This document shows, piece after piece, positions 1 to 64,000 of a stretch of 64,000 nucleotides of DNA (its first letter is position 1; each line of letters opens with the position of its first letter). A program made the position numbers and the translations under genes. Below the pieces are notes generated by a model. That model was given only the letters and a program-made list of their open reading frames with translations. It ran no database searches and was not told the origin of the DNA. Source of the DNA: Marinomonas sp. SBI8L (lineage in GTDB: Bacteria; Pseudomonadota; Gammaproteobacteria; Pseudomonadales; Marinomonadaceae); assembly GCF_001624705.1 (NCBI RefSeq), contig NZ_JSEO01000009.1, forward strand, positions 124,001 through 188,000, read 5' to 3'.

Positions 1-219
1 TAAAATTGAAGGTGTCAAAATACGGTTATTAGTGATGGTCTGAAACACTATGGAGGATGACGCAATCGCCATAGCGGCTAACAGAATCGCAATTAGCTTG
101 GGGATCCGACGTGATAGAAAAAACTGATAGTTTTCTGGTGTTAGTCCTTTTCCAATAAACAGCGAGCTTAGAAGCAAGGCTACGACAGCAAGAGCCAGTA
201 ATTTTGCCGAATCATGCAT
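1..219 (-). CDS. Iron-siderophore ABC transporter permease, FecCD family (partial)
   Basis: Inner-membrane permease subunit that would pair with the next permease (212..1162) to form the channel of a ferric-siderophore ABC importer. Only the first 73 codons are inside the window; the rest runs off the left edge. The ATG at 219 opens a frame with a hydrophobic N-terminal helix followed by a SRRIPKL stretch, which matches the SR(I/L)PR(L/T) signature after the first helix of FecCD permeases and parallels SRIPRLL in its neighbour. It overlaps the neighbour's stop by 8 bases, so translation is probably coupled. Order (binding protein, permease, permease) resembles the fatBDC, ceuEBC and vctPDG systems; the ATPase gene is expected just outside the window. 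Confidence 0.8.
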   Translation of the reverse strand, partial: MHDSAKLLALAVVALLLSSLFIGKGLTPENYQFFLSRRIPKLIAILLAAMAIASSSIVFQTITNNRILTPSIL

Positions 220-1162
220 TGGATTTATCCTTTAAAATCAGATGAATAAAGACTGCTCCGCCAAATATACTAATGATAATTGAGATTGGAATTTCATAAG
301 GGAAAACGATGATTCTCCCTAATATGTCGCAGATCAGCACCAGAATGACACCGGTAAAAGCAACCCAAGGTAGGTTACGGCGCATATTGTCACCGATAAA
401 AAGAGACACCAGATTAGGGACAATAAGGCCAAGGAAGGGCAGCATGCCCACTATCATGACGACAGAAGAAGAGAGTATGGCTACCAACACTACACCGATC
501 AGCACTACTTTTTGATAGTTGATACCTATGTTCTTAGCAAAGCTTTCCCCTACACTGGCCGCACTAAATTTATGAGCATATAAATAGGCAAGGATAGACA
601 CAGGTAAAGCTAGGTATAGAAACTCATAATTGCCTTTTAACACAGAAGCGAAGTTTGCGACTGTCCAGGATCCTAGTGTTTGTACCAAGTCATACTTGTA
701 GGCAATAAAGGTTGTCATTGAAGACACAAGGTTGCCGTACATAATGCCAATTAAGGGAACTAAGACGGTATTTTTGAATTTTAGATGCTGTAGGAAGCGT
801 ACAAAAATAACGGTTCCCACTAGGGAAAAGGTAAAAATGCTGGCGAGGTGAACCCAGTTAGCACTGCCTGCAAAGAGAATTAGCGCCACAATATAACCAA
901 ACATGGCCCAGTCAATCGTGCCTGTGGTGGAAGGGGCCGCAAAACGGTTTTGTACAACCTGCTGCATGATTAAGCCTGCAATGCTGAGCCCAGCGCCTGC
1001 AAGGATAATGGCTAACAATCTAGGTATACGACTGGTAAAAAGGATATCTAAGCTGTGTGGGTCACTAAGGTTAGCAAAAGAGAGCTCTGCCACACCGATA
1101 AATAATGAAGCACAAGCAAGGCTTAATAACAGGCCAATGGTGAGAATATGAGGGACTTTCAT
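212..1162 (-). CDS. Iron-siderophore ABC transporter permease, FecCD family (FatD/CeuB/VctD-like)
   Basis: Membrane subunit of a ferric-siderophore importer, 316 residues, the usual FecCD length. About nine hydrophobic segments are visible. The family signature SRIPRLLAIILAGAGL lies at about residues 44-59 and is followed by GLIMQ and NRFAAPST, typical of the CeuB/FatD/VctD branch rather than the BtuC branch. A GMLPFLGLIVPNL stretch near residue 240 matches the loop that contacts the ATPase. The ATG at 1162 has no clear Shine-Dalgarno; instead a strong stem-loop (1171..1200) ends 9 bases upstream, so expression is probably lower than that of the binding protein. The substrate siderophore cannot be told from sequence. 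Confidence 0.9.
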   Translation of the reverse strand: MKVPHILTIGLLLSLACASLFIGVAELSFANLSDPHSLDILFTSRIPRLLAIILAGAGLSIAGLIMQQVVQNRFAAPSTTGTIDWAMFGYIVALILFAGSANWVHLASIFTFSLVGTVIFVRFLQHLKFKNTVLVPLIGIMYGNLVSSMTTFIAYKYDLVQTLGSWTVANFASVLKGNYEFLYLALPVSILAYLYAHKFSAASVGESFAKNIGINYQKVVLIGVVLVAILSSSVVMIVGMLPFLGLIVPNLVSLFIGDNMRRNLPWVAFTGVILVLICDILGRIIVFPYEIPISIIISIFGGAVFIHLILKDKSNA

Positions 1163-1170
1163 AGCATAAG

Positions 1171-1200
1171 AGTTGGCATAGCAATCTGGCTATGCCAACT
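1171..1200 (-). promoter_or_regulatory. Stem-loop between siderophore binding-protein gene and permease gene
   Basis: A perfect 12-bp inverted repeat, AGTTGGCATAGC with GCTATGCCAACT, encloses a 6-base loop. It lies 8 bases after the binding-protein stop codon and directly before the permease start. There is no following T-run on the minus strand, so it looks like an mRNA 3'-end stabiliser or partial attenuator, not a full terminator. Confidence 0.7.
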
Positions 1201-1208
1201 GAGGTAAC

Positions 1209-2129
1209 CTACTTGTTTATTGCTTTAGTAAGATCATTAATCATGGTCAATGTTGATTCATAACCACCTGGTGCTAAATACCAAGCCGCTGGATCCAAGT
1301 AGATGATTTGACCATTTTTAGCCGCAGGGGTTGCGTTAACCAAATTATTGTTAAATAAGGTTTTTGCTTTACCTGTGCTCATACCTATTGCTTGTTCGCG
1401 ATCCATAATCAGCAAGACTTCTGGTTTAGCATCAGCAATATATTCAAATGAAATTAAATCACCGTGTCGACGTGGTTTAGATGACACCTTTTGTGATTTG
1501 CTGGCTTTAAAACCTGCTTCTTGATAGATAAAAGAAAAGCGGCTGACAGGTCCAAACATGGATACATTATTACCACTATTCATCACAGTCAGAGCCTTAA
1601 CACTCTGTTGAGATACTTGAGCATTTAAATGCTCAATACGCTTTTCTACATTGTTAATTAGCTGGCTCGCTTCTTGTTCTTTATCCAGAATATCACCCAA
1701 GGTTTGCCAGTGCTGTTTGGTGCTAGCCCAGTAATCTTTCGTGTCGATATCTAACATATAGGTAGGCGCGATTTCAGTAAGGTCTTTATAGCTTTTACCT
1801 AGGCGAGCCTCAGCAATAATCAAGTCAGGTTTTAGTTCAAACAAGGTCTCGTAATTTACTTCCTTTAGGCCACCTGTGTTGGCGTATTTATCAGAAGCAT
1901 ATTGACTTAAGTAAGGCGGAATATTTTGCTTAGGAAGGCCAACAGGTGCGACACCAAGCGTATTGAGGTAATCCAGACTTGAAAATCCCAGTACAACGAT
2001 TCGTTCAGGAGTATTATCTAGCGTTACTTTACCCATGTCGTGTTGGTAGGTTTTAGCAAGGACACTGGAGGAGCCAATTGCAAGCAGGATAGAGGTTGCA
2101 GCGGTTAGCAGCTTGGTTGTTAATGTCAT
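1209..2129 (-). CDS. Siderophore-binding periplasmic protein (FatB/CeuE/VctP-like)
   Basis: Periplasmic receptor delivering a ferric siderophore to the two downstream permeases. The start at ATG 2129 gives a 306-residue protein with a normal signal peptide (MTLTTK, hydrophobic core, cleavage near VLA/KTY) and a GGAAAAC ribosome site; the frame is open further upstream, but that part covers the Fur-like site and is not protein-like. The Fhu/Fep fold is shown by TPERIVVLGFSSLDYLNTLG at about residues 43-62 and by LKPDLIIAEARLGKSYKDL further on. No lipobox cysteine, so it is predicted to be soluble rather than anchored. First gene of the operon. Confidence 0.88.
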   Translation of the reverse strand: MTLTTKLLTAATSILLAIGSSSVLAKTYQHDMGKVTLDNTPERIVVLGFSSLDYLNTLGVAPVGLPKQNIPPYLSQYASDKYANTGGLKEVNYETLFELKPDLIIAEARLGKSYKDLTEIAPTYMLDIDTKDYWASTKQHWQTLGDILDKEQEASQLINNVEKRIEHLNAQVSQQSVKALTVMNSGNNVSMFGPVSRFSFIYQEAGFKASKSQKVSSKPRRHGDLISFEYIADAKPEVLLIMDREQAIGMSTGKAKTLFNNNLVNATPAAKNGQIIYLDPAAWYLAPGGYESTLTMINDLTKAINK

Positions 2130-2167
2130 AGTGTTTTCCGTTGGCTCAATGGAGGCAAAAAGGTTAC

Positions 2168-2182
2168 GAATAAGAATTATTC
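2168..2182 (-). promoter_or_regulatory. Candidate Fur box upstream of the siderophore importer
   Basis: On the minus strand the 15 bases GAATAATTCTTATTC form a 7-1-7 inverted repeat with one mismatch, 39 bases before the binding-protein start. This is the architecture of the Fur box (TGATAATNATTATCA) and shares the ATAAT core. Position and gene function agree with iron repression. No TonB-dependent receptor gene is visible nearby. Confidence 0.55.
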
Positions 2183-2373
2183 TCGATTCGAGGGAGGTTA
2201 ACACAGGCATAACCTTGCGCAATTTAATCTGGAGATAATGGTTATTTAGAATTTAAATAATGTTTTTGACAGGCTAAATAGTTTTTTGTCAGACAGGCGT
2301 CTGTTTCCTCTTAGACAATCAGATAGATACATTTTAGCCCGGCCGGATTCGCTCTTTTTATTGGGGGCAAAAG

Positions 2374-3285
2374 TTAAAGCTTGGTTTTAGATTTATTCAG
2401 GCCGGCTAAGCGATTATGGTCTGATTTAATCTCTTCTTCCATAAAGTCAAAGAAGGCTTTAACCCTAGCTGAGTGCTCAAGGTCGCTATGTGTCATCATC
2501 CATAAATCAGTGCCCTTGTGTTCCATTTCTATATCTACCTTTTGTAGTTTTTGAGATGAATCCCCGATGAAACAAGGCATATAGGCCAGCCCTATACCTT
2601 GCTCCGCAGCAATCATAAGTGGCTCGTAAGAGTCCGCTTTGAGAATAATTTGTTCTTTAGGAATGGCTTCAGAAATGATGTGATTTGCGCTTCTTTGGAT
2701 TATGGCGGGTGTTCTGCCTAACCATTGAGCGGATTTCAATGGCTGTTTGCCTTGGAGGCTATTGAGGTAGTTAGGGTCGCCATAAACACCAAAAGCAATC
2801 TTGCATAACTTGGTGGCTTTAACCGACTCGGGCAAGGTATTGGCAGGTCTAATTGCAACATCGGCATCTAGATGTGACAGATCTAATAAGCGTGAGGTGA
2901 CATTAAGCTCTAACTGTATTTTAGGATATAACCTATGAAAACTCGCTAGGTGTTTGGCTAAAACCAACCTTAGCAGCGCATCTGTGGTGGTTAACCTGAT
3001 GACGCCTTCCAACTTCATTTCTTGACCGAAGATTTTACGCTCTAAGGCCTTCACTGTTGTTTCTATTGAGAGGGCAGAATCAAGTAACTCTTGCCCTTCT
3101 GCTGTCAGCTTATAGCCATTTGGCAACTTATGAAAAAGCTGTAATTTGTGCCTGTATTCGAATGCATTGATTCGGCGAAGTACTGTGCTGTGGTTAACGC
3201 CCAATGACCTTGCCGCCGCAGCGACAGAACCTTCATTGGCAACGGTCAGAACATATTGTAAATCGCCCCATCTAATGCTGTGCAT
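2374..3285 (-). CDS. LysR-family transcriptional regulator
   Basis: DNA-binding regulator of 303 residues, the normal LysR length. The N-terminal winged helix is at about residues 5-63, with SVAAAARSLGVNHSTVLRRI as the recognition region. The effector-binding domain follows from about residue 90, with GVIRLTTTDALL at its start. It diverges from the SnoaL-like gene at 3383 with 97 bases between the starts, so regulation of that gene is the simple inference. It resembles the subgroup that includes regulators of small detoxification genes, but no effector can be named. Confidence 0.9.
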   Translation of the reverse strand: MHSIRWGDLQYVLTVANEGSVAAAARSLGVNHSTVLRRINAFEYRHKLQLFHKLPNGYKLTAEGQELLDSALSIETTVKALERKIFGQEMKLEGVIRLTTTDALLRLVLAKHLASFHRLYPKIQLELNVTSRLLDLSHLDADVAIRPANTLPESVKATKLCKIAFGVYGDPNYLNSLQGKQPLKSAQWLGRTPAIIQRSANHIISEAIPKEQIILKADSYEPLMIAAEQGIGLAYMPCFIGDSSQKLQKVDIEMEHKGTDLWMMTHSDLEHSARVKAFFDFMEEEIKSDHNRLAGLNKSKTKL

Positions 3286-3382
3286 TCATGCATATCCAAT
3301 GTGTTTAATTGATGAATTTATATAAAAATTAGCACAGGTATAGTAATTACAACAACCACGAAAGCTCATTTGGAGACACACC

Positions 3383-3889
3383 ATGTTTAACAAACAGACG
3401 TTTATTGCGCTATTCAGCCTGCTTGCCTTTTTTCAGGTTTCATCAGCCTCAGCGGGCTCTGATACTTATAAAAAAGCAGATTCTGCTAAGACACTGGAAA
3501 CGGCTCAGGCATTTTTATGGGCTGCAGGGTCAGGTGATATGAAAAAGCTAGATGCTCTTATGACAGATGATTTTGTTTGGCATAACGAAGGTGACTCAAG
3601 TATCCCTTGGATTGGTAATTGGGAAGGTAAAAACATTGTATTTGATTCCTTCCTTCCTCACTTTGGCGCAGGCTTAAAAGTAACAAGTTGGTCGACGGAT
3701 TATAGTTTTGCTAATGGTGATCAAGCTGTCTTTATGGGCACCATGAGTGCTATTGCTAACGAATCTGGCAAAGATACTGGCAAGTTTAGCTGGGCAGTAC
3801 GAGTACAGGTCGAAGATGGCAAGGTGAAGAATTGGAACTGGTTCGAAGATAGTTATGCCGTGTCTAAAGCCTTCCACGGTGAAAACTAA
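3383..3889 (+). CDS. Secreted SnoaL/NTF2-like protein
   Basis: Small protein of 168 residues with a signal peptide (cleavage near SSASA/GS at residue 24-25), therefore periplasmic. The mature part has the SnoaL-like layout: a helical start ending AFLWAAGSGDMKKLDALM, then DDFVWHNEGDSS and a WEGKN turn, followed by beta-strands with FSWAVRVQVEDGKVKNWNWFED. This fold is used by small ketosteroid-isomerase-like enzymes and by binding proteins, so the reaction is unknown. A good GGAGAC ribosome site precedes the ATG. It is divergent from the LysR gene and followed by a stem-loop and a small membrane protein gene. Confidence 0.75.
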   Translation: MFNKQTFIALFSLLAFFQVSSASAGSDTYKKADSAKTLETAQAFLWAAGSGDMKKLDALMTDDFVWHNEGDSSIPWIGNWEGKNIVFDSFLPHFGAGLKVTSWSTDYSFANGDQAVFMGTMSAIANESGKDTGKFSWAVRVQVEDGKVKNWNWFEDSYAVSKAFHGEN

Positions 3890-3950
3890 AACCAAGTGAT
3901 TCAGATATATCATTAAAAGATATATACCTGATAAAAGCCGTAAAACAAGC

Positions 3951-3981
3951 ACGCAGAATGGGGTCATCCTTCATTCTGCGT
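3951..3981 (+). terminator. Stem-loop between the SnoaL-like gene and the membrane-protein gene
   Basis: A perfect 10-bp inverted repeat, ACGCAGAATG with CATTCTGCGT, around an 11-base loop. The pairing extends with two mismatches into AAACAAGC and CTTTGTTT. The following T-rich run is short, so termination is probably partial. Confidence 0.55.
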
Positions 3982-4022
3982 CTTTGTTTGGTAAGTCGTT
4001 ACTTTGATTATAGGAAGATAGG

Positions 4023-4406
4023 ATGCTATTCGCGCGTTTAGCCACAATTACTTATGTTATTTGGGGGCTGTTGCACCTTTTTGCTGCTTACGAAGTTTAT
4101 TCGCTAGGTAAAACCCTTGAAGAGAGTGTGATACAAGGCCGTATTCTACAAGATGCTTGGAACATACTTTTCTTTGCATGCTTCGGAACGTTTGTTGGCG
4201 TTAAGTACATTTGGAACAACCAAAGAATAGGGCACTGGCTCAATTGGGTGGTAGTAAGTGCTGGTGATATTGGCTTTATCCTCACCATGCTAGTACCTGG
4301 CTATATTTCACTTGTTCCTGGTGGGTTAGGCCCCTTGTTCTGGCTCTTAGCTGCAGGTCTATCTATGTTAGCCATGATAGATAAAAGGCAAGAAAAGCAG
4401 GTTTAG
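4023..4406 (+). CDS. Small integral membrane protein of unknown function
   Basis: A 127-residue protein with about four hydrophobic segments (roughly residues 3-23, 43-60, 76-93 and 98-118) separated by short charged loops. The tail KRQEKQV is basic and probably cytoplasmic. The start at 4023 follows an AGGAAG ribosome site. I do not recognise the family beyond a generic small bacterial membrane protein. It lies 133 bases after the SnoaL-like gene on the same strand, so co-transcription through the stem-loop is possible. Confidence 0.65.
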   Translation: MLFARLATITYVIWGLLHLFAAYEVYSLGKTLEESVIQGRILQDAWNILFFACFGTFVGVKYIWNNQRIGHWLNWVVVSAGDIGFILTMLVPGYISLVPGGLGPLFWLLAAGLSMLAMIDKRQEKQV

Positions 4407-4560
4407 GAGCCGCTCTTTCAGGCGCTTCTTATTTAGGAAAAGTGGGGTGGGAATGACAAGGTCGTAATGACAAAAGTGAAATCTTTGAAGTTCATTTATG
4501 CTAACAATCACTCAATATTCTGAATGTGCTTATGTAGGATATTAATCCTATTTTACTTTC

Positions 4561-4661
4561 AATAATGGGAATATAGTTCCATATTCAACTTATTGGAGTT
4601 GCTTGAGATTCAAGGTTGGACTATATTCCCATCAATGGTTCAATAATGGGAATATAGTCCC
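4561..4661 (+). promoter_or_regulatory. HipB-type operator array (three sites)
   Basis: The 20-base block AATAATGGGAATATAGTTCC at 4561-4580 recurs at 4642-4661 with one base changed. An inverted copy (GGACTATATTCCCAT) lies at 4618-4632. Each has a GGAA/TTCC-like dyad. A further dyad, TAGGAT-ATTA-ATCCTA, lies at 4535-4550. All sit directly in front of the antitoxin start, as expected for autoregulation by HipB-like proteins, which bind paired GGATA-type half sites. Confidence 0.65.
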
Positions 4662-4674
4662 TTTGGTTGGTAAT

Positions 4675-4980
4675 ATGGCTAAGCGTAACTTACACAATGT
4701 ACTGTTTCCAAAGCAGCGCAAAATCCTGACGCATTTTGGTGAAGACTTGCTGTTGGCGATGAAACGACGTGGTTTTACAAAAAAGCTGCTGTGTGAACGT
4801 ACTGGTTTTGATCATAAAACCGTGAACAAAGTCTTCGCAGGTGATCCGGGCGTTGCCATAGGCACTTACTTAAAAGTGATGGCCGTTCTTGGCATGGAAA
4901 GCAACTTTACAGAAATGGCTGCTCATGATGAAGTGGGTATCAAGCTGCAAAACATAAAATTGCTGGAAGGTTCAAGATGA
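4675..4980 (+). CDS. hipB: HipB-like antitoxin / helix-turn-helix autorepressor
   Basis: Antitoxin partner of the HipA kinase, 101 residues with an ATG start at 4675. A longer frame from a TTG at 4603 would run through the operator repeats, so the short form is preferred even though its ribosome site is weak. The Cro/HipB helix-turn-helix spans about residues 20-75: LLLAMKRRGFTKKLLCERTG, then FDHKTVNKVFAGDPGVAIGTYLKV, where the recognition helix is expected. Its TGA overlaps the hipA ATG as ATGA, so the two are translationally coupled. It should neutralise HipA and repress the operon through the array at 4561-4661. Confidence 0.82.
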   Translation: MAKRNLHNVLFPKQRKILTHFGEDLLLAMKRRGFTKKLLCERTGFDHKTVNKVFAGDPGVAIGTYLKVMAVLGMESNFTEMAAHDEVGIKLQNIKLLEGSR

Positions 4981-6227
4981 GCCGTGAAATCGTCGAAGTC
5001 TATGCCGACTGGCAGCCAATTGAGGCACCTTTGCTAATTGGACAGCTTGCTTACAGTGATTCAAGTCGAGGTGGAGTGTTTAGTTTTGCCTACGATAAAG
5101 CATTTTTAACTTCTAGATATCGCTTGCAAATCGATCCTATGCTGACACTTCACTCAGGAGATCTCTACAACGACGAAGCCGATAAAAACTTTCGTGCATT
5201 TCTTGATTCATCGCCTGATAGATGGGGACGTATTTTAATGCAGCGGCGTGCGGCGATTGAGGCGCGCAAAGGCATTCGAGCAACAAGTCGATTAAACGAG
5301 CTGGATTACCTGCTGGGCGTACACGACTCTTACCGGATGGGTGGTATTCGATTTAAGCGAGCAGGCTCGGCTGAGTTCTTAGATGATAACGCTGAGTTTG
5401 CTGCGCCGCCAATGGCTTCTTTGCGAGAGCTAGAGCACGCAGCAATGCAGATTGAAAAAGACGATAACATCGACAGTGACGAGTATTACCGCTGGTTGAA
5501 AATGCTGATTTCCCCTGGCTCATCACTAGGCGGTGCAAGACCCAAGGCTTGTGTGACAGATGAACAAGGCCACTTGTGGATCGCTAAATTTCCCAATTTA
5601 AACGATACCCACGATGTGGGAGCATGGGAGATGGTTTGCTATAAATTGGCTTTGGCTGCAGGTGTTGATATGTTTCCTAGTGAAATTAGGCTGTTTTCAT
5701 CACAGCATCATACTTTTTTAACAAAACGCTTTGACCGACAAGGAATGCAGCGGCTGCATTTTTCGTCTGCTATGACTCAACTCCAATACTACGATGGAGA
5801 GCAATCCCAAGGTGCTAGCTATTTGGAAATCGCTGAATTTCTTTCCACTCAAGGGGCGCAAACAGAAACGGATTTAGCACAACTATGGCGTCGTATCCTG
5901 TTTAATATTGCGGTGTCCAACACGGATGATCACCTGCGTAACCATGGTTTTTTATTGACCAAAAATGGCTGGAAGTTATCACCAGCTTATGACTTAAACC
6001 CTATTGTTGGTAAGCACGGTCTACATCTGAATATTACAGATGCAGACAATGCCTTAGACTACCAGCTAGCCTTTGATGTGAAAGACTTCTTTCGGCTTTC
6101 TCAAACTCAAGCCACGCAAATTTACGATGAAGTATTAATTGCGGTTAAGCAATGGCAAGTTGTCGCTCAGCAGCTAGGGATCAGCCGAACCGAGCAAATC
6201 TTAAAAGAATCGGCGTTTAATGTTTAA
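4977..6227 (+). CDS. hipA: HipA-family serine/threonine kinase toxin
   Basis: Type II toxin, 416 residues. Known HipA proteins phosphorylate aminoacyl-tRNA synthetases such as GltX, causing growth arrest and persistence; the target of this one is unknown. The N-terminal subdomain carries FLDSSPDRWGRILMQRR (76-92). The glycine-rich loop SPGSSLGGARPKA is at 179-191, with the serines that are autophosphorylated in the family. The probable ATP lysine is K204 (WIAKFP). Catalytic residues are in SNTDDHLRNHGF (D317, N322) and the metal-binding AYDLNP (D339). All key residues are intact, so the toxin should be active. Confidence 0.92.
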   Translation: MSREIVEVYADWQPIEAPLLIGQLAYSDSSRGGVFSFAYDKAFLTSRYRLQIDPMLTLHSGDLYNDEADKNFRAFLDSSPDRWGRILMQRRAAIEARKGIRATSRLNELDYLLGVHDSYRMGGIRFKRAGSAEFLDDNAEFAAPPMASLRELEHAAMQIEKDDNIDSDEYYRWLKMLISPGSSLGGARPKACVTDEQGHLWIAKFPNLNDTHDVGAWEMVCYKLALAAGVDMFPSEIRLFSSQHHTFLTKRFDRQGMQRLHFSSAMTQLQYYDGEQSQGASYLEIAEFLSTQGAQTETDLAQLWRRILFNIAVSNTDDHLRNHGFLLTKNGWKLSPAYDLNPIVGKHGLHLNITDADNALDYQLAFDVKDFFRLSQTQATQIYDEVLIAVKQWQVVAQQLGISRTEQILKESAFNV

Positions 6228-6232
6228 TACGT

Positions 6233-6286
6233 AAGTAAAACTATATTTTTAATTTTTCTTTAGATAAAGAAGGGATAGTTTTACTT
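6233..6286. repeat. Inverted repeat downstream of hipA
   Basis: AAGTAAAACTAT at 6233-6244 pairs perfectly with ATAGTTTTACTT at 6275-6286 across a 30-base A/T-rich loop containing a small CTTT-AAAG hairpin. It lacks the G/C-rich stem of a typical terminator. The 11-mer TTTTACTTTCA at 6279-6289 also occurs at 4551-4561, upstream of the antitoxin, so it flanks the module as a direct repeat. Confidence 0.5.
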
Positions 6287-6366
6287 TCAGTCTTTGCCTC
6301 ACATTTCGCTTTTTATAACACGTCGCTCAACTGTTAGTTTTAACGGGTAACTTTCTACCTAGGAAA

Positions 6367-7233
6367 CTATTCGATGTTTTGAATCTGCTCACGCATTTGT
6401 TCGATCAGAACCTTAAGTTCTACCGCGCTTTGGGTGGTTTCGATGACAATAGATTTAGAAGAAAGGGTATTGGCTTCGCGATTAAGTTCTTGCATCAAGA
6501 AGTCGAGACGACGGCCTATTGGGCCTTTTTGTTTAAGTTGACGGCGTACTTCTTTGGTGTGAGCAGCAAGGCGGTCGAGTTCTTCGGCCACATCGGCTTT
6601 TTGCGCCACAATGACAATCTCTTGTTCAACGCGTGTTGGCTCAAGTTCTAGTTTAGCGTCGGCCATTTTATCCAATAGATTTTGCTTTTGCGCGGCGATG
6701 ATTTCAGGCAATTTCGCCTGAACTTCTACGACGATGGCATCGATAGCATCTAAGCGCTGGTGGATCATTTCTTCTAAGGCTTTACCTTCACGCAAACGAA
6801 CTTGGATTAGATCTTTTACCCCAGCGGAGAAAAGCGCCAATACTTCTTTTTTCATGGTATCAAAGTCGTTACCTGAGTCTGCCAATATGCCCGGGTACTG
6901 TAATACGTCCAGTGCCGTTGGTTGGGCAAGGTTAGGCATATGTTGCGCCAGAGCTTGTAATGCTTGTGCTAGGCTCTGGGCATTATCCGCGTTGATGTTT
7001 AAGCCAGAAGAAGCTTTATCTATTGCTTGGAATCTCAGTTGGCACTCAACTTTACCGCGAGTAAGCTGCTTTCTTAGTTGATCCCTTAGATTGAATTCCA
7101 GCTCACGAAAGCCTTCTGGCATGCGAAAGTGCGGCTCAAGATAACGTTGATTTACCGAGCGAATTTCCCAGCTTATTGTGCCCCAGTCGAAAACGGCTTC
7201 CTGACGGGAGAAGGCGGTCATGCTTGCTGTCAT
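6367..7233 (-). CDS. yicC: YicC/YloC family endoribonuclease
   Basis: Member of the YicC endoribonuclease family, which in E. coli affects turnover of small RNAs. With the ATG at 7233 it is 288 residues, matching the roughly 287 of E. coli YicC, and begins MTASMTAFSRQ, the conserved SMTAF/Y start; a longer frame begins at 7269 but adds a non-conserved tail. The family signatures EIRSVNQRYLE (about 23-33), LTRGKVEC and, near the C-terminus, IGRRLDFLMQELNREANTL and LKVLIEQMREQIQN are all present. It diverges from rph, the usual gammaproteobacterial arrangement. Confidence 0.93.
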   Translation of the reverse strand: MTASMTAFSRQEAVFDWGTISWEIRSVNQRYLEPHFRMPEGFRELEFNLRDQLRKQLTRGKVECQLRFQAIDKASSGLNINADNAQSLAQALQALAQHMPNLAQPTALDVLQYPGILADSGNDFDTMKKEVLALFSAGVKDLIQVRLREGKALEEMIHQRLDAIDAIVVEVQAKLPEIIAAQKQNLLDKMADAKLELEPTRVEQEIVIVAQKADVAEELDRLAAHTKEVRRQLKQKGPIGRRLDFLMQELNREANTLSSKSIVIETTQSAVELKVLIEQMREQIQNIE

Positions 7234-7442
7234 AATCTCATCCATTGCAATTGTTTTAAGTCGATTCAATATTGTGCCTAAGTGTAACTCAGGCCTGATT
7301 CTAGGAACAGCTAAGAGAGGGGTTAGAATCGTGCATAAAAAGGTGTTTTATTCTGCTTATTTGATACTTTATTTGTTGGCTTAGATGAGTACATTCCATG
7401 TGAGCTTAGTTATAATTAGCCTTTTCCAAATTGAAGTGAGAG

Positions 7443-8168
7443 ATGAGTATGCGTCCAAGTGGCCGAGCTGTAGATCAGTTACGTGATCTAAAAATTACCC
7501 GCAATTTTACTAAGCACGCGGAAGGCTCCGTATTAATTGAATGTGGCGATACTAAGGTGATTTGTACAGCGACCTTGGTGCCTGGCGTACCTCGTTTCTT
7601 AAAAGGTAAGGGTCAAGGTTGGATAACAGCAGAATACGGCATGCTGCCACGTTCTACCCATAGTCGTGTTGATCGTGAAGCGGCACGTGGTAAACAGACT
7701 GGCCGTACAGTAGAAATCCAACGTCTTATTGGCCGCTCTTTGCGTGCTGCGGTTGACCTTAAAAAGCTAGGCGAACATACCATCACAATCGACTGCGATG
7801 TGATTCAAGCAGATGGTGGTACACGTACTGCCTCTATCACAGGTGGTTTTGTTGCTTTAGCGGACGCGGTTAAAAAATTAGTTGAGAAAAAGAAAATCAA
7901 GGAAAATCCGATTGTCTCTCAAATTGCAGCTATCTCTGTGGGTGTCTACAAAGGTGAGGCTGTACTGGATTTAGATTATCCAGAAGATTCAAATGCTGAA
8001 ACTGATATGAATGTGATCATGAATGATAAAGGTGGCTTTATCGAAATTCAGGGCACAGCAGAAGGGGAAGCCTTCTCTGATGAGCACATGATGGGCATGC
8101 TAAAAGTTGCACGTAAAGGGATCAATGAAATCCTACAAGCACAGCGTGACGCCTTGTTTGAAAAATAG
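7443..8168 (+). CDS. rph: Ribonuclease PH
   Basis: Phosphorolytic 3'-5' exoribonuclease that trims tRNA 3' ends; forms a hexameric ring. The 241 residues are full length and show [11 protein letters not shown] at the start, [29 protein letters not shown] with the phosphate-binding region, [16 protein letters not shown], and [19 protein letters not shown]. No truncation is seen, unlike the frameshifted rph of E. coli K-12. A second ATG two codons in (7449) would give the common MRPSGR start and cannot be excluded. A terminator follows. Confidence 0.96.
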
Positions 8169-8188
8169 CCTTAATTAGGCTTTATAAG

Positions 8189-8222
8189 ACGCTCGCTTTC
8201 TTATGGTCAGCGGGCGTTTTTT
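8189..8222 (+). terminator. Terminator after rph
   Basis: ACGCTCGC pairs with GCGGGCGT (one wobble) around a 13-base loop and is followed by TTTTTTG. A classic Rho-independent terminator 20 bases after the rph stop. Confidence 0.75.
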
Positions 8223-8559
8223 GTTTTCTTTTGCTAAACAAACTGAACCCGACTTTATTTTTTCCACTCCCCTCTAATTAAGAAAAATCGCGCATTTGAC
8301 GATTTTAGCGGCTTTTTTGTTACCTTTTCTGCTTTTTATCACCATTATTATTCGCTTTCTAGTGTGCTAAAACATGACCCATGACGTTTCTCTCGGCTTT
8401 TTAAGAGGCAAATTCAAAGTTTCATAAATTTGCCTTGATTACTGTGCTACAAAGAAATGGCTTAGCAAGATGAGTGTTTTTTGATCACTCAGTTATTTCT
8501 TGGTTTAGGCATAGAAGTAATCAGAAAGTCGTACTTTTGAATTAATGAAGGAGCAAAAT
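8223..8559. other. Intergenic region before the thiolase gene
   Basis: No gene is visible here. There is a small AAAATCG/CGATTTT hairpin at 8284-8306 followed by a T-rich run, possibly a second terminator. The AAGGAG ribosome site of the thiolase lies at 8548-8553. The promoter should be in this stretch, but I could not choose one with confidence. Confidence 0.4.
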
Positions 8560-9738
8560 ATGAAGCTTGTTATAGTTGCAGCAGGACGTACACCCGTAGG
8601 CGCATTTGGTGGTGGATTAGCGAGTCTTTCAGCCGTTGATCTAGGCAGCCAATTACTGACAGGCTTATTAGATAAAGTACCTGCCGCTAAAGATCAGATT
8701 GATGAAGTGATACTTGGACAAGTGTTAACGGCGGGTTGTGGTCAAAATACGGCACGTCAAACTGCGCTTAAATCTGGCCTATCTGAATCTGTCTCTGCCA
8801 TGACAATTAATAAGGTCTGTGGTTCTGGCTTGAAAGCAGTACAACTTGCAGCGCAGGCGATTTTGGCGGGTGATGCAGAGCTTGTAGTTGCCGGTGGCCA
8901 AGAAAGCATGAGCAACGCACCTCATGTGTTACCTAATAGTCGTAATGGTAGCAAAATGGGCAACTGGGCCATGGAAGACAGCATGGTGAAAGATGGCCTT
9001 TGGGATGCCTTTAACGATTACCACATGGGAGTGACAGCGGAGAATATTGCTAAAAAGTATGACATTTCTCGTGCTGATCAAGATGCCTTTGCCGTGGCAT
9101 CACAGCAAAAAGCAGGTGCGGCAATGGAAGTGAATCGATTTGCGGAGGAAATACTGCCTATTTCTGTTCCTCAGCGTAAAAAAGATCCAATTATCGTTTC
9201 TCTTGATGAACAGCCTAAACCGAATACTAAACTGGAAAAACTAGCCAGCTTAAGAGCGGCCTTTGATAAAGAAGGTACAGTAACGGCGGGTAATGCCTCT
9301 AGCCTTAATGATGGTGCGGCTATGGTGATTGTTGCCAGTGAAGAAAAAGCTAAAGCGCTGGGTTTACCTATCCTAGCGGAAATTTCTGGTTATGCGAATA
9401 CGGGTATTTCACCAGAAATTATGGGCACAGGGCCAATCACTGCGACCCGTAAATGCCTTGAGAAAGCCCAATGGCAAATTGAAGATCTGGACCTAATCGA
9501 AGCAAACGAAGCTTTTGCCGTGCAAGCTATTAGCGTTAACCGTGAGTTAGGTTGGGATACAGATAAGGTCAACGTAAATGGTGGCGCGATTGCTCTTGGT
9601 CACCCAATTGGTGCCTCAGGTTGTCGTATCTTAGTGACCTTGATTCATGAAATGCATAAGCGTGAAGTGGATAAAGGTCTAGCGACATTGTGTATTGGTG
9701 GTGGAATGGGAACAGCACTTGCTGTGACTCGTCGCTAA
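8560..9738 (+). CDS. Acetyl-CoA C-acetyltransferase (biosynthetic thiolase)
   Basis: Condenses two acetyl-CoA to acetoacetyl-CoA or does the reverse; cytoplasmic tetramer. The start at 8560 is chosen because AAGGAG lies 6 bases upstream; the in-frame ATG at 8545 would place that ribosome site inside the gene. The resulting 392 residues align without gaps to the PhaA/AtoB pattern: nucleophile C87 (NKVCGSG), H348 in GGAIALGHPIGASG and C378 in CIGGGMG, the same numbering as the Zoogloea enzyme. The gene is alone between its own promoter region and terminator, so its role (polyhydroxybutyrate, acetoacetate or fatty-acid metabolism) is not indicated by neighbours. Confidence 0.93.
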   Translation: MKLVIVAAGRTPVGAFGGGLASLSAVDLGSQLLTGLLDKVPAAKDQIDEVILGQVLTAGCGQNTARQTALKSGLSESVSAMTINKVCGSGLKAVQLAAQAILAGDAELVVAGGQESMSNAPHVLPNSRNGSKMGNWAMEDSMVKDGLWDAFNDYHMGVTAENIAKKYDISRADQDAFAVASQQKAGAAMEVNRFAEEILPISVPQRKKDPIIVSLDEQPKPNTKLEKLASLRAAFDKEGTVTAGNASSLNDGAAMVIVASEEKAKALGLPILAEISGYANTGISPEIMGTGPITATRKCLEKAQWQIEDLDLIEANEAFAVQAISVNRELGWDTDKVNVNGGAIALGHPIGASGCRILVTLIHEMHKREVDKGLATLCIGGGMGTALAVTRR

Positions 9739-9773
9739 TGCATTATTGTTATTAAGCTAAAAAATAGCCTTTT

Positions 9774-9799
9774 AAGCCCTCTATATAGAGGGCTTTTTT
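9774..9799 (+). terminator. Terminator after the thiolase gene
   Basis: AAGCCCTCTAT and ATAGAGGGCTT form a perfect 22-base palindrome followed by TTTT. Strong Rho-independent terminator. Confidence 0.85.
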
Positions 9800-10006
9800 A
9801 TATCCGCTTGTTACTGCCTTTGGTTACTTTATGTGTAAATAGGGTTAGATATTCATGATATTTGTTTTTGTTATGTAAAATCAAAGTGATATTGCTTTAT
9901 TGTAATAACATGGTGTTTACTTAAAGGCATGAATTGAATGTGCTTAGGGGCATGGAAATTCATATAAACCCAAATAACTTAAACAAAAATAAAAAAAGGG
10001 AATATC

Positions 10007-10519
10007 GTGAAAAAGCCTATTTTACCTGCTGTCATGCTAGCGTCTGTTATTTCTATGCCAACCATGGCAGAAGTGCCATTGTCTGGGGTGTGGACCTTGC
10101 AGGACAGCAACAATACTCAGGAAACCTTGGATTCAGCCATCGAGGGCGTGGTACAAGAAATGAACTTTTTGTTCCGTGCTATTGGTCGAACAGTACTTAA
10201 ACGTGAAACCCATGTTTGCCACTCTTGGATGCTAGCCACCACAGATGAAAGCTTCCTTTGGCAATGTGATGAAATTCCAGCTAATGAACTCGCGTTAACG
10301 GCTAATCAAACAGAAACCATGAGTGATGATGGTCGTTTGATTACTGGATCATATAAAGAAGGGGATAGATATGTTGCTACTATCTTGGAGTCGGAGCGTG
10401 GTAAGCGAACTAACTTGTGGCGTATGGTGAGTGAAAATGAGCTTGAATATACCACTACGCTTGAGTCCGATAAGATTCCGAAGCCGTTAACATGGAAGCT
10501 CACATACACACGTAATTAA
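10007..10519 (+). CDS. Secreted protein of unknown function, tandem paralogue 1
   Basis: A 170-residue protein starting at GTG with an AAGGGAA ribosome site. It has a signal peptide (MKKPILPAVMLASV, cleavage near TMA/EVP), so it is probably periplasmic. It is clearly homologous over its whole length to the next gene: shared blocks are NTQ-TLD-A, VVQEMNF, VC--W, F-WQC, R-VSENE and PLTWKL-Y. Two cysteines (in VC and WQC) are conserved in both and could form a disulfide. I do not recognise the family. A longer overlapping frame starting at 9934 is in a different register and is not supported. Confidence 0.75.
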   Translation: MKKPILPAVMLASVISMPTMAEVPLSGVWTLQDSNNTQETLDSAIEGVVQEMNFLFRAIGRTVLKRETHVCHSWMLATTDESFLWQCDEIPANELALTANQTETMSDDGRLITGSYKEGDRYVATILESERGKRTNLWRMVSENELEYTTTLESDKIPKPLTWKLTYTRN

Positions 10520-10856
10520 GCTTTCTATTTAGCTTTGCCAAGGTGATTTTATTCATCGAGTATTTGCTAAAATTCATCAAAAATCAGACATAATTAATCA
10601 ATATGTCGATAAAAAGCGCGAATTGTGAAGAGTTTGCGCTTTTTTTGTATCTTCCTTTTTTCCTTTGATCTGTTGTGAGAGAGTCGAATTAGGGATAAAA
10701 ATATATAAACATATCTCATATTAGTTATATCACTTAGGTTTTTGTTGCTTTTGGGTTATATCATGTTGTTTACTAGGGTAGAACTTAGCGTATTAGCTTC
10801 TAGCATGACGTTAGCAATAACCTTAAAACCAACAAAAACAATAAAAGGGGAAAGAT
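10520..10856. other. Intergenic region between the two paralogues
   Basis: Contains the terminator at 10611-10646 and then the promoter region of the second paralogue. The second half resembles the region before the first paralogue: CATGTTGTTTACT at 10763-10775 versus CATGGTGTTTACT at 9909-9921, and A-rich AAGGGGAAAG before the GTG start. The duplication therefore seems to have included the promoter. Confidence 0.5.
10611..10646 (+). terminator. Terminator after paralogue 1
   Basis: AAAAAGCGC pairs with GCGCTTTTT, with a 13-17 base loop and a T7 run. Rho-independent type. Confidence 0.7.
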
Positions 10857-11369
10857 GTGAAAAAAACGATTTTACCAGCCTTGATTATCGGCTCTAGTTT
10901 ATCCATGTCTGCGTCTGCAGAAATGATCGAAGGTGTTTGGCAAGTACAGGGTGCTGAAAACACACAAGCTACTTTAGATACGGCAGTAGAAGAAGTGGTA
11001 CAAGAAATGAACTTCTTTATTCGTAAAATTGCCCGTTCCAAACTCAAGGAACAAGCGCAAGTCTGTAATACATGGAACTTTGCGGCTTTAAACAATAACT
11101 TTTCTTGGCAGTGTAACCAAGATGAAGTTTTCGAACTTGCAGCAAGCGCAAAAGACCAGCCTGTGACTAAACAAGATGGTTCTACTTTTACTGGCACTAT
11201 TAACCGTGGCGATGACTTTATTGCAACTGTCTTGACCAGTGACAAGGGTGTTCGCACTAATATGTGGAAGATGGTGAGTGAAAATGAAATGCTGTACACA
11301 GCAACAATAGAGTCTGAAAAACTACCTCAGCCTCTGACTTGGACCTTGAGCTATAAACTAGCTCAATAA
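10857..11369 (+). CDS. Secreted protein of unknown function, tandem paralogue 2
   Basis: Second copy of the pair, also 170 residues and also starting at GTG. An ATG two bases earlier is followed at once by a stop in its own frame, so the GTG is the real start, with AAGGGGAAAG upstream. Signal peptide MKKTILPALIIGSS with cleavage near ASA/EMI. It shares with paralogue 1 the VVQEMNF, cysteine (VC--W, WQC), RTN-W-MVSENE and LPQPLTWTLSY blocks; roughly half of positions look identical, so the duplication is old. Function unknown; both proteins begin with a G-VW-Q-Q segment as in small lipocalin-like beta-barrels, but this is only a suggestion. Confidence 0.75.
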   Translation: MKKTILPALIIGSSLSMSASAEMIEGVWQVQGAENTQATLDTAVEEVVQEMNFFIRKIARSKLKEQAQVCNTWNFAALNNNFSWQCNQDEVFELAASAKDQPVTKQDGSTFTGTINRGDDFIATVLTSDKGVRTNMWKMVSENEMLYTATIESEKLPQPLTWTLSYKLAQ

Positions 11370-11433
11370 GTTCATTGTGGTAACAAGGTCCCCAGCCTAG
11401 ATGCTGTGACGTTAGGCTTTTCTGAACAGCATC

Positions 11434-11471
11434 AAAAAAACCGTTATCGATCACTCGATAACGGTTTTTTT
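11434..11471. terminator. Bidirectional terminator
   Basis: AAAAAAACCGTTATCGA and its exact complement enclose a 4-base loop: a 17-bp stem with A-run on one side and T-run on the other. It separates paralogue 2 from the convergent nucleotidase gene and should serve both. Confidence 0.85.
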
Positions 11472-11538
11472 ATGTCTTCATACTTAACCTTAAGTGGGAT
11501 GACCTAAGGTTAAGCGAGTTCTCTGTTAACTTGATCTA

Positions 11539-13146
11539 CTAACGAGACACTGCACCGCTTGGTGCTAGCGTGTTAGTGAGTACAGGAGAGTTCTCTTTGA
11601 AGTATTCAACCAATACGTCTGCATCTACATAACCTGAGTTATTGTAGTTAGCATGATCAGTCATTTTAGGGTAACCGTCACCACCTGTAGCCACATAGCT
11701 GTTGATAGCAATACGGTAAGTTTGGTCATCTTTGATTGGCTCACCGGCAACCTTGATGTTAGTTGCAGTACCGTTTCTCAAAGCAAAAGATACACCGTCG
11801 AATTGAGCGAATGCACCAGAACCCGCTTGCTTGCTACCGACAGCCGTTAGGTAGTCAGTTAGTTCAGCAGCAGATAGGTCGACAGAAGACACCATGTTAC
11901 CGAAAGGTTGTACTTTTAGTACGCTCTTATAAGTAACTACGCCAGCTTCCATATTGTCACGAATACCGCCAGAGTTCATGATACCAACATCAGCACCTAC
12001 TTTTTCGCGCATTGCTTTAGCGATCAAGTTACCTAGGTTAGTTTCTTGCTTACGAACAACAGAACGATCACCAACAAGTAAGTCATCAACAAAACCAACT
12101 TCTACTAGTAACTCTTCTTGACCTTTTTCTTGGTAAGGACGAAGCATAGCTAGCATTGCTGGATCTTGTGCAATCTCTTGTTCGATGAATACGCGTTTCT
12201 TAGTTCCGTCAGCTTGAACAACTTTTTTCTTCAAGTTAACTGGAATTAGACGGTAATCAGAAGAGACGATATCGCCATTTTTGATAACGAGATCTAGACG
12301 ACCAACATATTTACCCCATTCTTGTGCTTGCACAATAAGAGTACCGTTTTGCTCATCTGGTTTTTCTAGTTTGTTTTGAGAGTGACCACCCACAATAACG
12401 TCGATACCAGGTACACTACGAGCCAGTGTTACATCACCAGGAGCGTTACCACCGTAATTACCATTGCTGTAGTGACCCATGTGAGTCGTTGCCACAACTA
12501 GGTCTGCTTTTTTGTTTAGTTCAGGGATCAAATCTGTTGCAACCTCAACAGGTGTTTTAATCTCTAGACCTTCTAGGTACTCAGGGTTACCCAGTTTTAC
12601 GGTATCGTCAGTGGTAAAACCAACAACAGCAACACGTAGGTCATTTACCTCAAAAATTTTATAAGCGTCAAACAGCGGATCGCCAGTTTCTACGTCAATC
12701 ACGTTAGCAGATAGGAATGGGAAACCAGCCCATTTTTGCTGTTGGATCAAGACTTCACGAGAGTTATCAAACTCGTGGTTACCTAATGCCATAGCATCAT
12801 ATTGCAGCATGTTCATGCCTTTGAAATCAGGCTCGGCATCTTGTAGGTCAGATTCTGGAATCCCTGTGTTAATGTCACCACCAGATAATAGTAGAGAAGC
12901 ACCGCCTTCCAGCGCAATTTCTTCACGTAGGTTATCGATAAGGGTTTTACGAGCAGCCATGCCGTATTCACCGTTACGGTTTTCCCAGAAACGACCATGG
13001 TGATCGTTAGTGTGAAGGATAGTAAGTTTATATTCTTGATCTGCTTCCCATGTAGGAGCCTGTTGGCCTACAGACGCACAACCTGCAATAGCAAGTGCAA
13101 CACCTGAAATGGCGAAATGCGAGATATAACGCTTCATTGAGCTCAT
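11539..13146 (-). CDS. Lipoprotein 5'-nucleotidase / metallophosphatase (UshA/NutA-like)
   Basis: Hydrolyses extracellular nucleotides to nucleosides and phosphate. 535 residues, near UshA length. The N-terminus has a lipobox (LAIAGC, C23), so it is anchored in a membrane, as Vibrio NutA, unlike soluble E. coli UshA. The metallophosphatase domain shows HTNDHHGRF (near 45), SGGDINTG, ALGNHEFD, TTHMGHYS and VIVGGHSQ, which supply the two-metal site. The C-terminal 5'-nucleotidase domain shows MNSGGIRDNM, VQPFGN and ATGGDGYPKM. The ATG at 13146 is chosen because AAAGGGAAC lies 7-8 bases upstream. Single-gene unit next to the sugar importer. Confidence 0.9.
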   Translation of the reverse strand: MSSMKRYISHFAISGVALAIAGCASVGQQAPTWEADQEYKLTILHTNDHHGRFWENRNGEYGMAARKTLIDNLREEIALEGGASLLLSGGDINTGIPESDLQDAEPDFKGMNMLQYDAMALGNHEFDNSREVLIQQQKWAGFPFLSANVIDVETGDPLFDAYKIFEVNDLRVAVVGFTTDDTVKLGNPEYLEGLEIKTPVEVATDLIPELNKKADLVVATTHMGHYSNGNYGGNAPGDVTLARSVPGIDVIVGGHSQNKLEKPDEQNGTLIVQAQEWGKYVGRLDLVIKNGDIVSSDYRLIPVNLKKKVVQADGTKKRVFIEQEIAQDPAMLAMLRPYQEKGQEELLVEVGFVDDLLVGDRSVVRKQETNLGNLIAKAMREKVGADVGIMNSGGIRDNMEAGVVTYKSVLKVQPFGNMVSSVDLSAAELTDYLTAVGSKQAGSGAFAQFDGVSFALRNGTATNIKVAGEPIKDDQTYRIAINSYVATGGDGYPKMTDHANYNNSGYVDADVLVEYFKENSPVLTNTLAPSGAVSR

Positions 13147-13361
13147 TGATTGTTCCCTTTTAGTTTTATACTTTTCTGTTATAGGGTTGTGCTTATGAAA
13201 TTATCTTTAATTATTATATTTTTTAAACACAGCGTTAGACGATAAAACATTCGGATAAATATATCGATACTTAGTGAGTGGAAATTGACCATTTGTGCAG
13301 GAAAAAGAGAAAAAAAGAGGAAAAAATCTATATTGAGGACAGTATATTAGTAAGTATTAAT

Positions 13362-13397
13362 TAAAAAAACGCACTGGACGAGGCTGCCCAGCGCGTA
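13362..13397 (-). terminator. Terminator of the gts operon
   Basis: On the minus strand ACGCGCTGG pairs with CCAGTGCGT (one wobble) and is followed by T7. It lies about 28 bases after the gtsD stop. Confidence 0.75.
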
Positions 13398-13424
13398 AAA
13401 AAATGACCCATAAAAAGTGCAATA

Positions 13425-14534
13425 TTAGGCGTCGATACGCTCCCCAGAATTCTTATCAAATGCCACGGCTTTTGAGGTATCAAACATCAATTCGATGTCA
13501 CTACCAGGCGCCGCTGGATATGCCGGATGACAACGGCAATTGATCTCACTGTCATTAATACGGGTAATGACCATGGTATCAGCACCCATAGGCTCAGTGA
13601 CTTCAACATTTACTTGCGATTTAACCACAAACTCCAAGCCTTCTTTGTGGTGCTGAGGTTCAGTGATCATTTCTGGTCTTAGCCCCAACAATATTTCCTT
13701 GCCTAGGTACGCATTAAGCGCTTCTTTTTTCGGGAAAGGTAAGAGTGTTGGTGTTTTAGTTGCTAGCTCAAGCATGATGCCATTATCTGTTGATACAACG
13801 GTCGCAGGGATAAAGTTCATGGCGGGAGAGCCCATGAAACCTGCCACAAACAAGTTGGCTGGATTGTCATAAATCTCTTGTGGTGAACCTAGCTGCTGTA
13901 CTTCACCATCTTTCATCACGGCAATACGATCCGCGAGTGTCATGGCTTCGATTTGGTCGTGGGTTACATAAACGATAGTCGTGCCCAATTTTTGGTGTAG
14001 CTTTTTAATTTCTGTACGCATTTCAACACGTAGCTTAGCGTCTAGGTTAGATAGCGGCTCATCAAACAGATATAGCTGAGGGCGACGCGCTAGGGCACGA
14101 CCCATGGCAACACGTTGACGCTGACCACCTGAAAGGTGAGCGGGTTTTCGGCTTAAAAGGTGGTCAATTTGTAGCATCTCAGACACACGTTTAACTTCCA
14201 CATCGCGCTCTTCTTTTGGTACTTTACGCATCTCAAGACCAAAGGAGATATTCTCTTCTACCGTCATGTTTGGGTAGAGCGCATAAGACTGGAATACCAT
14301 GGCTATGTCACGGTCTTTAGGATCTGCATAAGTCACATCTCTATCCGCTATCATGATGCGGCCTTCACTTACATCATCAAGACCTGCAATCGCATTCATT
14401 AGGGTTGATTTACCACACCCTGATGGGCCAACGAGTATTAGGAATTCACCTGCCTTAATAGAAATATCAATACCTTTTAAGACTTCAGTTGATCCATAGC
14501 GTTTTTTTACTTGTTCAATTATTAAATTTGCCAT
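13425..14534 (-). CDS. gtsD: Sugar ABC transporter ATPase (GtsD/UgpC/MalK type)
   Basis: ATP-hydrolysing subunit of a carbohydrate importer, 369 residues from the ATG at 14534, which has GGAG 8 bases upstream; the frame is open to 14606 but that extension is unlike the family. Walker [10 protein letters not shown] is at 36-44, then the Q-loop [12 protein letters not shown], signature LSGGQRQR, Walker B LYLFDEP and the switch histidine in THDQIEAM. The last third is the MalK-type regulatory (OB-fold) domain with GLRPEMI. Distal gene of gtsABCD. Confidence 0.9.
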   Translation of the reverse strand: MANLIIEQVKKRYGSTEVLKGIDISIKAGEFLILVGPSGCGKSTLMNAIAGLDDVSEGRIMIADRDVTYADPKDRDIAMVFQSYALYPNMTVEENISFGLEMRKVPKEERDVEVKRVSEMLQIDHLLSRKPAHLSGGQRQRVAMGRALARRPQLYLFDEPLSNLDAKLRVEMRTEIKKLHQKLGTTIVYVTHDQIEAMTLADRIAVMKDGEVQQLGSPQEIYDNPANLFVAGFMGSPAMNFIPATVVSTDNGIMLELATKTPTLLPFPKKEALNAYLGKEILLGLRPEMITEPQHHKEGLEFVVKSQVNVEVTEPMGADTMVITRINDSEINCRCHPAYPAAPGSDIELMFDTSKAVAFDKNSGERIDA

Positions 14535-14626
14535 CTTGCTGCTCCGCAATATTATTAAGGGGACTGGAAGACACTGGGCGTACAGCGTTTTATACGCCCA
14601 TTCCAATCAATCACTAGGTTGTTTGT

Positions 14627-15529
14627 TTAGCCTTTTACTGCACCAGCAGTTAGGCCACGTACAAAGTATTTACCGGCTAAAACATAAACCAGCAGGGTCG
14701 GTAGGGCAGCTAGAATGGCTGCAGCCATATCGACGTTATATTCCTTACCACCAAAGCTGGTATTCACTAGGTTGTTCAAAGCCACAGTGACAGGCTGAGT
14801 ATCAAAGCCTGAGAAAGCCACACCAAACAGGAAGTCATTCCAAATTTGGGTGAACTGCCAAATGATGGTTACCACAATAATTGGGGTTGAGATTGGCAAA
14901 ATAATGCGACGGAATATGGTAAAGAAACCTGCGCCATCTAGTCTTGCTGCTTTAATCAAATCACTTGGGATTCCTTGATAAAAGTTACGGAAGAAGAGAG
15001 TGGTAAAGGCCACACCATACACCACGTGTACAAAGACTAAACCGGTTGTTGTGTTTGCTATTCCTAACCAACCTAATGTACGTGCCATAGGCAACAAGAT
15101 AACTTGGAATGGAATAAAGCAACCGATCAAAAGAGCACCGAAGAAGATATCGCTGCCTTTGAATTTCCACATGGAAATTACATAGCCGTTAAGTGCACCT
15201 ATGATGGTTGAGATCAATACCGCAGGGATAACGATCTGAAACGAGTTCATGAAGTAAGGTGCGATGCCATTACAGCTACTACCCGTACAGGCGCCGCCCC
15301 AAGCTTTACCCCAAGCATCAAAATTAAGGCTACCTGGTAGTGATAACAAAGTACCTGAACGTATTTCTTCAACATCTTTTAGTGAGGTTAAGAACATCAC
15401 TAAAAAAGGCATTAGGTAGACAGCCGCCATGCCTAATAGACAGATATAAAGTGCGACTCTTAATATGTGTTCTAAAGGCGTCTTTTGACGACGACTTGAG
15501 CTTGAGTTCATAGTGTTTGCGCTAGTCAT
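14627..15529 (-). CDS. gtsC: Sugar ABC transporter permease (GtsC-like, MalG family)
   Basis: Second membrane subunit of the glucose-type importer, 300 residues with six predicted helices. The EAA loop reads IKAARLDGAGFFTIFRRIIL, the docking site for the ATPase. A loop with two cysteines (GGACTGSSCNGIAPYF) after the first helix is also found in Pseudomonas GtsC-like proteins as I recall them. The start overlaps the end of gtsB by 8 bases and has AGGAG inside gtsB, indicating translational coupling. Confidence 0.87.
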   Translation of the reverse strand: MTSANTMNSSSSRRQKTPLEHILRVALYICLLGMAAVYLMPFLVMFLTSLKDVEEIRSGTLLSLPGSLNFDAWGKAWGGACTGSSCNGIAPYFMNSFQIVIPAVLISTIIGALNGYVISMWKFKGSDIFFGALLIGCFIPFQVILLPMARTLGWLGIANTTTGLVFVHVVYGVAFTTLFFRNFYQGIPSDLIKAARLDGAGFFTIFRRIILPISTPIIVVTIIWQFTQIWNDFLFGVAFSGFDTQPVTVALNNLVNTSFGGKEYNVDMAAAILAALPTLLVYVLAGKYFVRGLTAGAVKG

Positions 15530-16451
15530 GACGCTCTCCTCTTAGTTCTGAATAAAGATAAGGAATCAAAATAGCCAAGACACATCCCAGCATAACCATG
15601 GCAGAGGCAGAACCTAGACCAATTTGGCTACGAGTAAAGGTATGGGCATACATAAAGTTCGCTGGTAAATCAGATGAGTAACCTGGGCCACCATTGGTTA
15701 AGGCTGCGACTAAGTCGAAACTCTTAATGGCAATGTGAGATAGGATCACAACGGCACTAAAGAAAACCGGTTTTAGTGAGGGTAAAATGATACGGCGATA
15801 AGTCGTAAAGATATTGGCGCCATCTAGGTTTGCCGCTTTAATTAAGTCACCATCAACACCACGAAGGCCCGCGAGGAAAAGTGCCATCACAAAGCCAGAA
15901 GCCTGCCAAACAGCGGCAATAACTAAGCAATAAACCACCTTGTCTGGGTTAACTAGCCAGTCGAAGGTAAAGCTTTCAAAGCCCCAATCAACCATCATTT
16001 TTTCAAGGCCGTTAGTTGGGTTTAGTAGCCATTTCCAAGCCGTACCTGTCACTATGAAAGAAATCGCCATAGGGTAGAGGTAAATCGTACGGATAGCGCC
16101 TTCGTTACGAATCTTCTGATCAAGGAAAATGGCTAGCATCACCCCAAGAAACAAGCAGATCAAAATAAATAAAGCACCGAAAATCCCTAGGTTTGTTAGG
16201 GCGACTATCCATCTGTCATTTTCAAATAAACGCTCATATTGGCGTAAACCAACAAAGTCATAAGAAGGAAGCATGCGCGAATTGGTCATAGAAAGGACTG
16301 CTGTCCATATCATATAACCATACATGCAGATAATAGTGACCACTATGGTCGGTGCCATCACTAGCTTAGGGATGAAATCCGCTAGTGAGAAGGACTTTGC
16401 TTGGGCCGCAGGTGTGGCTTTCGACTCAAGAGAGGAGGCTTTGATAGTCAT
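15522..16451 (-). CDS. gtsB: Sugar ABC transporter permease (GtsB-like, MalF family)
   Basis: First membrane subunit, 309 residues with six to seven hydrophobic segments. The EAA loop is IKAANLDGANIFTTYRRIIL, in the usual place two helices from the C-terminus. A long first cytoplasmic tail (about 30 residues) precedes helix 1. It follows gtsA after a 216-base gap holding a strong stem-loop, so it is probably made in lower amount than the binding protein. Confidence 0.87.
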   Translation of the reverse strand: MTIKASSLESKATPAAQAKSFSLADFIPKLVMAPTIVVTIICMYGYMIWTAVLSMTNSRMLPSYDFVGLRQYERLFENDRWIVALTNLGIFGALFILICLFLGVMLAIFLDQKIRNEGAIRTIYLYPMAISFIVTGTAWKWLLNPTNGLEKMMVDWGFESFTFDWLVNPDKVVYCLVIAAVWQASGFVMALFLAGLRGVDGDLIKAANLDGANIFTTYRRIILPSLKPVFFSAVVILSHIAIKSFDLVAALTNGGPGYSSDLPANFMYAHTFTRSQIGLGSASAMVMLGCVLAILIPYLYSELRGERHD

Positions 16452-16625
16452 AATAATGAGCTTCCGTAGAGCATCTAGTTAAAACCTTTGCAGTCGACAG
16501 TGCTTATTGGTGTTATCCATGGATGACATGAACTAGACCCACAGCAGGCTGCAAAGGTTTCGTAATTATAAACGTGAACTAAATCAGGTATTTGCGCGTC
16601 TCGTACTGGTTAAAAAGTGCGAGAT

Positions 16626-16656
16626 AACAGCTGGGACATTATCTGTCCCAGCTGTT
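16626..16656 (-). promoter_or_regulatory. Stem-loop after gtsA
   Basis: A perfect 13-bp stem, AACAGCTGGGACA with TGTCCCAGCTGTT, and a 5-base loop, 12 bases after the gtsA stop. On the minus strand a second weaker hairpin (CTCG-AC / GT-CGAG with CTTTTT inside) follows. Expected to protect the gtsA message or terminate part of the transcripts. Confidence 0.75.
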
Positions 16657-16667
16657 CAAACAGAGTC

Positions 16668-17915
16668 TTATAGGCTTGCTTTTACTGCACGCGCTAGTTT
16701 GTCGACTGCTTGTTCTGCTGTCATAGAATCATCATTGAAGAAGTTGGTTACTACGTCATAGATAGCGCCTTGCACCATAGATGAAGTAGACATACCGTGA
16801 GCCATACTTGGCGTTAGGTTACCTGTTGTTGAACTTGCTAGGAATGAATCCATAGAAGCGTGAGCACAAGTATCAAACTTCTCACGAGGCATGTTCAAAC
16901 GTGCTGGGATAGAACCCTTGTTTAGGTTGAATGTTTCTTGGAACTCAGGCTCAAGGATCAAGCGTGCTAGGTCTTGCTGTGCTGCTTGGTTGTCTTTACC
17001 GTCAACCTTGAACATAGCTAGGCTATCAATGTTAAAGGTGAAAGAATCACTTGTACCTGGTGCTGGTAGGCAAACATAGTCGATACCGGCTTTTTTGTTT
17101 GCTGCAGTGAACTCACCTTTCGCCCAGTCACCCATGATTTGCATTGCGGCTTCGCCATTGATAACCATAGAAGTAGCAACGTTCCAGTCACGACCAGAGA
17201 AACCTACATCAACATACTTTCTGACTTGCTTGAAAGTATTGAAAACATCGATCATGTCTTGGCTACGTAGCGTTTTGTCAGAGTGAGCGATGAAAGCTTT
17301 GTTGTAGAAGTTAACACCTTTTTCAAGCGCAATGGCTTCGAACAAGGTTGCGTCTTGCCAAGCTTGACCTCCATGAGCAAGTGGTGTGTAACCAGCTGCT
17401 TTGATTTTTTCTGCTTCGACTAGAAATTGATCCCAAGACGTTGGCAGTTCAGCGCCAGACTTACGGAATACTTCTGGGTTAGCCCACATCCAGTTTACAC
17501 GGTGAACGTTGACAGGAGCAGCTACATAGTGACCTTCGTATTTCATTACATCACTAACAACTTGAGGTAGAACCACATCCCATTCACCTTGTGCTGCAAC
17601 TTCATCAAGGTTAGTTAGGAAACCTAGGCTACCCCATTCTTGGATAGTTGGTCCTTTGATTTGAGCACTGGCTGGTGGGTTGCCTGAAATGGCACGTGAT
17701 TTAAGCACAGTCATTGCGGATTCGCCTGCACCACCTGCAACTGCGAAATCTTTCCAAGTGTGGCCTTCTTCAACCATCAAGCCTTTTAATACATTGATAG
17801 AAGCGGCTTCACCACCTGATGTCCACCAATGAAGTACTTCAACTTCTCCGGCATAAGAATTGGCTGCACCGACAGTTAGAGCGGCAGCAGTTAGAGCGAA
17901 TGCAAACTTTTTCAT
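16668..17915 (-). CDS. gtsA: Glucose-type sugar-binding protein of an ABC importer (GtsA-like)
   Basis: Periplasmic receptor for a monosaccharide, probably glucose or mannose. The ATG at 17915 gives 415 residues with a signal peptide (MKKFAFALTAAALTVGAA, cleavage near SYA/GEV) and an AAGGG ribosome site; a longer frame to 17984 is not protein-like. Blocks that match Pseudomonas GtsA as I know it are VEVLHWWTSGGEAAS, SAQIKGPTIQEWGSLGFL, HRVNWMWANPEVF, AHGGQAWQDATLFEA, INGEAAMQIMGDWAKGEF, SFTFNIDSLAMF and TPSMAHGMSTS. Glucose is a family-based inference; substrate was not tested. It is the promoter-proximal gene. Confidence 0.88.
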   Translation of the reverse strand: MKKFAFALTAAALTVGAANSYAGEVEVLHWWTSGGEAASINVLKGLMVEEGHTWKDFAVAGGAGESAMTVLKSRAISGNPPASAQIKGPTIQEWGSLGFLTNLDEVAAQGEWDVVLPQVVSDVMKYEGHYVAAPVNVHRVNWMWANPEVFRKSGAELPTSWDQFLVEAEKIKAAGYTPLAHGGQAWQDATLFEAIALEKGVNFYNKAFIAHSDKTLRSQDMIDVFNTFKQVRKYVDVGFSGRDWNVATSMVINGEAAMQIMGDWAKGEFTAANKKAGIDYVCLPAPGTSDSFTFNIDSLAMFKVDGKDNQAAQQDLARLILEPEFQETFNLNKGSIPARLNMPREKFDTCAHASMDSFLASSTTGNLTPSMAHGMSTSSMVQGAIYDVVTNFFNDDSMTAEQAVDKLARAVKASL

Positions 17916-18213
17916 GATAGTAACCCTTGTTATTTTTATTTCGGTATCTAGTACCAACTTAAGGTCTCTCATTGAGAGGGTCAAAATTGTGTATGAGTTG
18001 TATTTGAATTAGACCGAAAAGCAAATGGCTAATTTATGATTGATAACTCATAGTCATTCAATTTAGCAAAGTCTTTTAGAGCAAGGGGTAAAGTAGAGCA
18101 ACCTATTGTAACTTAGTCTTGCAAGATGCAACTTAGTCTTAATATTGTCTTAACGAAAAAGCTAACACACTGATTTATTTGGTTAAAAATATAAAAAAAT
18201 AAAAGCAATGTGT
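17916..18213 (-). promoter_or_regulatory. gtsA upstream region with direct repeats
   Basis: The 11-mer AACTTAGTCTT occurs at 18110-18120 and again at 18130-18140, exactly 20 bases apart, followed by a partial third match (TTGTCTTAA at 18145-18153). Spacing of about two helical turns on the promoter side of gtsA suggests binding by a dimeric regulator such as an OmpR-type protein. No -10/-35 pair could be assigned with confidence. Confidence 0.45.
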
Positions 18214-18505
18214 TAGGGAACCTGCTGATTAAGTCACCTCTTCTCAGTCTTTACAGAAAAAATATCACACAAGGCGTTACTTTGACGTAATGTAGGTACC
18301 TTTCGAGAAGTGACAACACAGGGTGTTACTTTTTCTGAAATGCCGTTTAGGTATTATTCAAAGACCCGAAGGGCGTGGTCTAAAAGCCCTATCTTTATAT
18401 TGAGAACCTTATCAATAAAATCACTATTAAGTTGCGCTCCTTGCCATAAATCTAGCTGCTTTTATCCACACGCTGAGGCGGGAGGACTTATTCGCAGGTT
18501 CCCTA
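18214..18505. mobile_element. MITE-like element of about 292 bp
   Basis: The left end TAGGGAACCTGCTGATTAAG at 18214 and the right end, read inverted, TAGGGAACCTGCGAATAAG (from 18505 inwards) match over about 21 bases with two or three differences, forming terminal inverted repeats. If the outermost TA on each side is the duplicated target, the repeats start GGGAACCTGC. The interior has no credible gene (a 72-codon frame at 18310 is not protein-like). It sits between the gtsA promoter and the DUF1989 gene. It may be a non-autonomous derivative or a decayed insertion sequence; the family was not identified. Confidence 0.6.
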
Positions 18506-18524
18506 GCAAAAACAAAGAGAAAAT

Positions 18525-19388
18525 TTAATCTAGGCCGTGCTTGCCTTGATAACCACTGGTTAAAAAGGGCTTTTTCTCAACCTTGTTTGTCTGTGTTGGT
18601 TTATAAATTTCTACCAATAAAGGGTAACAAGCTGTGTCATCATTTGAGTGACTGCTACCACAATCACCTCCTGGGCAGGCTGATAAAGCACCTAATAAAT
18701 CAATCTCAGCATAGAACTCGATAAAATCCCCCGGCCTTACTGGGCTGGCTTTCATGAAATATTGGTGAGTATCTCGGGTAAAGCCAGTACACATAAAGAC
18801 GTTCATAACATCATGAACATGGGGTTCGGCTTGCTCGGCACTCAGTTGCTGAGATTCAGCGAGCGCGCGAGTCAGGTTCGAATGGCAGCAATAATTGTAA
18901 TCCACTTCTTTAAGCATATGGTTGGTGTAAGGATCACAACGTGTCCCTATAACATCATGCACACCAGCGCCATCATCATCCCAGCCATACCAATCTAGCG
19001 TATCCTGAGTAATGGTTGCCATAGGTCTAAGGTACGGTATATTGCTCCAGAGTCTATCACCTGTGTTGAGATGGCTGGCATGGAGTTGGCGAGTTTTACC
19101 GCTAAAAAAACGTTCATTTATATTGTTGGCATTCCATAAGTTGAGGTCGCCTACTTGTGGCCCTTCAACACTGACAATACGAAAGAAATGTCCAGCAGGG
19201 ACTTTGAAACTCTTGCCATCTCTGGGTGGAATTAAGACTTGCGATACCTTTTCCTTGTTCTCTTTTGCTTGTTGGTAAAAAGCCTCATCAAAAGGAGGAA
19301 GACTCTCAACTTGGTAACACACTATGGGTTTTTTCGAGCGTCTAGCCTCTTTATCAGATGGGTGTTTCATATCCTTATCACTGATCAT
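18525..19388 (-). CDS. DUF1989 / urea carboxylase-associated family protein
   Basis: Protein of 287 residues. DUF1989 proteins are often encoded next to urea carboxylase or other nitrogen-compound genes; their reaction is not established. The start at 19388 is chosen for the GGAGAAAG site 4-8 bases upstream; another ATG four codons earlier lacks one. Family features are VPAGHFFRIVSVEGPQVGDL (about 65-84), QLHASHLNTGDRLWSN, MATITQDTLDWYGWDD, GTRCDPYTN, HSNLTRAL, the HDVMNVFMCTGF segment and, late in the protein, ALSACPGGDC with a cysteine pair suggestive of metal binding. Second gene after the VOC protein, divergent from the TRAP operon. Confidence 0.82.
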   Translation of the reverse strand: MISDKDMKHPSDKEARRSKKPIVCYQVESLPPFDEAFYQQAKENKEKVSQVLIPPRDGKSFKVPAGHFFRIVSVEGPQVGDLNLWNANNINERFFSGKTRQLHASHLNTGDRLWSNIPYLRPMATITQDTLDWYGWDDDGAGVHDVIGTRCDPYTNHMLKEVDYNYCCHSNLTRALAESQQLSAEQAEPHVHDVMNVFMCTGFTRDTHQYFMKASPVRPGDFIEFYAEIDLLGALSACPGGDCGSSHSNDDTACYPLLVEIYKPTQTNKVEKKPFLTSGYQGKHGLD

Positions 19389-19462
19389 GTCTTTCTCCAT
19401 TTCTATGAGTCTTAAATGTATCCCTATTTCAGTGCTTTCTTATCTTAATTTAAATCTTTATC

Positions 19463-19897
19463 TCACTTGGCAAAAAGTTCGCTTTCGATATCTCTAAAAG
19501 CTTTAAATTCCAAGGCATTACCCGAAGGGTCGCAGAAGAACATGGTGCCTTGTTCACCTACTTGGCCTTCGAATCTAACATAGGGCTCAATGAGAAACTC
19601 ATCGATAAAGCCTCTGACTTTGTTAGCCAGTTTCTGCCATTCGTCAAATTCCAGTACAACACCAAAGTGAGGGACGGGAACACCATGCCCATCAACATGA
19701 TTATGAATACTTTGTACTTTGCCATCTTTCCCTATGTTGGGGTTAAGGTGGGTAACGACTTGATGACCAAATATATTAAAGTCGATCCATTCGTTGGTAC
19801 TACGGCCCTCGGAAAAGCCCATTTTAGTGCCATAAAAGTCTCTGGCTTCGTCTATGTCTCGAACAGGAATTGCTAGATGGAATGGGGTTAATTTCAT
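19463..19897 (-). CDS. VOC-family (glyoxalase/dioxygenase-like) protein
   Basis: A 144-residue vicinal-oxygen-chelate protein. The two beta-alpha-beta-beta-beta modules are seen as HLAIPVRDIDEARDFYGTKM (7-26) and, after PHFGVVLEFDEWQKL, as MFFCDPSGNALEFKAF near the C-terminus. Metal ligands expected in the fold are H7, H56 or H77 and the late E in ALEFK. The exact reaction is unknown; close relatives are annotated as glyoxalases. Good AGGAGAA ribosome site. First gene of a two-gene unit with DUF1989, reading away from the TRAP transporter. Confidence 0.82.
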   Translation of the reverse strand: MKLTPFHLAIPVRDIDEARDFYGTKMGFSEGRSTNEWIDFNIFGHQVVTHLNPNIGKDGKVQSIHNHVDGHGVPVPHFGVVLEFDEWQKLANKVRGFIDEFLIEPYVRFEGQVGEQGTMFFCDPSGNALEFKAFRDIESELFAK

Positions 19898-20264
19898 AAA
19901 TTTCTCCTATGCTGAATCTTGCCGGCGACCTTGCTGACCTCTCTTGCACTCGCAATACAGTGTGCTTGTAAACCAGTATGGGAGTAAACCCAGTAAAAGT
20001 GAATTTCACTCTAGAGAATTGAAAATAGGTTATAAAAACTTTGTATTAAAGTCGTCTGATATTAATGGTACTGAATTAGATTTAATTACCAGAATAAAAA
20101 ACTACTAAATGTATTTTTTAAAGTTTTATTAACTAAATAACTATTATGTTTTTTGGGTGTAATGCAGGCAAAACGTTGGCGAATTGTAATTGTTTATGTC
20201 TTAATCAATTTCATGAGAGGTGAAAAACTCGCCTGATCATAAATTATAATAACGGAGAAACAAG
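19898..20264. promoter_or_regulatory. Divergent promoter region between VOC/DUF1989 and TRAP genes
   Basis: A 367-base A/T-rich stretch without a gene. It must hold promoters for both directions. No convincing -10/-35 pair or large dyad was found. The MarR-like regulator encoded at 23151 is the natural candidate to bind here. A GGAGAAAC ribosome site for the TRAP binding protein lies at its end. Confidence 0.45.
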
Positions 20265-21233
20265 ATGCTTAAAAAAACCTTGCTGACGACATCCATTGTA
20301 TTTGGTGGCTTACTATCTACTGTGAATGCAGCGCAATGGCACATGCCAACCCCTTACGGCGATGCTAATCTTCCGACAAAACTTGCTTATCAATTCGCTG
20401 AAGAAGTTAAACAAAAAACAGAGGGTGATTTAAACATCACAGTTCACTCTGGTGCGTCCTTGGTCAAGCACACCGAAATTCCTCGTGCGGTTAAAACCGG
20501 TCAGGTACAAATGGGTGAAATCTTCATTGGAATCATGGGTAATACTCACCCTGTATTCAAACATGACAACATTCCTTTCTTAGCAACAAACTTTGATGAT
20601 GCTGAAAAACTTTGGCAAGCAGCGAAACCAGAAATGGAAAAGCAGCTGAAGAAAGAAGGTATGAAGTTGCTTTATACCGTTGCTTGGCCTGCGCAGGGTT
20701 TATATACCAAGAAAGCGATTAATAGCTTAGCGGATATTGAAGGTTCAAGAATGCGTGCTTATAGCCCATCTACTTCACGTCTTGCTGATTTGATGGATAC
20801 CACGCCTACGACGATTCAGGTTCCTGAAATTCCACAAGCTTTCAGCACAGGCATTATCGATGCCATGATCACCTCACCAACAACAGGTGTAAATGGTCAA
20901 GCATGGGACTACCTAAGCCATTACAACGATATCCAAGCTTGGATTCCAAAAAATATGGTGGTTGTGAACATGCGTTCTTTCAAACGTCTTGATAAAGACG
21001 TGCAGAAAATCATCATGGCAGCCGCTGCTAATGTTGAAAAGCAAGGTTGGGAACAAGTGCGTATCAATGCTAAGCAAGACACAGATAGCCTAGCCGCTAA
21101 CGGTATTGCCGTATCGACTCCAACAGCTAAGTTAGCAGGCGAGTTTAATAAAATTGGTGAAACTATGACGCAAGAGTGGCTTGATGAGTCTGGCCCAGAA
21201 ATCAAAGCTTTGTTAGAAAACTATCAGCAGTAA
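20265..21233 (+). CDS. TRAP transporter substrate-binding protein (DctP family)
   Basis: Periplasmic receptor of a sodium-driven TRAP importer for an organic acid or amino-acid-like anion; 322 residues. Signal peptide MLKKTLLTTSIVFGGLLSTVNA with cleavage near residue 22. DctP features: NLPTKLAYQFAEEVKQKT, GEIFIGIMGN, WPAQGLYTKKAINSLADIEG and RMRAYSPSTSRL containing the family arginine that pairs with the substrate carboxylate, then QVPEIPQAFSTGIIDAMITS. The ligand is unknown, but the downstream genes point to a D-amino acid, 5-oxoproline or a related compound. Confidence 0.9.
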   Translation: MLKKTLLTTSIVFGGLLSTVNAAQWHMPTPYGDANLPTKLAYQFAEEVKQKTEGDLNITVHSGASLVKHTEIPRAVKTGQVQMGEIFIGIMGNTHPVFKHDNIPFLATNFDDAEKLWQAAKPEMEKQLKKEGMKLLYTVAWPAQGLYTKKAINSLADIEGSRMRAYSPSTSRLADLMDTTPTTIQVPEIPQAFSTGIIDAMITSPTTGVNGQAWDYLSHYNDIQAWIPKNMVVVNMRSFKRLDKDVQKIIMAAAANVEKQGWEQVRINAKQDTDSLAANGIAVSTPTAKLAGEFNKIGETMTQEWLDESGPEIKALLENYQQ

Positions 21234-21247
21234 TTTTAGTTTTTATA

Positions 21248-21290
21248 GACCTCTTTACCTTACCCTCCCTGAGGTTTAGAGGTCGTTTTT
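21248..21290 (+). promoter_or_regulatory. Stem-loop with T-run between TRAP binding-protein and small-permease genes
   Basis: GACCTCT at 21248-21254 pairs with AGAGGTC at 21278-21284, with inner CCT/AGG pairing, followed by GTTTTTG. This looks like a Rho-independent terminator, presumably leaky, inside the operon. Confidence 0.65.
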
Positions 21291-21303
21291 GAAGGTTTTG
21301 GTT

Positions 21304-21840
21304 ATGCGTAAATTATTAAATAATATCTATCTAGCATCGGGCTATTTATCTGGACTTAGCATCCTGATGATTACCCTTTTGATAGTGGCGCAAGTGGTAG
21401 GCCGATTATTCGGTTTTATCGTGCCGTCGGCCGAAGACTTTGCTGTCTATAGTTTAGCAGCAGCAACATTTTTTGGTTTAGCTTACACCTTTCATGAAGG
21501 TGGTCATATTCGAGTAACACTCGCCATTAAAGTTTTACCCCCTAAGATACGTCGTTTGCAAGAAGGCTTTATTTTGATTCTTGCTACCTTGCTTGCTTTC
21601 TACATGGCGTATTACATGGTGCATCTAGCTTGGGAATCTTATGACTTTGAAGAGGTTTCTTACGGATACATTCCTATTCCTCTTTGGATGCCACAAGTAC
21701 CTGTTGCCCTAGGGTCTATTATGTTTGCCCTTGCGATCGCAGATGATTTGGTGTGCATGTTGATGGGTAAAACCCCTAAGTACATGCGACATGAAGAGGA
21801 AGAACTGAGTTTGGATAATGATTTAGGAGGTGAGGTCTAA
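21304..21840 (+). CDS. TRAP transporter small permease (DctQ family)
   Basis: Four-helix membrane subunit of 178 residues that bridges the binding protein and the large permease. The start at 21304 (MRKLLNNIYLASG) is preferred; a TTG at 21289 is in frame but has no support. Hydrophobic segments lie at roughly residues 12-33, 46-65, 85-105 and 126-148. The DctQ hallmark PSAEDFAVYSLAAATFFGLAY is at about 42-62, with EGGHIRV following. Its stop overlaps the dctM start by one base. Confidence 0.87.
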   Translation: MRKLLNNIYLASGYLSGLSILMITLLIVAQVVGRLFGFIVPSAEDFAVYSLAAATFFGLAYTFHEGGHIRVTLAIKVLPPKIRRLQEGFILILATLLAFYMAYYMVHLAWESYDFEEVSYGYIPIPLWMPQVPVALGSIMFALAIADDLVCMLMGKTPKYMRHEEEELSLDNDLGGEV

Positions 21841-23147
21841 TGGATACGATTACTTTATCTATCACCCTTGCCGCCGCTATGTTGTTGATGCTGGCTTGCG
21901 GTATTTGGGTGGCACTGTCTCTCATTGGTGTGGGTGTTTTGGGTTTATTGCTTTCGGGTAATGACCAAATAGGTTTGCTTTATGCAACTTCAAGCTGGGG
22001 TGCAACAACGTCTTGGTCGTTAACGGCTCTGCCTCTGTTTATTTGGATGGGTGAAATTCTGTTTCGGACCCGCCTATCGGAAGATTTATTTAAAGGATTA
22101 TCCCCATTATTAAATGGGTTGCCGGGCAAACTATTACATGTCAATGTCTTGAGTTGCGGTATTTTTGCGGCGGTTTCAGGGTCTTCTGCGGCAACAGCGG
22201 CGACCATTGGTCGTATGACATTACCTGAACTTAAAGAGCGTGGTTACAGTGAACGTATGGCAATTGGTACCTTAGCGGGTTCCGGTACCTTAGGTTTGTT
22301 GATTCCACCTTCTATCATTTTGATTGTTTATGGTGTGGCAGCGGAAGTTTCCATTGGTCGCTTATTCATTGCAGGCGCGTTACCTGGCCTTCTATTAGTA
22401 AGCATGTTCATGGGTTATACCGTGATCTGGGCCAAGCTAAATCGTAACGAACTACCTGCTCACGATGGGGCTAAGATTCCTTGGGCAGAAAAAATTATTG
22501 CTCTGCGTAAACTTTTGCCAATCGTTGCTCTCATAGTATTTGTATTAGGGTCGATTTACGGCGGTGTAACCACACCTTCTGAGGCTGCAGCCTTAGGTGT
22601 CGTGGGAGCCTTGTTCTTAGCCGTGCTATCAAAAGCGCTAAATCGTAAAAGCTTTGTCGATAGTCTGTTAGGCGCTGTAAAAAGCTCTTGTATGATAGGT
22701 TTGATCTTAGCTGGCGCGCACTTTCTTACCTTAGCGATGGGCTTTTTAGGTATTCCTAAGTCCTTGGCTTTGTGGATTTCTGCGATGACATTATCACCAA
22801 CTGAGCTGTTAATTTACTTAACTGTTTTGTTTGTGATTTTAGGTTGCTTCTTAGATGGTATCTCTGTGGTTGTTTTAACAACGGCTGTGGTATTACCTAT
22901 GGTACAACAAGCGGGTATTGACCTACTTTGGTTTGGTATCTATATCGTCTTGGTGGTCGAGATGTCTCAGATAACCCCGCCGGTGGGCTTTAATCTCTTT
23001 GTCATACAAGCATTAACAGGGAAAAACATATTATATGTGGCGCGTGCGTCATTACCTTTCTTCTTGTTAATTTTATTGGCTGTAGTTTTGATAACATGGT
23101 TCCCTGAAATCGTTACCTTCTTACCTACTAACATGAGCGGAAAATAA
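21840..23147 (+). CDS. TRAP transporter large permease (DctM family)
   Basis: The ion-coupled transport subunit, 435 residues with about 12 hydrophobic segments. Conserved DctM motifs are ALPLFIWMGEIL near residue 66, VSGSSAATAATIGRMTLPELKERGYS (the sodium-site region), GSGTLGLLIPPSIILIVYG, and MSQITPPVGFNLFV close to the C-terminus. AGGAGGTGAGG just before the ATG is a very strong ribosome site inside the end of dctQ. Forms a complete dctPQM set with the two preceding genes. Confidence 0.93.
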   Translation: MDTITLSITLAAAMLLMLACGIWVALSLIGVGVLGLLLSGNDQIGLLYATSSWGATTSWSLTALPLFIWMGEILFRTRLSEDLFKGLSPLLNGLPGKLLHVNVLSCGIFAAVSGSSAATAATIGRMTLPELKERGYSERMAIGTLAGSGTLGLLIPPSIILIVYGVAAEVSIGRLFIAGALPGLLLVSMFMGYTVIWAKLNRNELPAHDGAKIPWAEKIIALRKLLPIVALIVFVLGSIYGGVTTPSEAAALGVVGALFLAVLSKALNRKSFVDSLLGAVKSSCMIGLILAGAHFLTLAMGFLGIPKSLALWISAMTLSPTELLIYLTVLFVILGCFLDGISVVVLTTAVVLPMVQQAGIDLLWFGIYIVLVVEMSQITPPVGFNLFVIQALTGKNILYVARASLPFFLLILLAVVLITWFPEIVTFLPTNMSGK

Positions 23148-23150
23148 AAC

Positions 23151-23657
23151 ATGTCTGATAAACGTATTGTCTCTTCTTCACATTTAGCTTCTGAGAAAGG
23201 AGCGTCATTAAGTGAATATGAATTCGGACTGATTATTGCCAATAGTGCTTTTAATCGTTGGATGCAGCATTGTGCTAAGAGTGCGGGGGCCGTTGACCTG
23301 ACACCGCTTGATATCTTAGTTGTGCATCATGTGAATCATAGAGAAAGAGCCAAGCGTTTAGCGGATATCTGCTTTGTACTGAATGTAGAAGATGCACATA
23401 CGGTGAACTATTCACTGAAGAAACTACTTAAACGGGATTTAGTCCAAGGAGAAAAAATAGGCAAGGAAATGTTTTACCGTACTAGCGAAGAGGGACGCAT
23501 TTTTTGTGAAACCTATCGTGATGTACGCGAAGACTGCCTTACAGACTCACTAAAGAATTTTAATTTTTCACCAGAAAAATTATCTGAAATGGCAGAGCAC
23601 TTACGTGCTTTGTCGAGTCTTTATGATCAAGCCTCCAGAGCGGCAGCCTCTCTATAG
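23151..23657 (+). CDS. Winged-helix (MarR-like) transcriptional regulator
   Basis: A 168-residue DNA-binding protein whose ATG lies 3 bases after the dctM stop, so it belongs to the TRAP operon. The winged helix spans about residues 50-125: LTPLDILVVHHVNHRERAKR, ADICFVLNVEDAHTVNYSLK as helix-turn-helix, and EKIGKEMFYRTSEEGRIF as wing. Flanking helices should form the dimer interface as in MarR. Because it sits between the transporter and the D-glutamate genes, it is the best candidate for controlling both; effector unknown. Confidence 0.8.
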   Translation: MSDKRIVSSSHLASEKGASLSEYEFGLIIANSAFNRWMQHCAKSAGAVDLTPLDILVVHHVNHRERAKRLADICFVLNVEDAHTVNYSLKKLLKRDLVQGEKIGKEMFYRTSEEGRIFCETYRDVREDCLTDSLKNFNFSPEKLSEMAEHLRALSSLYDQASRAAASL

Positions 23658-23709
23658 GCTTACTAAAAAGTGTTCATTAAGACTTAACTTTGACTGTTAT
23701 TTTACAGCC

Positions 23710-23749
23710 ATAAAAAAGGCTGCCAGGCTTGCCTGCCAGCCTTTTTTAT
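23710..23749 (+). terminator. Terminator after the TRAP operon
   Basis: A 19-bp stem (ATAAAAAAGGCTGCCAGGC with its complement, one mismatch) with a TT loop and a T6 run. Confidence 0.85.
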
Positions 23750-23958
23750 ATCTCTATGTTTATAGTTGACTAAACTGTCAAACATTAAAAGGTAGGTATT
23801 AATATCTTTAAAAATAAACTTTAAAAGTAATAAAAACTTTAAAGATTAATTTTTGAAGTGTTATTCACTATTAAAAAAATCTTGTTTGACAGCGTGTCTT
23901 TCTTGTAAGAATGTTGGCCTAAATCAACATTCGCTCATCACAATTTTAAGGTGTTTGT
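23750..23958 (+). promoter_or_regulatory. Promoter region of the D-glutamate/5-oxoproline operon
   Basis: A/T-rich stretch of 209 bases. TTGAC-TAAACT-GTCAA at 23767-23782 is a small dyad that could be an operator. A TTGACA at 23886 may be a -35 element, but no well-spaced -10 follows, so the assignment is weak. AAGGTG precedes the first start codon. Confidence 0.4.
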
Positions 23959-24753
23959 ATGTCACTGAATGCACTATCAACCCCTGCTCAAGTTCGTGAT
24001 CAAATTCGATCAGGACAATGGGGGAAAAACACATCAGGTTTAGCCTCAGGCTATGTACAGGGAAATATTGTTATTCTGCCAAAAGCGTGGGCAGATGATT
24101 TCTTAAAGTTCGCCACACTAAACCCTAAGGCTTGCCCAATTGTGGGTATGTCAGAAAACCCAGGTGATTTCTTATTACCTAACGTGGGTGAAAATGTTGA
24201 TATTCGCAGTGATGTATCAAGCTATAAAATCTTTCGTGATGGGGAATTCAAGCAAGAAGTCAGTGATATCACAGAGTTTTGGCAAGATGACCTTGTGACC
24301 TTTGTGCTGGGTTGCTCTTTCTCATTTGAAGAGCCATTAATCGCAGATGGTTTAGAAGTAAGAAATATCACGGAAAATGTTAACGTGCCTATGTATCGCA
24401 CTAACATTGAATGCCAATCTGCTGGGCCTTTTTCTGGCACAACCGTAGTGAGTATGCGTCCTATGGTGCCTAAAGATGCCATTCGTGCGATTCAAATTTG
24501 TAGCCGCTTTCCTTCTGTTCATGGTGCGCCTTTACACTTTGGTCAGCCAGAGATGATAGGTATTAAAGACATTAATACGCCTGATTTTGGTGATGCTGTC
24601 ACGATTAAAGAAGGTGAAGTGCCTGTGTTCTGGGCTTGTGGTGTGACACCTCAAGTTGCATTAGAACAAGCTAAACCACCATTTTGCATCACCCATAGTC
24701 CGGGTTGCATGTTGGTAACTGATATTCGTAACAGCTCTTTGTCCATTCTTTAA
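23959..24753 (+). CDS. DUF1445 family protein (putative hydro-lyase; N-terminal half of D-glutamate cyclase)
   Basis: A 264-residue YcsI/DUF1445 protein, full length for the family. In animals this domain forms the N-terminal half of mitochondrial D-glutamate cyclase (DGLUCY), which converts D-glutamate to 5-oxo-D-proline; bacterial members carry the name putative hydro-lyase. Conserved stretches are SGLASGYVQGNIVILPK (about 25-41), FVLGCSFSFEEPL (115-127), MYRTNIECQSAGPFSGTTVV (near 144-163), VPVFWACGVTPQVAL and ITHSPGCMLVTD. I recall the usual form of the last motif as PGHM, so the cysteine in place of histidine is notable. First gene of the operon that continues with pxpABC. Confidence 0.87.
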   Translation: MSLNALSTPAQVRDQIRSGQWGKNTSGLASGYVQGNIVILPKAWADDFLKFATLNPKACPIVGMSENPGDFLLPNVGENVDIRSDVSSYKIFRDGEFKQEVSDITEFWQDDLVTFVLGCSFSFEEPLIADGLEVRNITENVNVPMYRTNIECQSAGPFSGTTVVSMRPMVPKDAIRAIQICSRFPSVHGAPLHFGQPEMIGIKDINTPDFGDAVTIKEGEVPVFWACGVTPQVALEQAKPPFCITHSPGCMLVTDIRNSSLSIL

Positions 24754-24760
24754 GGAGACC

Positions 24761-25489
24761 ATGATGAAATTAAACTGTGATTTAGGTGAAAGTTTTGGTT
24801 CTTGGAAAATGGGGTTAGACGAGCAGGTTATGCCGTTTTTAGATCAAGCAAATATTGCTTGCGGTTTCCATGCTGGCGACCCAGTTTGGATGACTAAGAC
24901 GCTAGCATTAGCGGTTGCTAATGGGGTTGAAGTGGGTGCACATCCTGGCTATCCAGACCTTGTTGGTTTTGGCCGTCGTAGTATGAACTGCTCCCATGAT
25001 GAAATTGTGGGTTTAATGCATTATCAAATGGCTGCCTTAGACGGTATGGCTCAAAGCCAAGGCTCTGTTATGACCTATGTAAAACCTCATGGTGCTTTAT
25101 ATAACGACATGATGAGTAAAGACAGTGTGCGTGCGTCTATTATGCAGGCTGTCGCAAGTTTTTATAAACCTGTGCGCTTGGTGCTTCAAGCAACACCAGA
25201 AAGTGCAAAACACAGAGAAGAGGCACAAGCAGCTGGCCTAGAAGTGAGTTTCGAAGCCTTTGCTGACCGTTGTTATGACGATAATGGTCGTTTGTTATCT
25301 CGTGCTAAAGCAGGTGCAGTACATAATCGTGAGCGCATGCTAGCGCAAGTTCAACAGCTAGTGAGCGAAGGGACTGTGACCAGTGTAAGTGGCCATACTT
25401 TAACACTGGATGCCGATACTTTATGTGTACATGGTGACAATGAGGAAGGTGTACGCGCTATCGCTGCCATCCGGGAGCTGATTGTCTAA
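24761..25489 (+). CDS. pxpA: 5-oxoprolinase subunit A (LamB/YcsF family)
   Basis: Subunit of the bacterial ATP-dependent 5-oxoprolinase PxpABC, which opens 5-oxo-L-proline to L-glutamate. 242 residues, full length. Family motifs: LNCDLGESFG at the start, ANIACGFHAGDP (about 31-42), EVGAHPGYPDLVGFGRR (about 56-72), YVKPHGALYNDM (about 106-117) and FADRCYDDNGRLLSR (about 168-182); histidines and acidic residues in these form the metal/substrate site. AGGAG lies before the ATG. Its TAA overlaps the pxpB ATG, giving tight coupling. Confidence 0.94.
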   Translation: MMKLNCDLGESFGSWKMGLDEQVMPFLDQANIACGFHAGDPVWMTKTLALAVANGVEVGAHPGYPDLVGFGRRSMNCSHDEIVGLMHYQMAALDGMAQSQGSVMTYVKPHGALYNDMMSKDSVRASIMQAVASFYKPVRLVLQATPESAKHREEAQAAGLEVSFEAFADRCYDDNGRLLSRAKAGAVHNRERMLAQVQQLVSEGTVTSVSGHTLTLDADTLCVHGDNEEGVRAIAAIRELIV

Positions 25490-26226
25490 TGAATACTGTC
25501 ACAACACCAAAAGTTTCAGCGCAGATGCTTCCGCATTTGCGTCTGAAAGTCGCTGGTGAGCAAGCGTTTATTTTATATTTTGCAGAACAAACGAGTACCC
25601 AAGTTGCAGCCCAAATTCAGGCTGCAACCCAAGCTTTAGTTGAGCTAGTTGGTCATAGTTTGATTGATCTAGTGCCTTCTTATGCGTCTTTACTGGTCGT
25701 TTTTGATGATAATCAACTCGAGTTTTATCAAGCCCGCCAACTTGTGCTGGAACGCATTCGTCAAGCGGCTATGCAAGCTGAAGAGGAAGCGTCACAAGCG
25801 GGTAATCAGATTATTCTACCTGTTTATTACGATGTGGAGTCTGGCCCAGATTTAGAAGATCTGGCGCGTGCGAAAGCGCTGACAACCGATGAAATTATCA
25901 AGCTGCATTATGAGCAAGAGTATCGCGTTTATGCCATAGGCTTTGCACCTGGTTTTGCTTATTTAGGTGAGCTTGATGAGCGCCTTGCTGCGCCAAGACT
26001 GGCAACGCCAAGAAAGGCGGTACCAAAAGGTGCAGTCGCGATTGCCGATAGACAAACAGCGGTTTATCCGTCTGTTTCTCCTGGTGGTTGGAACCTGATT
26101 GGTTTATGTCCTGTGCCTATGTTTGATGTGACGAAAACACCAAGTATGCCCATGACAACCGGAGACAGAATTAAGTTCGAGCCGATTTCAAAAGCAGATT
26201 TTATCGCCATGGGAGGTGAGCTATGA
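25489..26226 (+). CDS. pxpB: 5-oxoprolinase subunit B (KipI family)
   Basis: A 245-residue subunit of PxpABC, homologous to KipI and to the carboxyltransferase-like half of allophanate hydrolase/urea carboxylase. The characteristic segments are IILPVYYDVESGPDLEDLAR (about 105-124), YRVYAIGFAPGFAYLG (near 146-161), and PRKAVPKGAVAIADRQTAVY with SPGGWNLIG following. The N-terminal part (to about residue 90) is the less conserved KipI arm. Overlaps pxpC as ATGA. In Bacillus, KipI also inhibits a sporulation kinase, but here the operon makes the metabolic role far more likely. Confidence 0.93.
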   Translation: MNTVTTPKVSAQMLPHLRLKVAGEQAFILYFAEQTSTQVAAQIQAATQALVELVGHSLIDLVPSYASLLVVFDDNQLEFYQARQLVLERIRQAAMQAEEEASQAGNQIILPVYYDVESGPDLEDLARAKALTTDEIIKLHYEQEYRVYAIGFAPGFAYLGELDERLAAPRLATPRKAVPKGAVAIADRQTAVYPSVSPGGWNLIGLCPVPMFDVTKTPSMPMTTGDRIKFEPISKADFIAMGGEL

Positions 26227-27176
26227 ACACCTTTAAAGTGATTAACCCTGGGGTAATGTCCTTATTACAAGATGCAGGCCGTTTTGGTCAGCATAATATT
26301 GGCCTGACAGTCGGTGGTCCTATGGACCCTTTTGCTTTCACTTGGGCTAATCGTCTTTGTCAAAATGAGGTAGGTGCTACCTCAATAGAAATAACCATTG
26401 GTGGCTTACAACTAGAAGCCATGACAGATACGCAAATTGCCATCACAGGTGCTGAAACTCAGGTTAAAGTGAACAACCAAGAGCTGCCAATGTGGCAAAC
26501 ATTGAATATTAAAGCCGGTGATAAGATCAAGCTGGGCTTTGCTAGCCAAGGCGCGCGTATTTATTTAGCTGTTGCGGGTGGCTTTGATGTCGAAGCGCAA
26601 TTTGGTAGTACAGCAACCGTTGTGCGTGAAGGTATTGGTGGTTTAACGGGAGCAGCGTCAAGCGGTAAAGGGCTTGCAAAAGAAGACATACTAGCGAGCC
26701 ATGATGTGACAACTATTAGCCCTTTGGCTATGCCGAAGTTAGCGATACCTAATTATGATGCTGAGTGCGTTTTACATACGGTTTTAGGCTATCAAGAAGC
26801 CAGCTTTAGTCGTGTGGATAAAGCGTCTTTTTTTAGTTGTGAATATACAGTGAGTGAAAGGGCTGACCGCATGGGCTATCGCATGTTAGGGCCAGCAATT
26901 CATTCAAGCACAAACGCTATGTTGTCTGAGGGTATTTGTCATGGAGCGATTCAGGTACCTGCTGATGGCCAACCTATTGTCCTTCTAAATGACAGGCAAA
27001 CCATAGGTGGCTACCCAAAAATTGGCTCAGTTATGGCGCGAGATACGGCAAAACTAGCTCAATTGACCCAAGGTAAAAAGCTACGTTTTGAACCTGTTTC
27101 GATTGAAGATGCCCATGGCATAAACCAGATTCAAAAATATAAAGAGTCACAAATTACACTAGTTAAAGTGGTCTAG
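26223..27176 (+). CDS. pxpC: 5-oxoprolinase subunit C (biotin-dependent carboxyltransferase-like, KipA family)
   Basis: Third subunit of PxpABC, 317 residues. Typical motifs: MSLLQDAGRFGQHNIGLTVG (about 13-32), GGPMDPFAFTWANRL, ARIYLAVAGGFDVE (about 114-127), SERADRMGYRMLG (near 214-226), and GAIQVPADGQPIVLLNDRQT with GGYPKIGSV. No biotin is used by this branch despite the family name. Ends two bases before the GTG of the DUF4392 gene. Confidence 0.93.
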   Translation: MNTFKVINPGVMSLLQDAGRFGQHNIGLTVGGPMDPFAFTWANRLCQNEVGATSIEITIGGLQLEAMTDTQIAITGAETQVKVNNQELPMWQTLNIKAGDKIKLGFASQGARIYLAVAGGFDVEAQFGSTATVVREGIGGLTGAASSGKGLAKEDILASHDVTTISPLAMPKLAIPNYDAECVLHTVLGYQEASFSRVDKASFFSCEYTVSERADRMGYRMLGPAIHSSTNAMLSEGICHGAIQVPADGQPIVLLNDRQTIGGYPKIGSVMARDTAKLAQLTQGKKLRFEPVSIEDAHGINQIQKYKESQITLVKVV

Positions 27177-27178
27177 CC

Positions 27179-28105
27179 GTGAGAAAGTCAAGCCGAGCAT
27201 TTGATTTAACCACAGGTAGCCATGTCTTTGATTTAAAAGAGTTAGGAGACCGGACAATGGGGTCGATTGAAGAAACAAGTTATGCCTTAGAAGCGCTGTT
27301 AGTTGAGCGTAATTTAAGAGGTATGGCTGAGGTGAAACCTGCGCTTAAACCTGGTTATAGCTTAAGAGCGGCTTGTCTTTTAGCGGATGTAGCAACAACC
27401 CAAGGTTGCGTTTTTATTGGTACAGGCTTTCCTGTTACAGATACCTTTGAAACCGACGGTCCTGTGGGTGCGATTGCTTTATATGAAGCTTTGGAAAAAT
27501 TGGGTGCTAAGCCTGTCATCGTATGTGGCCCTCCATTATCTGATGCGATTGCAAAAGAGTATCGCGTTGAACCACTTAAACTGGGGACAGCACACGATAG
27601 AGTAGCAGAAGCCAAAGCGGCGTTAGCTAAGTGGCAGCCTCAACTATTATTATCAATTGAGCGCCCTGGTATGGCTGCCGATGGTGGTTACTACAATATG
27701 CGTGGTGAAGATATCAGTCCACGTACTGCTTGTTTTGATAGCTTTATGCTTGAGTGCGAATGCCCAACCATTGCGATTGGTGATGGTGGCAATGAAATTG
27801 GCATGGGGAATGTGACCTCAGCCTTAGAGAGCTTAAACATAGTGCCAGCTTCTACCAAGTGTGATGAGCTTGTTATTGCTGATGTTTCCAATTGGGGCGG
27901 CTATGGTTTGATTGCGCTACTTGGGCAAATGGAAGAAAGGGATCTATTAGGTGAAATACACCCGATTAAAATTCTGCAATACCTATCTAATTTAGGCAGT
28001 GTAGACGGGGTAACTCGCTTAAATCAATTAACGGAAGATGGATTGGAAGCGAGTGCTGGTGATGAACTTATTGTTAAGTTACGCCAACTCACAGGCTTTG
28101 CCTGA
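27179..28105 (+). CDS. DUF4392 family protein (glutamate cyclase-like; C-terminal half of D-glutamate cyclase)
   Basis: A 308-residue protein whose domain corresponds to the C-terminal half of animal D-glutamate cyclase. Recognisable parts are VFIGTGFPVTDTFETDGPVG (about 79-98), ALEKLGAKPVIVCG, LLLSIERPGMAADGGYYNMR (about 160-179), TIAIGDGGNEIGMGNV (about 197-212) and the GGYGLIALLG region near residue 240; the GxGGNE(I/V)GMG segment is the clearest family mark. The GTG at 27179 is coupled to pxpC but has a poor ribosome site. An ATG at 27257 has AGGAG 8 bases upstream and would remove 26 residues; which is used is undecided. Its partner domain DUF1445 opens the same operon. Confidence 0.85.
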   Translation: MRKSSRAFDLTTGSHVFDLKELGDRTMGSIEETSYALEALLVERNLRGMAEVKPALKPGYSLRAACLLADVATTQGCVFIGTGFPVTDTFETDGPVGAIALYEALEKLGAKPVIVCGPPLSDAIAKEYRVEPLKLGTAHDRVAEAKAALAKWQPQLLLSIERPGMAADGGYYNMRGEDISPRTACFDSFMLECECPTIAIGDGGNEIGMGNVTSALESLNIVPASTKCDELVIADVSNWGGYGLIALLGQMEERDLLGEIHPIKILQYLSNLGSVDGVTRLNQLTEDGLEASAGDELIVKLRQLTGFA

Positions 28106-28164
28106 AACCGCTGTAAATCGATAAAAATTAGACATTAAAGACAGAGATTATAGAGGATACAAAA

Positions 28165-29022
28165 ATGAGCATTGTTTATCTTAATGGTCAGTTTATGCCA
28201 ATTGAAGAGGCGAAAATTTCGCCATTAGATCGCGGCTTTTTGTTTGGCGACGGCATTTATGAAGTCATCCCAGCTTATGATGGTAAAACAGTGGGTCTTG
28301 AGCCTCATATGCAGCGTATGTTTGATGGCATGGCGGCAATTGGTATCAAGTCTGAGTTAAGCCTAGATGATTGGAAAGAAATCATTGAAGGTGTGATGGA
28401 GAAAAATGGCGGCGGTAACCAAGGTATTTATCTACAAATCAGCCGTGGCGCTGATGTGAAACGCTACCATGCTTTCCCAGAAGGTGTGACGCCAACTATT
28501 TTTGCTATGGCTAACCCAATTAAACCTGCGGTTGAAGCCAATGCTGCTACGGCAAAAGGTTTCTCTGTAGCTACGACTCAAGATTTACGCTGGCAGCGTT
28601 GCCAAATTAAATCGACCGCTTTGTTAGGTAATGTGCTGCATTTCCAGCAAGGTTATGAAGGTGGTAACGATGAGATCTTGCTTTATAACGATCAAAACAA
28701 TCTAACTGAAGCGAGCTCTTCAAATGCTTTTATTGTTAAAGATGGCAAGGTAATTACACCGATTCAGGATAACCAAATCCTACCGGGTATCACTCGTAAC
28801 ATTATCTTATCTATCCTTGAAAAAGATGGCTCTATTCCTGTTGAAGAACGTGATATTTCAATGGAAGAAGTACGTAATGCTGATGAAATTTGGGTTACTA
28901 GCTCATCTAAAGAGCTTGCTCCTGTGACAACCATCGATGGCCAAGCTGTTGGTAATGGTAAAGTAGGCCCTGTTTGGGAAGCTGCTTTTAAATTGTACAC
29001 AGCAAGCAAGTTCGAATACTAA
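28165..29022 (+). CDS. dat: D-amino acid transaminase
   Basis: PLP enzyme moving amino groups between D-amino acids and 2-oxo acids, typically D-alanine + 2-oxoglutarate to pyruvate + D-glutamate. 285 residues, fold type IV. MSIVYLNGQFMPIEEAKI and SPLDRGFLFGDGIYEV form the start, QISRGADVKRYHAFP (91-105) lies near the carboxylate trap, K149 in RCQIKSTALLGNVL is the PLP lysine, and LTEASSSNAFIV holds the PLP-binding glutamate. The spacing R-x-x-I-K-S and the RGADVKRYH segment match D-specific rather than branched-chain enzymes. It lies 59 bases after the DUF4392 gene with a GAGGA ribosome site, so it is part of the operon and can feed D-glutamate to the cyclase. Confidence 0.9.
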   Translation: MSIVYLNGQFMPIEEAKISPLDRGFLFGDGIYEVIPAYDGKTVGLEPHMQRMFDGMAAIGIKSELSLDDWKEIIEGVMEKNGGGNQGIYLQISRGADVKRYHAFPEGVTPTIFAMANPIKPAVEANAATAKGFSVATTQDLRWQRCQIKSTALLGNVLHFQQGYEGGNDEILLYNDQNNLTEASSSNAFIVKDGKVITPIQDNQILPGITRNIILSILEKDGSIPVEERDISMEEVRNADEIWVTSSSKELAPVTTIDGQAVGNGKVGPVWEAAFKLYTASKFEY

Positions 29023-29054
29023 ACGCTTAACTCCCCTTAAGTGTTCTAGTGAAG

Positions 29055-29082
29055 AAAAAACGCAGCCTCGGCTGCGTTTTTT
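29055..29082. terminator. Bidirectional terminator after dat
   Basis: AAAAAACGCAGCC and GGCTGCGTTTTTT with a 2-base loop. Serves dat and the convergent chemoreceptor gene. Confidence 0.85.
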
Positions 29083-29123
29083 ATTGCTTTACACTTGCTA
29101 TATTAAGCTTTAATAGTACTGAT

Positions 29124-30998
29124 CTAACTGGTTTTAAACTGAGTCGCTATGCTTTGCAAATCAACCGCTAACTCAGCCAAGTTATTGCTTGTTTCAGCGA
29201 TCGACATAGAGCTCATAGTTGACTCTTTTGCTGTTTGAGCAATCTGCATAACATCTTTACTGACAACATCTGATACCTGTTTTTGATGCTTTGAAGCCGT
29301 TTCTATGTCTTGATTCATCAAGGTGATTTTCTCAACCGCGTCAATAATACTGGAGAGGGCGGTTGTGACCTCATTTGTTTCAGTGACACTGCTTTGAGTT
29401 TTACTATGATTCTCATGAATAAGGGCAACAGCATCTTGAGAAGCGGCTTGTAATGACTGGGTCATTTCTTGAATCTCTTCAGTTGATACCTGAGTACGGC
29501 CAGCTAAGGTCCTAACTTCATCTGCCACTACTGCAAAGCCTCTACCTTGTTCACCCGCTCGGGCCGCTTCTATTGCTGCATTTAACGCCAGTAAGTTGGT
29601 TTGTTCTGCAATATCTCGAATCACGTCTAATACCGAGCCTATACGGTTCGAATCAGTTTCTACCTTGTCTATTGTGCCTGCTGTATTTTCGACACTATTC
29701 GCTAATGTCATCATGGTATCACTGGCATTTTTAACAATACCTTTGCCTTTTTCGCACTCATGATTCACCTCATGAACAATGGTCGCTGCACTGGCAACAT
29801 TGTCATGGGTTTGATAAATCATGGATTTCATTGATTGCATTTCCTCACTTAAATGCTGGATTTTAGTTTCTTGTTGTTGGCTGCTGAGATTACTTTGCAA
29901 GGCAGTGGAAGACATCTCTTCTGTAGCCGCTGATACATTGCTTGCTGCCCCTGATATTTTGATTATGATGCCTTGGAACTGCTCCATCATGGCATTAAAG
30001 GTTGTGGCTGCACTGCCTATTTCATCATTAGAATGAACATTAATCCTCATGGTTAAATCGTTTTCTTCTTTGGCTTTGGTGATAGTGCTGGATAGCTGTT
30101 TAAGTGGCAGCAAAATGCTTCTTACAATCCAAGCCATGGCACTGAGTAATAACGCAGAAATCACAAAAGCAATAATGCGAGTGGTCAGTATTAGGTTATC
30201 TATACTGCCTACCTCTTTAGCAATATTGCTTTCTAACTGGGTGCTGAGCTGGGTAATAGCCTCTTCTGTGGCATGTACAGCCGCCCGCATGTCACCACGA
30301 ATACCGCTCTCTTCGTTTAACCCTTTTCTTATCATCATTTGGGATGCTTGCTGAAACTTAAGGGCATAATCTTGCATGCTAGAACGTATGCTTTGCTGCG
30401 CACTTATGTTTAAAGTACTTGCTTCAAGTATGCTGATAAAGCCTTGGTAATTTTGGGTGAAGGTATCTAGGTATTTAGGATCCAAGCGTAATAAGAAATC
30501 TTTCTCATTACGACGCAACTGTAACAATTGGGCTAATAGTTGGGATGACTTTGTGTTGGCAAGTGACTCTTCTGCTCTGTGTACTGAATCACGTAGATTG
30601 CCATAAAGGCCATCTTTTGGCGTTAAACCAATTTGCTTTTGAGTATTCACCAAGTGATTAAATAGGGCGTGATATTGTTTAAACTCTTGAGTGAGAGTAG
30701 TGATGCCATCCGTTTTAATTGCGGCCTTTGTAACGGCTTGCTCAAGCTCAGAGAGCTTACTTTGAGTGACCTCAAACTCTTGGTTAAATTTATCTAAGTA
30801 CTTTAAATTCTGACGTGACAAAAAGTCCTTTTCGCTACGACGTAACTCAAGGGTGCTAATTTTGACTTGATCTAATGTTATTTGAACTTGGTTAAAGATG
30901 CTGATTTTATTAATTTTGTAAAAATCTAAACCTAGCAAAATCAAAACAGCGAGGACGATCAGGATACAGATGAGGAGACATTTTTGCTTAATACTCAT
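29124..30998 (-). CDS. Methyl-accepting chemotaxis protein with HBM-type sensor
   Basis: Membrane chemoreceptor of 624 residues. Helix 1 is at about 7-27 and helix 2 at about 273-295. The 245-residue periplasmic part has two related motifs, [10 protein letters not shown] (53-62) and [10 protein letters not shown] (162-171), the signature of the helical bimodular domain known from McpS of Pseudomonas putida, which binds TCA-cycle acids and acetate. HAMP follows (about 296-348). The signalling hairpin [20 protein letters not shown] at 464-483 and [12 protein letters not shown] are canonical. No C-terminal CheR-tethering pentapeptide is seen. Ligand not identified; nearby transport genes suggest organic or amino acids. 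Confidence 0.93.
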
Positions 30999-31227
30999 AA
31001 TTCTTCCCTTCCTTGAGATGATGAATCACATAAGCTTAGTTGATATTTCTCATAGTGGCAGTGCTAAAGTGCTTTGTTACAAAACTTAGCTAGGGCTTAA
31101 ACGGCAAGAAGGAAGCGAAAAAACAGAGCTATTTTATTCTTATGTAAAGGATATTTAATATGCTCCATACTAATAAAATAGGTTTCATGATATAAACAGC
31201 TCAGGTTTTTTATTAGAGGGAGTTAGA

Positions 31228-32883
31228 ATGTTGAGGTCGTTTTTATTACTGATTATGGGCACTGTGCTTTTATCGGGATGTGATTTTAAAAGTAACTCGT
31301 CTTCAAGTGCTACTTCTACTGCAGATACAACAGCACCGACAGTGTCTTCAACAACACCCGCGTCAAGTGCGACTAATATTGACGTGGATGCCGCGATCAC
31401 CATTACCTTCAGTGAGGGTATGTTAGATTCAACCATTAATACCACTAACATTACTATGGTGGATAGTTCTTCGGCTGCTGTGACAGGCACAGTGACTATA
31501 GATTCTGATAGTTTAGTTGCGACCTTTACGCCGTCTGCTTCTTTATCCTATACCGAAACCTACACAGTCTCTCTGTCTACTAGCATCACAGATGATTCGA
31601 ATAATGCGCTAGCCTCAATCTACTCTTGGAGTTTTACAACACACTCTGGTACTGGTGCTTGGAATACGGCTACGGATCAAGTTTCCAGTAGTTCCATTGT
31701 TTATCAGCCTTATGATGTGAGTTTGGTAATGGACTCAAACGGTAATGGTATGGCTATCTGGTCTCAAGGAGATGGCACCGCCAATTCAAGTGTGTTTGCT
31801 AACTACTACACAGAAAGCACTGCCTCTTGGGGTACTGCAACTGAGATAGATTTAAACGATACGACAGATGCCACTAAGCCAGATATAGGCATTGATGGAT
31901 CTGGTAATGTGATGGCTGTATGGCAGCAAAGTGATGGTACGGCTGAAAGTATCTATTACAACATCTACACCAAATCGACTTCCTCTTGGGGCACAGCCGC
32001 TTTAATCGATAGCACTAATAACCCTGCTTCTGTTCCTAAAGTGGTGATGAATACCAGTGGTAATGCAGTTGCTGTATGGCGACAAAGTGACGGTACTTAT
32101 CAAAGCATTTACTCGAGTACCTATACAGGTACTTGGAGTGCACAGGCGACGTTAGAGGCGGCAAACTTTACCGCGTTTGAACCAAGTCTCGCTATGAATG
32201 GTGATGGTGATGCTGTTGCAACTTGGCGTCAAGGGGATGGTACTAGCTCAAATATTTATGCGGCTGTTTATGCTGCAAGCACTTGGGGAGCTGCCACTGC
32301 GATTGATGGCGTTGCCACAGATGCATCCGATTCGGTTCCACAAGTGGCAATCAATAACACAGGTAATGCAGTTGTATTATGGCGTCAAAATGATGGTACA
32401 ACTGAAAGCATGTATGCCAATAGATACACCAACTCATCAACCTCTTGGGGAACGGCTGCTTTAGTAGAAAGCAGTGCAAATATTGCTCTTGATGACTTTA
32501 GTGTGGCCATAGACTCAAACAGTAATGCCATTGCTTTGTGGCTTCAAAGTGATGGGACTGCCGTTAGTACTTATGCAAACCGTTATACAACGTCTTGGGG
32601 AACGGCTGAAACTATCGATACAGGTAATAATGCAACTACCGCACCTCATGTTGCTATTTTGCCTTCGAATGATGCGGTTGCTGTATGGGAGCAATCAGAC
32701 GGTACGGCAGAGAGTATTTACTCCAGTGTTTATAATGGTAGCTGGTCAACAGCGGCAACCATAGAATCAAGTACCTTTAGCTCGACAGATCCTTTCGTGG
32801 TAACTGATCGTACGGGCACTAAAGAAAGTGCGTTAGCAGCATGGCTTAGAACCGTAGGCAGCGTGCATTCTAATCTGTACTAA
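31228..32883 (+). CDS. Repeat lipoprotein: Ig-like domain plus eight WxQxDGT repeats
   Basis: Surface or periplasmic lipoprotein of 551 residues. The lipobox is LLSGC (C18), followed by a Ser/Thr-rich linker. Residues about 32-135 form a bacterial Ig-like (Big_5 type) domain: TAPTVSSTTPASSATNIDVD, then ITFSEGM and SWSFTTH at the end. The rest consists of eight repeats of about 48 residues, each with GNAxAVWxQSDGT, followed in most by S-IY-N-YT and SWGTA; the eighth is degenerate (AAWLRTVGS). Regular repeats of this length suggest a beta-propeller or solenoid. Function unknown. An AGAGGGAG ribosome site precedes the ATG. Confidence 0.82.
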   Translation: MLRSFLLLIMGTVLLSGCDFKSNSSSSATSTADTTAPTVSSTTPASSATNIDVDAAITITFSEGMLDSTINTTNITMVDSSSAAVTGTVTIDSDSLVATFTPSASLSYTETYTVSLSTSITDDSNNALASIYSWSFTTHSGTGAWNTATDQVSSSSIVYQPYDVSLVMDSNGNGMAIWSQGDGTANSSVFANYYTESTASWGTATEIDLNDTTDATKPDIGIDGSGNVMAVWQQSDGTAESIYYNIYTKSTSSWGTAALIDSTNNPASVPKVVMNTSGNAVAVWRQSDGTYQSIYSSTYTGTWSAQATLEAANFTAFEPSLAMNGDGDAVATWRQGDGTSSNIYAAVYAASTWGAATAIDGVATDASDSVPQVAINNTGNAVVLWRQNDGTTESMYANRYTNSSTSWGTAALVESSANIALDDFSVAIDSNSNAIALWLQSDGTAVSTYANRYTTSWGTAETIDTGNNATTAPHVAILPSNDAVAVWEQSDGTAESIYSSVYNGSWSTAATIESSTFSSTDPFVVTDRTGTKESALAAWLRTVGSVHSNLY

Positions 32884-32894
32884 TTGTTAGATAT

Positions 32895-32933
32895 AAAAAA
32901 AGCCGATGTATCTATCAGTACATCGGCTTTTTT
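32895..32933. terminator. Bidirectional terminator
   Basis: AAAAAAAGCCGATGTA pairs with TACATCGGCTTTTTT around an 8-base loop, between the convergent lipoprotein and binding-protein genes. Confidence 0.85.
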
Positions 32934-32973
32934 GTGTCTAGATTTTTTTAGATGATTATCGCGCTAGCTAGCA

Positions 32974-33777
32974 TTATTTATACAAGCCATTCATGCCCAA
33001 AGCAAAAGGGGTGTTTTTAAGGCCGTATTTGCTTTCTAAATCTAATATGAAGCCTGTTTTGTGCCACTCTATAATGGTGCTATTCATAAAACTATGGAAT
33101 CTATCTTCACCTAATCTGACGGCTAATCCCCAAGGATTATCATTGATGGTTGGGAGAGGCATTTCATAGTCCTGTGCCCATTCTGCGTCTTTAAGCTTAC
33201 CAGCAATAAAAGAGTCATCGTAGACAAACGCGCTGCATTTACCTTGTTTTAACGCTTCTAGAGACTCTTCAGAACTGCCGAAAGGCACTATCGTCGCACC
33301 AAAGGTATTTTCTGTTTCTTGATTATAAAAAGCGCCTTTGATACCGCAGACTTTTTGCCCGTTTAAATCACCCCAACTGGTATATTGGCTAGATTTGTTG
33401 GCAATGATATTACTGCCAGAAGAGTAATAAGCTTGGTCTGCAATATAAACAAGTTCGCGGCGCTCAGGCTTGTCACTCATGGTGGCAATGAGTAAATCCA
33501 CCTTGCCATCAATCAAGAATTCCATACGGTTACTGCTTTGCGCTGGTACCAGCTCAAGTGAGACACCTAATCTATCCGCTACGTCTTGAGCAAGGTCTAT
33601 CTCTAATCCCACAATGTCATTTTGCTCATTACGATAACCATAGGGTTTATAGTCGGCTTTCACCGCAACAACTAGCGTGCCTTTGGCTTTAATATCATCC
33701 AAATCGTCCGCATTGGCGGCAGAGGAGAAGCCAAGTAGGCTGATTAGAATCGAACTTAGGGTCGTTATTTTCTTCAT
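32974..33777 (-). CDS. Periplasmic amino-acid-binding protein (SBP family 3)
   Basis: A 267-residue binding protein with signal peptide (cleavage near ANA/DDL, about residue 23). Family-3 features: GTLVVAVKADYKPYGYR (about 34-50), GLEIDLAQDVADRLGV (57-72), GKVDLLIATMSDKPERR (92-108) and LNGQKVCGIKGAFYNQ. The arginine in KPERRELV binds the ligand alpha-carboxylate in relatives. No permease or ATPase genes accompany it. It lies behind a terminator-like hairpin after the DAACS symporter, so it may serve a remote transporter or act as an extracytoplasmic sensor for the local two-component system. Confidence 0.87.
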   Translation of the reverse strand: MKKITTLSSILISLLGFSSAANADDLDDIKAKGTLVVAVKADYKPYGYRNEQNDIVGLEIDLAQDVADRLGVSLELVPAQSSNRMEFLIDGKVDLLIATMSDKPERRELVYIADQAYYSSGSNIIANKSSQYTSWGDLNGQKVCGIKGAFYNQETENTFGATIVPFGSSEESLEALKQGKCSAFVYDDSFIAGKLKDAEWAQDYEMPLPTINDNPWGLAVRLGEDRFHSFMNSTIIEWHKTGFILDLESKYGLKNTPFALGMNGLYK

Positions 33778-33802
33778 AGTACTTTCCTGCGGTTTGATGA
33801 AT

Positions 33803-33841
33803 AAAAAAAGGGCAACCTAACGGTGGCTTGCTAGATTGCCC
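33803..33841 (-). terminator. Terminator/attenuator between symporter and binding-protein genes
   Basis: On the minus strand GGGCAA-CTA pairs with TAG-TTGCCC and is followed by T7. Only 25 bases remain before the binding-protein start, too few for an independent promoter beyond the hairpin, so that gene is presumably expressed by read-through or from a promoter overlapping the hairpin. Confidence 0.7.
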
Positions 33842-33896
33842 AAAAGCTTAAATTGACGAATAAAAGCTTGCTGAAATTGTGAATTCTTTCCTGTGT

Positions 33897-35162
33897 TTAG
33901 GCTTGCTGATTAGCAAGGTTCTCTTTGTTATAGATAGCCTTGTCTAGTTCGCCTTCACTCTTACCCACTATGGTTGATACCATCATGTCGCCACATACGT
34001 TCACACTAGTACGTGCCATATCTAGAATACGGTCGATACCCGCAACAATGGCTAGACCTTCAATTGGTAGACCAACAGTAGTTAAAACAAGAGACAACAT
34101 GATCAAACCCGCACCTGGAACACCGGCTGTACCGATAGAGGCTAAGGTTGATGTCATAATGATAAGTAAGTAATCAGAGGTGGTTAGATCAATACCGAAT
34201 GCTTGGGCAATGAAGAGAGCACATACACCTTGGTAAAGGGCTGTACCGTCCATATTGATAGTGGCACCTAGCGGAAGAACAAAACTAGAAATACCTTTAG
34301 ATACACCAAGCTCTTCACGGGCTGCCTTGATAGTGGCTGGTAAAGTACCAGAGCTACTTGTTGTGGTAAAAGCAACCGCAGCTGGGTTAAGCACACCTTT
34401 TAAGTAGCGAACTGGGCTTAGGCCACCAATAGTGGTGATAATGCCTGAGTACACGACAACAACATGCAAGATACAGCCAATGTAAACCAGTGCAACTAGC
34501 TTGATTAGAGGCAGTAGAATCTCAAGACCATATTTACCTGCAACCCAAGCCATAAGACCAAATACACCGTATGGCGCTAGTTTCATAACCATTTCAGTAA
34601 GCTTGTACATAGCTTCTGCAAGGCTGTCGAATACAGCAATAGCTGGTTTCGCTTTCTCACCAACGAGTGTTAGCGCAATACCTAAACCAATCGCAAAAGC
34701 GATGATCTGTAGAATGTTGCCAGACGCTAATGCATTGATTGGGTTTTTAGGGATGATATTCAGTAAGGTTTGCACTAACGGTGGTGCATCTTTACCTACC
34801 GCAGCACCTGCTTCAACCGTCATGTTAAGACCTGCACCAGGCATGAAAACAGCAGCCAGTGTTAAACCTATAGTAATGGCAACGGCTGTTGTACCTAGGT
34901 AAAGGGCAACAGATTTCATACCAATGCGGCCCATTTTGCGTGTGTCTTCTAATGACGTTACACCAACAACCAAAGAACAGAAGATCAATGGCACAATCAG
35001 CATTTTGATTGCATTAATGAAGAGGGTTCCTATCGGTTTTAATACTTCGGCGTTAGGGCCTAAGATAGCCCCAGCGATGACGCCAAGAACCATACCGATA
35101 AGAATTTTATGCCATAAGGCTAGACCTGGCTTAGCAGGGCTTTGTGCTTGAGATATAGACAT
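33897..35162 (-). CDS. Dicarboxylate/amino acid:cation symporter (DAACS family)
   Basis: Secondary importer for glutamate/aspartate or C4-dicarboxylates, 421 residues with eight transmembrane helices and two re-entrant loops. The first re-entrant loop has the serine-rich TTTSSSGTLPATIKAA and the next helix has LPLGATINMDGTALYQG. The second loop is ASIGTAGVPGAGLIMLSLVL, and GIDRILDMARTSVNVCGD contains the substrate-binding D and the conserved NVxGD-like motif. In GltP/EAAT-type transporters an arginine in the last helix selects amino acids; here the equivalent stretch MARTSVNVCGD fits an aspartate/glutamate transporter. Downstream of aspA by 76 bases, so it probably supplies aspartate to that enzyme. 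Confidence 0.92.
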   Translation of the reverse strand: MSISQAQSPAKPGLALWHKILIGMVLGVIAGAILGPNAEVLKPIGTLFINAIKMLIVPLIFCSLVVGVTSLEDTRKMGRIGMKSVALYLGTTAVAITIGLTLAAVFMPGAGLNMTVEAGAAVGKDAPPLVQTLLNIIPKNPINALASGNILQIIAFAIGLGIALTLVGEKAKPAIAVFDSLAEAMYKLTEMVMKLAPYGVFGLMAWVAGKYGLEILLPLIKLVALVYIGCILHVVVVYSGIITTIGGLSPVRYLKGVLNPAAVAFTTTSSSGTLPATIKAAREELGVSKGISSFVLPLGATINMDGTALYQGVCALFIAQAFGIDLTTSDYLLIIMTSTLASIGTAGVPGAGLIMLSLVLTTVGLPIEGLAIVAGIDRILDMARTSVNVCGDMMVSTIVGKSEGELDKAIYNKENLANQQA

Positions 35163-35238
35163 GTGATTACCTTTTTATAATTAGATTTACGCCTACTAAT
35201 AGGCTTGGACATATTTAAGTTATTGTTATATTTCGGTT

Positions 35239-36678
35239 TTAAGAGGCTTGTGCTTCCCTATGTTGAGGTTTAACCATGTTCTTTGGTTGTAAGCAGGTTT
35301 TAAGCTCTTTTTCATCCATGAGGTTTTCATCTAACACCAGATCTAACACACTGCGACCAGTGGCTAGAGCCTGTTTAGCAACACGGGTTGCTGTTTCATA
35401 ACCCAGAGTTGGCGCTATGGCTGTGATAATGCCAATGCTGTTATTTACCAACTCTTGGCATCTATCTTTATTGGCTGTAATCCCTTGAATACAGCGTGTT
35501 TCTAGCATGCCCATGGACTTAGTCAGTAGACGAATAGACTCAAGTACCTTGTAGGCAATTAAGGGTTCCATGGCATTGAGTTGAAGTTGGCCCGCTTCTG
35601 CAGCAAAGGTAATCGCAAGATCATTCCCCATGACTTGATAAGCCACCTGATTCATGGCTTCTGGGATCACAGGGTTAATCTTGCCTGGCATGATTGAGCT
35701 ACCTGGTTGTGCTGCAGGCAGTTGGATTTCAGCTAAACCACAGCGAGGGCCCATGCTTAAAAGGCGTAAGTCGTTGGATATTTTCGATAGCTTGACGGCT
35801 AAGCGTTTCAACATACTAGAGAAAAGAACAAAGGCGCCCATGTCAGAGCTTGCTTCGATTAGATCTGTAGCAAGAATAAAATCTATGCCTGTTAGGTTTG
35901 CTAACTCTTGTACGGCTAGTGGCGCATAATCTGAGTGGGTATTAATGCCTGTGCCAATTGCTGTGCCACCCAGATTTACTTCTTTAAGTAACTGGGACAG
36001 GTCAGCAATTCGTTGAATATCTTCGTTTAGCGTACTGGCAAAAGACTGGAACTCTTGCCCTAGAGTCATGGGTACTGCATCTTGTAGCTGAGTACGGCCC
36101 ATCTTGATAATGTCGTTAAACTCTAACGCTTTATTGCTAAAGGTATCGCGCAAAGAGGTCAGGGCTTCAACCAGTTGGCTATGCAGTAAAATAATGGAAA
36201 GGCGAACGGCAGTTGGATAAACATCATTGGTGGATTGGGATTTATTGATGTCATTATTTGGGTGAAGGTGAGTATAGTGTCCCTTCTCCTTACCCATAAG
36301 TTCTAGGCCAATATTAGCGATAACTTCATTGGCATTCATATTGGTGGACGTACCTGCCCCACCTTGAATCATGTCGACAACAAAGTCTTCATGGTGATAG
36401 CCCTGTAGAACTTTATTGGCCGCAGCCTCTATGATTTGTGTTTTGTGATCGGACAATTGCCCCAGCTGATTATTGGTTTTGGCGCAGGCAAGTTTCACAT
36501 AAGCTAGCGCATTAACAAGCTCAGGAAAGTGATTGATAGGTATGCCTGATAAATCAAAGTTGTGGCATGCGCGGCGGGTTTGAATACCATAATAAGCACT
36601 TTTAGGCACATCAAGTTCGCCTAATAAGTCTTTCTCTTTGCGCATGGATTGCAATGTGTCAGTCGCTGGTGTGTGCAT
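35239..36678 (-). CDS. aspA: Aspartate ammonia-lyase
   Basis: Splits L-aspartate into fumarate and ammonia; cytoplasmic homotetramer. 479 residues with all fumarase/aspartase signatures: GGAGTSTNMNANEVIAN (107-123), SQSTNDVYPTA (148-158), MGRTQLQDAVPMTLGQEF (193-210), and the catalytic-serine loop GSSIMPGKINP (326-336). Asparate-specific TQLQDAV and GTGINTH are present rather than the fumarase TH(L/T)QDA pattern. The first 11 residues are not conserved; a start at 36645 (MRKEKDLLG) would fit known AspA, but GAGAACA supports 36678. Preceded by a sigma54-type promoter and first in an aspA-DAACS unit. Confidence 0.93.
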   Translation of the reverse strand: MHTPATDTLQSMRKEKDLLGELDVPKSAYYGIQTRRACHNFDLSGIPINHFPELVNALAYVKLACAKTNNQLGQLSDHKTQIIEAAANKVLQGYHHEDFVVDMIQGGAGTSTNMNANEVIANIGLELMGKEKGHYTHLHPNNDINKSQSTNDVYPTAVRLSIILLHSQLVEALTSLRDTFSNKALEFNDIIKMGRTQLQDAVPMTLGQEFQSFASTLNEDIQRIADLSQLLKEVNLGGTAIGTGINTHSDYAPLAVQELANLTGIDFILATDLIEASSDMGAFVLFSSMLKRLAVKLSKISNDLRLLSMGPRCGLAEIQLPAAQPGSSIMPGKINPVIPEAMNQVAYQVMGNDLAITFAAEAGQLQLNAMEPLIAYKVLESIRLLTKSMGMLETRCIQGITANKDRCQELVNNSIGIITAIAPTLGYETATRVAKQALATGRSVLDLVLDENLMDEKELKTCLQPKNMVKPQHREAQAS

Positions 36679-36752
36679 CTTGTTCTCATTCTTATCATAA
36701 TTATTTCAAGCAATTTCAGGCTTAAAGCCTGTGCTTGATTAGTGAACTAGAT

Positions 36753-36768
36753 TGCAATTCGGGGGCCA
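36753..36768 (-). promoter_or_regulatory. Sigma54 (-24/-12) promoter for aspA
   Basis: The minus strand reads TGGCCCCCGAATTGCA: a -24 element TGGC and a -12 element TTGCA, with the GG and GC doublets spaced as in the consensus TGGCACG-N4-TTGCA. It lies 75 bases before the aspA start. A sigma54 activator is encoded immediately upstream, which supports the assignment. Confidence 0.75.
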
Positions 36769-36890
36769 GTTTTTTATATATGCTTAACTGATTGAAATAT
36801 AAGGAAAAAATATAATATCGAAGAGGGTGAAGGGGTATAACTCAGGGAATAGGGATAAATGACTTTTGATAAAACCCTTATTTATCAGTT

Positions 36891-36934
36891 GGTTAGCTTG
36901 CTAACCTAGGTTATAGAATTAACCTAGGTTATAG
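36891..36934. promoter_or_regulatory. Candidate upstream activator sites for the sigma54 promoter
   Basis: TAACCTAGGTTATAG occurs twice, at 36902-36916 and 36920-36934 (18-base period), each containing the palindrome AACCTAGGTT. A dyad GGTTAG-CTTG-CTAACC lies next to them at 36891-36906. They are about 130-170 bases upstream of the -24/-12 element, the usual distance for enhancer sites bound by NtrC-type activators. Part of the same stretch could also act as a weak terminator for the regulator gene. Confidence 0.6.
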
Positions 36935-36958
36935 GGGTTAAATTAGGGTAGGAAGCCG

Positions 36959-38380
36959 TTACTGGCTATTCGCCTTTTTAATGCGTTTACTTAAAGCTGG
37001 TTGAGAGATTCCCACAAGGCGGGACGCAATAGACTGGTTACCTTTGGCTCTTAACATGGCTTCTTCTATCAGTAGATCACCAATTTCAGTTAGGGAGGGT
37101 AAGCTTTGTTCTGGGTTAAAGCTGATACAAGCTTGTTCTTCTGTGCTATCAGTCCAAGCTTGAGATAAGTCTTTAGGGCTGATGAGATCTTTAAATGAAT
37201 CCATAGATAACATCTTGCTACGATGTAACCCCATTGCTTTAAATGCTAGCGCTCTTAGCTCTCGTACATTGCCAGGAAAGGCATAATTAGATAATAAAAC
37301 AGGCAGTTCTTTTGGAATAGCTGGCTTAGTTTTATTCAACTCGGTTGCGGCTTCTTCAAGAAAAAGGTCGAGCAGAATGGCGATGTCACCACGGCGTTGG
37401 CGCAGTGGCGGGATACTGACTTGATGGGTTTGTAAGCGATAATAAAGGTCTTTTCTAAACTCGCCTGCTTCTTGTTTTTGCGTTAAATCCTGATGAGTAG
37501 CGACCACGACTCTGGCATTAAGGCGTTTAGGGTGGTCACTGCCAAGTGGATAGTATTCACCTTCTTGCAATAAGCGCAGTAATTTCACCTGAGACATCAG
37601 GCTCAAATCACCTATTTCATCTAAAAATAAGGTACCACCATTGGCTTGTTCTATCATGCCTGCTCGAGCTTTTTCGGCTCCTGAAAAAGCCCCTCGGCTA
37701 TGACCAAATAGGGTATCGGAGAACATATTATCATCCAGCCCAGCCACGTTAACACTGACAATGGGGCCAGACTTGTGACTCAGTTTGTGAATCGCTTGGG
37801 CGATGAGCTCTTTACCCACACCGCTTTCACCATTAATCATAATTGGCTGGTTACTGGCAGCAATCGCTTCTAAATACTGGAAAATAGAACGCATGTTTTT
37901 GTCTAGGGTGAGAATGCTTTCGAACACTTCTGGGTGTTCTAAGGTGTCATTCAAAAACCGAGACCTTAATTTGTCATTCTCAGAGCGCATTTCGATACTG
38001 CGAATGGTGCGCTTGATACCTTCGATTAAGTGTACTTCGTCTGTGGTTTTGACAAAGTAATCCAAGGCCCCCAAACGTATGCATTGCATGGCAATCTCGA
38101 TTTGATTGAGACCACTGATAATAATGACCTTTACATGAGGGTGCGTTTCTAGAATTTGCTCAAGCAGCGACATGCCCGTCACATTGGGCATGTTGAGGTC
38201 TAGCAGCACAAGCTCAATCGGGTGTTGCTCTAACATATCTAGCACATTACGACTGTCATTGGTTTGGAACAGGTGATTAATACCGCCACGACGTTTGAGT
38301 GTCATGGTTAAACTGCGTAAGAATGAATCTTCATCGTCGACTAATAAAATGCCAAAGTCTGGGTAAAGGTTGTTACTCAT
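36959..38380 (-). CDS. Sigma54-dependent response regulator (NtrC/DctD type)
   Basis: Transcription activator of 473 residues in three parts. The receiver domain (about 1-125) has the acidic pocket VDDED, phospho-acceptor D61 in LLDLNMP and K111. The AAA+ domain has Walker A GESGVGKE (184-191), the sigma54-contact loop GAFSGA (230-235, usually GAFTGA), Walker B GGTLFLDEIGDL (248-259) and RLQTHQVSIPPLRQRRGDI. A Fis-type helix-turn-helix closes the protein (GNQSIASRLVGISQPALSKRI). It overlaps the sensor kinase gene as ATGA and is followed by the aspA promoter, so it most likely activates aspA and the symporter. Confidence 0.93.
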   Translation of the reverse strand: MSNNLYPDFGILLVDDEDSFLRSLTMTLKRRGGINHLFQTNDSRNVLDMLEQHPIELVLLDLNMPNVTGMSLLEQILETHPHVKVIIISGLNQIEIAMQCIRLGALDYFVKTTDEVHLIEGIKRTIRSIEMRSENDKLRSRFLNDTLEHPEVFESILTLDKNMRSIFQYLEAIAASNQPIMINGESGVGKELIAQAIHKLSHKSGPIVSVNVAGLDDNMFSDTLFGHSRGAFSGAEKARAGMIEQANGGTLFLDEIGDLSLMSQVKLLRLLQEGEYYPLGSDHPKRLNARVVVATHQDLTQKQEAGEFRKDLYYRLQTHQVSIPPLRQRRGDIAILLDLFLEEAATELNKTKPAIPKELPVLLSNYAFPGNVRELRALAFKAMGLHRSKMLSMDSFKDLISPKDLSQAWTDSTEEQACISFNPEQSLPSLTEIGDLLIEEAMLRAKGNQSIASRLVGISQPALSKRIKKANSQ

Positions 38381-40167
38381 GCATGTGCCTTTTGGTTAGC
38401 TTTTAGATTAAATATAGGGAGAGTCAGAGTGACAGTGGTGCCCTTTTTCAAAACGGATTCAAAGCTGAGTTGCCCGCCATGCTCACTGACAATATTGGAC
38501 GAAATAGACAGGCCTAACCCTGTTCCGCCTTGGTCCCTTTTAGTGGTGAAGAAAGGGTCTTCTAATCGTTTGAGGTTTTCAATGGCGATACCACAACCCT
38601 CATCTTTAATTTCTAATACCAGCAAACCTTTGCTTCTATCCATATAGGTTCTGATATCGATGCTTTTCTCTCTTGAGGTGAGCGATTGCGCAGCATTAAG
38701 GATGAGATTGATGATGACCTGCTCAATGCGTTGTGCACTGCCTAAAAAGGTCGGTAATTTATCTTCAAATTTAATGCTGACATTGTCACTGTAATTTCTG
38801 ACGGTTTGCTCTATTAATCGATAGGAGGTAGAAACCAACTGATTAATATCCACATGCTCTGTCAGTTCAATATTTTCTTGGCGACCAAAATCCCTAAGAT
38901 CATCAACGATACGGCTAATACGCTGACTGCCTGCCATCATGTCATTAAGCATCTTAGGTAATTCATCTCGCATGAGGGAGTATTCAATGCCAGCCAGATA
39001 AAACTCACCTTCTTTTTGATAATGATCCTCAAGAATTTCTTCGAGATCTCGGTGTACTTCTTGAATGGCGGGAATGTTAAGTAGCATCAGGCTACAAGGG
39101 TTATTAATTTCGTGAGCAACCCCTGAAACCAGCACCCCTAAGGAAGCCATTTTGTCCGCTTGAATTAATTGCTGTTGTTGTAACTCAAGCCTTTGGGTTC
39201 GTTTGAGCACTTCTTTGGAAAGCATACGGTTCCAAATGAGTGATCCTCCTAAAAAGAGCAATAGTAAGGACGAGACGATAAGGGTGAATTGGCCAATAAG
39301 CTTCCAATCTGGCCCTTGATTACTTAAAGGCCCTAACCATTTGTCATAGATTTCTTGTTGGCGTCCGGTATTTTTTAAGATGGCCATACCTTCACTAAAT
39401 TTAGCGATTAGGTTTTCATTTTTTTGTAGCGCGGCGTAACCATACCTTTGGGTGCCATAGGGTTGAGTAATGGACCTTAAATTAGAAAGTGCGAGTTCTT
39501 TCCCTAAATACAGGCCAGGTAAGTTAGCTACTAAGGCATAATCATTCGCCCCCGACGCGACTAAGCGCAGGGCATCTGCATGGGTCTTAACCAGTACTAG
39601 CTCGGCGTTTACCTTATTTTCAACCAGATAATCGTGCATGATGCCTTGATCTTGTACGACTAATCCTTGGCCTTCAAAGTGATTCAAATTGCTAATTAAA
39701 GGTAAACCCTTTCGAGTGAAAATAGATTGATTAATCAAGGCGTGGGAAGGGGAAAAGGATAAGGTCTTGGCGCGAGAATCTGAATAGACCATACCCTGTA
39801 AAATATCGATTTCTTGGTTATCTAATTGCTGGCGGACACTGCTCCAGCTATCAAAAACAAATTCAACCTTCATGCCCATGACTTCAGCAATTGCCAAGGT
39901 CAGCTCCGTATTATAACCGTCAGGTTCTCCTTGGCTGTTAAGGAATTCATAGGGCGGGTAATTAACATCACCACCGATACGAATCACCTGATCTTGGGCG
40001 AAAAGGGACAGGGAAAATAGCAAACTAGCCACTAACAAGAGACCATTTAATAGGACTTTATTCGTGAAAATCGCCTCTTTAAGCTTTAAAAAGGTTAGCT
40101 GTAAAGTCTTTAGACTAAGGCCTGCTTTAGCTTGGTTATGGGTGTGTTTTTTTCGAGAGTCAGACAT
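38377..40167 (-). CDS. Sensor histidine kinase with fused periplasmic SBP family-3 domain
   Basis: Hybrid sensor of 596 residues. A signal anchor is at about 38-57. Residues 58-282 form a family-3 solute-binding domain: IRIGGDVNYPPYEFLN, GYNTELTLAIAEVMGM, and QQLDNQEIDILQGMVYSDSR, as in BvgS-type sensors. A second membrane helix is at about 290-313, then a coiled segment, HisKA with H352 in VSGVAHEINNP, and the ATPase domain with EQVIINLILNAAQSL, DEGCGIA, and GTGLGLSIS. The kinase domain resembles DctB-like partners of sigma54 regulators. It probably senses an amino acid or dicarboxylate directly and phosphorylates the overlapping response regulator. Confidence 0.92.
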   Translation of the reverse strand: MSDSRKKHTHNQAKAGLSLKTLQLTFLKLKEAIFTNKVLLNGLLLVASLLFSLSLFAQDQVIRIGGDVNYPPYEFLNSQGEPDGYNTELTLAIAEVMGMKVEFVFDSWSSVRQQLDNQEIDILQGMVYSDSRAKTLSFSPSHALINQSIFTRKGLPLISNLNHFEGQGLVVQDQGIMHDYLVENKVNAELVLVKTHADALRLVASGANDYALVANLPGLYLGKELALSNLRSITQPYGTQRYGYAALQKNENLIAKFSEGMAILKNTGRQQEIYDKWLGPLSNQGPDWKLIGQFTLIVSSLLLLFLGGSLIWNRMLSKEVLKRTQRLELQQQQLIQADKMASLGVLVSGVAHEINNPCSLMLLNIPAIQEVHRDLEEILEDHYQKEGEFYLAGIEYSLMRDELPKMLNDMMAGSQRISRIVDDLRDFGRQENIELTEHVDINQLVSTSYRLIEQTVRNYSDNVSIKFEDKLPTFLGSAQRIEQVIINLILNAAQSLTSREKSIDIRTYMDRSKGLLVLEIKDEGCGIAIENLKRLEDPFFTTKRDQGGTGLGLSISSNIVSEHGGQLSFESVLKKGTTVTLTLPIFNLKANQKAHA

Positions 40168-40318
40168 CTTATTCCAACAAGTGTTAGCAATTTTGCGCGA
40201 ATGGATAAATTCATCTTAAATGAAATTCATCCTTTGAATCTATTACTTATTTCGCCAGACACAAAGAATGTCTAAATTCTAAAAAGAGGGTATTTAATGA
40301 CTAAAACGTGCAATCACA

Positions 40319-40891
40319 CTATTTCTTAGTTTGCTCTGGAAAGGTTTCTCTCAGTTTCTTTTTAACTTCACTGGCGGCACCTTTAGGGCTATCTCCTTGC
40401 CATGACCAAGACTCAGTATGAAACTGATATGCCTTGTAGTTCTGGCTTTTAGCTTCACCTTTAACAAAATGGCTGAGACAGAGCACTGTGACAAGCGGTT
40501 TGTCTTGATGCCAAAAAAAAGCGGCATTTGAATTGAATAAGCGCCACTCATGACATAATTCGAACTCTAGTTTCAATAGGGATAAATGCTTTGAAAAGAC
40601 TGGCATTTCAGTTTTTGAATAATCAAGAGAGATTTCTGATTTTGATTCATCTAATATTGATTCTTCCTCCTCGGTCGAAGAGTGGGCTATATCTTCTTGG
40701 TGCGTACTAGGGTGTTCTGGGTGAACAACGTCTGTGACGACTGAGTGGATTTGCATCTTCTTTTCTTGAGGCTGGGTTGGCTCGTTAGAGCGGCTATCTC
40801 TAGCTTGTCTCTCTTGTTCTTCTTGGTGCTCTTTTCTTTTTACTAAAATAAAAATGATGATAAATAGACTTATCGCAAATAATAACCACAT
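40319..40891 (-). CDS. Single-pass membrane protein of unknown function
   Basis: A 190-residue protein with one N-terminal helix (about 1-17) followed by KRK, so the rest is probably cytoplasmic. Residues 20-90 are highly charged and low-complexity (many E, Q, S). The C-terminal 95 residues look folded: a block FELCHEWRLFNSNAAFFWHQ, a short beta-rich part with VTVLCLSHF and a tail ending KKKLRETFPEQTKK. I do not recognise the family. The start lacks a clear ribosome site, and an ACTTAAG/CTTAAGT dyad lies 13 bases upstream at 40904-40924. Same strand as, and downstream of, the OmpR-type pair. Confidence 0.6.
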   Translation of the reverse strand: MWLLFAISLFIIIFILVKRKEHQEEQERQARDSRSNEPTQPQEKKMQIHSVVTDVVHPEHPSTHQEDIAHSSTEEEESILDESKSEISLDYSKTEMPVFSKHLSLLKLEFELCHEWRLFNSNAAFFWHQDKPLVTVLCLSHFVKGEAKSQNYKAYQFHTESWSWQGDSPKGAASEVKKKLRETFPEQTKK

Positions 40892-40978
40892 GATGCGGAC
40901 CCAACTTAAGTGTATTGCTTAAGTATAGACGGGCTTGGGAAGAAGTAAGCTGGGGTCGCACATAGCTTATAACCCGTT

Positions 40979-42487
40979 TTAGTGTAGCGGCAGAATGAGT
41001 TTCGCTTCTAGGCCGCCTTCTGGACGGTTAATCAGATGAACTTCGCCCCCATGGGCGCGTGCAATATTACGGGCAATACTTAAACCAAGGCCCATGCCAC
41101 TTGGGTGATTAGCATGTTTAATTGTTAGTCGAGTATAAGGTTGAAAGACCTTTTCCATTTTTTCAGTTGGAATCCCTGGCCCTTCATCTAGTATGCGAAT
41201 TGTTACCAGCTCATCATCATTATCTAACTCAACTTTTACCCTTTCACCGTAATACAAGCCATTATCTATCAGGTTAGTTAAACAGCGTTTTATAGCGAGA
41301 GGTTTACCGATATAAGGCTGATCAAGTTCACCACTTAATTGCATGTTTCTTTGGGCTAATTGAGCGCTATTTTGCAAATCCTTGAGCATTTTTAAGATGT
41401 TTATTTCGACACGGTTTTCATGGATATCTGTCTCTTTCACACTTTGCAGAGCACCTTTTACCAGCATATCCAGATCTTCTAAATCACGTACCATGGCTTC
41501 TCGGGTGCCTTCTTCGTCTACCATTTCGGCCCTAAGCCTTAATCGAGTAATGGGGGTTTTTAAATCATGGGAAATAGACGCGAAGAGGCGTTCTCTGTCA
41601 TCAAGGTAACGTTGAATACGGGTTTGCATTGCATTAAAAGCATGTGCGGTATTACGTATCTCTTCACTGCCCACTTCTTCGACAGGTTGATAATCTCCCT
41701 GACCGAAAGACTCCGCAGCTCTCGCTAATTTGGCTAAAGGTTTAGTCACGCGACGAATAATCAAGAAGCTTAATAACAGCACTGTCATGATAGAAATGGC
41801 GAGAGAAAATAGTCTGTCATTAGAGATGGGAGATGAGCCATCCAGAAAATAAGGATCAGGCATCAAGGTGGCTAAATAGAGCCAATCTTTTTCGTTGATC
41901 GGGATTTGTATCACCAAAATAGGGGGCGTTAAAGGTTTTACTAATAAACTGTGATGACCCCATCTTTCAGGTAAATCTGACAGGCGAGTGTGGTTATTAA
42001 TGACATGCAAATCATCAGGGCTAGAAAAGGCTATTTTAGGGTTAGTAATGCCCAGCTGTTTTGCCAAGGTGTTGCGAAACTCTTCAATCACCACATTTTG
42101 TAGCGGCGATTCTTCAAGTTCATTAATGAGTATCTCTTCATTATTGACCGTAACAAAGAAACGAGTTCCCCCCATCTCCTGCAATTGGTCTATGACGATA
42201 TGGCGATAGTTCTGGGGCAAAGAGGAAAAGTAGCTAATAGTGGAAGCAACACGAAAGGCCATGGGTTGGGCCACTTCTCTGACGTTTTGCTCCGCATCAG
42301 CAGCAAGCTGCTTAAGCCAAATTGTAGAACTCACCAATTGGGCGATCGTCACCCCTAAGGCGAGAATAATAAGAATCTGTCCGGTTAAGGAACTGGGTAA
42401 GCGGCGAAACTTGCTAATGGCATGTTTCACCTTGTGCTTAAGGGATGAATTAGATGGCGACTGAGTTGGCATCTTGGCAGTCCACAT
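40979..42487 (-). CDS. Sensor histidine kinase (EnvZ/GtrS-like)
   Basis: Membrane sensor of 502 residues. Helices at about 36-58 and 226-244 bracket a periplasmic domain of some 165 residues. HAMP follows (245-298), then the dimerisation/phospho-acceptor helix with H307 in ASISHDLKTPITR, and the ATPase domain with NLIDNGLYYG, DEGPGIP and GMGLGLSIARN. An internal ATG at 42472 is an alternative start; neither has a good ribosome site, so translation is probably coupled to the upstream response-regulator gene, which it overlaps. The signal is unknown; proximity to the sugar operon and similarity of layout to glucose-responsive GtrS/GltR suggests, weakly, a sugar signal. Confidence 0.9.
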   Translation of the reverse strand: MWTAKMPTQSPSNSSLKHKVKHAISKFRRLPSSLTGQILIILALGVTIAQLVSSTIWLKQLAADAEQNVREVAQPMAFRVASTISYFSSLPQNYRHIVIDQLQEMGGTRFFVTVNNEEILINELEESPLQNVVIEEFRNTLAKQLGITNPKIAFSSPDDLHVINNHTRLSDLPERWGHHSLLVKPLTPPILVIQIPINEKDWLYLATLMPDPYFLDGSSPISNDRLFSLAISIMTVLLLSFLIIRRVTKPLAKLARAAESFGQGDYQPVEEVGSEEIRNTAHAFNAMQTRIQRYLDDRERLFASISHDLKTPITRLRLRAEMVDEEGTREAMVRDLEDLDMLVKGALQSVKETDIHENRVEINILKMLKDLQNSAQLAQRNMQLSGELDQPYIGKPLAIKRCLTNLIDNGLYYGERVKVELDNDDELVTIRILDEGPGIPTEKMEKVFQPYTRLTIKHANHPSGMGLGLSIARNIARAHGGEVHLINRPEGGLEAKLILPLH

Positions 42488-43241
42488 CGACAGTCAGTAT
42501 ATAGCCTTCACCACGTATGGTTTTGATGAGCTGAGGATGTCTTGCATCTTCATGCAAGCGCTGGCGCAAGCGGCTGATATGCACATCAATAAATCTATCC
42601 AGTGGGGCACTGTCTCGACCGCGTGTATTCTCAGCGATAAAGTCTCGACTAAGCACTGTGCCAGGATGGTTTAAAAACAGCATAAGCAGGTTGTAATCAG
42701 CGCCTGATAACGCTGCTACAGAGCCATCTTCATGGCTTAGTTCTCTAGACAGAGTGTCTAAACAGAAGTCAGCAAAACGGAAATGCTTTTGAATGCAGGG
42801 GGTAGATTTTGCACCATTGCTCTCGTTTGGAATATCCGCCTGGGTATCAAGGTTGCTTGTTGATATCTGCTCGATACGGCGAAATATCGCCTTCATTCTG
42901 GCCAAGAGTTCTCTTGGGTTGAATGGCTTGGCGAGGTAATCGTCTGCCCCAATTTCTAATCCTATAATTCGATCCATCTCATCTGAGTTCGCCGTGAGCA
43001 TAATCACAGGTACAAGAGACTTCATTCGTAGGGAGCGGCAAACAGAAAAGCCATCTTCTCCAGGAAGCATAATATCGAGGATGATAAGGTCAGCAGCTGA
43101 ATCTTGTTCAAAATCTGCTAAAAAAGATTCACCTGAATCGGCAGTGCGAACATTAAATTGATGCTTTTCTAAATATGTTTTCAGTAGATTGCGAATTTCT
43201 GCATCGTCATCGACGACAAATACCGTTTTAGATCGAGTCAT
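42450..43241 (-). CDS. OmpR-family response regulator
   Basis: A 263-residue regulator. Receiver domain (about 5-120): acidic VDDDAE, phospho-acceptor D56 in ILDIMLPGEDG, K105 in YLAKPFNPREL. A longer than usual linker (about 120-155, many N/S/T) separates it from the winged-helix output domain, which ends with the typical DRFIDVHISRLRQRL, IKTIRGEGYIL. Overlaps the kinase gene by up to 38 bases. Divergent from the fructokinase gene, with 209 bases between starts, so control of the neighbouring alpha-glucoside genes is possible. The 20-base-spaced direct repeats in front of gtsA are also of the kind OmpR-type proteins bind. Confidence 0.92.
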   Translation of the reverse strand: MTRSKTVFVVDDDAEIRNLLKTYLEKHQFNVRTADSGESFLADFEQDSAADLIILDIMLPGEDGFSVCRSLRMKSLVPVIMLTANSDEMDRIIGLEIGADDYLAKPFNPRELLARMKAIFRRIEQISTSNLDTQADIPNESNGAKSTPCIQKHFRFADFCLDTLSRELSHEDGSVAALSGADYNLLMLFLNHPGTVLSRDFIAENTRGRDSAPLDRFIDVHISRLRQRLHEDARHPQLIKTIRGEGYILTVDVDCQDANSVAI

Positions 43242-43450
43242 ACATCTCTTCTATTTATATTGATGATCGTCTGCTGATATAGGAATAGCGGCATCTTTTG
43301 AGTTTAACAAGAATTGAATGGATAACCAATTTGTCTCTAATTAAATAAATTAAGTTGATTTAATTAAGCTTAACTTTCATACTCAAGCCATAAGGTTAAA
43401 TTCGTACAGATTTTAATCAGAACTTCTAGTTATCCCATGTGAGAGAGCCC

Positions 43451-44419
43451 ATGCAAAACACAAAACTCATCGCCTTTGGTGAAGCCTTAATCGATTTCTT
43501 ATCAAGTAAAACAGCTAATGAAGGCCAGGAGGAATCCTTTGTAAAGTATCCAGGTGGTGCGCCTGCTAATGTGGCGGTTGCTGCTGCTAAGCTAGGCGTG
43601 AATAGCCATTTTGTGGGGCAAGTGGGGGACGATAGCTTTGGTCACTTCTTGGCAGATTGCTTAGCAGGTTATGGCGTACAAATTGAGAATATGCGTTTTA
43701 GTAAAGAGGCGAAGACTGCGCTAGCTTTTGTCAGTCTGGATAATGAGGGTGAACGTACCTTTGAGTTTTATCGACAAGCCTCAGCAGATATTCTATATCG
43801 CGCTGAATATTTTAACGCTGATTGGTTTAAGGAGAGTCAGGGGGTTTTCCATACCTGCTCTAATACCTTAACAGACGAGAATATTACTCAGGCTACTTTA
43901 GCTGGCATGGCAATGGCTGAAGAGGCTGGCTGGTTAATCTCTTGTGATGTGAACTTGCGCAGTAACCTGTGGCCAGACCATAAGCCTAATACGCAAAGAG
44001 TCATTGACTGGATGATGCAGGCTCATGTTATTAAGGCGAGCTTAGAAGAGCTGGCTGAATTAACTCAAGATCCAATGGATCTGATTAAGCAAACCTTAAC
44101 AAATCAGACTCAAATTTTTGTGTTAACTGATGGGGCCAAAAGCGTGCGTTACTTTACTCGCTCGCATACCGGTGAAGTTGCAACACCTAAAGTCGAGGTA
44201 AAGGATACAACCGCAGCGGGTGATGCATTTGTCGGTGGTTTATTAGCGCAACTTATTCGTCTTGCTCCTAGTGTTCAAGCTTGTGCAGAATTAGCTGAAC
44301 AAGACTGGCAAAGTATTATTCAATATGCCGTTGCTTCAGGTGCCTGTGCGGTAACAGAGTTTGGTGCTTATCCAGCATTACCGAACCAAGAACAAGTAAA
44401 TGCTATCTTGATAAATTAA
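43451..44419 (+). CDS. Fructokinase-like PfkB family sugar kinase
   Basis: Phosphorylates a sugar, most likely fructose, with ATP; 322 residues. The ATG at 43451 has GAGAGAG just upstream; a GTG at 43439 in the same frame is less likely. Ribokinase-fold signatures: FGEALIDFLSS at the start, the first PfkB signature GGAPANVAVAAAKLG, QVGDDSFG, and the second signature DTTAAGDAFVGGLLA with the catalytic aspartate D258 (in AAGDAF). The length and the GEALIDF start fit bacterial fructokinases. Placed before an alpha-glucoside importer and an alpha-glucosidase, it could use the fructose freed from sucrose or a sucrose isomer. Confidence 0.87.
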   Translation: MQNTKLIAFGEALIDFLSSKTANEGQEESFVKYPGGAPANVAVAAAKLGVNSHFVGQVGDDSFGHFLADCLAGYGVQIENMRFSKEAKTALAFVSLDNEGERTFEFYRQASADILYRAEYFNADWFKESQGVFHTCSNTLTDENITQATLAGMAMAEEAGWLISCDVNLRSNLWPDHKPNTQRVIDWMMQAHVIKASLEELAELTQDPMDLIKQTLTNQTQIFVLTDGAKSVRYFTRSHTGEVATPKVEVKDTTAAGDAFVGGLLAQLIRLAPSVQACAELAEQDWQSIIQYAVASGACAVTEFGAYPALPNQEQVNAILIN

Positions 44420-44857
44420 GTACTTCTTAAAACGATTAAGAATAAAAAATGATCAGTTTTAAACAAAAAGTAGTTAAAAACCTCAAGAAAAGAAAAAAGT
44501 TAAATCTTAAGAAAGCTGCTTAAATTTTAAGCAGCTTTAATCTGAACCTGATTACACCTCTCCAAAAAAATACAAAGCCTCAAAATTAGAGTTTTTAAGA
44601 TATTGATCTATAATGTCTTTATTTTCTATTCTTAAAATGAATAAATCCCTCACTTTCTTACTAATCTTTTTCTATCTTTACTTAACTTTAAATTAAGACA
44701 AATTTAAGTGCTAAGTTAACTTGAAAGCCCAAACCTCATTGTTAATAATTTACGAATCTTCTTAATCCTTATAGAAGATTAAAAAAGCAAAATTTGTTTA
44801 AGCATAATAAAAATAAAGGTCAGTTAGTTTTATCTAATAGGCCATGAAGGAGTGACA
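44420..44857 (+). promoter_or_regulatory. Intergenic region: fructokinase terminator and agl promoter region
   Basis: AAAGCTGCTTAA at 44512-44523 pairs with TTAAGCAGCTTT at 44527-44538, a hairpin likely to end fructokinase transcripts. The remaining 300 bases are A/T-rich and precede aglE. A 10-base palindrome AAGTTAACTT at 44713-44722 is the best small dyad and could be an operator for the LacI-type regulator, but it lacks the usual central CG. AAGGAG at 44846-44851 is the aglE ribosome site. Confidence 0.5.
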
Positions 44858-46216
44858 ATGAAGAAGTCTCTGTTATCCGCCACAATTGCCCTAGCAATAG
44901 GTGCTGTATCTGCTCAAACCTCTGCACAATCTCTTATTTTTAAACCTAATGAAGATTCCCGTTTTAACTGGGCCTCTTACGAAGCGCTTAAATCCACAGA
45001 CCTATCTGGTGAAACTGTGACAGTTTTTGGCCCTTGGTTAGGTGATGAAAAAGCCTCATTTGAAAGTGTTATCGCATACTTTGAAGAGGCAACCGGAGCA
45101 AAAGTAAATTATGCTGGCTCTGACTCTTTTGAGCAGCAAATTGTTATTGATACACAGGCGGGTAGTGCGCCAAACATTTCTATTTTCCCTCAGCCTGGAT
45201 TAGCCGCTGACCTTGCTTCTAAAAACCTTTTAACACCGCTTGATAACAAGACGGGTGACTGGGTCAAAGAAAACTATGCTGCTGGACAATCTTGGGTTGA
45301 TCTTGCGACCTTTAAAAACAAGCAAAACGAAGAAAACCTATACGGTGTTTTCTACCGTGCTGACTTGAAGTCTCTTGTTTGGTACTCACCAGAAAACTTC
45401 GCGGATGCTGATTATGAGATCCCTGAAACCATGGAAGAGTTAAAAGAATTAACTCAAGAGATTGTTGCCGACGGCGGCACACCTTGGTGTATCGGTCTGG
45501 GTTCAGGTGCAGCGACTGGCTGGCCAGCAACTGACTGGGTAGAAGATCTATTATTACGTACTCAATCACCAAGTGTTTATGACCAGTGGGTGAGTAATGA
45601 AATCAAGTTTAATGATCCTCGTGTGGTTGAAGCAATTGAAGACTTTGGTTGGTTTATCCGTAACGATGACCATGTTGATGGCGGTAGCCGAGCAGTCGCT
45701 GCGACTGATTTCCGTGATAGCCCTAAAGGTCTATTTGCATCACCACCAAAATGTTACATGCACAGACAAGCGTCTTTCATTCCTGCTTTCTTCCCAGAAG
45801 ATACGGTTTTGGGTCTAGATGCTGACTTCTTCTACTTCCCTTCTTATGAATCTAAAGGTCTAGGTAACCCAGTATTGGGTGGCGGTACTATGCTGAGTAT
45901 CACTAAAGATTCTAAAGGCGCTCGTGCTTTCATGGACTTTATCCGCACACCGATTGCTCATGAAATCTGGATGGCTCAGAAGAGTTTCTTGACTGCTCAT
46001 AAAGGCGTCAATATTGATTTGTATTCTTCTGAATCAGCGAAAAAACAAGGTGAGATCTTACGTTACTCAACCACTTTCCGTTTTGATGGCTCTGACCTGA
46101 TGCCAGGTAAAATTGGTGCGGGCTCTTTCTGGACTGGCATGGTCGATTATGCCGGCGGTAAAGATGCAAAAACCGTAGCAACAGAGATCCAAAATAACTG
46201 GGATACCTTGAAGTAA
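44858..46216 (+). CDS. aglE: Alpha-glucoside-binding protein of an ABC importer (AglE-like)
   Basis: Periplasmic receptor of 452 residues. The ATG at 44858 is chosen for its AAGGAG 6 bases upstream; a GTG at 44852 overlaps it. Signal peptide MKKSLLSATIALAIGAVSAQ with cleavage near TSA/QS. The family-1 binding-protein fold is seen in SGETVTVFGPWLGDEKASFE (about 50-69), IFPQPGLAADLASKNLL, and EELKELTQEIVADGGTPWCI, which resembles rhizobial AglE. Later, LGGGTMLSITKDSKGARAFM is the conserved hinge region. Likely ligands are sucrose, maltose, trehalose or related disaccharides. Confidence 0.87.
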   Translation: MKKSLLSATIALAIGAVSAQTSAQSLIFKPNEDSRFNWASYEALKSTDLSGETVTVFGPWLGDEKASFESVIAYFEEATGAKVNYAGSDSFEQQIVIDTQAGSAPNISIFPQPGLAADLASKNLLTPLDNKTGDWVKENYAAGQSWVDLATFKNKQNEENLYGVFYRADLKSLVWYSPENFADADYEIPETMEELKELTQEIVADGGTPWCIGLGSGAATGWPATDWVEDLLLRTQSPSVYDQWVSNEIKFNDPRVVEAIEDFGWFIRNDDHVDGGSRAVAATDFRDSPKGLFASPPKCYMHRQASFIPAFFPEDTVLGLDADFFYFPSYESKGLGNPVLGGGTMLSITKDSKGARAFMDFIRTPIAHEIWMAQKSFLTAHKGVNIDLYSSESAKKQGEILRYSTTFRFDGSDLMPGKIGAGSFWTGMVDYAGGKDAKTVATEIQNNWDTLK

Positions 46217-46240
46217 CCCTAGCAATACCCTTAGTTCATA

Positions 46241-46278
46241 AACAGACTCCTAGTACCCCTATGCTCTAGGGGTCTGTT
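46241..46278 (+). promoter_or_regulatory. Stem-loop between aglE and aglF
   Basis: AACAGACTCCTAG at 46241-46253 pairs with CTAGGGGTCTGTT at 46266-46278 (13 bp with one G-U pair) around a 12-base loop, 25 bases after the aglE stop. No T-run follows. Confidence 0.65.
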
Positions 46279-46338
46279 ATCGTCTCACCTTTGAATGACT
46301 GGTTTTACGACTGGTTGTTTCTTCGGAATGGAGGTCCC

Positions 46339-47349
46339 ATGGGACAACTCATTTCTGCTTTGTTTGTCATGTCTATCGGTGTTTTAGGCTGTGCTGTTTA
46401 TTTTTATGGCTCAAACCTATTACTCGATTTTTGCTTTCCAACAAAGAATCGCCCTCATTTAGTGATAGCTAGAAACCTACGCATTACCAACACTATTCGA
46501 CCATGGTTGTTTATTGGACCGGCGTTATTAGCACTTGGCTTTTATCTCATTTTTCCTGTATTTGACTCTTTACGTTTGTCTTTCTTAGATAGAACCGGTG
46601 AAAACTTTATTGGTTTTGATAACTATCGCTGGCTTTTTTCGAGCGCCGAATTCTTTGAATCATTTAAAAACAACATGCTATGGCTGATTGTTGTGCCAAC
46701 AGCCGCAACCTTTTTAGGTTTAGTGATAGCAACCATGACGGACCGTATTTGGTGGGGCAATATTGCTAAGAGTTTGATCTTTATGCCGATGGCCATTTCC
46801 TTTATTGGTGCTTCGGTTATTTGGAAATTTATTTATGATTTTCGCAGTGGAGACGATGCGCAAATCGGTCTATTAAATGCCATAGTGGTTTTCTTTGGTG
46901 GCGAGCCTCAAGCTTGGATCACCATGCCTTTTTGGAACAACTTCTTCCTGATGGCTATCCTGATTTGGATTCAGACAGGTTTTGCCATGGTTATTCTATC
47001 TGCTGCACTACGTGGTATTTCAGAAGAGACCATTGAAGCTGCCGTGCTAGATGGTGCCAACGGTGTGCAGATTTTCTTCCGCATTATGGTGCCACAAATC
47101 TGGGGCACAATCGCAGTAGTGTGGACCACGATTACCATCTTGGTACTTAAGGTCTTTGATATCGTACTCGCCATGACAAATGGTCAATGGAATACCCAAG
47201 TATTGGCTAACCAGATGTTTGATTGGATGTTTAGGGGCGGCGGTGACTCAGGCCGTGGCGCTGTTATCGCTATTATCATCATGGTCCTTGTAATTCCTAT
47301 CATGGTTTGGAATATCCGCCGTGCCAATGCTGAAATGGAGGGCCGTTAA
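46339..47349 (+). CDS. aglF: Alpha-glucoside ABC transporter permease (AglF-like)
   Basis: First membrane subunit, 336 residues from the ATG at 46339, which has GGAGG close upstream; a TTG at 46291 opens the same frame but is unsupported. It has an extra N-terminal helix (about 5-27) before the six core helices, as in AglF/ThuF. The EAA loop is IEAAVLDGANGVQIFFRIMVP in the standard place. The C-terminal IRRANAEMEGR overlaps the ribosome site of the next gene. Confidence 0.88.
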   Translation: MGQLISALFVMSIGVLGCAVYFYGSNLLLDFCFPTKNRPHLVIARNLRITNTIRPWLFIGPALLALGFYLIFPVFDSLRLSFLDRTGENFIGFDNYRWLFSSAEFFESFKNNMLWLIVVPTAATFLGLVIATMTDRIWWGNIAKSLIFMPMAISFIGASVIWKFIYDFRSGDDAQIGLLNAIVVFFGGEPQAWITMPFWNNFFLMAILIWIQTGFAMVILSAALRGISEETIEAAVLDGANGVQIFFRIMVPQIWGTIAVVWTTITILVLKVFDIVLAMTNGQWNTQVLANQMFDWMFRGGGDSGRGAVIAIIIMVLVIPIMVWNIRRANAEMEGR

Positions 47350-47350
47350 T

Positions 47351-48496
47351 ATGGTTTCATCTGCAAATACTCGTTCCCCATTAACATTTGTTGTGCACCT
47401 TACGGTTCTTTTCCTTGTGGTGATGTGGACAATTCCTACTGCTGGCCTGTTTATCTCTTCGATTCGAGATAAGGATCAGCTATCTGTTTCTGGCTGGTGG
47501 ACTGCATTATCTGCTTCAGAGCAGCGTTTGGTAACACGGATTGAGATACCTAAAGATCAAACCATGGAAAATGGTGTTTATGTGATCCGTGGTAATGTTT
47601 TCACCCAAGCTGGCGACAGCAGTGTTCAGCAGTTTGGTTATAGCTCACTTAAGCCACAAGCCTTTGAAGCCGGCACGAAAGCACAAATGAAAAGAGGTAA
47701 AACTCTCATAGTGCAAGCCAATGGTGACTATGTGATTACGTCACCTAAAGCCTTTAAAGGGCGAGGTCAGCGTGTTTTCTACACAGCCGAAGTACCGCCT
47801 CGATTTACCTTAGATAACTATCGTGAAGTACTGACATCAGAAGGTTTGGGTAAGTCCTTTATTAACTCTCTTACTGTGACTATCCCTGCAACCATCATCC
47901 CCATACTGATGGCCGCATTTGCAGCTTATGCCTTAGCTTGGATGAAGTTTCCTGGACGCGCCTTAATGGTTGCTGCTGTGGTGGGACTCTTAGTTGTACC
48001 TCTGCAAATGTCTCTAATTCCCTTATTGCGTTCTTATAATGTGATTGGTGAATTTTTAGGTACAGGGTCGAAAACCTATGTGGGAATTTGGTTAGCGCAC
48101 ACGGCTTTTGGTTTGCCTTTAGCTATCTATCTATTGCGTAACTATATTGCTGGATTACCCCGAGAAATTATTGAATCGGCACGTGTTGATGGTGCTTCTG
48201 AATTCGATATCTTCAGAAAAATTATTTTGCCTTTGTCGTTTCCTGCATTGGCATCCTTCTCCATTTTCCAATTCTTATGGGTATGGAATGACTTATTAAT
48301 CGCGATGGTTTTCCTTGGTAACAATGAAGAACAACTGGTGTTAACTGGCCGTCTGCGTGAATTATTAGGGTCACGAGGAGGTAATTGGGAAATCCTAACT
48401 GCATCCGCCTTTATCACTATTATAGTGCCATTGTGCGTGTTTATTGGTTTGCAGCGATTCCTTGTAAGAGGTTTGTTATCGGGTTCAGTGAAATAG
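47351..48496 (+). CDS. aglG: Alpha-glucoside ABC transporter permease (AglG-like)
   Basis: Second membrane subunit, 381 residues. The start at 47351 is one base after the aglF stop and uses GGAGG in the end of aglF. Unusually for MalG-type permeases, a periplasmic insertion of about 110 residues (about 35-145, from SIRDKDQLSVSGWW to the VPPRFTLDNYREV segment) follows helix 1; this insertion is a feature of the AglG branch. The EAA loop reads IESARVDGASEFDIFRKIIL, and the protein ends with LVRGLLSGSVK, a common MalG-type end. Confidence 0.9.
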   Translation: MVSSANTRSPLTFVVHLTVLFLVVMWTIPTAGLFISSIRDKDQLSVSGWWTALSASEQRLVTRIEIPKDQTMENGVYVIRGNVFTQAGDSSVQQFGYSSLKPQAFEAGTKAQMKRGKTLIVQANGDYVITSPKAFKGRGQRVFYTAEVPPRFTLDNYREVLTSEGLGKSFINSLTVTIPATIIPILMAAFAAYALAWMKFPGRALMVAAVVGLLVVPLQMSLIPLLRSYNVIGEFLGTGSKTYVGIWLAHTAFGLPLAIYLLRNYIAGLPREIIESARVDGASEFDIFRKIILPLSFPALASFSIFQFLWVWNDLLIAMVFLGNNEEQLVLTGRLRELLGSRGGNWEILTASAFITIIVPLCVFIGLQRFLVRGLLSGSVK

Positions 48497-48600
48497 ATTT
48501 TGACCAAATTAACCGGTCCACTGAAAGATAAATTACGACTAACAATTTTTAGAATTTAAGACGTTAGCCGACTAAGGCTAAGCGGATAAAGAGGCAACAA

Positions 48601-49701
48601 ATGGCAGATTTAAAACTAACGAATGTGAAAAAAATCTACGATAACAACGTAGAAGTCATGCGCGATATTAATCTAGACATCAAGCAAGGTGAGTTCATCG
48701 TGTTTGTTGGGCCATCAGGCTGCGGTAAGTCCACCTTGCTACGTATGATCTCTGGACTAGAAAGCATTTCAGGCGGTACTTTGGAGATTGATGGGGATGT
48801 CGTAAATGACATTCCACCTGCCTTACGCGGTATCGCCATGGTATTCCAAAGTTACGCTTTGTACCCGCATATGACAGTGTACGACAACATGGCGTTTAGC
48901 TTACAAATTGCCAAGGTAAACAAAGAAGAGATAGATAAGCAGGTACGTAAAGCCGCTGATATGTTGCAGCTTACTAGCTATTTAGACCGTCTACCTAAAG
49001 CGCTTTCTGGTGGACAACGCCAACGTGTGGCGATTGGTCGTGCCATTGTTCGCCAGCCTAAAGTTTTCTTGTTTGATGAACCGCTTTCTAACCTAGATGC
49101 TGCCCTTCGCGTGGCGACTCGTATGGAAATCGCCAATCTAAAAGAAAGCATGCCTGAATCTACCATGATTTACGTAACTCATGATCAGGTTGAGGCGATG
49201 ACCTTAGCTGACCGTATCGTGCTTTTATCTGCGGGTAACATAGAACAAGTTGGTGCACCGCTGGATCTTTATGAAAACCCTGCCAATGTTTTTGTGGCGA
49301 AATTTATAGGCTCTCCAGCCATGAATATCATGCCTGCCACTATTACTAATTCAGAAAATGACGCTGAGCTTACTTTGAATACAGGTCACCTTGTGCAAAT
49401 GCCGATTCGTTTGAACTCAAGTGAGAAAGGGCTTTTAGCACAATTTGGTGTGCGTCCTGAAGATTTAACAGTTTGTCAATCTGAGGCTGATACTGTTGTG
49501 GTTGAAGGGGATGTGTCCTTTGTGGAATCCCTAGGTGAGGCCACACTTTTATATGTAAAAACCCAAGAAGGAGCGGAACTTGTAGTCGCTAAGTTGGCAG
49601 GCACATTGCAATACAAACGAGGCGATAAGGTTTCCTTAACAGCTAAACCCGAAAAAATGCATTTGTTTAATGCGGCAGGCGATAACTATCGTCGGCTGTA
49701 A
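48601..49701 (+). CDS. aglK: Alpha-glucoside ABC transporter ATPase (AglK/MsmK-like)
   Basis: ATPase subunit of 366 residues. Walker [10 protein letters not shown] at 38-46, [19 protein letters not shown] with Q-loop, signature LSGGQRQR, Walker [14 protein letters not shown], and THDQVEAM with the switch histidine. The C-terminal MalK-like regulatory domain includes [13 protein letters not shown] lies before the ATG. Separated from aglG by 104 bases containing a small TTAGCC/GGCTAA hairpin. Confidence 0.92.
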
Positions 49702-49746
49702 AACAAACTTAACTAATAACGACTGATTTACTTATTGGAGCGTCTA

Positions 49747-51366
49747 ATGACAACCAACTTAAACTGGTGGAAGGGCGGTATCATCTACCAAATATATCCA
49801 CGTAGTTTTATGGACTTAAATGGTGATGGTGTGGGCGATATCGCTGGCATCACAACTAAACTGGATTATGTAGCCTCTCTAGGCGTGGATGCAATTTGGT
49901 TGTCACCTGTGTTCACCTCGCCAATGAAGGACTTTGGCTATGATGTGTCAAACTATCGTGATATTGACCCTTTGTTTGGCTCGTTAGACGACTTCAAAAA
50001 AATGATAGCTCGTGCCCATGAATTAAATCTAAAGGTAATGGTAGATCAGGTGTTGAGCCATTCTGCTGAGTCTCACCCTTGGTTTGAAGAAAGTCGCCAG
50101 GACAAAACCAATGATAAAGCTGATTGGTATGTTTGGGCTGATCCTAAGCCAGACGGCTCACCACCAAATAACTGGTTATCTATCTTTGGTGGCAGTGCTT
50201 GGCAATGGGACAGCCGCCGTTTGCAGTACTATTTGCATAACTTCTTAACCAGTCAGCCGGATATTAACTTCCATTGTGCTGCTGCGCGCCAAGCTCAGCT
50301 AGATAATATGCGCTTTTGGCTAGAACTAGGTGTAGATGGTTTCCGTCTAGATACTGTGAACTTCTACTACCATAGTGAAGGCTTAGAAGATAACCCACCA
50401 GTGCCGGAAGGTGAGCCAAAAACCATGGGCGCACCACATGATAATCCTTACACATATCAACGACATGTGTATGATATCAGCCGTCCAGAAAACCTCGGCT
50501 TCTTGCAAGATCTACGTAGCCTGATGGATGAGTTCCCAGGCAGCACTACGGTAGGTGAGCTAGGGGATGATTTTCCGCTAGAGCGCATGGCAGAATACAC
50601 TTCTGGTGGTGATAAGTTACATATGGCTTATACCTTTGATTTGCTAAATACGCCACATTCACCGACTTACATTCGTGATGTCCTGAAGAATATGCAAGAC
50701 ATAGTGGGTGATGGTTGGCCTTGTTGGGCGCTTTCTAACCATGATGTTGTGCGTTCGGCAACACGTTGGGGTGAAGGTGAAGATGCGATTGCTTATCCTT
50801 TGGTCGCGCTTGCTTTGATTACCTCTTTACGTGGTAGTGTCTGCCTTTATCAAGGTGAAGAGCTAGGTTTACCAGAAGCGGATGTGCCTTTTGAGCGTAT
50901 TCAAGATCCTTACGGTATTCCTCTTTGGCCTGTGTTTAAAGGCCGTGATGGCTGTCGTACACCTATGGTATGGAATAAAGAAGAACAAGGCGGTTTCTCT
51001 ACGACTGAGCCTTGGTTACCTGTTGATGACAGACACCTTGCTTTGTCTGTGGCAGAGCAAGAAGCTAACCCTGCTTCCTTGTTACATAAGGTTCGCCAAC
51101 TTATTAAATGGCGTCAGGCTCAGCCTGAGTTATTAAATGGTGAATTGACACAAGTTGAAGTAAACAACCAAGACTTGATTGCTTACGTACGTGAGTATGA
51201 AGGCCAAAAAGTTCTGGTTGTAATTAACATGACAAAAGACGCGCAAACGGCAGACTTGTCTATGCCTGTGACTGATGTATTAGAAGGTCATGGCTTTACA
51301 GCAAGTTTGGATGAGCAAGTGCTAAGTTTACCTGCTTACCAAGCATTTTATGCGCGTATTGATTAA
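49747..51366 (+). CDS. aglA: GH13 alpha-glucosidase
   Basis: Cytoplasmic exo-acting alpha-glucosidase, 539 residues from the ATG at 49747 with GGAG upstream. GH13 catalytic residues are complete: nucleophile D202 in GVDGFRLDTVNF, acid/base E271 in TTVGELGDD and transition-state stabiliser D333 in LSNHDVV. These numbers coincide with those I recall for the Halomonas sp. H11 enzyme (538 residues), which prefers small alpha-glucosides such as maltose and sucrose, and long blocks such as GGIIYQIYPRSFMD and ADPKPDGSPPNNWLSIFGGS look alike. No signal peptide, so it acts on imported sugar. Confidence 0.93.
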   Translation: MTTNLNWWKGGIIYQIYPRSFMDLNGDGVGDIAGITTKLDYVASLGVDAIWLSPVFTSPMKDFGYDVSNYRDIDPLFGSLDDFKKMIARAHELNLKVMVDQVLSHSAESHPWFEESRQDKTNDKADWYVWADPKPDGSPPNNWLSIFGGSAWQWDSRRLQYYLHNFLTSQPDINFHCAAARQAQLDNMRFWLELGVDGFRLDTVNFYYHSEGLEDNPPVPEGEPKTMGAPHDNPYTYQRHVYDISRPENLGFLQDLRSLMDEFPGSTTVGELGDDFPLERMAEYTSGGDKLHMAYTFDLLNTPHSPTYIRDVLKNMQDIVGDGWPCWALSNHDVVRSATRWGEGEDAIAYPLVALALITSLRGSVCLYQGEELGLPEADVPFERIQDPYGIPLWPVFKGRDGCRTPMVWNKEEQGGFSTTEPWLPVDDRHLALSVAEQEANPASLLHKVRQLIKWRQAQPELLNGELTQVEVNNQDLIAYVREYEGQKVLVVINMTKDAQTADLSMPVTDVLEGHGFTASLDEQVLSLPAYQAFYARID

Positions 51367-51411
51367 TAAGCCTGAAAAGGTTTATTAAAACAGCTTTTAG
51401 TCTGTTAGTAG

Positions 51412-51437
51412 GAAGCCAGTGACATGTCACTGGCTTC
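51412..51437 (+). promoter_or_regulatory. 26-base perfect palindrome between aglA and the LacI gene
   Basis: GAAGCCAGTGACA followed directly by its complement, 45 bases after the aglA stop and 29 bases before the regulator start. It can form a strong hairpin without a T-run, or be an operator for autoregulation. The ribosome site AGAAGA follows at about 51456. Confidence 0.5.
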
Positions 51438-51466
51438 TCGTCTTCCACTAATAATAAGAAGATATT

Positions 51467-52522
51467 ATGAAAGCTAACTTACCTAGACGATTAACCCTTA
51501 AAGATGTTGCTGCTAGATTAAAGGTCTCTACCGCGACAATTTCAAATGCCTTTAACCGCCCTGATCAACTTTCGGCTGAACTTAGAACCAGCATTTTGAA
51601 AGAGTGTGAAGACATAGGTTATTTTGGCCCTAACGCGGCAGCACGCAGTTTACGTACGGGTCGTACGGGTATTGTTGGCATAGTTTTGTCCGACAAACTG
51701 AGTTATAGCATGTCAGACCCTGTTGCCAGCCAATTTTTACGTGGTATGGCAGAAGTGCTAGACGCCCATGATTATAATATGTTGCTCCTCTCATCCCATG
51801 ATGCCGAGCAAGATGTTCAAACCCGTATGCAATCTTCCATGGTGGATGGTTTTATTGTGTATGGTCATAAACCCCAGCAATTTGCTAATGCCCCTTGGTC
51901 ACTTCCTAATAAACATACGATAGCGGTAGACAGTTTTATCCCTGGTTGTGCTTCGGTAAACGTTGAAAACTATGAAGGGGCAAAAGAGATCACCCTACAC
52001 GCCCTTAAGCGTCAACCTAAAGGGGTGGCTGTTCTTGGTCTAGCGCTATTAGATACTAACCGAGTGTGTCGTATTCGTGATGATGAATTACTCGATGCAG
52101 CGGCTTCGATTTCGATTCGTCGCTTGCATGGTTACATGGATGCCTTAAAAGAGTGTGATTATGAAATCAGCTCTGAAAACATTTGGAATATTCCAGAGAG
52201 CAGTCACAAGCTAGCTCATCAAGCGGCACGTGAAGCACTGGGTATGATAGATAGACCCGAACTTATTATCTGTATGAGTGACATTATTGCGATTGCCACA
52301 GTCCAAGTTGCTCAGCAAATGGGTTTGAAAGTGCCAGAAGATGTGAATGTTGTTGGCTTTGATGGCATCCCTGAAAGTGCCAGTATTCATCCAACTATCA
52401 CCACAGTGCATCAACAAAATGAAGAAAAAGGCCGAGTCGCAGCAGAGCTCTTTTTAGGCTTAAGAGAAGCGAAAGACGAAGTACTGCAAACCGAACTTGT
52501 AGTACGAGAAAGCTGCCCATAA
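51467..52522 (+). CDS. LacI-family regulator of the alpha-glucoside operon
   Basis: A 351-residue repressor-type regulator. The N-terminal helix-turn-helix reads LTLKDVAARLKVSTATISNAFNRPD in two halves (about 8-32), followed by a hinge helix around AARSLRTGRTG. The periplasmic-binding-like effector domain follows with TGIVGIVLSDKLSYS and, near the C-terminus, VNVVGFDGIPESASIHPTIT. Position as last gene of the cluster resembles AglR in rhizobia (there divergent). Effector presumably an imported alpha-glucoside or its product. Confidence 0.92.
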   Translation: MKANLPRRLTLKDVAARLKVSTATISNAFNRPDQLSAELRTSILKECEDIGYFGPNAAARSLRTGRTGIVGIVLSDKLSYSMSDPVASQFLRGMAEVLDAHDYNMLLLSSHDAEQDVQTRMQSSMVDGFIVYGHKPQQFANAPWSLPNKHTIAVDSFIPGCASVNVENYEGAKEITLHALKRQPKGVAVLGLALLDTNRVCRIRDDELLDAAASISIRRLHGYMDALKECDYEISSENIWNIPESSHKLAHQAAREALGMIDRPELIICMSDIIAIATVQVAQQMGLKVPEDVNVVGFDGIPESASIHPTITTVHQQNEEKGRVAAELFLGLREAKDEVLQTELVVRESCP

Positions 52523-52524
52523 AA

Positions 52525-52556
52525 AAGCACGCCTAAGTGATGACTTAGGCGTGCTT
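52525..52556 (+). terminator. Terminator after the LacI gene
   Basis: AAGCACGCCTAAGT pairs perfectly with ACTTAGGCGTGCTT around GATG, followed by CGTTTT. It begins 3 bases after the stop codon. Confidence 0.8.
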
Positions 52557-52564
52557 CGTTTTAT

Positions 52565-52595
52565 TAACCTTGGCTTTTTAAATCAGCCAAGGTTA
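52565..52595 (-). terminator. Stem-loop after the aldehyde dehydrogenase gene
   Basis: TAACCTTGGCT and AGCCAAGGTTA with a 9-base loop, 11 bases after the aldehyde dehydrogenase stop on the minus strand. Few T residues follow, so strength is uncertain. Confidence 0.6.
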
Positions 52596-52605
52596 TGTTG
52601 ATATC

Positions 52606-54126
52606 TTAGAAGAAACCAAGTGGGTTAGTGTCATAACTCACGAGTAGGTTTTTTGTCTGTTGGTAATGCTCAAGGGCGAGTTTATGGGTTTCACGGCCAA
52701 TGCCTGATTTTTTATAGCCACCAAATGCCGCATGTGCTGGATAAGCATGGTAGCAGTTAGTCCAAATACGGCCTGCTTGAATACCTCGGCCCATTCTATA
52801 AGCGCGATTCATGTCACGAGTCCAGACACCAGCCCCCAAACCAAACTCAGTATCATTGGCGATACGTAGAGCTTCAGCTTCGTCTTTAAAGGTGGTAACA
52901 CCCACAACAGGTCCAAAAATTTCTTCTTGGAAAATGCGCATATCATTGCTCCCTTTCATTAGGGTTGGTTGCACATAATATCCATTAGAGAAGTTACCGG
53001 ATAAGCGTTCTGCATTACCACCAATGAGGAATTCCGCCCCTTCTTCGCGGCCAATATCCATGTAGCCCATGATTTTCTCAAACTGCTCTTGAGAGGCTTG
53101 AGCACCCACTTGTGTTTCTGTGTCTAACGGGTTACCACGTACGATAGATTGAGTACGTTTTACGACCATCTCGATAAACTCTGGGTAGATGCTTTCTTGG
53201 ATCAAGGCTCTAGAAGGACAAGTACAGACTTCTCCTTGGTTGAAGAAGGCAAGTACTAGGCCTTCAACCGCTTTACTGACAAACTCATCTTCATGCTGCA
53301 TCACATCTTCAAAATAGATGTTCGGTGACTTACCACCTAGCTCAACCGTAGAAGGGATAAGGTTCTCAGCGGCACAACGTAATATTTCTTGGCCAACAGG
53401 CGTTGAGCCAGTAAAGGCAATTTTTGCGATACGTGTGTTGGTGGATAGGGCACGACCCGCCTCAGCGCCATAACCATTAATCACGTTAATCACACCTGCT
53501 GGAACGAGATCAGAAATCAATTCCATCAAGACTAGAATAGTCGCAGGTGTTTGCTCAGCAGGTTTAAGTACGACACAGTTACCAGCTGCTAATGCTGGAG
53601 CAAGCTTCCAGGCCGCCATTAAAATAGGGAAGTTCCATGGGATGATTTGGCCAACGACACCTAGCGGTTCGTGTACATGGTAAGCCACTGTATTGCCATC
53701 AAGCTCAGCCATTGAACCTTCTTGAGAACGTAAGCAACCTGCGAAATAACGAAAGTGATCTGCAGCTAATGGAATATCTGCTGCAAGGGTTTCTCGTACC
53801 GCTTTACCATTATCCCAAGTTTCAGCGACAGCGAGTTTTTCGAGGTTCGCTTCGATGCGATCTGCAATTTTAAGTAACAGGTTAGAGCGCTCTGTCACAG
53901 ATTGAGAGCCAAAAGCGTCTTTTGCTCTATGGGCTGCATCAAGTGCTAGTTCGACATCTTCTGCACTTGAACGTGGAATCTGGCAAAAGGCCTCGCCCGT
54001 CACTGGGCTGACATTGTCAAAGTATTGGCCTTTGACAGGAGCAACCCATTCGCCGCCAATGAAGTTGGCATATTTTTCTTTAAATTGAATAGGGGATTCT
54101 GGGTGACCAGGTGGTTGATAAATCAT
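52606..54126 (-). CDS. NAD(P)-dependent aldehyde dehydrogenase (AldB/ExaC type)
   Basis: Oxidises an aldehyde, probably acetaldehyde or a similar short one, to the acid; 506 residues. The nucleophile is C301 in [13 protein letters not shown] and the general base is E262 in [29 protein letters not shown] carries the cofactor-binding region, with FTGST at 238-242. The extra C303 in CTC is typical of the ExaC/AldB group. GGAG precedes the ATG. It diverges from an AraC-type regulator, a usual arrangement for alcohol or aldehyde oxidation genes. Confidence 0.92.
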
Positions 54127-54377
54127 CTTCTAACTCCGTCTTTTTATTTTTGTTTAAGTGTGTATCTGCTACTTATGGCTAGTCGTAATCTTTCTCATCT
54201 CTGTCAAAATGATTGACGATGTTTTTGACTTGCTTTAAAACATCTTATGCTTGTTTTTCAAAAACCATTGCTCTGACAGTCCTAACCTTTGTTGTCTCAG
54301 TCCAAACTGAATACTTGAGTAAAAACCAAGGAAGGCTTGTAAGCTTAAAAATAATAAAAAGATGGCGAGGCGAATTG

Positions 54378-55325
54378 ATGGCAGATTTAGCAGCACGATC
54401 TGTTTTAAAAGAGGCGAATAGCAATATCAGTAGGGCCAGATCTAATCCATTAAAAATGGTCGAGAATCGTATTGGCTTTGCTGGGCTAGAGTCTGAATTG
54501 AGTATTTATGATACCTACGAAAGTGCGAATAGAGTCGGACTAGATTCGGACGGTATTACCCTATGCGGCATGTTAACGGGAAAGAAGGTGGTGCATTGTG
54601 ATGATGTGGCGTTCGATTTTTTGCCGCAACAATCCTTTGTCATGTCGCCTAATCAACATATTGATATCGATTTTCCCTTGGCGAAGGAGCAAGACCCAAC
54701 GACTTGCTTAACGATCAATTTAAGCCAAGCTCGGATTCAGCAAATCTGTGATCAGCTTAACCTGAAGAATAAACCCATAGCCGAGATTGGTGAGTGGCGC
54801 TATCGTGACTCGGATAATCTGCATATGGATTTATCTCAACCGACTCAGTCCTTGCTAGAAAGGCTGGTTGCGCTTTATTCAGAAAACAGTGATGAGCGAG
54901 ATCTCATGATAGAGCTTGGGATCTCCGAATTGACTGTGCGTATGTTACAGCAACAAGCCCGTAACTTTTTACTTAAGCAATTAGATTACGATCCCGAACT
55001 GACTGGCTTACATCGGGCCTTGCAACATATAGAAGATTACTTGGACTTGCCTTTAGATATGGAGCAATTGCAAAAACTTGCGTGCATGAGCCGCTCTAAG
55101 TTCTTCCAGCGTTTTAAACAACAGCTAGGTTGTACTCCTGGCGAGTATCAAATTCAAAGGCGTATTGAAGTCGCAGCAACCAAGTTGAAACAAGGGATGA
55201 GCGTGACGCAAGCCAGTATTGAAAGCGGCTTTCTTAATGTGTCTCATTTTAGCCGCCGTTTTTATTTAAGGTATGGTAAATCACCGACTGAATTTAAGCG
55301 TCTTGATAATCTAGACCAGAACTAG
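54378..55325 (+). CDS. AraC-family transcriptional regulator
   Basis: A 315-residue regulator from the ATG at 54378 (AGGCGA upstream); the frame is open from 54213, but that part has no protein-like character and includes the divergent promoter region. The N-terminal two thirds is a beta-rich ligand domain (FLPQQSFVMSPNQHIDIDFP). The C-terminal AraC domain (about 205-315) has two helix-turn-helices: LDMEQLQKLACMSRSKFFQRF and MSVTQASIESGFLNVSHFSRRF. It probably activates the divergent aldehyde dehydrogenase gene. Its last 15 bases overlap the convergent patatin gene. Confidence 0.9.
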   Translation: MADLAARSVLKEANSNISRARSNPLKMVENRIGFAGLESELSIYDTYESANRVGLDSDGITLCGMLTGKKVVHCDDVAFDFLPQQSFVMSPNQHIDIDFPLAKEQDPTTCLTINLSQARIQQICDQLNLKNKPIAEIGEWRYRDSDNLHMDLSQPTQSLLERLVALYSENSDERDLMIELGISELTVRMLQQQARNFLLKQLDYDPELTGLHRALQHIEDYLDLPLDMEQLQKLACMSRSKFFQRFKQQLGCTPGEYQIQRRIEVAATKLKQGMSVTQASIESGFLNVSHFSRRFYLRYGKSPTEFKRLDNLDQN

Positions 55326-56369
55326 TGGCTTAATCCGGCTGATATCCTGTTTCTGAATCAGGTCATCTAGCTCTTCGGCTAATACCTGTGTCATTCTCAT
55401 GACTTTTTGCCAGTAAGGGATGCGCTCTTCATCAGTCAGGTTTTTAAAATCATTACGATCTGGAATTTTTTGAAAAGGAAAAGATTCGATAAATTCAGCA
55501 GAAGGGCAAAGGATCACTGCCTTATCATAATGACTTGCCTGTGGTGTTCTGCTTAGGGACTTATCAAACCAACCCGCTTTGGGCTTAGCATCATAGTGAG
55601 GGTAGAGGATAAGCCCTTGATTATGAAAGTCTAAGTCAAAGTGGTAATCAATCAAGCCGCCATCTCGATACATGCCTTTAGGAGCCCCTGCTATATTGGC
55701 AATACCTTCCATGACAAGGGGAATTGAACCAGAAGCCAATAGGGCATCTTTAATATTTTCTTGAGTGAGTGTGATCTGTTGGGTGGGAATTTTAAACGGG
55801 TCACTGACTTGCAGCTTGCTATGGGCAGGCTGGAAAATAAAACGTTTAGACTGACTTGCAAGGTGTTGACGACCCAAGCGGTTTTTTACATAGCTTGAAA
55901 ACATACCTGCTAGTTGTAAGCCTGTCTGTTCACTTGCGCTTAAACCTTGGCATTTGGCCACCACAAAATGAGCCTGATAGAGGGTGTTGTTGATAATTTC
56001 TTCTGCCCCTTTTTCGGCAAAAAGTTCATCGATAAGATCCCGTGTTTGTTGAGTGATTTGCTTAGCATCGGCCCCTTTTGCGTAACAGGTCTGAGAATAG
56101 ATTCGGGCTAAATTCTCTAAGGCGTCTACTGGGTCTTTACGGGCAAAGCATGAGGCGCGAAATGCACCGGCACTAGAACCAATGAAATGTAAGGGTGTTT
56201 CTCTTTTATGGAAAAATTCGGCGATTAAATAGCTATCCAAAGCATAATGAGAAAACCATTTAGGGCCGCCGCTGGCACCTAAAAAGTGGCTAAATAGATG
56301 GCTCTGAAAACCTTCTTGCTGCAGCTGTGTTAATGCCTCTGGGCCAGCATGAATTTCTAATTTAGGCAT
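55311..56369 (-). CDS. Patatin-like phospholipase family protein
   Basis: Putative lipid acyl hydrolase, 352 residues, cytoplasmic by sequence (no signal peptide). The patatin catalytic dyad is present: nucleophile S66 in the GxSxG elbow FIGSSAGAF and D236 in YRDGGLIDYH. The oxyanion-hole glycine motif is GASGGPKWF (31-39). Natural substrates of bacterial members are usually unknown. A good AGGGAA ribosome site supports the start. Convergent with, and overlapping by 15 bases, the AraC gene; follows the manganese exporter on the same strand with 27 bases between, so it may share its transcript. Confidence 0.87.
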   Translation of the reverse strand: MPKLEIHAGPEALTQLQQEGFQSHLFSHFLGASGGPKWFSHYALDSYLIAEFFHKRETPLHFIGSSAGAFRASCFARKDPVDALENLARIYSQTCYAKGADAKQITQQTRDLIDELFAEKGAEEIINNTLYQAHFVVAKCQGLSASEQTGLQLAGMFSSYVKNRLGRQHLASQSKRFIFQPAHSKLQVSDPFKIPTQQITLTQENIKDALLASGSIPLVMEGIANIAGAPKGMYRDGGLIDYHFDLDFHNQGLILYPHYDAKPKAGWFDKSLSRTPQASHYDKAVILCPSAEFIESFPFQKIPDRNDFKNLTDEERIPYWQKVMRMTQVLAEELDDLIQKQDISRIKPLVLV

Positions 56370-56396
56370 TTCCCTATCCTTATCAATAACCTTTGA

Positions 56397-56966
56397 TTAT
56401 ATCTTTAACATAGGTAAGCCTATGGTGGCGAGTCCTAAGAGTAAAAATAAAGCGCAAGCGAGACGGCGAGACTTATCTAAATTAATACGTTGCATCAGAT
56501 AATTACCTGCATAAATCATAGGCAAATTAGCGAGCAGCATGCCCAGAGTCGAGCCAATCACAACTTGTAAGGTTTGTGGAAAGTTTGCGCCTAGAATGAC
56601 AGTAGCGACCTGAGTCTTGTCGCCGATTTCAGCCAATGAAAACAGGATAAAGCTGGTAATGAAGGCTCCGTATTTAAAAAGCTTATTTTCATCGTCACCC
56701 TCTTTGTCTGGGATCAGTAACCAAAAGCCGACCGCAATGAAGCTCAAGCCAATTAACCAGGTTTGCCCATTGGCAGGTAATAAAGAGCTTAACCAGAGGC
56801 CAAAATACGCACTGATACCATGGTTGATTAAGGTGGCTAATAGAATCGCCATTATGATGGCATTTTTGGAGGCAAAACGCGTTGCAAGAAAGAGGGTCAG
56901 TAACTGAGTTTTATCGCCGATTTCAGCCAGAGTGACTGAGCTTAGAGATGCGATTAAGGCTTGCAT
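56397..56966 (-). CDS. mneA: UPF0016 / GDT1 family manganese exporter (MneA-like)
   Basis: Membrane cation exporter of 189 residues with six helices in two homologous halves. Each half carries the family motif: LAEIGDKTQLLTLFLA (about 14-29) and SLAEIGDKTQVATVILGA (about 112-129); the acidic residues form the ion path. Known bacterial members export Mn(II). The start at 56966 has AGGAACC upstream; a longer open frame to 57050 runs through the riboswitch expression platform and is not real. Control by the manganese riboswitch just upstream strongly supports the function. Confidence 0.92.
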   Translation of the reverse strand: MQALIASLSSVTLAEIGDKTQLLTLFLATRFASKNAIIMAILLATLINHGISAYFGLWLSSLLPANGQTWLIGLSFIAVGFWLLIPDKEGDDENKLFKYGAFITSFILFSLAEIGDKTQVATVILGANFPQTLQVVIGSTLGMLLANLPMIYAGNYLMQRINLDKSRRLACALFLLLGLATIGLPMLKI

Positions 56967-56972
56967 ATAAAG

Positions 56973-57028
56973 GTTCCTAATGTGGGCTAACTGACAATAA
57001 GACAAAACCCCGTCGCCCACATTGGAAC
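56973..57028 (-). promoter_or_regulatory. Riboswitch expression platform sequestering the ribosome site
   Basis: GTTCCAATGTGGGC (minus strand, 57028-57015) pairs with GCCCACATTAGGAAC (56987-56973), a stem of about 14 bp with one bulged base. The second arm contains the AGGAAC ribosome site of the exporter gene, so the pairing would block translation until Mn(II) binding rearranges the leader. There is no T-run for transcription termination. Confidence 0.7.
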
Positions 57029-57037
57029 AGGAATTTG

Positions 57038-57155
57038 TCTTAAGTCTCATTAATCCCAGTAGGACTTCTTTACCACGAACTTGAGGTTCGATTATGTTGA
57101 TAAAGAACCTTGTCAGCTTTAATGTGCCACTGGCAAGGAAATTACTCCCTTAAGA
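57038..57155 (-). ncRNA. yybP-ykoY manganese riboswitch
   Basis: On the minus strand the leader shows the motif's conserved parts in order: helix P1 (TCTTAAG at 57155-57149 with CTTAAGA at 57044-57038), the 5' loop GGGAGTAA just after P1, a central ATCAACATAATCG corresponding to the conserved UGACAUAC-like loop, and TTAATGAGAC before the closing strand, which matches the 3' GCAAGACC-type loop. These loops together form the Mn(II) site in solved structures. The gene behind it belongs to a family typically controlled by this element. Confidence 0.75.
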
Positions 57156-57195
57156 GGGTCGAGATTCTAACACTATTTATGGACTAGTTTCGAGC

Positions 57196-58065
57196 CTAAA
57201 ATGCATAATTTATTCTGGCACTTGGTCCATGGGTGATGCGCTTTAAACTTGAGAGTGATAACTCGTTATTGGTCGAATCAAATAGATCGAAGGGCCTTGC
57301 ACTGAGCAGAATGTCACTTTGAACTTGGTAGCCAATATTCACTGCCAGTGAGTAGTTTTCATTTTTAAAACCGTAAAAGTAACCCAGTTCGTAGTTTCCT
57401 TGGGCACCATACAATAACCAGCTTTCACCATTCACTCCTTTGTTGCTTAAGGCATTGGCATTACTGGCTGTGGCTTGCGATAAACCTAAAACAGCAGAGG
57501 TAGAGAAGTACCAGTCCTTTCTCTCACCTTGTTCATCCGAATGAATATAGTGATAAATAGGATCATTATAGATACCAACGCCAAAGGTCGTGATTTTAAG
57601 GGCATCGTCTTGCAGGGTTTGATTGCTGTATTTAAATAGGTGTGGCACTTCACTGGTTCGATAGCCTGTTCCTAGCATCACACTTGAGTCTTTAAAGCGC
57701 TTTTTCAATATAAGCAGTTGCTTGTAGGTATTAAAAAAAGTGCCATCAGCGTTATCTGCATTCCCACTTGTGGTGCCGGCAATGACACCTTGATCAATCT
57801 GGAAAAAGTGCTCTTGCCAGACATAACTGATGGAAAATTCGCGTACTTCCTCTTCTTTATCTAGGCTAATATCCACTAAAACCGCAGGTTTGATCGGGCC
57901 TGAATAACCGTATTGAAAGGTTTGATACTGACTGTGATCTAACGCGTACTTTTGCTCGTCTGATTGCTTAAGCCAGCTATTCTCTTTAAGGCCAAACGAA
58001 AAGTATTGTTGGGCGTGGCTAACGGAAGCTAAGCCTAGGCTAAGTAATAGAAAAAACTTTGTCAT
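57196..58065 (-). CDS. Probable outer-membrane beta-barrel protein
   Basis: A 289-residue protein with a signal peptide (MTKFFLLLSLGLASVSHA, cleavage before QQY). The mature part alternates polar and aromatic residues in segments of about 10, with strands such as REFSISYVWQ, SLAVNIGYQVQ and a final RINYAF ending in phenylalanine, the outer-membrane insertion signal. Ten to twelve strands seem possible. No family was recognised. AAGGAAGG precedes the ATG. It lies 27 bases after hemW on the same strand. Confidence 0.7.
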   Translation of the reverse strand: MTKFFLLLSLGLASVSHAQQYFSFGLKENSWLKQSDEQKYALDHSQYQTFQYGYSGPIKPAVLVDISLDKEEEVREFSISYVWQEHFFQIDQGVIAGTTSGNADNADGTFFNTYKQLLILKKRFKDSSVMLGTGYRTSEVPHLFKYSNQTLQDDALKITTFGVGIYNDPIYHYIHSDEQGERKDWYFSTSAVLGLSQATASNANALSNKGVNGESWLLYGAQGNYELGYFYGFKNENYSLAVNIGYQVQSDILLSARPFDLFDSTNNELSLSSLKRITHGPSARINYAF

Positions 58066-58092
58066 ATCCTTCCTTAGGTTCCCTAGCTGATG

Positions 58093-59259
58093 TTATAAAA
58101 ACATTTCTAATAACTCGTTTAAAAAGAGTTTGCCTTTTTCTGTGGTGCAAATACGCTTTTGTTGCCAATCCTGAGCTTCTAATAAGCCTTTATCAACGGC
58201 TTCTTGTAGCTGCTTTAACAAGCTTTCAGGTGGTTGGTGTTGGCAAAACTGCTGATACTCTGCCAGATCGAAAGCTTCAAACAACCTTAACCTATTCATC
58301 ATAAACTCAAACGGCATATCGTCTTTTTCAACGCTCTCTTTGATGCAAAGTGCTGCTGGTAAGTTTCCCAGATAATGGTTTGGATGGCGGGTTTTACGAG
58401 TACGAAAAATTTGACCATCGGCTAAGGTGATTTTACCGTGAGCACCGGCCCCTATGCCAAGGTAATCCCCGAAACGCCAGTAGTTTAAATTGTGTTTGGC
58501 TTGTCTGTTTACTTGCGAGTTGGCTGATACTTCATATTGCGCATAACCTTGTTTAGTTAACAGGGCTTGCCCTATATCTTGAATATGCCAAAGGGTATTA
58601 TCTTCAGGAAGTTCAGGTGGACGACGGTAAAATTCAGTATTCGGTTCAATTGTTAATTGATACCAAGACAGGTGCTCTGGGGCTAATTTGATGGCAATTT
58701 CTAGATCTTCCATGGCCTGTTCGAGGGATTGATCAGGTAAGCCATGCATCAAATCAATATTGATATTATCAAAGCCGGCTTGGCGAGACTTATCCACAGC
58801 AGCTATCGCTTCTTCCCGATTGTGGATTCTTCCTAGGGTTTTCAACAGGTTTGGCTGAAAACTTTGAATGCCAATGGAGAGTCTATTGATGCCAGCTTTA
58901 CGAAAATGAGTGAACTTCTCTTGCTCAAACGTACCAGGATTCGCTTCCATGGTAATTTCAGCATCAGACACAAAATCTAATCTTTGTTTTAAGCCTGACA
59001 TCAATTGATAGTAGAAGTCAGCGCTCATTAAACTTGGCGTGCCGCCACCAATAAACATACTTTGAATTTGACGACCTTGCACATAGGCAAGGTCAACTTC
59101 TAGGTCTGCAAATAATTGCTTGAGGTACGCCGCTTCTGGTAGCTTGCCTTCCTCTTCAAAGCGGTCTGCCTGATGTGAATTGAAATCACAATAAGGGCAC
59201 TTTCGAACACACCAAGGTAGGTGTACATAAAGGCTTAATGGCGGTAATAAATCTGGCAT
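58093..59259 (-). CDS. hemW: Heme chaperone HemW (radical SAM, HemN-like)
   Basis: A 388-residue radical SAM protein. The cluster motif CVRKCPYC gives C17, C21 and C24; with F26 after the third cysteine as in HemN/HemW. FIGGGTPSLM (about 70-79) and the EANPGT strand bind SAM. The HemW C-terminal domain is present (NYWRFGDYLGIGAGAHG). HemW lacks the N-terminal extension needed for coproporphyrinogen oxidation and instead hands heme to respiratory enzymes; this protein also starts right at the radical SAM domain. Follows rdgB by 5 bases. Confidence 0.92.
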   Translation of the reverse strand: MPDLLPPLSLYVHLPWCVRKCPYCDFNSHQADRFEEEGKLPEAAYLKQLFADLEVDLAYVQGRQIQSMFIGGGTPSLMSADFYYQLMSGLKQRLDFVSDAEITMEANPGTFEQEKFTHFRKAGINRLSIGIQSFQPNLLKTLGRIHNREEAIAAVDKSRQAGFDNINIDLMHGLPDQSLEQAMEDLEIAIKLAPEHLSWYQLTIEPNTEFYRRPPELPEDNTLWHIQDIGQALLTKQGYAQYEVSANSQVNRQAKHNLNYWRFGDYLGIGAGAHGKITLADGQIFRTRKTRHPNHYLGNLPAALCIKESVEKDDMPFEFMMNRLRLFEAFDLAEYQQFCQHQPPESLLKQLQEAVDKGLLEAQDWQQKRICTTEKGKLFLNELLEMFL

Positions 59260-59264
59260 TGAAA

Positions 59265-59867
59265 CTAGGCTTGGGCCTGCTCAAATGCAGCAAGTAGTTG
59301 CTGTAGAGCTATGGCTCTGTGACTAATGCGATTCTTCTCATCTTTGGTGAGCATAGCTGCGCTACAGTCTCGATTAGGCACATAAAAAACAGGATCATAA
59401 CCAAAACCGTGTTTACCTTGAACTTCGGTCAAGATTGAACCTTCCCATACACCGTGGAAAACCAAAGGTGTTGGGTCATCTTTATGTTTCATGTAGGCAA
59501 GAACACAATGAAAGCGTGCGGTACGCTCTTCTTCTGGCACACCTTCAAGCTTTTCTAGCAAAAGCGCATTATTGGCTTTGCTATTACCGTGTTCGCCAGC
59601 AAAACGTGCTGAGTAGATGCCTGGGGCACCATTTAAGTAATCTACTTCAATACCTGAGTCATCAGCAATTGCAGGTAACCCTGTTTGAGCGCAGGCATTA
59701 CGGGCCTTTAAAATGGCATTTTCGATAAAGCTTAAGCCATTCTCTTCGGCTTCCTCTACATTGAATTCACCTTGAGGTTTAACCTCAAATCCCAAGTTAG
59801 ACAGCATGTCATTGAATTCATTGATTTTGCCCGTATTGTTACTGGCTAATACAAGGGTCTTACTCAT
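59265..59867 (-). CDS. rdgB: XTP/dITP pyrophosphatase
   Basis: House-cleaning enzyme removing non-canonical purine triphosphates; 200 residues. The Ham1 family motifs are LVLASNNTGKINEF at the start, EENGLSFIENAILKAR, ADDSGIEVDYLNGAPGIYSARFAG (in two conserved halves around residue 70), and GFGYDPVFYVP with SHRAIAL near the end. Part of the metX-metW-DUF4426-rdgB-hemW string common in gammaproteobacteria. Confidence 0.95.
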   Translation of the reverse strand: MSKTLVLASNNTGKINEFNDMLSNLGFEVKPQGEFNVEEAEENGLSFIENAILKARNACAQTGLPAIADDSGIEVDYLNGAPGIYSARFAGEHGNSKANNALLLEKLEGVPEEERTARFHCVLAYMKHKDDPTPLVFHGVWEGSILTEVQGKHGFGYDPVFYVPNRDCSAAMLTKDEKNRISHRAIALQQLLAAFEQAQA

Positions 59868-59882
59868 GCAAATGATCCTTTG

Positions 59883-60317
59883 TTATCGGTCAACATAGAG
59901 GTGTTTTTTAAATTTAACAGTCATGGGTGCGCTGTTAGCGTCGAGTTTTGCATCGACTTGAAAGCGCAGAATCTCATCGTCTGTTTTTGTGAAGGCGGCA
60001 ATATAATAAATCGCGTTGCCTTCGTCTATGGTTACAAAGTCTAGTTTTACGATTTGGCCAATTAAGTTAGTCACTTTACCTGTCACTATGGCAGGTAAAG
60101 TTTGTGGAAGCTCTGATTTACTTGGCTTGATAACCGCAACATTTAGCAGGCCACGACCCTTACTTCTAATAAAACCATATTGTTGCGCAATTTTAGGGGT
60201 AAGAAAGGTGGATTCAAAGGTGTTGAAATGTACTTCTAACTCGCCAAAGCTTTGTTTCTGCTCGGCATACGTCAGGCTACTAAAAATAAAGCAAAAGAAA
60301 ATAATGATGTGTTTCAT
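59883..60317 (-). CDS. DUF4426 domain-containing secreted protein
   Basis: A 144-residue protein with a signal peptide (MKHIIIFFCFIFSSLTYA, cleavage near residue 18). The DUF4426 pattern is seen as SFGELEVHFNTFESTFLTPKIAQQYG in two parts (about 23-48), RGLLNVAV and DEILRFQVDAKLDANSAPMTVKFKK. Function unknown; its constant place between metW and rdgB in gammaproteobacteria helps the identification. AGGAAGG ribosome site lies in the end of metW. Confidence 0.85.
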   Translation of the reverse strand: MKHIIIFFCFIFSSLTYAEQKQSFGELEVHFNTFESTFLTPKIAQQYGFIRSKGRGLLNVAVIKPSKSELPQTLPAIVTGKVTNLIGQIVKLDFVTIDEGNAIYYIAAFTKTDDEILRFQVDAKLDANSAPMTVKFKKHLYVDR

Positions 60318-60326
60318 GGAACCTTC

Positions 60327-60917
60327 CTAACGGCTAACGTGAAAAATCGCGGTTTCACTGAATAAGTTTGGCATAGCTTTAATCCACCACCTGTCTCTCA
60401 ATTGCCCATCAACTGCCGCTGATCGTAAAATTTTGATGCCTTTTTCTTGGCAAAGGGTTTCAAAATCCTTGAAAGTACAAAAGTGAATGTTGGGCGTATC
60501 ATACCAATTATAAGGTAAGAACTCGGAAACGGGCATGTGACCTTTTAATCCAAGATGGATACGGTTACGCCAATGACCAAAGTTAGGAAAGGTGATTATG
60601 CATTCTTTACCTACCCTTAGCATTTCGTCCAAGAGTAAGTCAGGACGACGAAACTGCTGTAACGCATGCGTCATGACAACAAGGTCAAAACTCTCGTTAT
60701 CAAAGTTATCCAACCCTTTATCAAGATCATGCTCTAGTACCGGCACACCATTTTCAATACATTGGTTAATGTGCGCGGCATCAATTTCAAGGCCGTAACC
60801 CTGTACCTCTTTATTGCCAATAATATGGCTTAATAACTCACCTTCGCCACAACCTAAGTCAAGAACACGGCTTTTGGGTTGAACCCACTCATTGATAATG
60901 TCTAAATCAGCGCGCAT
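60327..60917 (-). CDS. metW: Methionine biosynthesis protein MetW
   Basis: A 196-residue SAM-methyltransferase-fold protein that works with MetX in methionine synthesis in proteobacteria. Motif I is VLDLGCGEGELL (18-29); DNESFDLVVMTHALQQFRRP follows as motif II/III, and GHMPVSEFLPYNWYDTPNIHFCT is a strongly conserved MetW-specific stretch. The ATG overlaps the metX stop as TAATG. Confidence 0.94.
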   Translation of the reverse strand: MRADLDIINEWVQPKSRVLDLGCGEGELLSHIIGNKEVQGYGLEIDAAHINQCIENGVPVLEHDLDKGLDNFDNESFDLVVMTHALQQFRRPDLLLDEMLRVGKECIITFPNFGHWRNRIHLGLKGHMPVSEFLPYNWYDTPNIHFCTFKDFETLCQEKGIKILRSAAVDGQLRDRWWIKAMPNLFSETAIFHVSR

Positions 60918-62086
60918 TAGTTTGCTCCCTTATTAGTACTAGCAAGCAGCTTGTTGTGGGTTCGGTTTAAAAAGCCTGTTAACGCCGCCATGTATCTAGG
61001 CAGAGGGAAAAGGAAAGCATCGTGCCCTTGGCTAGCTTCAACTCTGGCGTAACTGACGTGCTTACCGGCTTTCACTAGGGCATCGACTATTTCTTCGCTG
61101 CGCTCAGGTGAAAAGCGCCAGTCAGTAGAGAAGGACACTAATAAGAAATCACATTTAGCAACGGAAAGTACTTTTGATAAGTCGCCGTCAGCTTTGGCTG
61201 CTGGGTCAAAATAATCCAGTGCTTTGGTCATCAGCATATAAGTGTTGGCATCAAAGCGTTTTGTGAAAGCTTCGCCTTGATAACGCAAATAACTTTCTAC
61301 TTCAAAATCAATATCATAGTTGTACTGATACTCATCATGACGCATGGTGCGGCCGAACTTTTCACCTAATGAATCTGTTGATAAATAGGTAATATGACCA
61401 AGCATGCGAGCTAACCCTAAGCCATTTCTTGGTAAGGTTTGCTTGGCATGATAATCACCCTGATGGAATTCTGGGTCACGGCTAATGGATTGTCGTGCGA
61501 CCTCATTAAAAGCAATATTTTGCGTCGAGAGCTTAGGTGCTGAAGCAATAATGACAGCCGACTTTAAGCGCTCAGGGTAACGTATGCTCCATTGTAGAAC
61601 TTGCATGCCGCCTAGACTGCCACCCACAATAGCAGCAAAGGTATCTATGCCTAGCTTATCGGCAAGACGTGCTTGGCTTTCTACCCAGTCTTCTACTGTG
61701 ACAATAGGGAAGTCTGCCCCCCAGACTTGGTTGGTCTCAGGGTTAACGGTTGTGGGTCCAGTACTGCCACCGCAACCACCAAGATTATTCAAGCAGATAA
61801 CATAAAAGCGTGAAGTGTCGATTGGTTTGCCAGGTCCTATCGCGTTATCCCACCAACCTGGTTTTTTATCATCCATTGCATGATAGCCCGCCGCATGATG
61901 ATCACCACTGAGTGCGTGGCAAATCAAGATAGCATTTGAGCGTTCGGCATTAAGTGAGCCGTATGTCTCATAGATTAGGTCATATTGGGCTAACTCAGTG
62001 CCGCAACTTAGGCTTAAAGCCTGATCGAAGTGCGCAACTTGAGGGACCACAATACCAACGGAATCGGCTGGGATATTGTCCGGCAT
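60917..62086 (-). CDS. metX: Homoserine O-acyltransferase MetX
   Basis: Acylates L-homoserine as the first methionine-specific step; alpha/beta hydrolase fold, 389 residues. The nucleophile is S157 in [13 protein letters not shown]; the aspartate is in [12 protein letters not shown] and the histidine in SQGHDAFL. Other family marks: [11 protein letters not shown] (57-67), GGCGGSTGP (103-111) and the lid region. Whether it uses acetyl- or succinyl-CoA cannot be decided by eye. AGGAAAT lies before the ATG. No SAM riboswitch or clear MetJ box was seen upstream; an ACACAG-TCTATC-CTGTGT dyad lies at 62181-62198. Confidence 0.95.
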
Positions 62087-62270
62087 ACGAATAGATTTCC
62101 TGGTTTGAATGGGTGACTCGAAAAGCGAAATTAGCCAGTGTTTTAAGACCTTTAAGCTGTCTAATATTTGGCTATAATGGACACAGTCTATCCTGTGTGC
62201 ATAAGGCCTTCAAGTGATCTAGTCCATTAAGCGTTTCATAAGATAGATAAGAAGTGAATAAGCCTTGATA

Positions 62271-62299
62271 AAGGAGCAAAACATACTGTTTTGCTCCTT
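62271..62299 (-). terminator. Terminator of the PepSY gene
   Basis: AAGGAGCAAAAC pairs perfectly with GTTTTGCTCCTT around a 5-base loop, 28 bases after the PepSY stop on the minus strand. It also lies upstream of metX, insulating the two. Confidence 0.7.
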
Positions 62300-62327
62300 A
62301 TTAGTGCTTGTTTTCTAGGTTCTTTGG

Positions 62328-63785
62328 TTATTGATAAACACGCTTGATACTTGGCATAAAACGGACAAGTATCGCATCGATAATAATCAAGCTAACTAGA
62401 CAAATAGCGGCTAGGGGGAAGAATAAAGATAAGAAAAGCATGAGTATGCTGGCATTTTTCCAACGTCCTAGATTTTGTGGTAAAGGTGGAGCGCTTAAAC
62501 CACGGCTCTGGCTTGGACGACGTAACCACCAGATATAGAGTCCGCTGACACTTAGTAATATGATCATGGCGCAAGCCACAGTATTTAGAATGAGGTTCCA
62601 AAGGCTGTAGTTAGCTTGGTGAAGCGCAATGCCTACCGCCATCGATTTAGCCACCAAGTTGTAATCAGCATAGCCGATATCTGCTAATACCTTGCCGGTA
62701 TACTGGTCCAAATGCAGGGTTCTATCTTGAGTCGCGTCTTGAATGTCACCACTCATAGTATTTGCTGAAATGGTATAAACCCCAGTATCGTTACTTGGCA
62801 AGCTAACAGTAAAGTGAGTGAATCCAACTTTGAGGGCGAAAGCTGATACGGAATCAAGGTCAACACCCACACCTTGTTCTATGCCCTTTGAACCTGAGTT
62901 AGTCCCAGATTCTGGTAAAGGGCTAAGCTCTAGATTCCATGGCATAGTTTCAATCACACCTGTATTTAAGCTTTTATGGTTAGCGTGAATATCGTCTGGG
63001 TCTGTGATTGGGTTAGAGTTGAAATTGGATGCTCTTTTGTCCGTTGGAAAGCTGCTCCAAGCTTGTACAAACTGCCCTCCCCAGATACCACTCCAAGCTA
63101 AACCAGAGAGAGAGAAAAAGACCAAAAAGACAAGTGATGCTAGGCCTGTGATGGAATGCAGGTCACGCCAGAACATCCTTTTACCATTTTGTTTTCTGAT
63201 CTTCAGGGCTTGGATAAAACGATTGCTAGTCTGCTTTTTAGCGGGACTTCTTGGCCACCATAAATAACTTCCTGTGATTGCCAATAGTATGGTAAAACTC
63301 GCCGCTAGCTCCATTAATCTGTCACCAATATCGCCAATCAGTAAGCTACCGTGTATGTCATTACTTAATGCATAGAGGCCATTATCTAGGTTGATATCAC
63401 CCAGTATTTGGCCTGTATAAGGGTTGGTAAAGACTTTGAGGTTAATGCCTTCAGACGTTTTAACGATAAATTGATTGCTCTGGTTAGGCGCTTTGCCCTG
63501 AATAAACTTTCTAATAGTGCCTGAATAGGCAAGATCTAGGGTTTCTTTTTGAGATTCAAACGTCATTTTTGAATCTCCAACCTCGACAAAATACTTGTCT
63601 TGATAAAGCTGTGGTTCTAGAACTGGTTGATACAGCATGATGAGGCCAGTGACAGATAGGATAATTAAAAAAGGCACAACAAATAGCCCTGCATAGAAAT
63701 GCCAACGCCAAATGGAGTGATAAAACTGTCGTGAGGCGGGTTTAGATTTTTGTTTAGATTCTTGATTGGAAAGTGGAATAGACAT
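62328..63785 (-). CDS. PepSY-associated transmembrane protein (iron-regulated, PiuB-like)
   Basis: Membrane protein of 485 residues with PepSY_TM architecture: a helix at about 30-52 after FYHSIWRWHFYAG, a periplasmic PepSY segment, helices near 160-175 and 210-235 (with RDLHSITGLASLVFLVFFSL), a second PepSY region with DQYTGKVLADIGYADY, and two or three C-terminal helices. WHFYAG and the RDLHS histidines are typical and may bind heme or iron. Such proteins are usually induced by iron starvation and linked to siderophore receptors, with a suspected role in reductive iron release. The neighbouring partial gene at the right edge fits that context. Confidence 0.87.
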   Translation of the reverse strand: MSIPLSNQESKQKSKPASRQFYHSIWRWHFYAGLFVVPFLIILSVTGLIMLYQPVLEPQLYQDKYFVEVGDSKMTFESQKETLDLAYSGTIRKFIQGKAPNQSNQFIVKTSEGINLKVFTNPYTGQILGDINLDNGLYALSNDIHGSLLIGDIGDRLMELAASFTILLAITGSYLWWPRSPAKKQTSNRFIQALKIRKQNGKRMFWRDLHSITGLASLVFLVFFSLSGLAWSGIWGGQFVQAWSSFPTDKRASNFNSNPITDPDDIHANHKSLNTGVIETMPWNLELSPLPESGTNSGSKGIEQGVGVDLDSVSAFALKVGFTHFTVSLPSNDTGVYTISANTMSGDIQDATQDRTLHLDQYTGKVLADIGYADYNLVAKSMAVGIALHQANYSLWNLILNTVACAMIILLSVSGLYIWWLRRPSQSRGLSAPPLPQNLGRWKNASILMLFLSLFFPLAAICLVSLIIIDAILVRFMPSIKRVYQ

Positions 63786-63803
63786 GGGAAACCTTTATTT
63801 TTA

Positions 63804-63822
63804 TGCCAATGGGGAATTGGCA
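63804..63822. promoter_or_regulatory. Dyad upstream of the PepSY gene
   Basis: TGCCAAT-GGGGA-ATTGGCA is a perfect 7-5-7 inverted repeat, 19 bases before the PepSY start. It does not match the Fur consensus. It could be an operator or an RNA hairpin near the AAAGG ribosome site. Confidence 0.45.
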
Positions 63823-63860
63823 AACTAAATAGATAAAAAAGGTGCGCACACACGCACTAA

Positions 63861-63886
63861 AGCACTGCTTAAAATTAAGCAGTGCT
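63861..63886 (-). terminator. Stem-loop after the right-edge gene
   Basis: AGCACTGCTTAA and TTAAGCAGTGCT with a 2-base spacer (effective loop larger). It lies 33 bases beyond the stop of the partial gene at 63920, followed on the minus strand by TTTAG. Weak terminator or intergenic hairpin. Confidence 0.5.
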
Positions 63887-63919
63887 CAGCTAGTACTCTT
63901 ACAAGTAGCAATCAGGTGT

Positions 63920-64000
63920 TCAGGCTGATTGCAGAAGGTAAAACTCGGTACGGCTTGGTGGTGCTCTGGGATGGGCAAGCGAATAAGGTCTCTTTAATGA
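63920..64000 (-). CDS. C-terminal fragment of a small protein, possibly DUF2946 family
   Basis: An open frame enters from the right edge on the minus strand and ends with TGA at 63920, giving 26 residues that include SLAHPRAPPSR. DUF2946 proteins, which are small secreted or membrane proteins often next to PepSY and TonB-receptor genes, commonly end with an R-(A/G)-P-P motif. Only the position and this motif support the call; the rest of the gene is outside the window. Confidence 0.35.
   Translation of the reverse strand, partial: SLKRPYSLAHPRAPPSRTEFYLLQSA

Follow-up and report, generated by a model that had tools for sequence, protein, structure and literature searches.

A six-gene cluster of Marinomonas sp. 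SBI8L that probably returns D-glutamate to L-glutamate

A conserved gene cluster of the marine bacterium Marinomonas sp. SBI8L probably returns D-glutamate to L-glutamate, and the way in which other bacteria share its parts suggests two jobs, not one, for the halves of the human mitochondrial enzyme DGLUCY. The cluster lies in the window, i.e., the whole stretch of 64,000 nucleotides that was analysed. The unit may turn D-glutamate into L-glutamate via 5-oxoproline, with DUF4392 as the cyclase, DUF1445 for the probable inversion and PxpABC for the opening, a route that we hold tentatively and at somewhat less than an even chance. Gene content, conservation, co-occurrence, the metal ligands and the Cys/His set were observed; the reactions are all inferred, as is the direction in which the route runs, and this holds most of all for an inversion by DUF1445. 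All families concerned are known and already named. Neither the operon nor a split of roles between DUF1445 and DUF4392 was found described among the papers listed in our literature search, most subscription papers being outside its reach. The division of labour proposed for the halves of DGLUCY, whose domain roles were likewise not found described in the literature searched, is testable, and it would assign a function to DUF1445, which is widespread in bacteria and to this day carries the annotation 'putative hydro-lyase'. The unit is a likely means by which Gammaproteobacteria, marine ones in many cases, return cell-wall D-glutamate to L-glutamate at the expense of ATP. If DUF1445 is a 5-oxoproline racemase, animal DGLUCY would be a fusion of two enzymes acting in sequence, a cyclase and a racemase, that could convert D-glutamate back into L-glutamate in the past or can do so even now.

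The six-gene unit and its upstream genes

DUF1445, pxpA, pxpB, pxpC, DUF4392 and a Dat-like transaminase, claimed in this order by the first-pass annotation, were all found by Pfam on the + strand at 23959-29022. The features of the region are the following.

20265-21233, + strand: TRAP solute-binding protein DctP (PF03480; nearest in PDB 2PFY/2PFZ)
21304-21840, + strand: TRAP small permease DctQ (PF04290)
21840-23147, + strand: TRAP large permease DctM (PF06808)
23151-23657, + strand: MarR-like winged-helix regulator (PF13463, 71.3 bits; MarR_2 under cut-off)
23715-23750, + strand: terminator-like hairpin separating the TRAP-marR genes from the six-gene unit (core stem 23725-23742, T tail)
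23959-24753, + strand: DUF1445 protein, PF07286, Pfam name D-Glu_cyclase (226 bits; homologues 2pif, 3db9; NCBIfam NF003969 'putative hydro-lyase' 408.6 bits, cut-off 324)
24761-25489, + strand: pxpA, 5-oxoprolinase subunit A (PF03746 300 bits; NF003816 337, cut-off 213)
25489-26226, + strand: pxpB, 5-oxoprolinase subunit B (PF02682 227 bits; TIGR00370 164, cut-off 145.6)
26223-27176, + strand: pxpC, 5-oxoprolinase subunit C (PF02626 284 bits; TIGR00724 239, cut-off 230)
27257-28105 (longer frame from GTG 27179), + strand: DUF4392 protein, PF14336, GLUCM-like_C (225.6 bits; TON_0340 structures 102 bits)
28165-29022, + strand: Dat-like class IV aminotransferase (PF01063 170 bits; nearest in PDB 4pbc, 4m0j, 9pxs, 3daa)
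29055-29082, + strand: hairpin terminator and T run at the end of the six-gene unit (12 pairs)

The PxpABC set is complete by Pfam, with all three subunits above cut-offs, while NCBIfam passes PxpA and PxpB; the window pxpC scored 207 bits with the PxpC equivalog NF045499 (cut-off 500) and passes the broader TIGR00724 only. The start of DUF4392 is probably ATG 27257 rather than GTG 27179. The motif GGAGA stands 5' of this ATG, residues 1-25 of the longer protein were predicted to be disordered (pLDDT < 50), and seven of the eight other genus members align with it from residue 22-34 only. In the eighth, L010, the alignment begins at residue 2 but runs across a stop, and two relatives from the same class align from residues 4 and 16. 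Coupled or near-coupled junctions had been proposed throughout. The first three are indeed tight (a 7-nt gap, a 1-nt overlap and a 4-nt overlap), whereas the last two gaps, given the start at 27257, are about 80 and 59 nt, so that tightness is confined to the first three. The D-amino acid transaminase said to close the operon was upheld to the extent that the solved structures closest to it are D-amino acid aminotransferases; it stayed under the curated NCBIfam cut-offs for D-amino-acid transaminase (Dat, EC 2.6.1.21), scoring 261 bits where 320 were required and 242 where 277 were.

Directly 5' of the unit are a TRAP importer (20265-23147) and then the MarR-like regulator, both left out of the first-pass annotation. 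The hairpin that separates them from the unit is weak on its own, because 11 such sites occur in the region against 8.4 expected. Compared with solved TRAP receptors, the window DctP scored 312.6 bits with 2pfy, 254.7 with 2pfz and 209.9 with 6wgm, and the next followed at 83.8. The first two are presumably the pyroglutamate- or 5-oxoproline-binding DctP6 and DctP7 of Bordetella pertussis, which would make these its closest solved relatives, and by this nearness the importer may be of the pyroglutamate-binding type. The genes of DctP6 and DctP7 are placed near a eukaryotic-type 5-oxoprolinase gene in the accessible part of PMC13274462, whereas the window has the pxpABC type.

Conservation of the unit and distribution of its parts

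The set of nearest loci comprised the best 80 of at least 533 confirmed DUF4392 loci, 78 labelled gammaproteobacterial and two 'Proteobacteria' only. The exact six-gene order was found in 54 of these best 80, and in seven of the eight other DUF4392 genomes of the genus. The former count, together with the gene matches, rules out a chance cluster or mis-called genes. Co-occurrence of DUF1445, DUF4392 and the pxp genes in other genomes had been set beforehand as a refutation test for the proposed unit, and the order kept in the 54 loci bears the claim out. This supports the proposal that the six belong together as a D-glutamate / 5-oxoproline unit, and a conserved one; in 28 of the 61 loci with enough sequence there (same best 80 of at least 533), an alanine racemase gene also followed within 400 nt 3' of Dat, which strengthens the D-amino acid link.

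DUF1445 was present in 78 of the 80 genomes carrying these nearest loci. Five loci (L083, L094, L096, L099 and L109) had no DUF1445 in place, and all five genomes encoded it elsewhere; a replacement gene was rejected there, as the neighbours scanned were unrelated (AFG1 ATPase, amidase, thioesterase, PqiA). On L109 and on a pair of Pseudoalteromonas replicons, pxpA adjoins DUF4392 with no pxpBC between them, which counts against the proposed route. Outside Gammaproteobacteria, ten proteins neighbouring DUF4392 at four loci (L016-L019) were scanned and had no shared theme.

A phylum sample of 299 genomes contained DUF1445 in 43 and lacked it in 256. All 43 encoded a 5-oxoprolinase, PxpA in 35 and the full-length OPLAH type in the other eight. 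PxpA was found in 35/43 genomes with DUF1445 and in 57/256 without it (Fisher p = 1e-13, overstated since the genomes are related; the comparison covers PxpA, not OPLAH). In 24 of the 43 genomes a pxp or OPLAH gene was located no more than 8.5 kb from DUF1445, and in three DUF4392 was this close; DUF1445 thus follows 5-oxoproline, not D-glutamate. The two families were not always together in the sample, as DUF4392 was absent from the whole genome in 38 of the 43, and two of seven DUF4392 genomes (G057, G108) lacked DUF1445; yet they were paired in 78 of the 80 nearest (best 80 of at least 533). A single cyclase made up of DUF1445 and DUF4392, as first claimed, is not supported by this, since DUF1445 stood without nearby DUF4392 in 40 of the 43 genomes, each with a 5-oxoprolinase. 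Within the genus, 27 of the 36 DUF1445 genomes were without DUF4392, and 26 of those 27 had the arrangement DUF1445-dctPQM-pxpABC. Among 14 control genomes, PF07286 was found in B. subtilis only, where ycsI is presumably the DUF1445 gene of the pxpABC operon. The pxp operons of B. subtilis (pxpABC with ycsG and ycsI) and C. glutamicum (pxpTABC) share pxpABC with the window; they differ in an NRAMP-family transporter, and no DUF4392, Dat or alanine racemase was found described there in the accessible parts of the sources.

An importer of the TRAP, NRAMP, LIV-type ABC or CitMHS type lay within 8.5 kb in 34 of the 40 DUF1445 loci without DUF4392 and in none of the 80 DUF4392 loci (best 80 of at least 533), where the NRAMP, LIV and CitMHS queries came from the DUF1445 loci themselves and favour that set. 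TRAP alone, with the query from the window, was found in 17/40 against 0/80 of the same loci. The count covers these four types; an MFS gene near the Pseudoalteromonas unit was left out of it. Such a distribution would follow if 5-oxoproline were made within the cell wherever DUF4392 is present. That DUF1445 is so often apart from DUF4392, always with a 5-oxoprolinase and mostly near an importer, points to a separate function for it in the handling of 5-oxoproline.

The DUF4392 and DUF1445 proteins

TON_0340 of Thermococcus onnurineus (4DWZ, 4FC5, 5GKX) belongs to the same family as the window DUF4392, and all six of its acidic metal ligands (E59, D61, E115, D157, E161, D246) are kept there. 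E91, D93, E161, D202, E206 and D287 of DUF4392 were invariant in 11 sequences. Given these ligands, a Mn-dependent D-glutamate cyclase is the best reading of the DUF4392 sequence. A racemase was rejected: the idea, in the accessible part of PMC5339696, came from an Asp/Glu/hydantoin racemase annotation in T. lienii, on a protein itself carrying DUF4392, and the same part reports no glutamate racemase activity.

Residues of DUF1445 were counted in 176 sequences, i.e., 175 and the window's, with broken matches and those under about 235 residues left out, as were the broken L197 gene and a further copy (C1737) in G043. C119 was conserved in 173/176, C227 in 172/176 and H246 in 172/176; three related proteins lacked all three and L148 lacked C227 and H246. 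In the predicted model (pLDDT 93), C119 and C227 each lie between a strand and a helix N-terminus. DUF1445 may be a cofactor-free 5-oxoproline racemase with a Cys119/Cys227 pair, used with both kinds of 5-oxoprolinase and several kinds of importer, and DGLUCY would then be a cyclase-racemase fusion; we regard this as possible, though rather doubtful. With two-cysteine cofactor-independent racemases (DapF, MurI, proline racemase) it would share a proposed working principle only. A relationship to DapF or the Asp/Glu racemases was rejected, being undetectable by hhalign (probability 0.0 and 0.1%), and no internal repeat was detectable between its non-overlapping halves (0.3%). We know of no earlier 5-oxoproline racemase, and our search, with most subscription papers outside its reach, found no paper on a 5-oxoproline (pyroglutamate) racemase or epimerase or on a 5-oxo-D-prolinase.

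The proposed route and its alternatives

In the proposed route, Mn-dependent DUF4392 would cyclise D-glutamate to 5-oxo-D-proline. DUF1445 would act on 5-oxoproline, most likely by D to L inversion through the Cys119/Cys227 pair with help from His246, and ATP-driven PxpABC would convert 5-oxo-L-proline to L-glutamate. D-glutamate is a building block of the cell wall. Dat, with alanine racemase in many relatives, could exchange amino groups among D-alanine, D-glutamate and the corresponding keto acids, and both D-amino acids, once released by peptidoglycan turnover, might thereby feed one common route; external 5-oxoproline is probably also imported by the upstream TRAP system in Marinomonas sp. 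SBI8L. If DUF1445 inverts 5-oxo-D- to 5-oxo-L-proline, the stereochemical problem of PxpABC would vanish, and the context suggests that an epimerising DUF protein fits better than a PxpABC taking the D form.

The reverse flow, distinctly unlikely in our view, would need no racemase: racemic 5-oxoproline would be imported, PxpABC with ATP would open the L form, DUF4392 would hydrolyse the D form to D-glutamate, and Dat (with alanine racemase) would drain this to 2-oxoglutarate and alanine. The pyroglutamate-type TRAP importer 5' of the window unit, TRAP genes near the unit in three relatives and the available drain favour it, but the four importer types are missing from all 80 other DUF4392 loci (best 80 of at least 533) and no role remains for DUF1445. 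Hydrolysis of 5-oxoproline without ATP is, moreover, unfavourable, which counts against it. An ATP-independent 5-oxoprolinase is nevertheless on record, by a reference title in the accessible part of PMC13274462. That DUF1445 and DUF4392 are obligatory parts of one D-glutamate cyclase, with PxpABC taking 5-oxo-D-proline, we consider unlikely. Animal DGLUCY does fuse both domains (accessible parts of PMC5339696 and PMC5132392), and DUF1445 in 78/80 nearest DUF4392 genomes (best 80 of at least 533) is what a two-subunit cyclase also predicts. Against it stand the 40 of 43 DUF1445 genomes without DUF4392 nearby (38 without it at all), DUF4392 without DUF1445 in G057, G108 and, by the accessible part of PMC5132392, in archaea, and the pairing of DUF1445 with 5-oxoproline-type importers and OPLAH-type 5-oxoprolinase, a setting that offers no substrate for a cyclase.

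Inversion by DUF1445 is itself disfavoured by the mouse enzyme, since an active racemase domain would yield both forms: the accessible part of PMC5339696 reports that recombinant full-length mouse DGLUCY, with its DUF1445 domain, gave 5-oxo-D-proline in an analysis that included standards of both the D and the L form, and that humans excrete mainly 5-oxo-D-proline. The failure to detect a relationship to DapF or the Asp/Glu racemases, or an internal repeat, speaks against inversion too. DUF1445 could instead serve 5-oxoproline use as a metal- or thiol-dependent lyase or hydrolase on a related compound, or by assisting 5-oxoprolinase or 5-oxoproline transport, which seems fairly unlikely. Gene context names the pathway, not the reaction; the NCBIfam label is 'putative hydro-lyase'; three Cys and several His/Glu are conserved; and E124, R167, H188, Y89 and C59, conserved as much as C119, C227 and H246 or more, make a metal site or other chemistry possible. 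The D to L step would then be unfilled, unless PxpABC takes the D form. A DUF4392 acting as small-molecule phosphatase, in an operon handling gamma-glutamyl phosphate or similar, appears very improbable. TON_0340 was reported as a Mn-dependent phosphatase whose activity was lost in D157L and E59Q, but the substrates were the 20 phosphate compounds at hand (accessible part of PMC5132392). That protein is archaeal and stands alone, whereas the window DUF4392 sits in an operon otherwise devoted to D-amino acids and 5-oxoproline; the mouse enzyme DGLUCY, moreover, cyclises D-glutamate, the level of which rises when the enzyme is lost (PMC5339696, accessible part).

The cyclase reading of DUF4392 and the two-job reading of the halves can be set beside known systems. 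Mammalian mitochondrial D-glutamate cyclase (DGLUCY/GLUCM, EC 4.2.1.48) has DUF1445-like and DUF4392-like domains and forms 5-oxo-D-proline from D-glutamate. In the window the two are encoded separately, on either side of pxpABC in a single operon; for the mammalian enzyme, the D form is the reported product. Split homologues of human GLUCM in gut bacteria, with the halves as adjacent genes, are a table count in the accessible part of PMC11580864 (nFull 0, nSplit 6), which gives no operon or pathway. As a further link to peptidoglycan, a GH3 gene, NagZ/YbbD-like in the one tested, was found 5' of the unit in the two Pseudoalteromonas replicons and L021.

Architecture and spread of the six-gene unit

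All six genes listed by the first-pass annotation were present in the window, on the plus strand and in the same order: DUF1445 (PF07286), pxpA, pxpB and pxpC for the three-subunit 5-oxoprolinase PxpABC, DUF4392 (PF14336), and dat, encoding a class IV aminotransferase similar to D-amino acid transaminases (Dat). Packing was tight across DUF1445, pxpA, pxpB and pxpC. The DUF4392 gene stood as annotated except for its start, which is probably ATG 27257, preceded by a GGAGA box, and not GTG 27179: the longer frame opens with 25 residues predicted to be disordered, and most genus relatives start to align with it only at residue 22-34. The unit and the hairpin behind it are located as follows.

23959-29022, plus strand: DUF1445, pxpA, pxpB, pxpC, DUF4392, dat
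29055-29082, 3' of the aminotransferase gene: closing hairpin, 12 pairs and a T run

Directly upstream are TRAP importer genes (dctP, dctQ, dctM) and a MarR-like regulator gene, separated from the unit by a gap of about 300 bases containing a terminator-like hairpin. The solved structures nearest to this DctP were 2PFY (312.6 bits) and 2PFZ (254.7), both from Bordetella pertussis, and 6WGM (209.9), with the next group at 83.8. Another DctP, encoded beside DUF1445 and an OPLAH-type 5-oxoprolinase at locus L157, was also closest to 2PFZ (326.7 bits). We take 2PFY and 2PFZ to be DctP6 and DctP7. Structures of DctP6 and DctP7 are described with bound 5-oxoproline (PMC13274462). A DUF1989 gene (18525-19400) lies further upstream than the TRAP importer, on the opposite strand, and another was found near a Klebsiella DUF1445 cluster. 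The minus strand of 32974-43241 encodes a periplasmic amino-acid-type binding protein, an SDF dicarboxylate symporter, an aspartase/fumarase-type lyase and two-component systems, perhaps a neighbouring region for acidic amino acid uptake and use.

DUF4392 was rare, with 7 carriers among the 299 genomes of the phylum sample and 9 among 40 genomes of the genus. Seven of the eight other genus members with DUF4392 had the exact six-gene order (L023-L029), while the eighth (L022) carried DUF4392-dat beside DUF1445-dctPQM-pxpABC. Of two members of the same class, L020 had all six genes and L021 had pxpA elsewhere in the genome but not at the locus; the unit was absent in all four DUF4392 genomes outside the class. 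When a DUF4392 alignment was used to scan species genomes, at least 533 places were confirmed, and the best 80 of these were analysed, with gammaproteobacterial titles for 78 and just "Proteobacteria" for two; Marinobacterium and Amphritea are both represented among the 80. The proposed co-occurrence of DUF1445, DUF4392 and pxp genes was borne out in this set: the exact order was found in 54 of 80 loci, and DUF1445 in 78 of the 80 genomes. At the loci themselves DUF1445 was present in 68, PxpA in 72, PxpB in 71, PxpC in 76 and Dat in 71, several misses being due to contig ends or overlap filtering (L033 and L035 were complete when viewed as open reading frames). Among the 12 loci free of DUF1445, the gene was elsewhere in the genome for L083, L094, L096, L099 and L109, and five of the remaining seven also belonged to genomes with DUF1445. 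Several Sinorhizobium and Bradyrhizobium plasmids had two DUF4392 places; on the Bradyrhizobium plasmid NZ_CP088278.1 (L247) a gene annotated as selenocysteine synthase lies between two DUF4392 genes, amid amino acid ABC transporter genes.

Association of DUF1445 with 5-oxoprolinase

The earlier reading of DUF1445 as one half of a cyclase that needs DUF4392 was not supported, since among the 43 DUF1445 carriers of the 299-genome sample DUF4392 occurred anywhere in only five and within 8.5 kb in three. A 5-oxoprolinase was encoded in all 43. PxpA was found in 35 of them, versus 57 of the 256 that lacked DUF1445 (Fisher p = 1.2e-13), and the other eight (G012, G019, G183, G197, G246, G247, G274, G297) had a full-length OPLAH-type enzyme of approximately 1200 amino acids. 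Six of these enzymes came from direct search with the G019 protein as query, the five besides G019 being 59-66% identical to it, and the other two were full-length matches adjoining DUF1445, with 79% for G246 against the G019 protein and 87% for G297 against that of G012. Pfam assigned hydantoinase/oxoprolinase A and B to both the G012 and the G019 protein. In 24 of the 43 genomes, a pxp (18) or OPLAH (6) gene was located no more than 8.5 kb from DUF1445. Annotated plasmids of Lactiplantibacillus, Klebsiella and Bartonella combined DUF1445 and pxp genes with an NRAMP transporter, and a Paraburkholderia plasmid record had DUF1445-MFS-oxoprolinase. The DUF1445 gene of B. subtilis is presumably ycsI. 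The pxp operon of B. subtilis is described as containing ycsI (PMC10448178). PxpABC does not depend on DUF1445, since 57 of 92 PxpA genomes lacked it. Biotin carboxylase genes accompanied DUF1445, pxp and NRAMP genes on the plasmids L248, L249 and L252, and of the 240 plasmid records that matched DUF1445, 93 were from Klebsiella.

Operon types, importers and cell-wall neighbours

Within the genus (40 genomes), DUF1445 was found in 36, PxpA in 40 and DUF4392 in nine. Of the 27 genomes with DUF1445 and without DUF4392, 26 had the order DUF1445-dctP-dctQ-dctM-pxpA-pxpB-pxpC and one (L148) lacked the TRAP genes; in one of the 26 (L197, genome G307) the DUF1445 gene, beside TRAP and pxpABC genes, is broken by two stop codons. 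The two operon types separated in a DUF1445 tree of 141 proteins, which required 4 label changes versus 46.6 in shuffles, in a quick search with many open forks and some long branches. The window fell within a DUF4392-type set of six genus rows (SH-aLRT 100), two more genus rows of this type grouped with other genera, and the TRAP type formed its own long-branched clade of 26 rows without DUF4392 and the row of G306.

Of 40 DUF1445 genes without DUF4392, 34 had an importer of the TRAP, NRAMP, LIV-ABC or CitMHS type no more than 8.5 kb away. The same four types were found at none of the best 80 of at least 533 DUF4392 loci, nor at any of the 46 among them that had 10-kb flanks on both sides. 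This sum is biased, as queries for three of the four types came from the former set, and the comparison for TRAP alone, 17 of 40 versus 0 of the same 80, is not. In the DUF4392 set of genus and class, 4 of 11 had such an importer (window, L022, L024, L026). Near one Pseudoalteromonas unit there was an MFS gene, outside the four types sought. Such a pattern would be expected if DUF4392-bearing units produced 5-oxoproline within the cell and those lacking DUF4392 imported it.

Two kinds of neighbours pointed towards the cell wall. Of the best 80 of at least 533 loci, 61 had Dat and 1.3 kb or more of sequence behind it; in 28 of these 61 an alanine racemase gene in the same orientation started no more than 400 nt after Dat, often 3 nt behind. 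In L021 and two Pseudoalteromonas replicons, DUF1445 was preceded by a GH3 gene. The one compared with solved structures, from replicon L251, matched B. subtilis YbbD/NagZ best (3BMX, 384.5 bits), a type which we take to act in peptidoglycan recycling. No GH3 gene like that of L251 was found among the best 80 of at least 533 DUF4392 loci. These neighbours suggest D-alanine and D-glutamate from the cell wall as the likely input of the unit. At L019 (G108, a genome without DUF1445) the DUF4392 gene is two genes from a Mur-ligase-type protein.

Proposed route and conserved residues

In the route we propose, DUF4392 would convert D-glutamate to 5-oxo-D-proline, DUF1445 would invert the latter, PxpABC would open 5-oxo-L-proline with ATP, and Dat together with alanine racemase would connect D-alanine with D-glutamate. 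The cyclase step is given to DUF4392 because mouse DGLUCY, the animal fusion of both families, is reported as a D-glutamate cyclase (PMC5339696) and DUF4392 occurs without DUF1445 in two bacterial genomes and, as described, in archaea (PMC5132392). For DUF1445, genomic context and conserved cysteines suggest the inversion. The strongest results against it are that full-length mouse DGLUCY reportedly gave 5-oxo-D-proline, with both standards included, and that humans are reported to excrete mainly the D form of 5-oxoproline (PMC5339696); the inversion activity may have been lost from the animal domain, or the assay may have been unfavourable to it. The two-step reading of DUF4392 and DUF1445 fits the suggestion made in 2016 that the families, fused in higher animals, have sequentially linked functions (PMC5132392). 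The last step is open to other arrangements, since no pxpBC lies between pxpA and DUF4392 at the Pseudoalteromonas replicons L245 and L251 (DUF1445-pxpA-DUF4392-dat) and L109 (pxpA-DUF4392-dat), where PxpA may work without PxpBC or with a distant PxpBC.

Parts of this were already known. The Pfam names of both DUF families refer to D-glutamate cyclase, DUF4392 genes in many plasmid records are annotated "glutamate cyclase domain-containing protein", PxpABC is established (PMC13274462, PMC10448178), and homologues of the fusion protein (GLUCM) in gut bacteria are reported as six split and none full-length (PMC11580864). In the literature searched we found no account of the six-gene operon, its spread or separate roles of the domains. 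The role proposed for DUF1445 is a sharp hypothesis.

The metal ligands described for TON_0340, the DUF4392 protein of Thermococcus onnurineus, are Glu59 (to Mn via water only), Asp61, Glu115, Asp157, Glu161 and Asp246 (PMC5132392). Their counterparts by alignment in the window, E91, D93, E161, D202, E206 and D287, were invariant in 11 of 11 sequences. Among 176 DUF1445 sequences (36 groups at 70% identity), Y89, E124, R167, H188, T230 and Q232 were invariant, and C59 (175), C119 (173), C227 (172) and H246 (172) nearly so. Solved DUF1445 homologues are 2PIF and 3DB9. The predicted DUF1445 model, a confident one (mean pLDDT 93.4), places C119 at the junction of strand 112-118 with helix 120-129, and C227 at that of strand 221-226 with helix 229-238. 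Cofactor-free two-cysteine racemases have one cysteine per half, each at a helix N-terminus, and DUF1445 may share this layout, but it showed no sequence kinship to DapF or Asp/Glu racemases and no repeat between its halves detectable by sequence. Three related, divergent DUF1445 proteins (L163, L164, L191) had C119S, C227S and H246A/V all together, with a CitMHS-type transporter adjoining the former two, and this group probably has another substrate or reaction. In the TRAP-less genus member L148 (G308), DUF1445 lies beside pxpABC, has kept C119 and lost C227 and H246, and is perhaps decaying.
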